A stretch of 32,212 bases of DNA from Phycisphaeraceae bacterium (lineage in GTDB: Bacteria > Planctomycetota > Phycisphaerae > Phycisphaerales > SM1A02), in assembly GCA_003562195.1 (NCBI GenBank), contig PWVT01000298.1, positions 1 through 32,212 of the forward strand, written 5' to 3'. Of this stretch, positions 1 to 32,212 are shown piece by piece (the first letter of the stretch is position 1; each line of letters opens with the position of its first letter). The position numbers were made by a program, and so were the translations under genes. The notes beneath the pieces are model-generated. The model did no database searches. It saw only the letters and a list, made by a program, of their open reading frames with translations, and had not been told where the DNA came from.

Positions 1-539
1 AGCATGCGGCTGGCGGAAATCTGGCGGCTCGTTTCAGACTCATCGGAGACCGGTATCGGCGAGAGTGAATCATTGACGAACACGATATCATACCCTTTGT
101 CCTTGGCCTCACGCTCGATTGCATCCTTGATGCTGGAGTAGATTCGGCGGAGTGTAGCGGCCTTTTTCACATCAATTTTGCGCCTTCCCCACTCCACGAA
201 TGCACGGTACTCGTGACTGGCCAAGGCGAGCTTATTGAGCAACTCCTGATGCTGCTCGCTACCAGGCGTGTACACCTCGAGTTCCTCTTCCAACGCATCA
301 ATGGCCTTGGCGCGACGGTCACCATCGCGTTGCAACTCGTCAGCCATTTTCGTCAGATCTTCATCAGCGGCAGTCCGTTCTTCAAGCTGGTTGAACACGC
401 GCTCGAGGTCAACCGTGGCCACGATTGCCGGTTTCATGTTGGCGATATTCCGCAGCGCCACGGATTGGTAGCCGGCGAAGCTTACGAACATGGCTGCCAT
501 CAGCAGCATTGGGAGATTGAGAATCTTGTTGCGGGTCAT
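1..539 (-). CDS. ompH: OmpH/Skp-family periplasmic chaperone, 3' end cut by window edge
   Basis: This gene is absent from the ORF track because it runs off the left edge; I read it by hand. It begins MTRNKILNLPML, has a short hydrophobic N-terminus that acts as a signal or anchor (LLMAAMFVSFAGYQSVAL), and continues with PAIVATVDLERVFNQLEERT, the OmpH-type opening strand. A long charged, helical, coiled-coil-like stretch follows, then KGYDIVFVND, the typical return strand. About 179 residues are visible. Family members are trimeric periplasmic chaperones that hold unfolded outer-membrane proteins for BamA. The start is supported by GGAAGGAG about 10 bases upstream of ATG at 539. It follows a second ompH-like gene by 23 bases and bamA further upstream, as in the common bamA-skp order. 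The family call is firm; the exact client role is inferred. Confidence 0.82.
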   Translation of the reverse strand, partial: MTRNKILNLPMLLMAAMFVSFAGYQSVALRNIANMKPAIVATVDLERVFNQLEERTAADEDLTKMADELQRDGDRRAKAIDALEEELEVYTPGSEQHQELLNKLALASHEYRAFVEWGRRKIDVKKAATLRRIYSSIKDAIEREAKDKGYDIVFVNDSLSPIPVSDESETSRQISASRM

Positions 540-562
540 TGGCGTAGTGCTCCTTCCGGGAA

Positions 563-1228
563 TCAGCGTGAGGCGTTGCCCGCACGATAAGCATTGTTCA
601 TGCGTTCGATGAGGTTATTGGTGATATCAATCGCAGGATTGGTGTACAGCATGACTCTGGCAAGCATCTGCTGTTCGATCTGCGCGGTGCGCGAGGCGCG
701 TGACTCCGGATTGATCATCAGTTCACCCTGGCCGTCATCAACCAACACCAGGTCATATCCCTCGGTTTCCGCAAGTTGGTTGATCGCCCTCTTGGTGACG
801 CGGTACAAATCCTGCAGGATCAGCGCCTGCTCGAGGTCCACCTGATCGCTGGTGAACTCCATCCATGCTCGATAGCGAAGCTCCTCATACACCAATCGCT
901 CTTCAATGGCGTCTGCTTCAGGCGTCAAGTCAGGGTTCTCAATCGATTGGCGACGAAGCTGATCGTGCTCCTGGCCCAAACGGCGAATTTCTGTTTCGCG
1001 CTTCTCTCGTTCAGCGTTGATGGCTGTCCCCATGTTCCGAAGGTCCATCTCCGCTTCGCTACGCTGAGCAAGTCCTTCAAGCACGGCGGGGAGGTTGACG
1101 ACGGCAACAGTCGCTGGGTTCGCAGGAGAGGTTATCCGGTTTGCGCCTGCCTGATACGCAACAATACTCAGCAGAACCGCGATCAGTACGACCGCCGAGA
1201 CGTTCAAATTCTTCTTCATTGATTTCAT
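563..1228 (-). CDS. ompH: OmpH/Skp-family periplasmic chaperone
   Basis: The 221-residue product opens MKSMKKNLNVSAVVLIAVLL, an N-terminal signal or anchor helix, then PATVAVVNLPAVLEGLAQRS, matching the OmpH opening strand (AxVdlxxVl). A long acidic and basic helical region of coiled-coil type spans about residues 60-150. GYDLVLVDDGQGELM then matches the return strand. Skp/OmpH proteins are usually 160-180 residues, so this is somewhat long. Start at 1228 is supported by AGGA a few bases upstream; a second ATG three codons on is possible. It lies between bamA (79-base gap) and another ompH-like gene (23-base gap), so the three probably form one operon for outer-membrane protein assembly. The two copies are clearly diverged, which suggests an old duplication with possible specialisation. 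Confidence 0.85.
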   Translation of the reverse strand: MKSMKKNLNVSAVVLIAVLLSIVAYQAGANRITSPANPATVAVVNLPAVLEGLAQRSEAEMDLRNMGTAINAEREKRETEIRRLGQEHDQLRRQSIENPDLTPEADAIEERLVYEELRYRAWMEFTSDQVDLEQALILQDLYRVTKRAINQLAETEGYDLVLVDDGQGELMINPESRASRTAQIEQQMLARVMLYTNPAIDITNNLIERMNNAYRAGNASR

Positions 1229-1307
1229 GGGACATTCCTATGGCACGGGGAGCTGGCATTCTACGATCCGGCTGCAAAAAAAGGTCGTCTTGAACTGTCC
1301 TTTTCCG

Positions 1308-3737
1308 CTAAAACGGAAGTTCCGCGCTGAAACTCAGCACCTGGGTCTCGTCGCCACGTTCCTTGAGAATCGGGAAGCCAAGGTCGAAGGCGATGGGCAC
1401 CGGCCCGAATTGCGGAATGTAAAGCCGAACGCCCGTCCCGATCGAAACACGATAGTCATCGAAGCCCACGCTGTCCGTCACCGTACCGGTATCAATAAAC
1501 ACGACACCGGTCACCTGCTCACCGAACAGCGGAAACTCGTACTGCGCACCGGCAAAGAACATCCATTCCCCACCGATCGGATCGTTGCTTGGTTCGCCCG
1601 TATCGTTGCGAATGCCTTTCGGGCTGACTTCGCGGAAGCGAAATCCGCGGAATGTTCGACCACCACGGTAGTAGCGTTCATACGTTGGAGCACGGCCCCC
1701 GAAGATATACCCCGCCTCCGTGTTCAGCCGCAAGGTTGAGCGTCTGCCGAGGAAGTCCTCCGTTACTGTCAGGAACACGGTGTACTCGGCTCCGATATTG
1801 TTGAAGCCGTAATCGCCGCCGAACGCACCAATGCGATCGTACGACATCTGGAAACGACTGCCGCGACCGGGGCGGGTGATTGTGGTGACTGTCGAACGAG
1901 TGAAGGTCATCCCCAACGCCGTGAGCAGGTCGGGACCGGCATCACGAAACAGCTCCGATGGCGCAAAGGGTGCGATGCTGGTCAACTCGACATGCTCGAC
2001 ACGCGAACGCACGCCGACACTCCAGACATCACCAAGCCGACGGCTGAGACCGGCATTCGCAGTCAGCCGTTCCTCGTCGTATCGACGGAAGAACCGCTGT
2101 TGGTACGAGCCGCCGAGATTGAGTGAATACTCCGAATCAAGCAGATGCGGCTCGGTAAAATTGATGGCGTATTGGAAAATCTCATTGCCAGGGCGAAACG
2201 CCATGGAGAATCGTTGGCCAGCTCCACGAAAGGCACGGCCTCGAAGAAGATCACCGATGGATGCAGGGGTGTCGGCGATATCGAAGTTGTCCTGTCGCAG
2301 TGAGATTTCACCGAAAAGCCCAGAGTCCGAACCCACGGCCACGCCGAAATTGACTGAGCCAGTATTCCGCTCGCGCACTTCAACCAGGATATCGCGGACT
2401 TCTGAGTCATCATCTTCAATGTCCGACTCTCGCGGTGGCTGTGCTGTGATTCGAACATCGCCGAACAGTCTCGTATCTGCGATGCGCCGTCGTGTGCGCT
2501 CAAGCTCTGTCGCGTCCAGTGGGCGACCGGGTTGCAGACGCACATGCCTCCGAATCACGCGATCACGCGTCAGGAAATTGCCTTGGACATCGACCAGTCC
2601 CACGCGAGTCGGGCGACCTTCGTCAATTTCCATCAGCAAGTCGACTTGTGCTTCTCCAGGGACGTGTAACTCAATGATTTCAACACGTTGCCGTCGCTGC
2701 ACCGGGTAATAGCCAAGCCGCCCGTAGGCCTCCTCTACGGCCTCAACAGAGCGGCGGAGTCGGTCACGCGAATAGACATCGCCGGGCCGAATATCGAGCA
2801 ACGCGGCAATCTGTTCTGCTGCGAACACGCGCAACGGTTCACCATCAACCAGTCTGGCCGTGCGAACGCTTCGCAAGGTGTACAGCGGTCCCTCATCAAT
2901 GAGAAACGTCACCGCAGCTTCGCCATGGTCTGGTGAAAGCTGAACGTGCCGATCCACACGCACCTCAAGATACCCGCGATCGCGGTAGTAGGAGGAAATG
3001 GCCGATACGTCTTCGATCAGACGATCTTCGTCAAGCTCACCACGCCGCAACGCCAGAATCGCTGTTCTGGTGGAGATTTCCCGATGCAGCAGGCGATCTT
3101 CAAATGCTTCATTGCCTTGAAACTCGATGGAGCGAATCCGGACGCGTGGGCCTTCGATGATTCGGAAGATCAGTATGCCGGATTGCTCAAGTTCAGAATC
3201 GTCAACGAGTACCGTGGCAAGATAGTGGCCACGTTCTCGATATGCCGTCTGAATCGAGCGCACTGCGTGTTGCACAAGGTAGTCATCGCGCGGGCTGCCG
3301 CGCATCAATCGTACGACTGCGAGCAGATCCTGATCGGAGATCAAGGTGTTGCCGACAACCTGGATTTCGGCGATCAGGGGCTGTTCGACCACCTGGAAGA
3401 TGACGCGGACCGTGCCATCGTCAAGCACTTCCGCCTCTGCTGTAATAGTGGCAAAGCGACCGAGCTGATCCAACCGGGCGACATCATCGCGAATCGTTTG
3501 CTCACTATATGCTTGTCCGACAGCAGTTCGTATATTGTTCAGCACCAATTGTTGGGGCACCTGCTGCAGCCCGTGGACAGTGACGTCGGAGATTGGCCGA
3601 TCGACAAGATCCGCGTCGGGTGCCGGTTGTGAGTATGCATTGGTCACACACACAAGCACCGCAAAGATGACGAGGAGGTGTACAACGCCGGGCAAGCGAT
3701 GAACTGCGCAAATAGTGGCAGGTGTGTGCAGCGCCAT
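1308..3737 (-). CDS. bamA: Outer-membrane protein assembly factor BamA (Omp85)
   Basis: BamA inserts beta-barrel proteins into the outer membrane. The 809-residue product has a signal peptide (VVHLLVIFAVLVCVTNAYSQ). About five POTRA units follow, each recognisable from its first strand: ISDVTVHGLQQV, LIAEIQVVGNTLI, RIRSIEFQGNEAF, a diverged fourth starting YTLRSVRTARLV, and RVGLVDVQGNFLT. A C-terminal 16-strand-type barrel begins around residue 430. The loop-6 motif usually read VRGF is FRGF here (RTFRGFRFREVSP). The protein ends in phenylalanine (FSAELPF), as expected for a beta-signal. Length matches E. coli BamA (about 810). It leads the bamA-ompH-ompH block and is divergent from lpxD. No clear Shine-Dalgarno precedes ATG 3737, but no better start lies downstream that keeps the signal peptide. 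Confidence 0.95.
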   Translation of the reverse strand: MALHTPATICAVHRLPGVVHLLVIFAVLVCVTNAYSQPAPDADLVDRPISDVTVHGLQQVPQQLVLNNIRTAVGQAYSEQTIRDDVARLDQLGRFATITAEAEVLDDGTVRVIFQVVEQPLIAEIQVVGNTLISDQDLLAVVRLMRGSPRDDYLVQHAVRSIQTAYRERGHYLATVLVDDSELEQSGILIFRIIEGPRVRIRSIEFQGNEAFEDRLLHREISTRTAILALRRGELDEDRLIEDVSAISSYYRDRGYLEVRVDRHVQLSPDHGEAAVTFLIDEGPLYTLRSVRTARLVDGEPLRVFAAEQIAALLDIRPGDVYSRDRLRRSVEAVEEAYGRLGYYPVQRRQRVEIIELHVPGEAQVDLLMEIDEGRPTRVGLVDVQGNFLTRDRVIRRHVRLQPGRPLDATELERTRRRIADTRLFGDVRITAQPPRESDIEDDDSEVRDILVEVRERNTGSVNFGVAVGSDSGLFGEISLRQDNFDIADTPASIGDLLRGRAFRGAGQRFSMAFRPGNEIFQYAINFTEPHLLDSEYSLNLGGSYQQRFFRRYDEERLTANAGLSRRLGDVWSVGVRSRVEHVELTSIAPFAPSELFRDAGPDLLTALGMTFTRSTVTTITRPGRGSRFQMSYDRIGAFGGDYGFNNIGAEYTVFLTVTEDFLGRRSTLRLNTEAGYIFGGRAPTYERYYRGGRTFRGFRFREVSPKGIRNDTGEPSNDPIGGEWMFFAGAQYEFPLFGEQVTGVVFIDTGTVTDSVGFDDYRVSIGTGVRLYIPQFGPVPIAFDLGFPILKERGDETQVLSFSAELPF

Positions 3738-3795
3738 GAGAATCCGGGAGCATACCGGCGGGATGCAGAGTCAACAAGGCGAATGCGTTTCGTGG

Positions 3796-3891
3796 GTACT
3801 GGTACAGTTTGAAAGTGGAACAGGCCTCTGGCCTGTAGATACGTTCCTCAGGCGGGACGCCTGTGCCACCGGATTCAAACTGTACCAGTAC
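3796..3891. repeat. Dispersed palindromic repeat, copy 1 (nested hairpins)
   Basis: An 18-base perfect inverted repeat (3796-3813 and 3874-3891, arm core TACTGGTACAGTTTGAA) encloses two smaller hairpins: ACAGGCC-TCT-GGCCTGT at 3820-3836 and CAGGCG-GGA-CGCCTG at 3849-3863. GTGG (3815-3818) can also pair with CCAC (3866-3869), so the whole unit can fold into a multi-branched structure. A second copy lies at 30078-30176 in the same orientation. The core blocks are identical between copies. The 12-base linker and outer arms differ, yet each copy stays self-complementary. It lies between bamA and lpxD, in the divergent promoter region. It resembles REP/MITE-like elements mobilised in trans; no transposase is present in the window. 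Confidence 0.88.
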
Positions 3892-3954
3892 GGTTTCGTG
3901 CAACCGCATGGACTTTTGCGCCGTGACACGGTTCAATGGCTGCAAATGAATGTC

Positions 3955-5019
3955 ATGTCTCTCAATGAGCTTGCTGAACGGATCGGCGCTCGCGTGCTTG
4001 GTGACGGCTCGCGGAACGTTTCTCGCTGCGCTTCGATCGAGAAAGCGGGGTCTGATGAAGTCGCATTTGTTGCCAATGCCAAGTATGCCCGTTTTCTCAA
4101 CAGCACGAAAGCCGCAGCAGTGTTGGTGGATGCGGCTGTCGCTCAAGACCCACGAACGCCGAAGTCACTGACCAAACTGGTTGCGGATGACCCGTACTTT
4201 GCCTTTCGCAATGCATTGATCGAACTCAACGGCCAGCGCACGCATCCAACACCGCTGGATGCCGATGCACAGTTTGCCGATGGCAAAATCAGCCCGCGGG
4301 CGGCGATTCATCCCGAGGCCGTTGTCGGCCGTGATACCATCATTCATCCCTTTGCCACGGTCGAACGAGGCGCACGGATTGGCAACGGGTGCGTGTTGTA
4401 TCCGGGTGCGTATGTGGGGGAAGAGGCCGTGGTCGGTGATGAGTGTCTGCTGTTTCCCAACGTGACGATCTACGACCGCTGCGTGCTCGGGAACCGCGTG
4501 ACGCTCCATTCCAGCACCGTCGTGGGGCAGGATGGATTCGGCTATGCCACGCACAAGGGCGCGCATCACAAAATTCCGCAAACAGGCATCGTGGTCATTG
4601 AAGACGATGTTGAACTCGGTGCTGGTTGCGCGATCGAACGCTCTGCGATGGGGCAGACGAGAATCGGGGCGGGAACCAAGTTTGCCGACCTGATCTCTAT
4701 TGGACATGGTTGTGACATCGGCAAGCATTGCCTTTTTGTTTCCTTTGTCGGCGTGTCCGGGTCCGTGGAAGTCGGCAACTATGTCGTGCTCGGCGGGCAA
4801 GTCGGTGTGACCGGCCACCTCAAGATCGGCGACGGAGTGCAGGCGATGGCAAGAAGTGCCATCGTGCGTGATGTCCCGGCAGGGGCCAAGGTCGGCGGAG
4901 CACCGGCCGTCCCGGCGGAGATCGCCCGGCGAAATGTCATGGCGTCAGTCGATCTGCACAAACTGGTCAAACGGGTGCGCGACTTGGAACGCCAACTCGA
5001 GATTTCGAAAACTCAATAG
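3955..5019 (+). CDS. lpxD: UDP-3-O-acylglucosamine N-acyltransferase LpxD
   Basis: LpxD adds the N-linked acyl chain to UDP-3-O-acylglucosamine in lipid A synthesis. The product (about 354 residues from MSLNELAERIGA; E. coli LpxD is 341) starts with the LpxD uridine-binding domain. A left-handed beta-helix of hexapeptide repeats follows from about residue 105 (AAIHPEAVVGRDTIIHPFA onward). The stretch ISIGHGCDIGKH contains the histidine expected to be the catalytic base, then GGQVGVTGHLKIGDG. A short coiled-coil tail (LVKRVRDLERQLEISK) resembles the C-terminal helix of LpxD. The track ORF starts at 3715, but its extra 80 residues translate the palindromic repeat and are not LpxD-like, so I use ATG 3955 (3946 is an alternative). 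No clear ribosome site is visible. It is divergent from bamA and convergent with ftsW. Confidence 0.93.
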   Translation: MSLNELAERIGARVLGDGSRNVSRCASIEKAGSDEVAFVANAKYARFLNSTKAAAVLVDAAVAQDPRTPKSLTKLVADDPYFAFRNALIELNGQRTHPTPLDADAQFADGKISPRAAIHPEAVVGRDTIIHPFATVERGARIGNGCVLYPGAYVGEEAVVGDECLLFPNVTIYDRCVLGNRVTLHSSTVVGQDGFGYATHKGAHHKIPQTGIVVIEDDVELGAGCAIERSAMGQTRIGAGTKFADLISIGHGCDIGKHCLFVSFVGVSGSVEVGNYVVLGGQVGVTGHLKIGDGVQAMARSAIVRDVPAGAKVGGAPAVPAEIARRNVMASVDLHKLVKRVRDLERQLEISKTQ

Positions 5020-5023
5020 ATGC

Positions 5024-6235
5024 TCAGCCGTGACCTGACGGTGCGCGAGCGCCGCGTTCTGCGGCAAGCGCAAGGAGTGGTATCGCATCATCATCCGACA
5101 TGCGAAGCTCACGCCTCGGCACGGTGTCGCGGGATAATCCAGCGTTCTCAATGGCCACCAGCAGACCGATGCAAAACGCAGTGAGAATCCAGCCAGTCCC
5201 GCCTGCACTGAGCAGTGGCAGTGCGATGCCCTTTGTCGGTGCGGTGCCGGTGACCACAGCAAGATTGATCAACGCCTGCAAGCCGATCGTCAGCAGAATG
5301 CCAAGGCCGAGCAATCGCGAAAACGGCGATGCAGTTCGACGAATGATCGACAGCCCGCAGAGCAGCAGTCCCGCGTACAGCACGATGACCAGCGCAGCCC
5401 CAACGATGCCCAGTTCTTCACAGATGATGGCGTAAATGAAGTCTGTGGTGGCTTCAGGCAGGTAACCGAACTTCTGCACGCTGTTGCCCAGCCCACGACC
5501 GGCAAGCCCGCCACCACTGACGGCAGCCATGGATTGCAGCACGTGATAGCCGATGCCTTGGGGGTCTTGATACGCATCAAAAAATGCAGTGATGCGATTG
5601 CGGCGATATGCACTGGTCGCCACCGCCGCCACGAACAGGAACGCACCGATGGGTATCAGCATCGCCGCCTGCCAGACTTTCGTACCAGCAGCGACGAGCA
5701 TGCACACTGCAACGGCCCCAATCAGTACGGCGGTGCCGAGGTCTTCATTGCCGATCAACGCGCAGATGATGACGACCAGAATCATCGGGGGTAGAAAACC
5801 CGTTGTGAATCGGCCCATCGCTCCAGCCCGCCGTGCAGCGTGCCACGCAAGGACGAACAGTAATCCCCACTTTGCGATTTCGCTCGGCTGGAAGCCCAGT
5901 GGCCCCAACTCCACCCACCGCTTGGCGCCATTGACCTCTCGGCCGATGCCCGGTACGTGCACCAGCAGCAACAGCACAACGGAGGCGAGGACAATCCACG
6001 GAATCGGCGACGCTAGGCCGCGCGCGTGGTAAATCCGCTCAACCGGGACCGTCGTACCAATCAGCAGCATCGCAACGGCCAACATCGCCAGCATCATCGG
6101 CCTGCCGAGCAACACATCGCTGACGGTGATGGATCGCGACGAGTCGATGGAAAGCCCGGCTGAATTGACCATGATCACGCCGAACATCAACAGCGTGATC
6201 GCGATGAGAATCAATGCATGGCCGGGGCGCAACAT
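5024..6235 (-). CDS. ftsW: FtsW-type SEDS peptidoglycan polymerase
   Basis: FtsW is an inner-membrane lipid II polymerase of the septal peptidoglycan machine. The 403-residue, roughly ten-helix product has the SEDS landmarks GAKRWVELGPLGFQPSEIAK, GNEDLGTA, GRGLGNSVQKFGYLPEATTD, FIYAIICEELG and PTKGIALPLLSAGGTGW. The combination GRGLGNSxQK...LPEAxTDFI..EELG points to FtsW rather than RodA. A hydrophilic C-terminal tail of about 40 residues follows the last helix. It is convergent with lpxD, with only 4 bases between stop codons, and lies downstream of the MmgE/PrpD gene on the same strand, separated by a strong hairpin. No murG, ftsQ or ftsZ is in the window, so it is outside any visible dcw cluster. 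Its presence argues for FtsW-dependent septation, whereas many planctomycetes outside Phycisphaerae lack this machinery. Confidence 0.92.
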   Translation of the reverse strand: MLRPGHALILIAITLLMFGVIMVNSAGLSIDSSRSITVSDVLLGRPMMLAMLAVAMLLIGTTVPVERIYHARGLASPIPWIVLASVVLLLLVHVPGIGREVNGAKRWVELGPLGFQPSEIAKWGLLFVLAWHAARRAGAMGRFTTGFLPPMILVVIICALIGNEDLGTAVLIGAVAVCMLVAAGTKVWQAAMLIPIGAFLFVAAVATSAYRRNRITAFFDAYQDPQGIGYHVLQSMAAVSGGGLAGRGLGNSVQKFGYLPEATTDFIYAIICEELGIVGAALVIVLYAGLLLCGLSIIRRTASPFSRLLGLGILLTIGLQALINLAVVTGTAPTKGIALPLLSAGGTGWILTAFCIGLLVAIENAGLSRDTVPRRELRMSDDDAIPLLALAAERGARAPSGHG

Positions 6236-6277
6236 GGCGTGTTCATCGGCAACGCCTTCAGTTACCCCGTAGTTTTG

Positions 6278-6309
6278 CCGCTTGTGGCTTTGCGCGAAGC
6301 CACAAGCGG
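6278..6309 (-). terminator. Strong hairpin after the MmgE/PrpD gene, terminator-like
   Basis: A 13-base perfect stem (CCGCTTGTGGCTT / AAGCCACAAGCGG) with a 6-base loop starts 8 bases beyond the stop codon of the minus-strand MmgE/PrpD gene and lies upstream of ftsW. No T-run follows on the minus strand (CAAAACTACG). It is therefore a non-canonical terminator or an RNA-stabilising 3' hairpin, not a textbook intrinsic terminator. Confidence 0.5.
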
Positions 6310-6316
6310 TACTGAC

Positions 6317-7879
6317 TCACTCGAATGCGCCGCGATCGACAATCTGAAAATCATGCAACGATCGCAATTCGTCTGCGCCAGCGTTACCAATCTCGTTGAA
6401 CCGGTTGATCACTGGGATCGGGCTTTCCAGAGCAAGTTCACCGAGAAGTTTGAACTTGGTTTCGAGGATGCCATGCAGATCAGCCGTGCTGTTACGGGCG
6501 TGACCGGCGGGGTACATGACCATGCCGCTGTCATAATCCTTGCCATCTGCGGTGATGACGATGGAGGTGGGGATGCCGTCGGGGTACTTCTCATCGTACT
6601 CTTGGCCGCCGTGAACGAAGGTGATCTTCTCCATCAGCGCCCGTGTTTCCGGGTGCATGATGGCGTCCGGGCCGTAGTCGTAAGGACTGAGCATCAACGT
6701 CTTCCAGAAGGCATCGGTGCCTCCATCGGTCTGCAACTGGCCGGCCTTGGCGGCTTCGACGGCTTTGCGCAGCTTGGTGGAGACGATATAGACCATGGAG
6801 TGGTCAGCACTTTGCCGGGTGCGCGGGTCGCGCTTGGCAGGGTCGCCGATGATGCCAAACGCCGGTTCATACGCGACGATCTTGATCGTCTCAATCTTCT
6901 CCGGCTGCTGCAGAATCGCAGGATTCTCAGCGATGAGGTCAATCAGGCCCTGAAGTGCACCGGCTGATTGGTGTTCATACAGCCCCAGCTTGAAGTGCAT
7001 GCCCATCACGGCAAAGTCATCACCCGAGTGTGACAGCACCAGATCAAACGGACTTTCATCATCGCTTCGCGTTGGCTCGAACTGCCGCCAGATCGCTTCG
7101 GGGTTGCGGAAGATGTCCTTCGGGCCGATGAAGCCGGCCATTGCCCGCTTCATGCACAGCACGGCTGCCTCGGTTGAGATCGCGGCTGAGGCGCCTTTGG
7201 AATCAGAAAGCTGCTTGCCGGCCCGGATCGCGCGCCAGGGGATGTAGTGCGCGACGAACATGCCGATGGCGTGTTCGATCTGCTCCGGCGTGGCGCCAAG
7301 CATCGCGCCGTACGTGGCCGCGGAACCGATGGCACCATGGACGACGTGGTCGATCTTGTATGACTTCAAGCTGAACACCTCAGCCAGACGACCGCGGATT
7401 TCATCAAGGCACACCATGCCTCGCAAGGCAAACGCGCCATCCTTGCCGCCCAGTTGGGCGGCTGCGATGGCAACAGGGTAAAAGTCATTGTGGCCGAACT
7501 CACCTGCGGTGTGTCCCAGCGCGGGGTTATAGCCGAAATTGGTGCCGTTGGAATCCCACTCGCGCACGGCTGAACTGTTGGCGACGATGGCCTTCTCCGG
7601 CACGACAGGTGTAGTTGAGCCGAGAACTGTGGCGCCGGTGTTGGCTGGATAGGTGAGCGCTTCGTTTCGTAGCAGCGTCGGGGCGTTCGTGCCGAGCGCG
7701 AGCGCCGACATGCCGCAGAGCATGCTGTCGGTGTAAAACAGCACGGTGCGGTCGAGTACTGCTTGCGACGGTTCACCGATGCTACCGGAGAGAAAATCAC
7801 AGGCAAACTTGCCGATGCCCAAGGCCTGATTGGTATCGCGGGACAGTGTCACGGACGATGTTGATGTAGTTGTGGTCAT
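6317..7879 (-). CDS. MmgE/PrpD-family protein (2-methylcitrate dehydratase-like)
   Basis: The family includes 2-methylcitrate dehydratase (PrpD), cis-aconitate decarboxylase and related enzymes. I start it at ATG 7879 (MTTTTSTSSVTLSRD), giving 520 residues. The track ORF extends 54 codons further upstream but overlaps the divergent kinase gene and has no family-like sequence. Features in order: an all-helical N-terminal domain with TVLFYTDSMLCGMSALALG, the segment SAVREWDSNGTNFGY in the substrate-site region, GHNDFYPVAIAAAQ, and HGAIGSAATYGAMLGATPEQ. A C-terminal alpha/beta lid begins near FKLGLYEHQSAGALQGL. Bacterial PrpD is about 485 residues, so this is slightly long, nearer fungal versions. 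No prpB or prpC is adjacent, so methylcitrate-cycle function is not supported by context. A TAAACT hexamer lies 10 bases before the chosen ATG; no ribosome site is visible. Confidence 0.85.
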   Translation of the reverse strand: MTTTTSTSSVTLSRDTNQALGIGKFACDFLSGSIGEPSQAVLDRTVLFYTDSMLCGMSALALGTNAPTLLRNEALTYPANTGATVLGSTTPVVPEKAIVANSSAVREWDSNGTNFGYNPALGHTAGEFGHNDFYPVAIAAAQLGGKDGAFALRGMVCLDEIRGRLAEVFSLKSYKIDHVVHGAIGSAATYGAMLGATPEQIEHAIGMFVAHYIPWRAIRAGKQLSDSKGASAAISTEAAVLCMKRAMAGFIGPKDIFRNPEAIWRQFEPTRSDDESPFDLVLSHSGDDFAVMGMHFKLGLYEHQSAGALQGLIDLIAENPAILQQPEKIETIKIVAYEPAFGIIGDPAKRDPRTRQSADHSMVYIVSTKLRKAVEAAKAGQLQTDGGTDAFWKTLMLSPYDYGPDAIMHPETRALMEKITFVHGGQEYDEKYPDGIPTSIVITADGKDYDSGMVMYPAGHARNSTADLHGILETKFKLLGELALESPIPVINRFNEIGNAGADELRSLHDFQIVDRGAFE

Positions 7880-7957
7880 GAGATGCGCCAGTTTAGCAGG
7901 AACCGGTATTTCGGTGCCCGACTTGCCTGGAGAGGCATGTAGATTTACAACTCTTGG

Positions 7958-8731
7958 ATGCACCGATTGTGGGTCCACCATTCGTTCGCTGAACCCATGG
8001 CAGCGAGCGGGCTGAATAGCTATGACGCGATCATTCGCCAACTGAACGGTGCTTCAGCGCACATCGGTCACGGTGTCGTGGTTCTGCAAACCCAACTGAC
8101 GTTGAATGAGGTCGTAGTGCCGGTGTTTTTCAAACGGTATTTCGAACCCGAGGCGTCACTACGTTTCCTGGGACGAGTTTCCAAAGCCCGTCGGGAAACC
8201 AGGAGCTACGACACATTTGCTTCGATTGATATCCGTTGCCCACAGTGGGTGGCGTGTGGCGAGGATCGTGATGCGATGGGCCGGTTACGTAGTGCATTCA
8301 TCATCACTGTGGCCGTTCCGGGTGCAATGATGCTCGATCAATACATCCGGAAGTATTGTGCAGAGAAGACATGTCATCGTGTGCAACAAACACGTCGGAG
8401 ACTGATTGAGCAACTTGCAGCGCAAGTGCGAAACGCGCATGAACAGGGATTCTTTCACAATGATTTGCACTGGCGGAACATCATCATCAATGGTCCGGAA
8501 GACGAGCCGCTGGTCTGGTGGATCGACTGCCCGCGCGGTCGGTTTCGACGTCGGTCAATTCTCAAGCATCACTTTCGCATCAAAGACCTTGCTTGCCTTG
8601 ATCGAACAGCAATCGAACTGTGTACGCGACGTGAGCGGCTGCGATTCCTCGTCAGGTACTTGGGCCGTGGAAAGAGTTTGCTGCGACGCTTTGCTCGGGA
8701 TGTCGATGCCTATCGCAAGCGACGTTGGTAG
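7958..8731 (+). CDS. WaaP/InaA/Kdo-kinase-like lipopolysaccharide kinase
   Basis: This 257-residue protein has the compact protein-kinase-like fold of Kdo/heptose kinases (PF06293-type). Visible motifs are VPVFFKRYF with candidate ATP-binding Lys59, a candidate alpha-C glutamate near residue 80, the catalytic loop FFHNDLHWRNIII (Asp169, Asn174), WWIDCPRG with a metal-binding Asp190, and IKDLACLDRTA, a C-lobe helix typical of this family (usually KDLAxL). Expected activity is ATP-dependent phosphorylation of a sugar in LPS core or lipid A; the actual acceptor is unknown. ATG 7958 is used; ATG 7997 is also possible, and neither has an obvious ribosome site. It is divergent from the MmgE/PrpD gene (78-base gap) and convergent with the ycfL-like gene (26-base gap). 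lpxD 4 kb away is the only other LPS gene seen. Confidence 0.8.
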   Translation: MHRLWVHHSFAEPMAASGLNSYDAIIRQLNGASAHIGHGVVVLQTQLTLNEVVVPVFFKRYFEPEASLRFLGRVSKARRETRSYDTFASIDIRCPQWVACGEDRDAMGRLRSAFIITVAVPGAMMLDQYIRKYCAEKTCHRVQQTRRRLIEQLAAQVRNAHEQGFFHNDLHWRNIIINGPEDEPLVWWIDCPRGRFRRRSILKHHFRIKDLACLDRTAIELCTRRERLRFLVRYLGRGKSLLRRFARDVDAYRKRRW

Positions 8732-8757
8732 CGATGCCAGCCGGTCGTGGCAGTCAA

Positions 8758-9171
8758 TCATCGTGCCCAGCGAAGTTCGAGACGATGGCTCACTGCATCG
8801 GTGCTCATTGCGGAACTTCGCAATCGAACAACTTGGCGCGGCTCCATGGGAATCATTTCCCATCCCATCGTCGGCGTGACTTCCATGCCATCCTCGTCAT
8901 AGAACAGAAAGCGGTAATCGACCAAATACTGTCGGTCAGTCATATTGCGTACAGGCACCTCAACGCGATATGGCCGCGCACGGTCGTCCACGATGATGGC
9001 GGGGTGGAATCCCAGCCACGGCCGCAGTTCAGGTGAGAGCACGGAGATCTGCGGGTCATTCAGCGGAGCTGGGTAGGGGTCTCCAAGGCCGGGACTGGGA
9101 GAGAGGTCCGCCCGGCATCCAAGAACCAAAGCCGAGCAGACAAGAGCCGCGAGTGTCGTCATACGTGACAT
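8758..9171 (-). CDS. YcfL-like lipoprotein (DUF1425 family)
   Basis: This 137-residue protein has a lipoprotein signal: MSRMTTLAALVCSALVLGC, with the lipobox LVLGC. The mature part has an Ig-like beta pattern: VEVPVRNMTDRQYLVDYRFLFYDEDGMEVTP followed by WEMIPMEPRQVVRL. That layout (N-T-D/T-x-x-x...Y-R..WYD..G.ev) is the DUF1425/YcfL pattern. In E. coli ycfL sits directly beside lpoB; here it is the last gene of a four-lipoprotein operon containing two LpoB-like genes, which strengthens the call. A good ribosome site (AAAAGGAA) lies about 7 bases upstream of ATG 9171. The biochemical role of YcfL is unknown; a link to penicillin-binding-protein activation is inferred from neighbourhood only. 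Confidence 0.78.
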   Translation of the reverse strand: MSRMTTLAALVCSALVLGCRADLSPSPGLGDPYPAPLNDPQISVLSPELRPWLGFHPAIIVDDRARPYRVEVPVRNMTDRQYLVDYRFLFYDEDGMEVTPTMGWEMIPMEPRQVVRLRSSAMSTDAVSHRLELRWAR

Positions 9172-9198
9172 GGTGAGTTCCTTTTGATCTTCATTCTA

Positions 9199-10596
9199 TC
9201 AGTTTCCAGTGACACGGCCCGTAGAGGTTGCATTCCGTTGAGGTGATCCAAGCGGTCGTGGTGGGGGCGAGTCGCGGCCGTGCATGCGGACATACACCGC
9301 CTTGGGATCGCCATACTCGCCAGGATCAAGATCGTACAGGGTCATCGTCCGGCCATCACCGATGGTCAGGCGCACATCGCCAGGCCCATCCAGTTGAAGT
9401 GGCACGAGGTACACCGACTGCGGCAGGAACTCAAGGTAACGCGTGTCAGCGCGTGCGCCGGCCTGCGTGAGCATGCCAAGAATCATGGCCCCGACTCCAG
9501 CCAGCGCCACTTCGGCTGAGTGTTGTTCAATGCCGATGTACGTTGCCACCGCACCACCGCCGATCAATATCTCGCCGATCGCAGCCTTGGCGCGGCGGAT
9601 GTCTTCCAGATTGTTCCACCGGTGGTCCATTGCCATTCGGCTGATATTGGCAACAGGGATGACACTGAGTCCGCGTCCACTAGTCGGCTGTACCGAGAGC
9701 GATGCTGCTGCAATGCTGAGTGGCTCTTGTTGTTGAAATCGCGCAAGCGCGTTGGCGGGTCCATACGCGATTTTCGTCGGGCCTTTGCCATAGTGGACAA
9801 TCAGCAGTGTGTTGTAGGCGTCCTCCCGCAGCGTTTGCGCCAGTGAGGCCAGGGAGGGATCGATCTCGACGGCAGCGTCGAACATCGCGTCACTCCCACC
9901 GGCTCCACTGAGTCGCGCCCCGATGCCCTGCATGAGAAAGCCAAGGGCGAAGTTGGTGTCGACGGCGGTGTATCCACGATCCAGAAATTCATCATCCGCA
10001 GCAGCTCGACGGGCGAGTAGCTCTGGTGTCTGATATGCGCCGAAATCTGTCAGGCGGAACAGGGCATTGGCAGATGCGGCTCGTGCGTTTTCCCAGTCTC
10101 CCATTATCGCGTACAGCGTGGCGACATAGTGGTACATCATCGCCTGTTCAAACGGTTCGCCCTTCCAGATTCGCACACCCTCGTACAGCATGATGGCTGC
10201 CGTTGTACGGTCAGCATTGAGACCGGCGGTTGAAAGCAGTTCGAAGCTGTATCCCAACGCTCGCTCAGCTTCCGCAAGATCGCCCGCGGCTAATGCTGCC
10301 ATACCCAGCCGTGCGTTGTTGAGCAGAACCTGCTCGTCATTGCGCGTCAGCGCATCCGGTCGCAGAGCTTCGCGAGCTGCGTCGTACTCATAGCCGTAGT
10401 ACGCATGAATCGCCGCAAAATTGCGCGGTGCCTGGCATCCCGCAGACAACATCACCAGCATGAGCGGAAGCAACCCTGTCAACATCCAGCAGAGCAGCCG
10501 TGCAGACACGTGGCGGCGCAACGAGACACTCCTGGTCCATGACACGCGGACACACCGCCAATGACCGAAATGGATGCGTGTTTCAAGCACCATCAT
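9199..10596 (-). CDS. COG3014-like TPR lipoprotein
   Basis: The product is up to 465 residues, exported as a lipoprotein (GLLPLMLVMLSAGC lipobox). Helical repeat-like sequence follows (LLNNARLGMAALAAGDLAEAERALGYSFELL, then MMYHYVATLYAIMGDWENARAAS). After that comes a region with a Gly/Ala-rich hydrophobic segment, RAKAAIGEILIGGGAVATYIGIEQ, and a beta-rich end (YLEFLPQSVYLVPLQL). This architecture and the position beside lpoB and ycfL homologues match the uncharacterised COG3014 family. ATG 10596 is the track start. However, a TTG at 10521 is preceded by AGGAG at 7 bases and gives MRRHVSARLLCWMLTG, a normal-length lipoprotein signal, so I suspect the shorter form. It sits 20 bases after the second lpoB-like gene and 27 bases before ycfL. 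Function is unknown; it may scaffold the lipoprotein set. Confidence 0.75.
   Translation of the reverse strand: MMVLETRIHFGHWRCVRVSWTRSVSLRRHVSARLLCWMLTGLLPLMLVMLSAGCQAPRNFAAIHAYYGYEYDAAREALRPDALTRNDEQVLLNNARLGMAALAAGDLAEAERALGYSFELLSTAGLNADRTTAAIMLYEGVRIWKGEPFEQAMMYHYVATLYAIMGDWENARAASANALFRLTDFGAYQTPELLARRAAADDEFLDRGYTAVDTNFALGFLMQGIGARLSGAGGSDAMFDAAVEIDPSLASLAQTLREDAYNTLLIVHYGKGPTKIAYGPANALARFQQQEPLSIAAASLSVQPTSGRGLSVIPVANISRMAMDHRWNNLEDIRRAKAAIGEILIGGGAVATYIGIEQHSAEVALAGVGAMILGMLTQAGARADTRYLEFLPQSVYLVPLQLDGPGDVRLTIGDGRTMTLYDLDPGEYGDPKAVYVRMHGRDSPPPRPLGSPQRNATSTGRVTGN
10529..10533 (-). promoter_or_regulatory. Shine-Dalgarno supporting a TTG start for the COG3014-like gene
   Basis: AGGAG on the minus strand lies 7 bases before TTG 10521, the first codon of a compact lipoprotein signal. 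The annotated ATG at 10596 has only a poorly spaced AGGAC directly in front of it. Confidence 0.45.
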
Positions 10597-10616
10597 GTCC
10601 TGTTTGATTCAACGTC

Positions 10617-11192
10617 TCAATCGAACGTTCGGCCCGAAACGGCTCGCTTGACTTCCCATGCGTCTTCCCATGCGATGGTGCCGCTGCGAAGGTCAATGAG
10701 TTGGAAGCTACATACATACGCATCTGAGCGTCCCGCTGCGGAAGTATGGGTGAGTGTGTGAAACTCTGCGGTGAGTTGGTGCGTCGGATTCATCCGTAAA
10801 CCATACGGCTCATGTGACGTGCCCAATTCATCAGCGACGATCGGCCATCGCTCAGGAGGGATGATCCAGATCAGGTTGCGACGCTGCGCGACATCAGTCT
10901 GTGCAAGCAGCGCACGCATTCTGCCGATATACATCCATCGTTCCCGTTCGGGAATGATCTGATTCGTGTGATTCACCACACGATAGATCGAGATCACCCA
11001 CGGTTCATCTTCCTCATTCCGAGTGCCGATTCGATCGTCCTGGGTGAACGAGCGAGCCATGCGATCAGTCATGTTCACCAGATCCACGCTGTTGAGAAAC
11101 GTGGTACGCGTCTGGGGAGGACTCGCGCACGCGGCAAGTGCGAGCACGAACAGCAGTGATGCACTGAAGGCGGCATGAGGATGGGAAACCAT
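10617..11192 (-). CDS. LpoB-like lipoprotein, diverged second copy
   Basis: The 191-residue protein starts at ATG 11192 (MVSHPHAAFSASLLFVLALAAC). GGAAGG lies 9 bases upstream, so the longer track start at 11243, which overlaps the previous gene, is rejected. The lipobox is LAAC. Mature sequence shares with the neighbouring LpoB-like protein the blocks DLVNMTDRMAR near the start and FQLIDLRSGTIAWEDAWEVK at the end. The second is the classic LpoB closing strand pattern (LvDlktGxIvWxdexei). The middle (VISIYRVVNHTNQIIP) fits the LpoB core strand with NxT, but the region is diverged and has extra residues (RERWMYIGRMRALL). It ends with a charged tail. LpoB activates the class A penicillin-binding protein PBP1B in enterobacteria; that this copy does so is inference. 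Confidence 0.72.
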   Translation of the reverse strand: MVSHPHAAFSASLLFVLALAACASPPQTRTTFLNSVDLVNMTDRMARSFTQDDRIGTRNEEDEPWVISIYRVVNHTNQIIPERERWMYIGRMRALLAQTDVAQRRNLIWIIPPERWPIVADELGTSHEPYGLRMNPTHQLTAEFHTLTHTSAAGRSDAYVCSFQLIDLRSGTIAWEDAWEVKRAVSGRTFD

Positions 11193-11209
11193 GGCCGATT
11201 GCCTTCCAG

Positions 11210-11830
11210 CTAGTTGAACTTCACCTCGTAGGAGTTCTCCCACACAATCGCGCCAGCACCGATATCCGGACCAGTTGCTGCGTCACGCAATTGCACAAGC
11301 TGATAATTGAGCAAGTAATAGTTTGTACCACCACGTGGCAGGTCGTAGATTTCACACGTGAGGACATAATCGGCTCTTGATCGATAGGCAATGGCGCTGG
11401 AGTCGAAGTCCTTGCCGCCATACTCGCGAGTGCGCTGTTGCTCGATGTAGGCACTTTCACGGACGAATTCGAGGCCTTCACGCGCGCCGGATGAATTCAG
11501 TTGCGAACGCAACCGCGCGAGGAAGACCTGGTAGTCCGCGTGCGGGGCGCTGGTCTTGTTCTCGATCTGGCCGACAAAAATGCGAGGCGGGCTGTTTCGG
11601 TTCGTGATATCCAACCGTTGAGCGATATCCCGTGCCATGCGGTCAGTGGCATTGACGAGGTCGGCACTTCGTGGCGCCATGACACCAAGTTCAGACGGCG
11701 CATCGCTGGTGGGGTCCATCCGGTAGCCGGACGTGCCACGATTGTGCGGCGGGGGCTGGCAGGCAGTCACGGCAAGGATGCTCAGGGCAAGAACGGCTTT
11801 GATCGCAGTGTTCACGGCGTTTCCTTTCAT
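11210..11830 (-). CDS. lpoB: LpoB-like penicillin-binding-protein activator lipoprotein
   Basis: The 206-residue protein has a lipoprotein signal (IKAVLALSILAVTAC) and a disordered Pro/Ser/Thr linker, as LpoB has to reach through peptidoglycan. The LpoB core follows: SADLVNATDRMARDI, PRIFVGQIENKTSAP (the strand with NxTS), FLARLRSQLNSSG, SRADYVLTCEIYDL (GADYxLxGxI-like) and YQLVQLRDAATG...GAIVWENSYEVKF. The fit to LpoB is good over the whole domain. ATG 11830 is given, but a GTG five codons on (11815) is preceded by AAAGGAA at ideal spacing and would yield MNTAIKAVLALSILAVTAC, so the true start may be 11815. It is the first gene of the four-lipoprotein operon; a terminator lies upstream, so the promoter is probably in 11831-11925. 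The target synthase is not in the window. Confidence 0.8.
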   Translation of the reverse strand: MKGNAVNTAIKAVLALSILAVTACQPPPHNRGTSGYRMDPTSDAPSELGVMAPRSADLVNATDRMARDIAQRLDITNRNSPPRIFVGQIENKTSAPHADYQVFLARLRSQLNSSGAREGLEFVRESAYIEQQRTREYGGKDFDSSAIAYRSRADYVLTCEIYDLPRGGTNYYLLNYQLVQLRDAATGPDIGAGAIVWENSYEVKFN

Positions 11831-11924
11831 TGGCGTGGTTCCAGTCCGTTAGTGCAGACACACTTGGACGGCTGCTTGTTCCATCTCAATGCGCGATGAT
11901 ATGGCCGCCATAGGCCAAAGGTTC

Positions 11925-11954
11925 GAGAAAGAAAAAGTCCGCCGAAGCGGACTT
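11925..11954 (-). terminator. Intrinsic terminator of the short secretin-N-domain gene
   Basis: On the minus strand AAGTCCGC-TTCG-GCGGACTT forms an 8-base stem with a stable UUCG tetraloop, followed directly by TTTCTTTCT. It lies 34 bases after the stop of the 11989-13005 gene and upstream of the lpoB-like operon, which it insulates. Confidence 0.82.
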
Positions 11955-11988
11955 GAAAAGTCATCGGACGAGAATGATGAGGCCGGTG

Positions 11989-13005
11989 TCAAGGCCGCTG
12001 GCGATCACGATTACCGCCGCTGCTGCCTGCCTGTTCACCAATGTCGCGACCGCGGCGGACATCCTCGACGCGGATGTTGGACAAACCGCCGGAAAATCGC
12101 ACATATCGTCGTTCTGCTTGTGCTTGGGAGCGATTTGCGGGTCTGACAGCAAATGGGTAGCCGCCAATTTGTCGGTGAATGAAGTCCGGGGCACGGATGA
12201 TCAGTTGGCCGTGATAGTACCGAATGGTTGCCCAGTCACCGCCAAGGATTTCCCAGCCATCAGGTTCGATGGTCTCGGTGATCAGGTCAATGATTTGCTG
12301 GACGCGTTCTTCCTCAGTGAGGCGTTCTCTTTCCTGGCCGGGTTCACCGAAGAGGCCTCCACCACCCTGGCCGCCTCCACCGCCGCCCCCGCCACCACCG
12401 CCGCCTCGCCCACCGCCGCCCCCACCGCCACCGCCGCCTCCACCACCGCCTTGATCGAGGGCTTGGTTGAGGTCGAATTGCGGGGCATTGTCAAACAGCG
12501 GCACTTCAAAAAGCAAGTCGCGAATCGGGTAATAGCGAATCTCTTTTGCAGCCGGTGCAGCAAGGCGATCTTTCGTGCCAACTTCGAGGAAGCCATCACG
12601 AAGCTGCCATGTGGTTTCATCAAAGTCCGAGGCCTGTTCGAGTACGCGCTCCAGAATGCTCAAAGCAGGCATTTCTCGGCTGTCAAGGGTGATCGGAGCA
12701 TCGGGATCCAGCCCATGTCCAGCGCGATCAGTGCTATACCGTGCGATGATGTTGATTCCAAGCACTGTTTGCAGGTAGTCAATAGCGTCGCGTGCGGGTG
12801 TCTCCTGAAACGGTGCAGAGATATCCGTATACAGAAGCACGCTGAGAATGTGGGCCTTATCGGTATCAGCAGCGCGGGTTCGTTCCTGCTGCTGGCGGAC
12901 GTGCTCCAAGCGTTGGCCCAGCCCTTGCGCATAGGTGTCACTGCCTACGATACCAAGCAATAATGTGCCGGAAACTGCAAGTGCGAACGGTCGAATTGAC
13001 TTCAT
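11989..13005 (-). CDS. Secretin N-domain protein without a secretin barrel, poly-Gly linker
   Basis: This 338-residue exported protein has the signal MKSIRPFALAVSGTLLLGIVG and probable cleavage after TYA. Residues about 50-150 form an STN-like domain (VLLYTDISAPFQETPARDAIDYLQ). EIRYYPIRDLLFEVPLFDNA and PQFDLNQALDQ follow, then Gly14-Arg-Gly12-Gln-Gly4, LFGEPGQERER and a short N1-like module (IEPDGWEILGG...GQLIIRAPDFIHRQIGG). From there homology with the large secretin at 21894-24743 stops. The protein ends in an Arg-rich tail (RRYVRFSGGLSNIRVEDVRR) instead of a barrel domain. Start at 13005 has GGAGAGG 3-5 bases upstream. I found no frame in which the barrel continues, so it looks like a shortened paralogue or accessory subunit rather than a fresh frameshift. 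Function is unknown; a structural or periplasmic partner of the large secretin is one possibility. Confidence 0.75.
   Translation of the reverse strand: MKSIRPFALAVSGTLLLGIVGSDTYAQGLGQRLEHVRQQQERTRAADTDKAHILSVLLYTDISAPFQETPARDAIDYLQTVLGINIIARYSTDRAGHGLDPDAPITLDSREMPALSILERVLEQASDFDETTWQLRDGFLEVGTKDRLAAPAAKEIRYYPIRDLLFEVPLFDNAPQFDLNQALDQGGGGGGGGGGGGGGRGGGGGGGGGGGGQGGGGLFGEPGQERERLTEEERVQQIIDLITETIEPDGWEILGGDWATIRYYHGQLIIRAPDFIHRQIGGYPFAVRPANRSQAQAERRYVRFSGGLSNIRVEDVRRGRDIGEQAGSSGGNRDRQRP
12355..12450 (-). repeat. GGN trinucleotide-type tract encoding Gly14-Arg-Gly12-Gln-Gly4
   Basis: The coding strand is a run of GGC, GGT, GGA and GGG codons interrupted by CGA and CAG. Mixed third positions show it is not a pure slippage product. 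The opposite strand gives spurious proline- and alanine-rich ORFs in the track. Confidence 0.9.
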
Positions 13006-13206
13006 CGGCCTCTCCTTTTGGGGGCTCTACCATGACGTGAACGGCGTGCCTTTTCTTCTTACGAATTGCCGCTCACGGCCTTGTGTATGACTCTACACAG
13101 AGAAACGTCCACAAGCCATTAAAATTTCGGCCGGTTGGCACGATCGGTTGCGGATGATTGGCATCTTATCGGTACCAATTTTGCCTGCTGGTACAAAGGT
13201 CGACTG

Positions 13207-13220
13207 TACACTTGACACTG
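13207..13220 (+). promoter_or_regulatory. Possible -10 element close to the priA GTG start
   Basis: TACACT ends 7 bases before GTG 13220, the spacing at which transcription would begin at or next to the start codon. No Shine-Dalgarno lies in range. The same TACACT-N7-start arrangement occurs before carA. No convincing -35 was identified. Confidence 0.3.
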
Positions 13221-15529
13221 TGACGACGCTTTTCGGCAATGAAGCTGCGACCGGATACGCCCGGGTGGCGGTTGAGCGGGGGGTGGACCGGTACCCCGAT
13301 GGCCTCACCTACGCCATCCCCCAATCGCTCAGCGAGATCCGGCCGGGCGACCGGGTCATCGTACCGCTCGGCCGGGGCAACACCGCCACTGCAAGTTACG
13401 TCATCGACGTTGCCCAGAACACCACGCTTGACCCCGCCAAACTCAAGCCCATCACCCGCCGCGACGATGCTTCCGCCCGATTGCCGGGCCAACTGGTCGA
13501 ACTTGCCCGATGGATCAGCAACTACTACTGCGCGCCAATCGGCATGACGCTGGCGTCAATGCTCCCCGCAGCCGTGAAACGCAACGTCGGTTCGGTCACC
13601 AAAACCATGATCGACCTCGGCGATCCGCTGCCACTGGATGAAAAACTCCCGCCCAAGCAGCGACAGGTGTTGGAAGTGCTCGCCAAGCTCGAACCCGCCC
13701 AACGTCCGATCGAGCTTCGCACATTGGCGGATATGGCTGAGCTAAAGACCACCGGACCGATCAAAAAACTCATCGACCGCGGCCTGGTGGAGACATCCCG
13801 GCGTACAGCCGTGGAAGCACTCTGGTCACAGCACACCAGTGATGCCACCGTGCCCGAACGCCTGACCGAACCGCAAGCGAAGGTCATCGACGAAGTTGCG
13901 GGAGGCCTTGACGACGGGTTTGCTGTGCATCTGCTGCATGGCGTCACAGGTTCGGGCAAGACCGAGGTATATATCCGCCTGATCGAACGTGTAATCGCAG
14001 CTGGGAAGACCGTGCTGCTGCTGGTGCCGGAAATCTCCCTTACGCCGCAAACCAGCGGGCGGCTGATCGGCCGCTTTTCCGATCATCGCGTGGCGATTTT
14101 GCATTCAGGCCTGACCGCAGCGCAGCGTCATCAACACTGGCTCATGGCGGCTGAAGGCCGATCGCCGATTGTTCTGGGTGCGCGTTCAGCGGTGTTTGCG
14201 CCGATTCCCGATGACAAACTCGGGCTGATCATCGTCGATGAAGAGCACGACGGCTCATACAAGCAGGACCAGGTGCCCCGGTATCACGGCCGGGATGTCG
14301 CGATCCGCAGAGCGCAGCTTGCCAAGTGCCCGATTTTGCTCGGCAGTGCAACGCCTTCGCTGGAAAGCTGGCACAACGCGCACCGCGGAGGCAAGGGTGC
14401 GTTCACACTGCACCGACTGGCCGACCGCGTGCCCGGCGCGCAGCTTCCCATCGTGAAGGTTGTGGACTTCCGCGAACAGCAACGAGCCCATCAGGATCGA
14501 CGGGTGCACCTGATCGGCCCCGCGATGCAGACAGCGCTGGGGCGAACGCTCGAAGTCGGCGCGCAGGCGTTGATTCTGCTCAACCGTCGGGGATACGCCA
14601 ACTACATCGCCTGCCCTGATTTCAACTGCGGCTGGACCATGCAGTGCGACCATTGCGATGTCACGATGGTCTATCACCTCAACAAGCAATTGCCCAAGCC
14701 GGGTGCAGGATACGTGCGCTGCCATCACTGTCTTGCTGAGCAGAAGCTCCCCGCCACCTGCCCGGATTGTCACAAGCGCATCAGCACCTTCGGCCTTGGC
14801 ACACAGCGCGTTGAGGAGGAGTTGCACCGCATGTTTCCGATGCTGGTTGAAGGCGACACCATGCTGCGCGTGGATAGCGACACGATGCACGGGGCGAAGG
14901 ATTTTCACGATGCGCTCAGCCGGTTCGGTTCGGGGCAACTGCGCGTGCTGGTGGGGACGCAGATGATCGCCAAGGGGCTGGACTATCCGGGCGTGCGTCT
15001 GGTGGGGGTGATCAATGCGGATACGTCGATCAACCTGCCGGACTTTCGCGCCACCGAGCGAACGTTCCAGCTTGTCAGCCAGGTGGCCGGCCGCAGCGGC
15101 CGCGGGGCTGACCGGGGCATGGTGATCGTGCAGACGTTCAATCCGTCCGCGCCGTCAATTCAGTTGGCAGCAAAGCATGACTTTGTATCTTTCGCGCGCA
15201 TTGAACTGGCTCAACGCAAGCAGGGGGGCCTGCCGCCGCTGACGCGCATGACGCGCATCGTGCTGCGTGATGAGGATCATCTGAAATGTTTGGCATTGGC
15301 AAAAGCGACCGCCGAGCGGCTGCGTCAACTGGCGGGCGAAGCCGTGCGCGTGCGCGGCCCTGCGCCGTGCCCGATCGCGCGTATTGCTGGCAAACACCGC
15401 CAGCAGATCGAACTGCTCGCGCCGACGGCCGGCATCATGCAGACGCTGCTCGCAGCCGCGCGCAGTGAAGGCGTCATCAAGGCAGGCACTGCGATGGCGA
15501 TTGATGTGGACCCAATCGCACTGTTGTAA
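13220..15529 (+). CDS. priA: Replication restart helicase PriA
   Basis: PriA reloads the replisome at stalled forks. The start chosen is GTG 13220 (769 residues). The track start is a TTG 24 codons upstream whose residues are not PriA-like, whereas ARVAVERGVDRYPDGLTYAIP is the normal PriA N-terminal DNA-binding opening. Walker A is HGVTGSGKTEVYIRL (about residue 240) and the DExH box is IIVDEEHDGSYKQ (about 340). LLGSATPSLESW is motif III. Eight zinc cysteines lie at about residues 465-515 (ACPDFNCGW, CDHCD, RCHHC, CPDC). Helicase motifs V and VI are VLVGTQMIAKGLDYPGV and QLVSQVAGRSGRG. E. coli PriA has 732 residues. It is divergent from the short secretin-N gene, and the 214-base gap holds only weak palindromes. 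Confidence 0.95.
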   Translation: MTTLFGNEAATGYARVAVERGVDRYPDGLTYAIPQSLSEIRPGDRVIVPLGRGNTATASYVIDVAQNTTLDPAKLKPITRRDDASARLPGQLVELARWISNYYCAPIGMTLASMLPAAVKRNVGSVTKTMIDLGDPLPLDEKLPPKQRQVLEVLAKLEPAQRPIELRTLADMAELKTTGPIKKLIDRGLVETSRRTAVEALWSQHTSDATVPERLTEPQAKVIDEVAGGLDDGFAVHLLHGVTGSGKTEVYIRLIERVIAAGKTVLLLVPEISLTPQTSGRLIGRFSDHRVAILHSGLTAAQRHQHWLMAAEGRSPIVLGARSAVFAPIPDDKLGLIIVDEEHDGSYKQDQVPRYHGRDVAIRRAQLAKCPILLGSATPSLESWHNAHRGGKGAFTLHRLADRVPGAQLPIVKVVDFREQQRAHQDRRVHLIGPAMQTALGRTLEVGAQALILLNRRGYANYIACPDFNCGWTMQCDHCDVTMVYHLNKQLPKPGAGYVRCHHCLAEQKLPATCPDCHKRISTFGLGTQRVEEELHRMFPMLVEGDTMLRVDSDTMHGAKDFHDALSRFGSGQLRVLVGTQMIAKGLDYPGVRLVGVINADTSINLPDFRATERTFQLVSQVAGRSGRGADRGMVIVQTFNPSAPSIQLAAKHDFVSFARIELAQRKQGGLPPLTRMTRIVLRDEDHLKCLALAKATAERLRQLAGEAVRVRGPAPCPIARIAGKHRQQIELLAPTAGIMQTLLAAARSEGVIKAGTAMAIDVDPIALL

Positions 15530-15619
15530 GCTTGAGCAATGTCAGGCATTCGACCGTGATTCTCACTGTTCCCGGAAGCGGTGAACAACAGGTACGATTC
15601 TGTACTTAGAGGGCAGCCC

Positions 15620-16036
15620 ATGACGACGCTCACACGCAATGTGGCCAAGCGCTTTCGCCGTTGGCGGTGGACGTTGCAGTATTGGTGGTCAGCCCCGCAG
15701 CTTCCGGAGCCGCCGGTGATTGTGCAGCGTCGAAGGCAGATGCTGTGGAGCATGGTGCCGTTCGCCATTGCGCTGGCGGTGGTTCCATTTCTCAATGTAT
15801 CCCGCTTCTGGCTGTTCGCAGCGACCATTGCAGCGTTGCTGGCCACGAAGGTCGCGTGGAGCATTGCAGGCGGTCGGTTCCGCAGGCGAGTGGTGGTCAA
15901 CAAGTACAGAGTGTGCACGCAGTGCGGTTATGTACTTCGCGGGTTGCCGGAAGAGAGCCGTTGCCCCGAGTGCGGCGTGGCGTACGAGTTGGCACAAGTC
16001 GAACGCGCTTGGAGAGCCCATCTTTGGCAAGTGTGA
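15620..16036 (+). CDS. Small membrane protein with C-terminal zinc ribbon
   Basis: The 138-residue product begins at ATG 15620 (MTTLTRNVAKRFRRWRW), preceded by GAGGG about 6 bases upstream; the track start at 15581 lacks this. A basic N-terminus is followed by two hydrophobic helices (MVPFAIALAVVPFL and FWLFAATIAALLATKVAWSI), placing both ends probably in the cytoplasm. The C-terminus holds a four-cysteine zinc ribbon, CTQCGYVLRGLPEESRCPECG. I know this CxxCGYxLxGL...CPECG ribbon as a frequent module in planctomycete membrane proteins, without assigned function. It sits between priA and sucA with no obvious partner. It is real by composition, ribosome site and motif; its role is unknown. Confidence 0.78.
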   Translation: MTTLTRNVAKRFRRWRWTLQYWWSAPQLPEPPVIVQRRRQMLWSMVPFAIALAVVPFLNVSRFWLFAATIAALLATKVAWSIAGGRFRRRVVVNKYRVCTQCGYVLRGLPEESRCPECGVAYELAQVERAWRAHLWQV

Positions 16037-16204
16037 AGTTGGCTTGTACATGCTCCAGAGGTCCGCCCAGCCGGTGCCTGGCTCCTCACGTCACATTCCG
16101 ACCAAGTGACCGGCCGTTCAAGCCGATAATTACCGCAAGAGGTGCTAGAATTGGTTTTCGCGCGCCCGCTACGCTGCTTTTTGTCACCAAGAACCGACAT
16201 CCAC

Positions 16205-19057
16205 ATGCCTCAACGCACCCAAGAGACGCCCGAAGGGGCAATGCAACGACCGGACCTTTCCGTCAACGGCTGGAATGCTGAGTACGTGGAAGGCCTGTAT
16301 CGCCAATGGATCGACAACCCTGAATCAGTCGAGCCGCAGTGGCGGCAATTCTTTCAGGGCTTTGACCTTGGCTACCGCGTGCCGACGGACGGCGAGGCGG
16401 CTGCGGAGCCAACTTCTTCAGGAACCATTCAGGTCGCGCACTCGCTGCAGGGCAAAGTCGATTCGTTGATCTATCACTATCGCGACATCGGCCACTTCGC
16501 AGCCGACCTCGATCCGCTCGGCACCAAGCGACCCTACCCGGAATACCTCACCCTCGAGTCATTCGACCTGACCGAGGCGGATCTGGACAAGACCTTCGAT
16601 CCCGGCGTGTTGCCGCTGTCTAACCCCGCGCCGTTGCGCGACATCATCGCGCTGCTGGAGGATACGTACTGCCGGCACATCGGGGTGGAGTATATGCACA
16701 TCCAGGATCGCGAGCGTCGCAGGTGGTTGCAGAACAGGATGGAGCCGACACGCAATCGGCCGGAGCTGCCCAAAGACCAGAAGATGCGCATCCTCAGCGA
16801 TCTCATCGAAGCGGACTGCTTCGAGAACTTCATCAACACGCGATACCGCGGCAAGAAGCGTTTCGGGCTGGACGGTGGTGAATCGCTGATCCCGCTTATG
16901 CAGGAAATGATCGAACGCGGCCCCGATGAAGGCGTCAAGGAGTTCACCATCGGCATGGCCCACCGCGGCCGGCTGAACGTCCTCGCCAACATCATGAACA
17001 AGACCTACGACCAGATCTTCACAGAGTTTGAAGAAGCGTGGGTCGAGGACTTCCTCGAGGGCGGCGGCGATGTGAAATACCACCGCGGATACTCCAGCGA
17101 CAACACCACCGCTGCGGGCGAGCCGATCCGGCTGACGCTTTCGCCAAACCCGTCGCATTTGGAGCACGTGAATCCCGTCGTGCTCGGCCGGGCCCGCGCC
17201 AAGCAGCGATTGCGCAATGATGTCGAACGCAAGCAGTGCGTGCCGATTCTCATTCATGGCGATGCCGCCTTCCCCGCGCAGGGCGTTGTGGCGGAATGTT
17301 TGAACATGGCCAATTTGGACGGGTACACCGTTGGCGGCACCGTGCATGTCATCATCAATAACCAGATCGGCTTCACCACCAACGAGGCAGACGCATTCAG
17401 CGGCAAGTACTGCACAGACATCGCCAAGATGATTGAAGCGCCGATTTTCCATGTCAACGGCGACGATCCCGAGGCCTGTGCGTGGGTTGCGCAGATCGCT
17501 ATGGAATTTCGTCAGCAGTTCAAGACAGACGTGGTTGTTGAAATGTGGTGCTATCGCAAGTACGGCCACAACGAGGGCGATGAGCCGACGTTCACCCAAC
17601 CGCTGATGTACGAGCGCATTCGCAAGCAGCAGCCCGTGCTCAAGAAATACTCCGAGCAACTCATCAGCGAGGGACTGATCACTCAAGACGAAGCGGATCG
17701 GTTGTATCAGGAACTACGCGACAAGCTTGATGAATCTCAGACGCGCACCAAGGAGCAACCCGTTGAGCCGACCATTGGAGCGTTTCGCAATGTCTGGGCC
17801 GACCTGACCGAGGAGTATTCTGACGAGCCGGTGGAGACGGCTGTGAGCGTTGATGCGCTCAAGAAGGTCTCACATGCGCTCGGTCGAGTTCCTGACGATT
17901 TCAACTCTCACAAGAAGCTCAAGAAGCTCCTGGAGCTTCGTGGCAAGGCAATCGACGATGATCTGGCAATGGACTGGGGCATGGGCGAAATGCTCGCCTA
18001 CGGCACGCTGCTGCTGGAAGGCCACGCAGTCCGGTTGACCGGCCAGGATGTGGAGCGCGGCACGTTTAGCCACCGTCATGCAGTGCTGTTCGACCAGAAG
18101 ACGGCTGACGGGTACATCCCACTGAACAACATCTCCGACGGCCAGGCGCGGTTCTGCATTCATAACAGTCCGCTGACGGAATCCGCATGCGTCGGCTTCG
18201 AATACGGCTATTCGTTGAGCGATCCACAGATGCTCATCATCTGGGAGGCACAGTTTGGTGACTTCGTCAACGGTGCGCAGGTCATCATTGACCAGTTCAT
18301 CGCCTCAGCCGAAACCAAGTGGCAGCGGCATTCCGGTATGGTCATGTTCCTCCCGCATGGCTACGAGGGCCAGGGCCCGGAACACTCCTCAGCGCGGCTC
18401 GAACGATGGCTGACGCTCACCGCACGAAACAACATGGTCGTGTGCTATCCAACCACGCCGGCACAGCACTTTCATATGCTCCGCCAGCAGCTCAAGCGCA
18501 AGTTCCGCAAGCCGCTGATCGTCATGACGCCCAAGAGTCTGCTGCGTCATCCCAAGGCGACGAGCCACGTCGCGGAGTTCACCGACGGCACATTCCAGCG
18601 GGTCATAGATGATCCGGCCGTGAAGGACGCAAAGTCGATCAAACGGCTGCTGCTTTGTAGCGGCAAGGTGTACTACGACCTGCTCGCGCATCGCGACGAG
18701 ACCGGCAGCGACGATGTGGCAATCGTTCGCATGGAGCAGTTGTACCCGCTGCCGGATGATCGCATCCAACAGATTCTCAAGCGATATGAGAAGGCCGAAG
18801 TCTTCTGGGTGCAGGAAGAGCCGAAGAACATGGGTGCTTGGCGATATCTTGACGCGACCTTCCGTGAGATTCTCGAATTCAATCTGACTTACGTCGGCCG
18901 CGAGGCAAACTCCTCGCCTGCCGTGGCATCCACGAAGATGCACGCACAGGAGCAGGAAAAGATTATGATCACCGCTCTCGGCCTGCCCAGCAAAGACAAT
19001 GGCATCAAGAAGAAGGCCAAGGTCGACAAGAAGCCAGCCGCAAAGGCCAAGGCCTGA
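16205..19057 (+). CDS. sucA: 2-oxoglutarate dehydrogenase E1 component SucA
   Basis: E1 decarboxylates 2-oxoglutarate with thiamine diphosphate and passes the succinyl group to the lipoyl arm of E2. From ATG 16205 the protein has 950 residues (E. coli 933). ATG 16241 is possible; the GTG track start at 16142 adds non-family sequence. Visible parts are the N-terminal segment [53 protein letters not shown], the ThDP/Mg site [17 protein letters not shown] through [10 protein letters not shown], and [17 protein letters not shown]. The second half contains [12 protein letters not shown] and [11 protein letters not shown]. The last 20 or so residues form an unusual Lys/Ala-rich tail ([16 protein letters not shown]). 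TAGAAT at about 16146 could be a -10 element. sucB follows by 59 bases; no lpd or sucCD is nearby. Confidence 0.95.
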
Positions 19058-19116
19058 CGCGGAACCGCCAAGCCCTCACTCCTGACACAAACCCCCGATT
19101 TTCCGCACTCGTCCTC

Positions 19117-20406
19117 ATGCCTGTTGACATCACCATCCCAAGCCCCGGCGAATCGATCACTGAAGTCACCCTCGGTCCCTGGCATAAGTCCTCAGGTGAC
19201 TGGGTTGAGAAGGACGAGACGCTCGTCGAGATCGAATCTGACAAGGTCACCCTCGAAGTGCCCGCCCCTGAATCGGGTGTGTTGAGCGTTTCCGCAAACG
19301 AAGGCGACGAGATGAACGTCGGCGATGTCATTGGTGAGATCGATCCATCTGCCGAGAAACCATCCAAGGACGCATCACAGCAGAGCAAAGCCGAGGATGA
19401 AACGGCTAAGAAGCCCAAACAGACCGATACGAGTGAAGCCGACAAGCGACAGCAATCCGCAGCGACGAACGAAACCGCCACCGCCACGGCCGCTGCCAAC
19501 GGCGGCGACGCACGCGTGACCTCGATGGCTCGCAAGATTGCCGAAGAGCGTGGTGTGAACCTTGCCACCGTCAAGGGAACTGGACCTTCAGGCCGCATCA
19601 CCAAAACCGACGTGTTGCGCGTTCAGGTCAACGGTGATCATGATTCTGGCGACGCCGGCAAGGAGATGGTCACCGCCGCAGGCACACGTGGAACCCGCCG
19701 CGAGAAAATGACCAAGCTTCGCCAGCGCATCGCACAGCGACTGGTCGAAGCCCAGCACAACGCGGCCATGCTCACCACCTTCAATGAGTGTGACATGACC
19801 GCCGTCATGGAACTCCGAAAGCAGCACAAGGAGTCCTTTGCGGAGAAACACGGTGTTGGCCTCGGCTTCATGTCGTTTTTCTCCAAGGCATGTGTCTCTG
19901 CGCTGCAGGCGTTCCCCCGCGTCAATGCGTACATCGTCGGCGAGGGCTCGGCGCTGGAAGTCGAGTATCACGACTACGTCGATATCTCCGTCGCGGTCGG
20001 CACCGACAAGGGGCTGGTCGTCCCGGTGCTGCGCAACGTGGAGTCCATGTCCTTTGCGCAGATCGAGCAGGGCATCAAGCAGCTCGCCACCAAGGCCCGC
20101 GACGGCAAATTGACCGTTGATGACATGACCGGCGGAACGTTCACGATCTCCAACGGCGGCGTGTACGGCTCGCTGAACTCCACGCCGATCCTCAACCCGC
20201 CCCAGTCGGGCATCATTGGTCTGCACAAGATCATGAAGCGACCTGTGGAAGACCCCAACAACCCGGGTCAGGTCGTGCTGCGACCGATGATGTACCTTGC
20301 GTTGAGCTACGACCATCGCATCATTGACGGTGCCGAGGCGGTTGGCTTCCTTGTGCACGTCAAGGAGTGCATCGAACACCCAGAGCGCATGCTCCTCGGC
20401 GTGTGA
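19117..20406 (+). CDS. sucB: Dihydrolipoyllysine-residue succinyltransferase (2-OGDH E2) SucB
   Basis: E2 forms the core of the 2-oxoglutarate dehydrogenase complex and transfers succinyl to CoA. The 429-residue product has one lipoyl domain (residues 1-78) with the modified lysine in [15 protein letters not shown] charged and Ala-rich linker (about 79-130) and a peripheral-subunit-binding domain ([33 protein letters not shown]) follow. The catalytic domain starts at about residue 185 and has the active-site motif [15 protein letters not shown]. Its length and the [27 protein letters not shown] stretch fit SucB rather than pyruvate-dehydrogenase E2. Adjacency to sucA fixes the substrate. The E3 subunit must be encoded elsewhere. 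No ribosome site is clear before ATG 19117. Confidence 0.95.
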
Positions 20407-20453
20407 CCTGTTCCAAGCGCGGCCGTAGCGAAGCGAAGGCCATGGTCGCGCCC

Positions 20454-20467
20454 TACACTGGCGTACA
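20454..20467 (+). promoter_or_regulatory. Possible -10 element close to the carA start
   Basis: TACACT ends 7 bases before ATG 20467, the same hexamer and spacing as in front of priA. It would give a leaderless or nearly leaderless carA transcript and no Shine-Dalgarno is present. A 4/6 match to TATAAT is weak evidence alone. Confidence 0.3.
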
Positions 20468-21684
20468 TGTCCGCGAAAACTCCCCAGAAACCCGCGCGCC
20501 TCGCCCTCGCAGACGGCACCGTCTTCACCGGACTTGCTTTCGGCGCGGTCGACGCGCCTGACGCAATCGGCGAAGTCGTCTTCAATACCGCCATGACCGG
20601 CTATCAGGAAGCGCTCACCGATCCGAGCTACGCCGGTCAGATTCTCACAATGACCTCGCCGATGATCGGCAACTACGGCGTTTCGCCGGAGGATGTCGAA
20701 TCCGGCAAGCCCCAGGTCGCCGGCTTTGTCATTCGTGAACTTGCGCGGGTGAGATCCAATCACCGCGCGCAAATGGATCTCGCTGAGTGGCTGTCCCAGC
20801 ACGGCGTGATCGGCATTCAGGCCGTGGACACTCGAGCGCTCGTGAGGCGACTGCGTGAACATGGAGCGATGAACGGCCTGATCAGTCTCGACTCCTCCGC
20901 AACTGACGCCCAGCTCGTGCAGAGAGCGGGAGACAGCCCCTCAATGGCTGGGCAGAATCTGGCTGCGAAACTCAGCCCAAGCGAGGCATACGACTGGTCG
21001 GAGACCCTTGGTGATTGGAAGTTGCCGCACCAGGTTGGTGCAGCCGCGGTTGATCGACCGTTGCGAGTGCTTGCGCTGGATTGCGGCGCCAAGCACAACA
21101 TCTATCGCAATCTGGCTGAACGCGGCTGTGATGTCCATGCGGTGCCGCATGATGTCTCGGCAGAGCAGATTCTGGCGATGAAACCCGACGGACTGTTCAT
21201 TTCCAACGGCCCCGGCGATCCGTCTGCTGTGCAAGCAACCATTGAGACACTGCGCGACGTGGCGGGGGAGGTGCCGACTTTCGGGATTTGTCTTGGCCAC
21301 CAGTTGCTCGCGCTGGCACTGGGCGCAAAGACTTACAAGCTGAAGTTCGGACACCGTGGAGCAAATCAGCCCGTTCGAAACATCCTGACCGGCCAGGTAG
21401 AGATCACCAGCCAGAATCACGGTTTTTGTGTTGATGGTGATTCACTGGCGGAAATTGGCTGCGAACCGACCCACATCCACCTTAATGATGGCACGCTGGC
21501 GGGGTTTCGACATACGTCCAAGCCGATTTTCAGTGTGCAGCATCACCCCGAGGCCTCACCCGGGCCCCACGACGCTTGCTACCTCTTTGATTGTTTCGTG
21601 GAAATGATGCGATCCGGTCAGCCGCTGGATGCGAATATGATGCGGCGGGCGGTCCAACAGCAGCGTACCGCCAAAATGGTGTGA
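20467..21684 (+). CDS. carA: Carbamoyl-phosphate synthase small (glutaminase) subunit CarA
   Basis: CarA releases ammonia from glutamine for the CarB subunit, feeding arginine and pyrimidine synthesis. The 405-residue product shows the CarA N-terminal domain (ALADGTVFTGLAFGA, GEVVFNTAMTGYQEALTDPSYAGQI, GIQAVDTRALVRRLREHGAMNG). A class I amidotransferase domain follows: the oxyanion region FISNGPGDPSAV, the nucleophile in FGICLGHQLLALALGA, FGHRGANQPV, and the His-Glu pair in FSVQHHPEASPGPHD. E. coli CarA is 382 residues, so there is no major change. It follows sucB by 60 bases but may have its own promoter (see the TACACT entry). carB is not in the window. Confidence 0.95.
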   Translation: MSAKTPQKPARLALADGTVFTGLAFGAVDAPDAIGEVVFNTAMTGYQEALTDPSYAGQILTMTSPMIGNYGVSPEDVESGKPQVAGFVIRELARVRSNHRAQMDLAEWLSQHGVIGIQAVDTRALVRRLREHGAMNGLISLDSSATDAQLVQRAGDSPSMAGQNLAAKLSPSEAYDWSETLGDWKLPHQVGAAAVDRPLRVLALDCGAKHNIYRNLAERGCDVHAVPHDVSAEQILAMKPDGLFISNGPGDPSAVQATIETLRDVAGEVPTFGICLGHQLLALALGAKTYKLKFGHRGANQPVRNILTGQVEITSQNHGFCVDGDSLAEIGCEPTHIHLNDGTLAGFRHTSKPIFSVQHHPEASPGPHDACYLFDCFVEMMRSGQPLDANMMRRAVQQQRTAKMV

Positions 21685-21893
21685 TCCAGATTGAATCAGC
21701 GATTCGGTCGAGCGAATGCGTAGATGAAGTCCTGATTGCGGCTTGCGAACGTTTTGCCTGCAAAGTAGTCTGGTGCGTCGTCAGTCAATCTGGTACGTTG
21801 ATCGCAGCGTGTTTACTGTGTGTTCAACCTGAAATTTTGCGTTAGACTTTGCGAATTGGCCAGACGCCCGGCCGCTCGCTTAGGGAGATACGA

Positions 21894-24743
21894 ATGAAGA
21901 TGTTTGCAGAACGACGTCTCTGGTCGCTTGCCACCGCAGGCCTGGTGGGAATTGCGATCGGCACTCTGCCGTGTACAGCCCTCGGAGTGTCCCACAGTGA
22001 GGCGGCCAAGGATGAGCAGCGAGATGACGAAGTCAATCGCGCCAAGGGCGAAGCGGCGTTGGAAGATGGCAAGCGACATGCTGCTGCAGGTCGCTGGCGA
22101 CAGGCGGCCGATGCATTCACGACCGCACTCACGCATATGCCTGACAACGAACAAGCCAGGGAAGGGCTTGACCGTGCGATGACAATGGTCGATCAGGGAA
22201 CCTCGCTGCCGGAGATCGAAGCTGAACGCGAGCGCCAGCGCCAGCGAGCAATTGTTGAATTTGAAGACGCGTACGAACGATCGCGTGCCGCCCTACGCCG
22301 CGAAGATTTTTCAAGCGCTCAACAGAACATTCTGACTGCAAAGATCCGTCTCGATCGTGCCCGAACGTTCCTGCGTGAAGCCGAGCATGCCCGGATGACT
22401 GGGCAAGCTGATCAGTTGCTGAGCGAAATTGAGCAGGCGCGTGCAGCGCACCGGCTGCTGCAAGATGAACAACAGCGCCGTGAAGCTGAGCGGCAGCAGC
22501 GGGATGAGCAAGAACGCGCCCGCCAGCAGCGGCAGGCGGTTATCAATGAGAATCTCGTGCGTGTGCGTCAACTGCAAATGGAACTCAAGTACGCTGAGGC
22601 CCTGCAGGTCATTGACGAAATTCTGTTCATTGATGAACTGAATCCTGCAGCTTTGGCACTGCGAGACATAATCCAGACCAGCGAACTGTATCGCGAATAT
22701 GCCGAAGTCCAGAGACAGCGCAATCGCTCCTACGGCAATATCGCGCTTGAAAATCAGCGGGCACTGGTCGCACCGGATCGCAATATTGATGGTCCCGGCT
22801 TGCGTTCCGCAGATGGCCTGATGCAGTATCCAGAGGATTGGCCTCAACTGAGCATGCGCCGCTCGTATGACGGCGGTTTTCGCGATACGCCAGCCGACCG
22901 TGCTGTCGCCCAGCGACTTCGTGACACCACGATCCCGGTCGATTTTTCCAATAACACATTGGAACAGGTCATCAATTTCGTAGCTCAAGTTACAGGATTG
23001 AACATCTACGTCGACTGGCGAGCTCTCAATCTCGTAGGCATCGATCGTGATGACGAAGTGACGCTGCAACTGACGGAACTTCCCGTCGAAACTGCGCTGC
23101 AGCGTGTGCTTGAGCAGATCGGTGACGATTTTGAGCGACCGCAGTATGCCATTCAGGATGGCATGCTCACTATCTCCAGCGACGAAGCACTGCGACGTCG
23201 TACCGTGACATTGGTCTACGACATCCAAGACCTGCTGTTTGAAGTGCCCATCTTCGACAACGCTCCGCAATTTGACCTTAACCAGGCCCTTGATCAGGGC
23301 GGCGGCGGCGGAGGTGGCGGCGGCGGCGGCGGTGGTGGCCGCGGCGGCGGTGGTGGCGGCGGCGGTGGTGGTGGTGGCCTCTTTGGCGAGCCTGGCCAGG
23401 AGCGCGAACGCCGTACCCGTGAAGAGCTGATCGATCAGATCGTTGCCATCATTCAAGAGAGTGTCGATCCTGACGGTTGGCGTGAACTCGGTGGCGATAC
23501 CGGCTCCCTGCAGGAACTGAACGGTAACCTCATCATCAACAACACACCGGGCAACCACCGCGAAATCGATGGATTGCTCTCAATGCTGCGAGAAATTCGT
23601 GACTTGCAGATCAATGTCGAAACGCGCGTGCTCGAAGTCTCCACGAACTGGTTTGAGCAAATCGGCGTTGACCTTGATTTGTACTTCAACACGAATAACG
23701 ACATGTGGCGACGCGCTCGTCAAGCCGATCCCAACTTCCAGTTGGCGGATTTTTTCGGGCCGCAGGGCCAGCTTCGTAATCCTGTCGTGTTCGGCAGCGT
23801 TAATCAGCTTGAAGCGGCGAATGATCCGCTGAATCCGATCAACGCCATCGCCAGTGGCTCGTCCATCGGTATTCCAGATGACACCGGCCAAAACATTGCC
23901 TACATCACTGGTCCGGTCGGTGCTCCGGTGCGAAACCGTCGTGGCTTCGCGCCCATTGGCATGACGCAGAACTCGTTGAACATGGCGAACGAACTCGCTG
24001 GCCTCTCCGGCTTTGCAGCAACCGCAATGGCTGTCGGCCCGGCTGCATCAGTTGGTCTGCAATTCCTTGATGACATCCAAGTGGACTTGCTCATTGAAGC
24101 GACTCAGGCAGACCGTCGTTCCGTCGTACTGAGTGCCCCAAGGTTGACGTTCTTCAACGGCGGTGATGCATGGATTGCTGTGGCTACTGGTACGACTTTC
24201 GTGTCGTCTCTTGAAGCAGTCGTGGCAGAAGGCGGTGTGGCTTTCCGTCCCATCATCGATCGTGTGTTTGACGGTTTCGTAATGCACATTCACGGTGTGA
24301 TTTCGGCTGACCGTCGATATGTCACCCTTGCCGTGCGATTTGACTCGGCAGAGCTGGTCGAAATGGTTCCCGCAACGGCTCGTGCACAGGCCCGAGGTGG
24401 CGGCGACTTTGGCGGCGGTGTGGCTGATGCGTTTGAAGGCGATTTCGAGTTGCCTGTGCTCTCCGGCCAAAATATCCGAACGGCCGTTTCCGTTCCTGAT
24501 AAGGGCACGCTGTTGCTCGGTGGCGCGCGAACTATCAGCGAGATTGAGGTCGAAACCGGCGTGCCGGTCCTCTCAAAGATTCCCTTTATCAATCGGTTCT
24601 TCACGAACCGGATTACCTCGAAGGATGAGTCTTCATTGCTGATTCTCATTCGTCCGGAAATCATTATCCAGCAGGAGAATGAGGACATGCTCTTCCCCGG
24701 CCTCTCCGACACGCTCGGAACCGGTAGTTCAATGATGCGATAA
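21894..24743 (+). CDS. Secretin-family outer-membrane protein (GspD/PilQ-like) with poly-Gly linker
   Basis: The start is ATG 21894 (GGGAG 7 bases upstream); the track TTG 21849 is rejected. The 949-residue product has a signal peptide and a TPR-like helical region (RWRQAADAFTTALTHMPDNEQAREGL). A long Gln/Arg/Glu coiled coil spans about residues 105-270, with a second repeat-like segment (KYAEALQVIDEILFIDELNPAALAL). An STN/N0 domain lies at about 345-440 (IPVDFSNNTLEQVINFVAQVTGL), then IQDLLFEVPIFDNAPQFDLN, Gly14-Arg-Gly12 (469-495) and an N1-like module. The C-terminal secretin domain is at about 720-949 (VVLSAPRLTFFNGGDAWIAV ... VPVLSKIPFINRFFTNR). Secretins are multimeric export channels of type II, type IV pilus or related systems. 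No gsp or pil genes are adjacent, so its system is unknown. It is paralogous to the protein at 11989-13005. Confidence 0.88.
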   Translation: MKMFAERRLWSLATAGLVGIAIGTLPCTALGVSHSEAAKDEQRDDEVNRAKGEAALEDGKRHAAAGRWRQAADAFTTALTHMPDNEQAREGLDRAMTMVDQGTSLPEIEAERERQRQRAIVEFEDAYERSRAALRREDFSSAQQNILTAKIRLDRARTFLREAEHARMTGQADQLLSEIEQARAAHRLLQDEQQRREAERQQRDEQERARQQRQAVINENLVRVRQLQMELKYAEALQVIDEILFIDELNPAALALRDIIQTSELYREYAEVQRQRNRSYGNIALENQRALVAPDRNIDGPGLRSADGLMQYPEDWPQLSMRRSYDGGFRDTPADRAVAQRLRDTTIPVDFSNNTLEQVINFVAQVTGLNIYVDWRALNLVGIDRDDEVTLQLTELPVETALQRVLEQIGDDFERPQYAIQDGMLTISSDEALRRRTVTLVYDIQDLLFEVPIFDNAPQFDLNQALDQGGGGGGGGGGGGGGRGGGGGGGGGGGGLFGEPGQERERRTREELIDQIVAIIQESVDPDGWRELGGDTGSLQELNGNLIINNTPGNHREIDGLLSMLREIRDLQINVETRVLEVSTNWFEQIGVDLDLYFNTNNDMWRRARQADPNFQLADFFGPQGQLRNPVVFGSVNQLEAANDPLNPINAIASGSSIGIPDDTGQNIAYITGPVGAPVRNRRGFAPIGMTQNSLNMANELAGLSGFAATAMAVGPAASVGLQFLDDIQVDLLIEATQADRRSVVLSAPRLTFFNGGDAWIAVATGTTFVSSLEAVVAEGGVAFRPIIDRVFDGFVMHIHGVISADRRYVTLAVRFDSAELVEMVPATARAQARGGGDFGGGVADAFEGDFELPVLSGQNIRTAVSVPDKGTLLLGGARTISEIEVETGVPVLSKIPFINRFFTNRITSKDESSLLILIRPEIIIQQENEDMLFPGLSDTLGTGSSMMR
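23298..23378 (+). repeat. GGN tract encoding Gly14-Arg-Gly12
   Basis: There are 27 codons: fourteen Gly codons, CGC, then twelve Gly codons, mostly GGC and GGT. The residue pattern is identical to that in the short paralogue at 12370-12450 while codon choice differs. Confidence 0.9.
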
Positions 24744-24780
24744 CGTTCGCTGCACAGAACTGCAAACTTTGTATATCCAG

Positions 24781-24811
24781 CATTCGCCCCCGGCATGTCC
24801 GGGGGCGAATG
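24781..24811 (+). terminator. Strong GC-rich hairpin after the secretin gene
   Basis: CATTCGCCCCCGG and CCGGGGGCGAATG form a 13-base perfect stem with a 5-base loop, 37 bases after the secretin stop codon. AAATTAACA follows instead of a T-run, so it is probably a terminator of reduced efficiency or a 3' stabilising structure. Confidence 0.6.
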
Positions 24812-24857
24812 AAATTAACAGTCGCCCTAAATCGCGCAGCCCACCAACAATACAGCC

Positions 24858-26132
24858 ATGCCATTGATTAACGAACACTACCTCAAGCTTGCCGGTGGTT
24901 ACCTCTTTCCGGAGATCGACCGCCGAGTACAGGCCTATGTCCACGATCATCCTGAATCTGCCGCCCACGTAATTCGTTGTGGCATTGGGGATGTCACTGA
25001 GCCGCTACCGCTTGCTGTACGTGAAGCGATGCATAAAGCTGTCGATGAAATGGGGGTCCGAGAGACATTCAAGGGGTATGGTCCACCGTTCGGTCACGAG
25101 TTCATCCGGAAAGCCATCGCGAAGAATGATTTCCAGGATTACGGACTTGATGTGGAAGCCGATGAGATTTTCCTGTCAGATGGCTCCAAGGGTGATTGCG
25201 GAGCAGTACTGGACATTCTTGCCAATGACGGGGCAAACCGAATTGGTATTACAGACCCTGTCTACCCGGTGTACGTCGATACCAATGTCATGGTCGGCAA
25301 TACCGGGCCGGCGAAAGAAGGCGGTGGATATGAAGAGTTGGTGTACCTGCCGTGTATTGCCGAGCACAATTTCGTTCCGGAGATTCCCAAGCAGTCACTT
25401 GATGTCATCTACTTGTGCTATCCGAACAATCCGACGGGTTCCATGATTACGCGTGACCAGCTTACTGCCTGGGTCCGCTACGCATTGGCAAACAACGCGG
25501 TCATTCTCTACGACGTGGCATACCAGGCATTTTTGCGAGATCCGTCCGGCGAATTGCCACGTTCGATTTATGAGATACACGGCGCCAATCGGTGCGCGAT
25601 GGAGTTCCACAGCTTCTCGAAGGACGGCGGATTCACCGGCCTGCGGTGCGGCTACACCGTTTGTCCGAAGGAACTCAAAGGCCGTCGGTCTGATGGTGAA
25701 GAGGTGTCCATGCACCGGCTTTGGAGCCGACGGTGGAGTACCAAGTCGAACGGGGTGTCCTACATCGTGCAGCGGGCGGCAGAAGCGATGTACTCAGAAG
25801 CGGGTAAGGAACAGGTCAGAGCCCTGATTGATTTCTACTTAGGTAATGCTGCAATTCTGCGTGAAGGGTGTGAGGCGATGGGTCTGGAGGTGTACGGCGG
25901 AATCAACGCGCCGTATGTCTGGGTTGGTTGTCCTGACGGGGTTGATTCCTGGGGGATGTTTGACCGGATGCTTGAACAGGCCAATGTGGTGGTGACACCG
26001 GGATCGGGCTTTGGTCGCTGCGGTGAGGGATATTTCAGAATTTCCGCATTCAACAGCCGCGAGAATGTCGAAGAAGTTGTGCGAAGGATGAAGGCGATGG
26101 CGGATCAGGGTGAGCCGCTGCATACTTCATGA
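24858..26132 (+). CDS. dapL: LL-diaminopimelate aminotransferase DapL
   Basis: DapL converts tetrahydrodipicolinate directly to LL-diaminopimelate using glutamate, bypassing the acylated DapD/C/E intermediates. It supplies lysine and peptidoglycan precursor. The 424-residue fold-type I PLP enzyme shows [80 protein letters not shown], the PLP lysine in [15 protein letters not shown] and [12 protein letters not shown]. These follow DapL of plants and chlamydiae closely; most homologues have SFSKTAGFTG, so Thr-Ala to Asp-Gly next to the lysine is a small deviation. It is the typical DapL length (about 410). The start codon has no obvious ribosome site. It follows the secretin hairpin and precedes a PLP-dependent dehydratase/racemase gene by 36 bases. 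Confidence 0.95.
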
Positions 26133-26168
26133 AGAACTGACCCCATCGACGGACTGCCAAGATCGCCT

Positions 26169-27179
26169 ATGTCACGCTGCGTTGCAACAACTCAAATGCC
26201 TGAACACCTCTCGGGACAAACCGGACGCTATGCTGCCGATCTACCGGCTGTGCAGGAGGCGGCTACTCGAATACAACCATTCGCACGTGTTACGCCGGTG
26301 CTTACCTGCGGGCATCTGAATCAACTGGCTGGACGACAACTCTACTTCAAGTGTGAGATGTTCCAGCGTGTTGGAGCATTCAAGTTTCGTGGGGCGTGCA
26401 ACGCGGTCATGAAACTCAATGACGATGTGGCTGCACGTGGGGTTGTCACCCACAGTTCGGGTAATCACGGCCAGGCGCTTGCCTTGGCTGCGAAGCTTCG
26501 TGGCATCAACGCACACATCATCATGCCTCGAACCGCACCGCGGGTGAAAAAAGATGCTGTGGCTGGATATGGTGGGACGGTTCATTTTTGCGAGCCGACG
26601 CTGAAGGCGCGACAGACAATGACTTCGGAGATCGTCGTCAGTACCGGTGCGGAGTTGATTCCACCGTATGACCATCCGGACATCATCGCAGGGCAAGGGA
26701 CGATCGCGCTGGAGTTCCTTGAGCAGGCGACCTCGCTGGACGCTTTGGTGGTGCCAGTCGGTGGCGGGGGGATGCTTTCTGGAATCGCGATTGCTGCCAA
26801 GGCGTTGAACCCATCCATTCGAATTTTTGCCGCCGAGCCGAAAGGCGCAGACGATGTCGCCCGTTCGATGGCCTCTGGCCAACTGGTCGAGCAGCATGAT
26901 GCAAAAACGATTGCAGATGGCTTACTGACAAATCTGTGTGATGCAACATGGGCCATCATTCGTGACCATGTGGAGGCCGTGGTGACCGTCAGTGAGCAGC
27001 AGATTGTCGATTCCATGCGGCTGGTGTTTGGGCGGATGAAGGTTGTGGTCGAGCCGAGCGGGGCTGTCGCCCTTGCGGCAGTAACGTCCGACGATTTTCG
27101 TGGCATGAGTGGCATGGACCGGGTGGGTGTCGTGCTTTCCGGTGGGAACGTTGACTTGGATCGACTGCCATGGACGTAA
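26169..27179 (+). CDS. Serine racemase / threonine dehydratase-like PLP enzyme
   Basis: This 336-residue fold-type II PLP enzyme lacks the ACT-like regulatory domain of biosynthetic IlvA. Motifs are the PLP lysine in GAFKFRGACNAV, the serine-loop SSGNHGQALALAAKL, IIMPRTAPRVKKDAV, the phosphate-binding glycine loop VPVGGGGMLSGIA, and the closing VGVVLSGGNVDLDRL. The last is the pattern shared by eukaryotic-type serine racemases and short (catabolic) threonine deaminases. Sequence alone does not choose between serine racemisation, serine/threonine deamination or both. The position after dapL leaves open a D-amino-acid or cell-wall link. ATG 26169 is used; ATG 26196 (MPEHLSGQ) is also possible. 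It converges with the asparaginase-like gene, with 9 bases between stop codons. Confidence 0.85.
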   Translation: MSRCVATTQMPEHLSGQTGRYAADLPAVQEAATRIQPFARVTPVLTCGHLNQLAGRQLYFKCEMFQRVGAFKFRGACNAVMKLNDDVAARGVVTHSSGNHGQALALAAKLRGINAHIIMPRTAPRVKKDAVAGYGGTVHFCEPTLKARQTMTSEIVVSTGAELIPPYDHPDIIAGQGTIALEFLEQATSLDALVVPVGGGGMLSGIAIAAKALNPSIRIFAAEPKGADDVARSMASGQLVEQHDAKTIADGLLTNLCDATWAIIRDHVEAVVTVSEQQIVDSMRLVFGRMKVVVEPSGAVALAAVTSDDFRGMSGMDRVGVVLSGGNVDLDRLPWT

Positions 27180-27201
27180 AGACGGGCTTCAGCTCTTTAC
27201 G
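27175..27201. terminator. Hairpin shared by two convergent gene ends
   Basis: CGTAAAGA and TCTTTACG form an 8-base perfect stem around an 11-base loop, covering both stop codons (plus-strand dehydratase, minus-strand asparaginase-like). No T-run follows on either strand, so bidirectional termination is only a possibility. Confidence 0.35.
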
Positions 27202-27710
27202 AATGTGCCTGCCTCACGGTCCTTGCTGACGCCGGGAAATTGCAGCACTCTGTTGTGCATGGCAACATACACGCCTGGCTGAAGCAACTGCACGGCGAGC
27301 AGTGCTTCGGTGAGATTCTGCAGTGCATCGGTCGTTCGCATGACATACGGGCGCATTGCGCCGGTCAGAACAATCGGGACTTTTGGTTCTCTAACACGTT
27401 GATAAAGCACATTCCCTGTTTGAGCCAGGCGATCTGTCCCGTGCACGATCACCACTCCGTCGTGTGATTCACATTGATGAACCGCAGCGTCCGCAATCTG
27501 CTCATGATCAGCCGTTGTCATCTCCATGCTGTCCTTGTTCATCAGTGAGATCCGATTAAGCTGGACGCCTGCAAGCACAAGCATATCCAGCATGACATCG
27601 AGTACGCTAAACCGGTTGGCAAGGACGCCGGTAAGCTCGTCATACGTCTTTTCGATCGTACCGCCGGTTGAAATCAGGGCAATATGCTTCGGGTGAACAG
27701 ACATGCGCAT
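27189..27710 (-). CDS. Single-domain asparaginase-like protein
   Basis: At 173 residues this is about half the length of a normal type I/II asparaginase. It contains only the N-terminal domain: IALISTGGTIEKTY with the nucleophilic Thr, MNKDSMEMTTADHEQI, VIVHGTDRLAQTGNVL with the second catalytic Thr-Asp pair, and VLTGAMRPYVMRTTDALQNL. The C-terminal domain that completes dimer contacts is absent. The ORF ends cleanly with its own stop, and no continuation is found before the convergent gene. I know short asparaginase-domain proteins of about this size exist in other bacteria, so this may be a stable family, not a fragment. Activity is uncertain. It lies 12 bases after the SSP411-type gene, so the two are probably cotranscribed. 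ATG 27704 is an alternative start. Confidence 0.78.
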   Translation of the reverse strand: MRMSVHPKHIALISTGGTIEKTYDELTGVLANRFSVLDVMLDMLVLAGVQLNRISLMNKDSMEMTTADHEQIADAAVHQCESHDGVVIVHGTDRLAQTGNVLYQRVREPKVPIVLTGAMRPYVMRTTDALQNLTEALLAVQLLQPGVYVAMHNRVLQFPGVSKDREAGTFVKS

Positions 27711-27722
27711 ACGGTATTCGAT

Positions 27723-30011
<2,289 letters not shown>

Positions 30012-30077
30012 GCATGATGGTACGCGCGACTGGGCAGAGATCAGCAGATTATCAGCAGGGTGAAACTGCGAACACTG

Positions 30078-30176
30078 GGTAGTGGATCAGTTTGAAAGTG
30101 GAACAGGCCTCTGGCCTGTTCAGACCATGTACAGGCGGGACGCCTGTGCCACCTCTATTCAAACTGACCCACTACC
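30078..30176. repeat. Dispersed palindromic repeat, copy 2 (nested hairpins)
   Basis: The 19-base outer arms (30078-30096 and 30158-30176, one mismatch) enclose the same two inner hairpins as copy 1: ACAGGCC-TCT-GGCCTGT and CAGGCG-GGA-CGCCTG. The first 32 bases of the core and a 22-base block after the linker are identical to copy 1. The linker is 12 bases in both copies but unrelated in sequence. Outer arms read GGTAGTGG(A/G)T here against TACTGGTA in copy 1. It lies in the 215-base gap between purL (downstream end) and the SSP411 gene (upstream side), and may affect termination of purL or expression of SSP411. Translation of the plus strand gives the spurious peptide QFESGTGLWPV. Confidence 0.88.
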
Positions 30177-30226
30177 GAACACTGCTGGCAGCGTGTCGTT
30201 CTGTTTCCGGTTCGAATGTGCTGCGG

Positions 30227-32212
30227 TCACCAATCCAATGGCGATCGCCATGCATTTCGAAGCGCATCGAGGGGGATGTTCGCTCCCGCGACTACCATGT
30301 TAGTTGTGTTGTTGAATTCGCCAATCACTGCATGCGGTAGATCATGAAACACTACCTGGAACTGAGCCCAATGCTCCATATTCAACTCAAGCAGATAGCG
30401 CGAAGGTGTTTCACTAAACGCGCGAGTGCAGGTGTCGCCTTCTCCAGGCACCTTGGAAAGGTCAAGTGACACACCAAGCCCGCCGGAAAACGCCATTTCA
30501 GCCGCAGCGACAAGCAGTCCGCCGTCACTGCAATCATGGGCGGAGCAGACCAATCCTGCTGTGATGGCCTGATGAACCGCCAGGGCCAGAGCCGGGCCCT
30601 GTTTTAAATCAACTTGAGGCAATGGATCATCCGAAGCGCCGTAAAGCATTTCGAAATGTGAGCCGCGCAGGGTGTCGTGTGTTTCACCGACGACGACAAG
30701 CATATTACCGGCTTGCTTCGCATCCATTGTCACGCACCGGCGTACATCCTCAACAATGCCCATGCCGGAAATCAGCAATGTCGGTGGGATCTGGATGGTG
30801 CGGCCGTCCTCGGTGGTGAACTGGTTGTTCAGTGAGTCCTTGCCGGAGATAAACGGTGTGCGATACGCCTTGGCCCCGTCGTAACACGCTTCGGCTGCGC
30901 GAACGAGCGAACCGAGATTCTCCGGCTTCTTGCAGCTCGGCCAGCAGAAATTATCCAGAATGGCGATGCGCTGCGGGTCGGCCCCGGTGCAAACCATGTT
31001 GCGCACACACTCGTCAATGGCGGCGAGGGTCATGAGATACGGGTCATCGCTGAAGCCGGTCGCCAGGCCGTTGCCGATCGCCAGACCGCGTGTGGAGCCC
31101 TCCACCGGCAGGATCACAGCAGCGTCCGACGGCCCCTGACTGTGCGTACCGACCAACGGTTTCACTACTGAATTCCCCTGGACCTCATGATCGTACTGCT
31201 GAATGATCCAGTGCTTGGATGCGATGTTTGGATGAGACAGCAACGCGACTAGCGCATCGCTGATGTTTGGTGGCGTGGAAGTGGTCGGCTCGATCGGCTG
31301 ATGACTCTTCGTGTCGAACGTCGCTTCACGAACCGACTGCGGAATCCCTTCGTGCAGGAATTGCATTGGCATGCGGCCGACCTCGGTGCCCTGATAGTTG
31401 AGGATTAGATCACGGTCAGATGTGCCGAAGTGGCCCAAATCACACATTTCCACATTATGCTTGGCACAGATCGCTGCCAGCGCATCGACGTTGTTCGATG
31501 GTACAGCGAGGACCATGCGCTCCTGGGCTTCGCTAATCCAGATTTCCGTCGGGCTGAGGCCGGCATACTTCAGTGGTGCTTTTTCAAGATGGACTTCCGC
31601 GCCGAGTTTCTCACCCATCTCGCCGACCGCGCTGGAGAAGCCTCCGGCACCGCAGTCGGTAATGGCGCTGTACAGGCATCTGCCGTCTTCGCCGGGCGTG
31701 TCGCGTGCCTCGATGATTGCATCGAGCATTTTCTTCTCGGTGACCGGATTGCCGATCTGCACTGCGTGGCTGAACTCATCAGCGTGGGTGTCGGTCAGTT
31801 CCGCGGAACTGAACGTCGCGCCATGGATGCCATCACGCCCGGTGCGACCGCCGACAGCGATGATACGATCACCCGGCCGGGCATCACCGCTGATCATGTC
31901 GCGCGGCATGACGCCGATGCAGCCGCAGTACACCAGTGGATTGCCGATGTAGTCATCGTGGAACCACACTGCGCCGTTGAGTGTGGGGATTCCCATGCGG
32001 TTGCCGTAGTCCCGAACGCCCGCAACGATCTGCTGCAAGACCCGCCGTGGGTGTAGCACGCCGGTGGGCAGGGATCGAGGGATCGAGGCATCAATAGCTT
32101 GATCCCTTGATGCCGTGTTGCCTTGTTGCCTTCCACTCAACCAATGATCCGGATACGCGACACAAAACACGTCCGTCGCCGCGATAGGCCTTGCCGCCAA
32201 ACCCGTTCCGAT
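30227..32212 (-). CDS. purL: Phosphoribosylformylglycinamidine synthase PurL, 5' end beyond window
   Basis: PurL makes FGAM from FGAR, ATP and ammonia in purine synthesis. About 661 C-terminal residues are visible and the frame is open to the right edge (reading IGTGLAARPIAATDVFC). The track start at 32200 is an internal TTG, not the true start. Visible landmarks are VLHPRRVLQQIVAGVRDYGN, MGIPTLNGAVWFHDDYIGNPL, VGGRTGRDGIHGATFSSAEL, DCGAGGFSSAVGEMG, LSPTEIWISEAQERMVLAV, FISGKDSLNNQF and SAHDCSDGGLLVAAAEMAFSGG. It stops after the second AIRS-like half, so no fused glutaminase is present; PurQ (and PurS) should be separate. A stretch of about 24 residues (LSGRQQGNTASRDQAIDASI) between AYPDHW and LPTGVLHP is encoded by an octamer repeat and appears inserted. 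Confidence 0.93.
   Translation of the reverse strand: MGTGLAARPIAATDVFCVAYPDHWLSGRQQGNTASRDQAIDASIPRSLPTGVLHPRRVLQQIVAGVRDYGNRMGIPTLNGAVWFHDDYIGNPLVYCGCIGVMPRDMISGDARPGDRIIAVGGRTGRDGIHGATFSSAELTDTHADEFSHAVQIGNPVTEKKMLDAIIEARDTPGEDGRCLYSAITDCGAGGFSSAVGEMGEKLGAEVHLEKAPLKYAGLSPTEIWISEAQERMVLAVPSNNVDALAAICAKHNVEMCDLGHFGTSDRDLILNYQGTEVGRMPMQFLHEGIPQSVREATFDTKSHQPIEPTTSTPPNISDALVALLSHPNIASKHWIIQQYDHEVQGNSVVKPLVGTHSQGPSDAAVILPVEGSTRGLAIGNGLATGFSDDPYLMTLAAIDECVRNMVCTGADPQRIAILDNFCWPSCKKPENLGSLVRAAEACYDGAKAYRTPFISGKDSLNNQFTTEDGRTIQIPPTLLISGMGIVEDVRRCVTMDAKQAGNMLVVVGETHDTLRGSHFEMLYGASDDPLPQVDLKQGPALALAVHQAITAGLVCSAHDCSDGGLLVAAAEMAFSGGLGVSLDLSKVPGEGDTCTRAFSETPSRYLLELNMEHWAQFQVVFHDLPHAVIGEFNNTTNMVVAGANIPLDALRNAWRSPLDW
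32070..32132. repeat. Octamer-periodic palindromic repeat inside purL
   Basis: Read on the minus strand the segment splits into 8-base units: AAGGCAAC, AAGGCAAC, ACGGCATC, AAGGGATC, AAGCTATT, GATGCCTC, GATCCCTC, GATCCCT. The second half is the reverse complement of the first in style (GGCATCAA pairs with TTGATGCC; AGGGATC with GATCCCT). The unit can therefore form a hairpin. Its length, with flanks, is compatible with in-frame insertion into purL. Confidence 0.75.

What the first reader, a model, noticed from the sequence alone, without database searches (positions are those of the whole stretch)
8758..11830. Four-lipoprotein operon with two LpoB-like paralogues in a putative planctomycete
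Two LpoB-like proteins, a COG3014-like TPR lipoprotein and a YcfL/DUF1425 lipoprotein are packed with 17-27-base gaps. The grouping of these three families is known from proteobacteria, where LpoB activates PBP1B. Finding it with a tandem LpoB duplication outside proteobacteria suggests an older, more general peptidoglycan-synthase control module, perhaps with two targets. COG3014 and YcfL still have no function, and the context supports a common complex.
Basis: partly seen in the sequence, partly recalled or inferred. Interest (0 to 1): 0.64.

Follow-up and report, generated by a model that had tools for sequence, protein, structure and literature searches.

The report
LpoB lipoprotein operon without PBP1B targets
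This is a real operon for four outer-membrane lipoproteins, shared between planctomycetes and proteobacteria, but it sits in bacteria that almost all lack the wall-building enzyme its best-known member switches on in E. coli, so the complex must have some other, probably older, job.

Summary
Observation confirmed. On the minus strand, 11830-8758, lie four lipoprotein genes 17-27 bases apart: two LpoB-domain paralogues, a TPR lipoprotein and a DUF1425/YcfL protein. The host is a Phycisphaerae-type planctomycete.

The "COG3014-YcfL-LpoB" grouping is real. I found it in Aeromonas, Azospirillum and Marinobacter DNA, and the planctomycete TPR profile matches the Marinobacter protein (E 3e-20; shuffled controls no better than 0.07).

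The class A PBP interpretation fails. No Transgly domain was found in the window's genome (79% complete), in 112 of 120 class genomes, or in 37 of the 39 class genomes carrying the operon. Across 244 Planctomycetota, 133 have an LpoB domain and 119 of those have no class A PBP. No PBP there shows UB2H; the two "UB2H" hits I opened are Mfd.

A tree of 84 LpoB proteins puts 32 A and 32 B copies in two sister groups: one ancient duplication, both copies kept. Their linkers are short (B median 16, A 28 residues; E. coli 59).

Best reading: an older outer-membrane lipoprotein complex at the membrane-wall interface, from which the PBP1B-activator role of LpoB was derived. Client unknown; SEDS synthases are the main wall-related candidate.

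The parts
11210..11830 (-). LpoB-A: LpoB-domain lipoprotein, 206 aa, lipobox Cys24, about 33-residue linker before the domain
   Evidence: Pfam PF13036 27.8 bits; alignment A2; tree clade A; linker measured
10617..11192 (-). LpoB-B: second LpoB-domain lipoprotein, 191 aa, lipobox Cys22, about 15-residue linker (alternative GTG start at 11243)
   Evidence: Pfam PF13036 26.7 bits; alignment A3; tree clade B; linker measured
9199..10596 (-). TPR lipoprotein (COG3014-like), 465 aa, N-terminal TPR region, helical hairpin, beta-rich C-terminus with AD.R...LP motif; lacks the C-terminal tail of its nearest relatives
   Evidence: Alignment A4; model mean pLDDT 75, TPR matches of marginal E-value in PDB; homologous to the TPR genes beside LpoB/YcfL in proteobacteria
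8758..9171 (-). DUF1425/YcfL-family lipoprotein, 137 aa
   Evidence: Pfam PF07233 49.7 bits, cut-off 28.3; alignment A5; hhalign to Aeromonas YcfL 4.4e-8
11935..11954 (-). terminator-like hairpin separating the operon from the upstream gene 11989-13005
   Evidence: Pattern scan, 8-pair stem plus T-rich tail; number of such sites in the region not above shuffles

Best explanation
The operon encodes an outer-membrane lipoprotein complex: two LpoB-fold subunits (A and B, from one ancient duplication and kept together, so probably partners in a hetero-oligomer), a TPR lipoprotein as adaptor and a DUF1425 protein. It acts on the outer-membrane side of the wall and not as an activator of class A PBPs, which these bacteria almost all lack. 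The same core (TPR, DUF1425, LpoB) exists in proteobacteria; PBP1B activation by E. coli LpoB, with its long linker and the UB2H domain, is most simply a later recruitment of one subunit. Shown here: gene content, recurrence, homology across phyla, single duplication, short linkers, lack of class A PBP and of PBP-borne UB2H. Inferred: physical complex, hetero-oligomer, location, direction of evolution. Unknown: the client.
For: Family hits (LpoB solved structures matched at E about 1e-8 by alignment A6, which holds no enterobacterial LpoB). All 39 class genomes with a strong TPR match also have the LpoB match, 38 of them on the same contig; DUF1425 lies beside it in most loci. Proteobacterial cognates in Aeromonas (TPR-DUF1425-LpoB), Marinobacter plasmid (LpoB-TPR-YcfL, the window's order) and Azospirillum plasmid (TPR-YcfL-LpoB). 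Tree: 64 rows = 32 A + 32 B, B 99/95, A 94/79, joint branch 99/98. Class A PBP: 0 in own genome, 8/120 class, 22/244 phylum; no association with the operon (Fisher p = 1.0) or with LpoB domains (p = 0.50). UB2H only in non-PBP frames, Mfd in the two opened. Linkers: B median 16, A median 28, Aeromonas 24, E. coli 59. Fold matches: TolB-N, GNA1162, CsgG, PelC.
Against: In Vibrio cholerae LpoB is genetically tied to PBP1B (PMC4063736), so the family can serve a class A PBP outside enterobacteria. No interaction, localisation or phenotype data exist for the planctomycete proteins. The LpoB-A model is of modest confidence (pLDDT 64) and its PDB matches have low TM-scores. Direction of evolution rests on distribution and an unrooted tree.
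Confidence: 0.55

Rival explanations
1. The complex is a wall-synthesis activator after all, but for SEDS/class B PBP pairs (RodA-PBP2 or FtsW-FtsI), with A and B serving elongation and division.
For: SEDS is universal (119/120) and two transpeptidase-domain proteins exist in the own genome, so SEDS/bPBP is the only recognisable polymerase system; two SEDS classes and two LpoB paralogues; a SEDS gene lies 2.5 kb away at 5024-6235.
Against: In the genomes compared the SEDS genes lie on other contigs or far from the operon, and no SEDS or PBP gene recurs in the flanks. About two thirds of class genomes have SEDS but no strong operon match, so it is dispensable. B linkers of about 16 residues are short for reaching an inner-membrane enzyme.
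Confidence: 0.22
2. The proteins form a secretion or assembly ring at the outer membrane, like CsgG, PelC or GNA1162 systems, for a surface polymer or appendage.
For: Best fold matches of LpoB-A are TolB-N, GNA1162, CsgG and PelC; several loci carry a further protein with a weak profile match to the LpoB alignment (E 2.8e-5); CsgG/LpoB-like proteins lie next to the module in Azospirillum and in L085.
Against: The predicted secondary structure of LpoB-A leaves no room for CsgG-like membrane hairpins, no recurrent substrate or secretion gene flanks the operon, and the fold group is very broad.
Confidence: 0.18
3. One reading: LpoB-A and LpoB-B activate class A PBPs, as E. coli LpoB activates PBP1B.
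For: Sequence-family membership; LpoB-PBP1B genetics in V. cholerae (PMC4063736).
Against: No class A PBP in the genome or in 37 of 39 class genomes with the operon; the three rare class A PBPs annotated have the PbpC-type C-terminal domain and no UB2H; UB2H not found on any PBP in 244 genomes.
Confidence: 0.03

Closest known systems
Gammaproteobacterial hinT-TPR(COG3014-like)-ycfL-lpoB-thiK cluster (Aeromonas caviae, here L091)
   Same: Same three lipoprotein families, adjacent on one strand, each matched by the planctomycete profiles; LpoB linker about as short (24 residues)
   Different: One LpoB instead of two; flanked by hinT and thiK; order TPR-DUF1425-LpoB
Marinobacter adhaerens plasmid pHP-187 LpoB-TPR-YcfL genes (L094/L095)
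   Same: Same gene order as the window (LpoB, TPR, DUF1425); TPR protein homologous at E 3e-20
   Different: One LpoB; followed by a further 272-aa protein and Flp pilus genes
E. coli LpoB, activator of PBP1B
   Same: LpoB domain, outer-membrane-type lipoprotein, DUF1425 gene next door
   Different: 59-residue linker, no TPR gene beside it, has PBP1B with UB2H as target; NCBIfam equivalog not met by the window proteins
CsgG, PelC, GNA1162 and TolB N-terminal domain
   Same: Best fold matches of the LpoB-A model
   Different: Low TM-scores, other gene contexts, no evidence for a pore or Tol-Pal link here

Membership tests
LpoB domain family (Pfam PF13036) | profile score over the curated cut-off | tested here: met
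   27.8 and 26.7 bits against 22.3
LpoB equivalog (NCBIfam TIGR02722, PBP1B activator) | profile score over the equivalog cut-off | tested here: not met
   18 and 25.6 bits against 110.55
LpoB-PBP1B activator system | class A PBP in the same genome | tested here: not met
   No PF00912 in own genome (79% complete); absent in 37 of 39 class genomes with the operon
LpoB-PBP1B activator system | UB2H docking domain in the PBP | tested here: not met
   No PF14814 match coincides with a PBP in 244 genomes; the two hits opened are Mfd; three class A PBPs of the class lack it
LpoB-PBP1B activator system | long flexible linker to cross the wall | tested here: not met
   About 33 and 15 residues in the window, 59 in E. 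coli
LpoB-PBP1B activator system | stimulation of glycosyltransferase/transpeptidase activity | not testable with these tools
   biochemistry needed
DUF1425/YcfL (PF07233) | profile score over cut-off | tested here: met
   49.7 bits against 28.3
COG3014-like TPR lipoprotein | homology to the TPR lipoprotein encoded beside YcfL/LpoB in proteobacteria | tested here: met
   hhalign E 3.1e-20 (Marinobacter), 1.2e-15 (three-sequence proteobacterial alignment), shuffles at best 0.07
COG3014 | score against the COG3014 model itself | not tested
   no COG library available
CsgG/PelC/GNA1162-like outer-membrane rings | ring-forming oligomer at the outer membrane | not testable with these tools
   only fold-level matches

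The most novel reading that the evidence does not exclude
An ancient, trans-phylum outer-membrane lipoprotein complex (LpoB-A/LpoB-B, TPR, DUF1425) that regulates wall growth through SEDS/class B PBP synthases in bacteria without class A PBPs, from which the enterobacterial LpoB-PBP1B switch later evolved.
Probability: 0.2. Interest if true: 0.8.

Novelty: new variant of a known kind. Interest (0 to 1): 0.55.

Why it matters
LpoB has been described as a recent enterobacterial invention that evolved with UB2H of PBP1B (PMC3060616). Finding its domain family, in the class with the same partner genes, in more than half of the sampled Planctomycetota, nearly all without class A PBPs, means that the family has an unknown function independent of PBP1B. 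It gives the uncharacterised YcfL and COG3014-type proteins a testable context, and planctomycetes offer a background in which class A PBPs cannot confuse the result.

Tried and rejected
Family search PF13036 in the own genome returned nothing, although the proteins pass the cut-off: the whole-genome first look misses divergent members, so alignments were used instead. P0004 alone found no LpoB structure by phmmer. A functional link to the SEDS gene at 5024-6235 was considered and not counted as evidence, since it is not kept near the operon elsewhere. A fifth partner (families c3 and c6) was examined: related to each other (5.7e-11), weakly to the LpoB alignment, not clearly to the Marinobacter or Azospirillum extra genes, and not found in the own genome. 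The gene 11989-13005 was considered as part of the operon and rejected (terminator-like site between; not kept outside near relatives). UB2H matches in 69 genomes first looked like docking domains; the two opened are Mfd. Literature searches found nothing on this cluster.

Full report
What is in the sequence. On the minus strand of 8758-11830 four ORFs follow one another with gaps of 17, 20 and 27 bases: LpoB-A (11210-11830), LpoB-B (10617-11192; a GTG start at 11243 would overlap LpoB-A), a TPR protein (9199-10596) and a DUF1425 protein (8758-9171). All four begin with a signal peptide that ends in a plausible lipobox; that of the TPR protein (LSAGC) is the least standard. Pfam places both LpoB-like proteins over the LpoB cut-off and the fourth clearly in DUF1425; the TPR protein has no Pfam match over cut-off. 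The stricter LpoB equivalog model is not met. A terminator-like hairpin at 11954-11935 separates the operon from the upstream gene, although such sites are not more frequent here than in shuffles.

Host. The closest relatives of LpoB-A are in Phycisphaerales metagenome-assembled genomes (77% identity). The window's genome is 2.75 Mb in 306 contigs, 79% complete.

Recurrence. In 120 genomes of the class, 39 have a strong match to the TPR profile and all 39 have LpoB matches, 38 of them on the same contig. In the fetched loci the two LpoB genes and the TPR gene stay together, while DUF1425 is at the end, between, divergent, or not found nearby; two genomes have the order LpoB-B, TPR, DUF1425, LpoB-A (L055, L056). 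Other lineages have one LpoB in the order TPR, DUF1425, LpoB (L085, and probably L081) or an LpoB next to the TPR gene (L083, L084). No other gene family recurs widely in the flanks, so the set is a unit of its own.

Proteobacterial counterparts. Aeromonas caviae has hinT, TPR, DUF1425, LpoB, thiK-like. Marinobacter adhaerens plasmid pHP-187 has LpoB, TPR (across the record's origin) and YcfL, the window's order. Azospirillum sp. TSH100 plasmid p1 has TPR, YcfL, LpoB, DUF6844 and a CsgG/LpoB-like gene. E. coli and Klebsiella have only ycfL-lpoB between hinT and thiK. Profile comparisons: LpoB-A with Aeromonas LpoB E 1.4e-12, DUF1425 4.4e-8, TPR with Marinobacter 3.1e-20 and with the three proteobacterial proteins together 1.2e-15, against at best 0.07 for shuffled sequences. 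A shared AD-R---LP motif marks the TPR family.

The duplication. A tree of 84 LpoB proteins (82 distinct) puts 32 A and 32 B copies into two sister groups (B 99/95, A 94/79; the branch holding both 99/98), apart from the single-copy planctomycete and proteobacterial LpoB proteins. One old duplication, with both copies kept across the sampled loci, argues for different, joint roles. A second, independent duplication is seen in two other families (L078, L079). The tree is unrooted.

No class A PBP. The transglycosylase domain PF00912 is absent from the own genome, from 112 of 120 class genomes (102 of 106 good-quality ones) and from 222 of 244 phylum genomes, while the same search rings in 10 of 14 control genomes. 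Of the 39 class genomes with the operon only two (G038, G112) have it; there is no association (Fisher p = 1.0). In the phylum 133 of 244 have an LpoB domain, 14 of them with a class A PBP (p = 0.50). This agrees with a published report that planctomycetes are among bacteria lacking class A PBPs (PMC8406291). Three class A PBPs of the class have the PbpC-type C-terminal domain (over its cut-off in one) and no UB2H. UB2H matches in 69 genomes are weak and none lies at a PBP; the two opened, one from the own genome, are the repair factor Mfd. SEDS proteins are universal and the own genome has two transpeptidase-domain proteins, so the wall is presumably made by SEDS/class B PBP pairs.

Reach. 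E. coli LpoB needs a long flexible region (up to 145 A) to reach PBP1B from the outer membrane (PMC4632607). Between lipid-bearing cysteine and domain I count 59 residues in E. coli, 61 in Klebsiella, 44 in Proteus, but 24 in Aeromonas, 27 in Azospirillum, 32 in Marinobacter, a median of 28 in group A and 16 in group B (33 and 15 in the window). The B domain at least should stay near the outer membrane. V. cholerae LpoB is nevertheless genetically tied to PBP1B (PMC4063736), so a short linker, if Vibrio has one (not checked), need not exclude such a role.

Structure. The LpoB-A model (pLDDT 64, N-terminal quarter of low confidence) matches TolB-N, GNA1162, CsgG and PelC rather than LpoB first, with low TM-scores; the sequence profile A6 does find LpoB structures at about 1e-8. 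The fold group is therefore well supported, the place within it less so. The TPR model (pLDDT 75) shows a TPR region, a long helical hairpin rich in small residues and a beta-rich end.

Conclusion. The operon is real, conserved and related to the proteobacterial cluster. It cannot work by activating class A PBPs in nearly all bacteria that carry it. The most economical view is an older outer-membrane lipoprotein complex, of which enterobacterial LpoB became a PBP1B activator. Its client is not known; control of SEDS synthases and a ring-like assembly function are the main alternatives.

Limits. The own genome is incomplete and most relatives are metagenome-assembled. The whole-genome first look can miss divergent family members, so absences rest on many genomes, not on one. 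G038 and G112 show that the operon can co-exist with a class A PBP. No experiment bears on the planctomycete proteins.

Noticed in passing
window 11989-13005 (-) and 21849-24743 (+): The gene upstream of the operon repeats part of the N-terminal region of the secretin-domain ORF at 21849-24743, including a nearly identical stretch DLLFEVPxFDNAPQFDLNQALDQGGGG with a long glycine run, but lacks the secretin domain; kept upstream of the operon in L001, L002 and L004.
   Followed up: partly
window 9199-10596; L001-L006; L076 7828-8319; L077 1904-2362: The window's TPR protein lacks a C-terminal tail of about 110 residues (PWILGG...RHILEGG...GYK) found in its nearest relatives; in two other families a matching stretch is a separate ORF. 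No Pfam match, not found elsewhere in the own genome.
   Followed up: partly
L078 9064-10503, L079 5781-7147: A second, independent tandem LpoB duplication next to the TPR gene.
   Followed up: no
L057, L058, L060, L064 (downstream); L066, L069-L072, L090 (beside the operon): An extra protein family, about 245-730 aa, related between the two sets (5.7e-11) and weakly to the LpoB alignment (2.8e-5, c3 set); possible fifth component in other families.
   Followed up: partly
L096 3081-8084: Azospirillum plasmid extends the module with a DUF6844 gene and a CsgG/LpoB-like gene; the latter is homologous to the double-domain gene after LpoB in planctomycete L085 (E 2.5e-13), and the two LpoB proteins are neighbours in the tree, which suggests horizontal transfer of that version.
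   Followed up: partly
window 3-8731: Envelope genes cluster beside the operon: two OmpH/Skp-like ORFs, BamA (POTRA/Omp85), LpxD, a SEDS protein (5024-6235) and a Kdo/WaaP-type kinase.
   Followed up: partly
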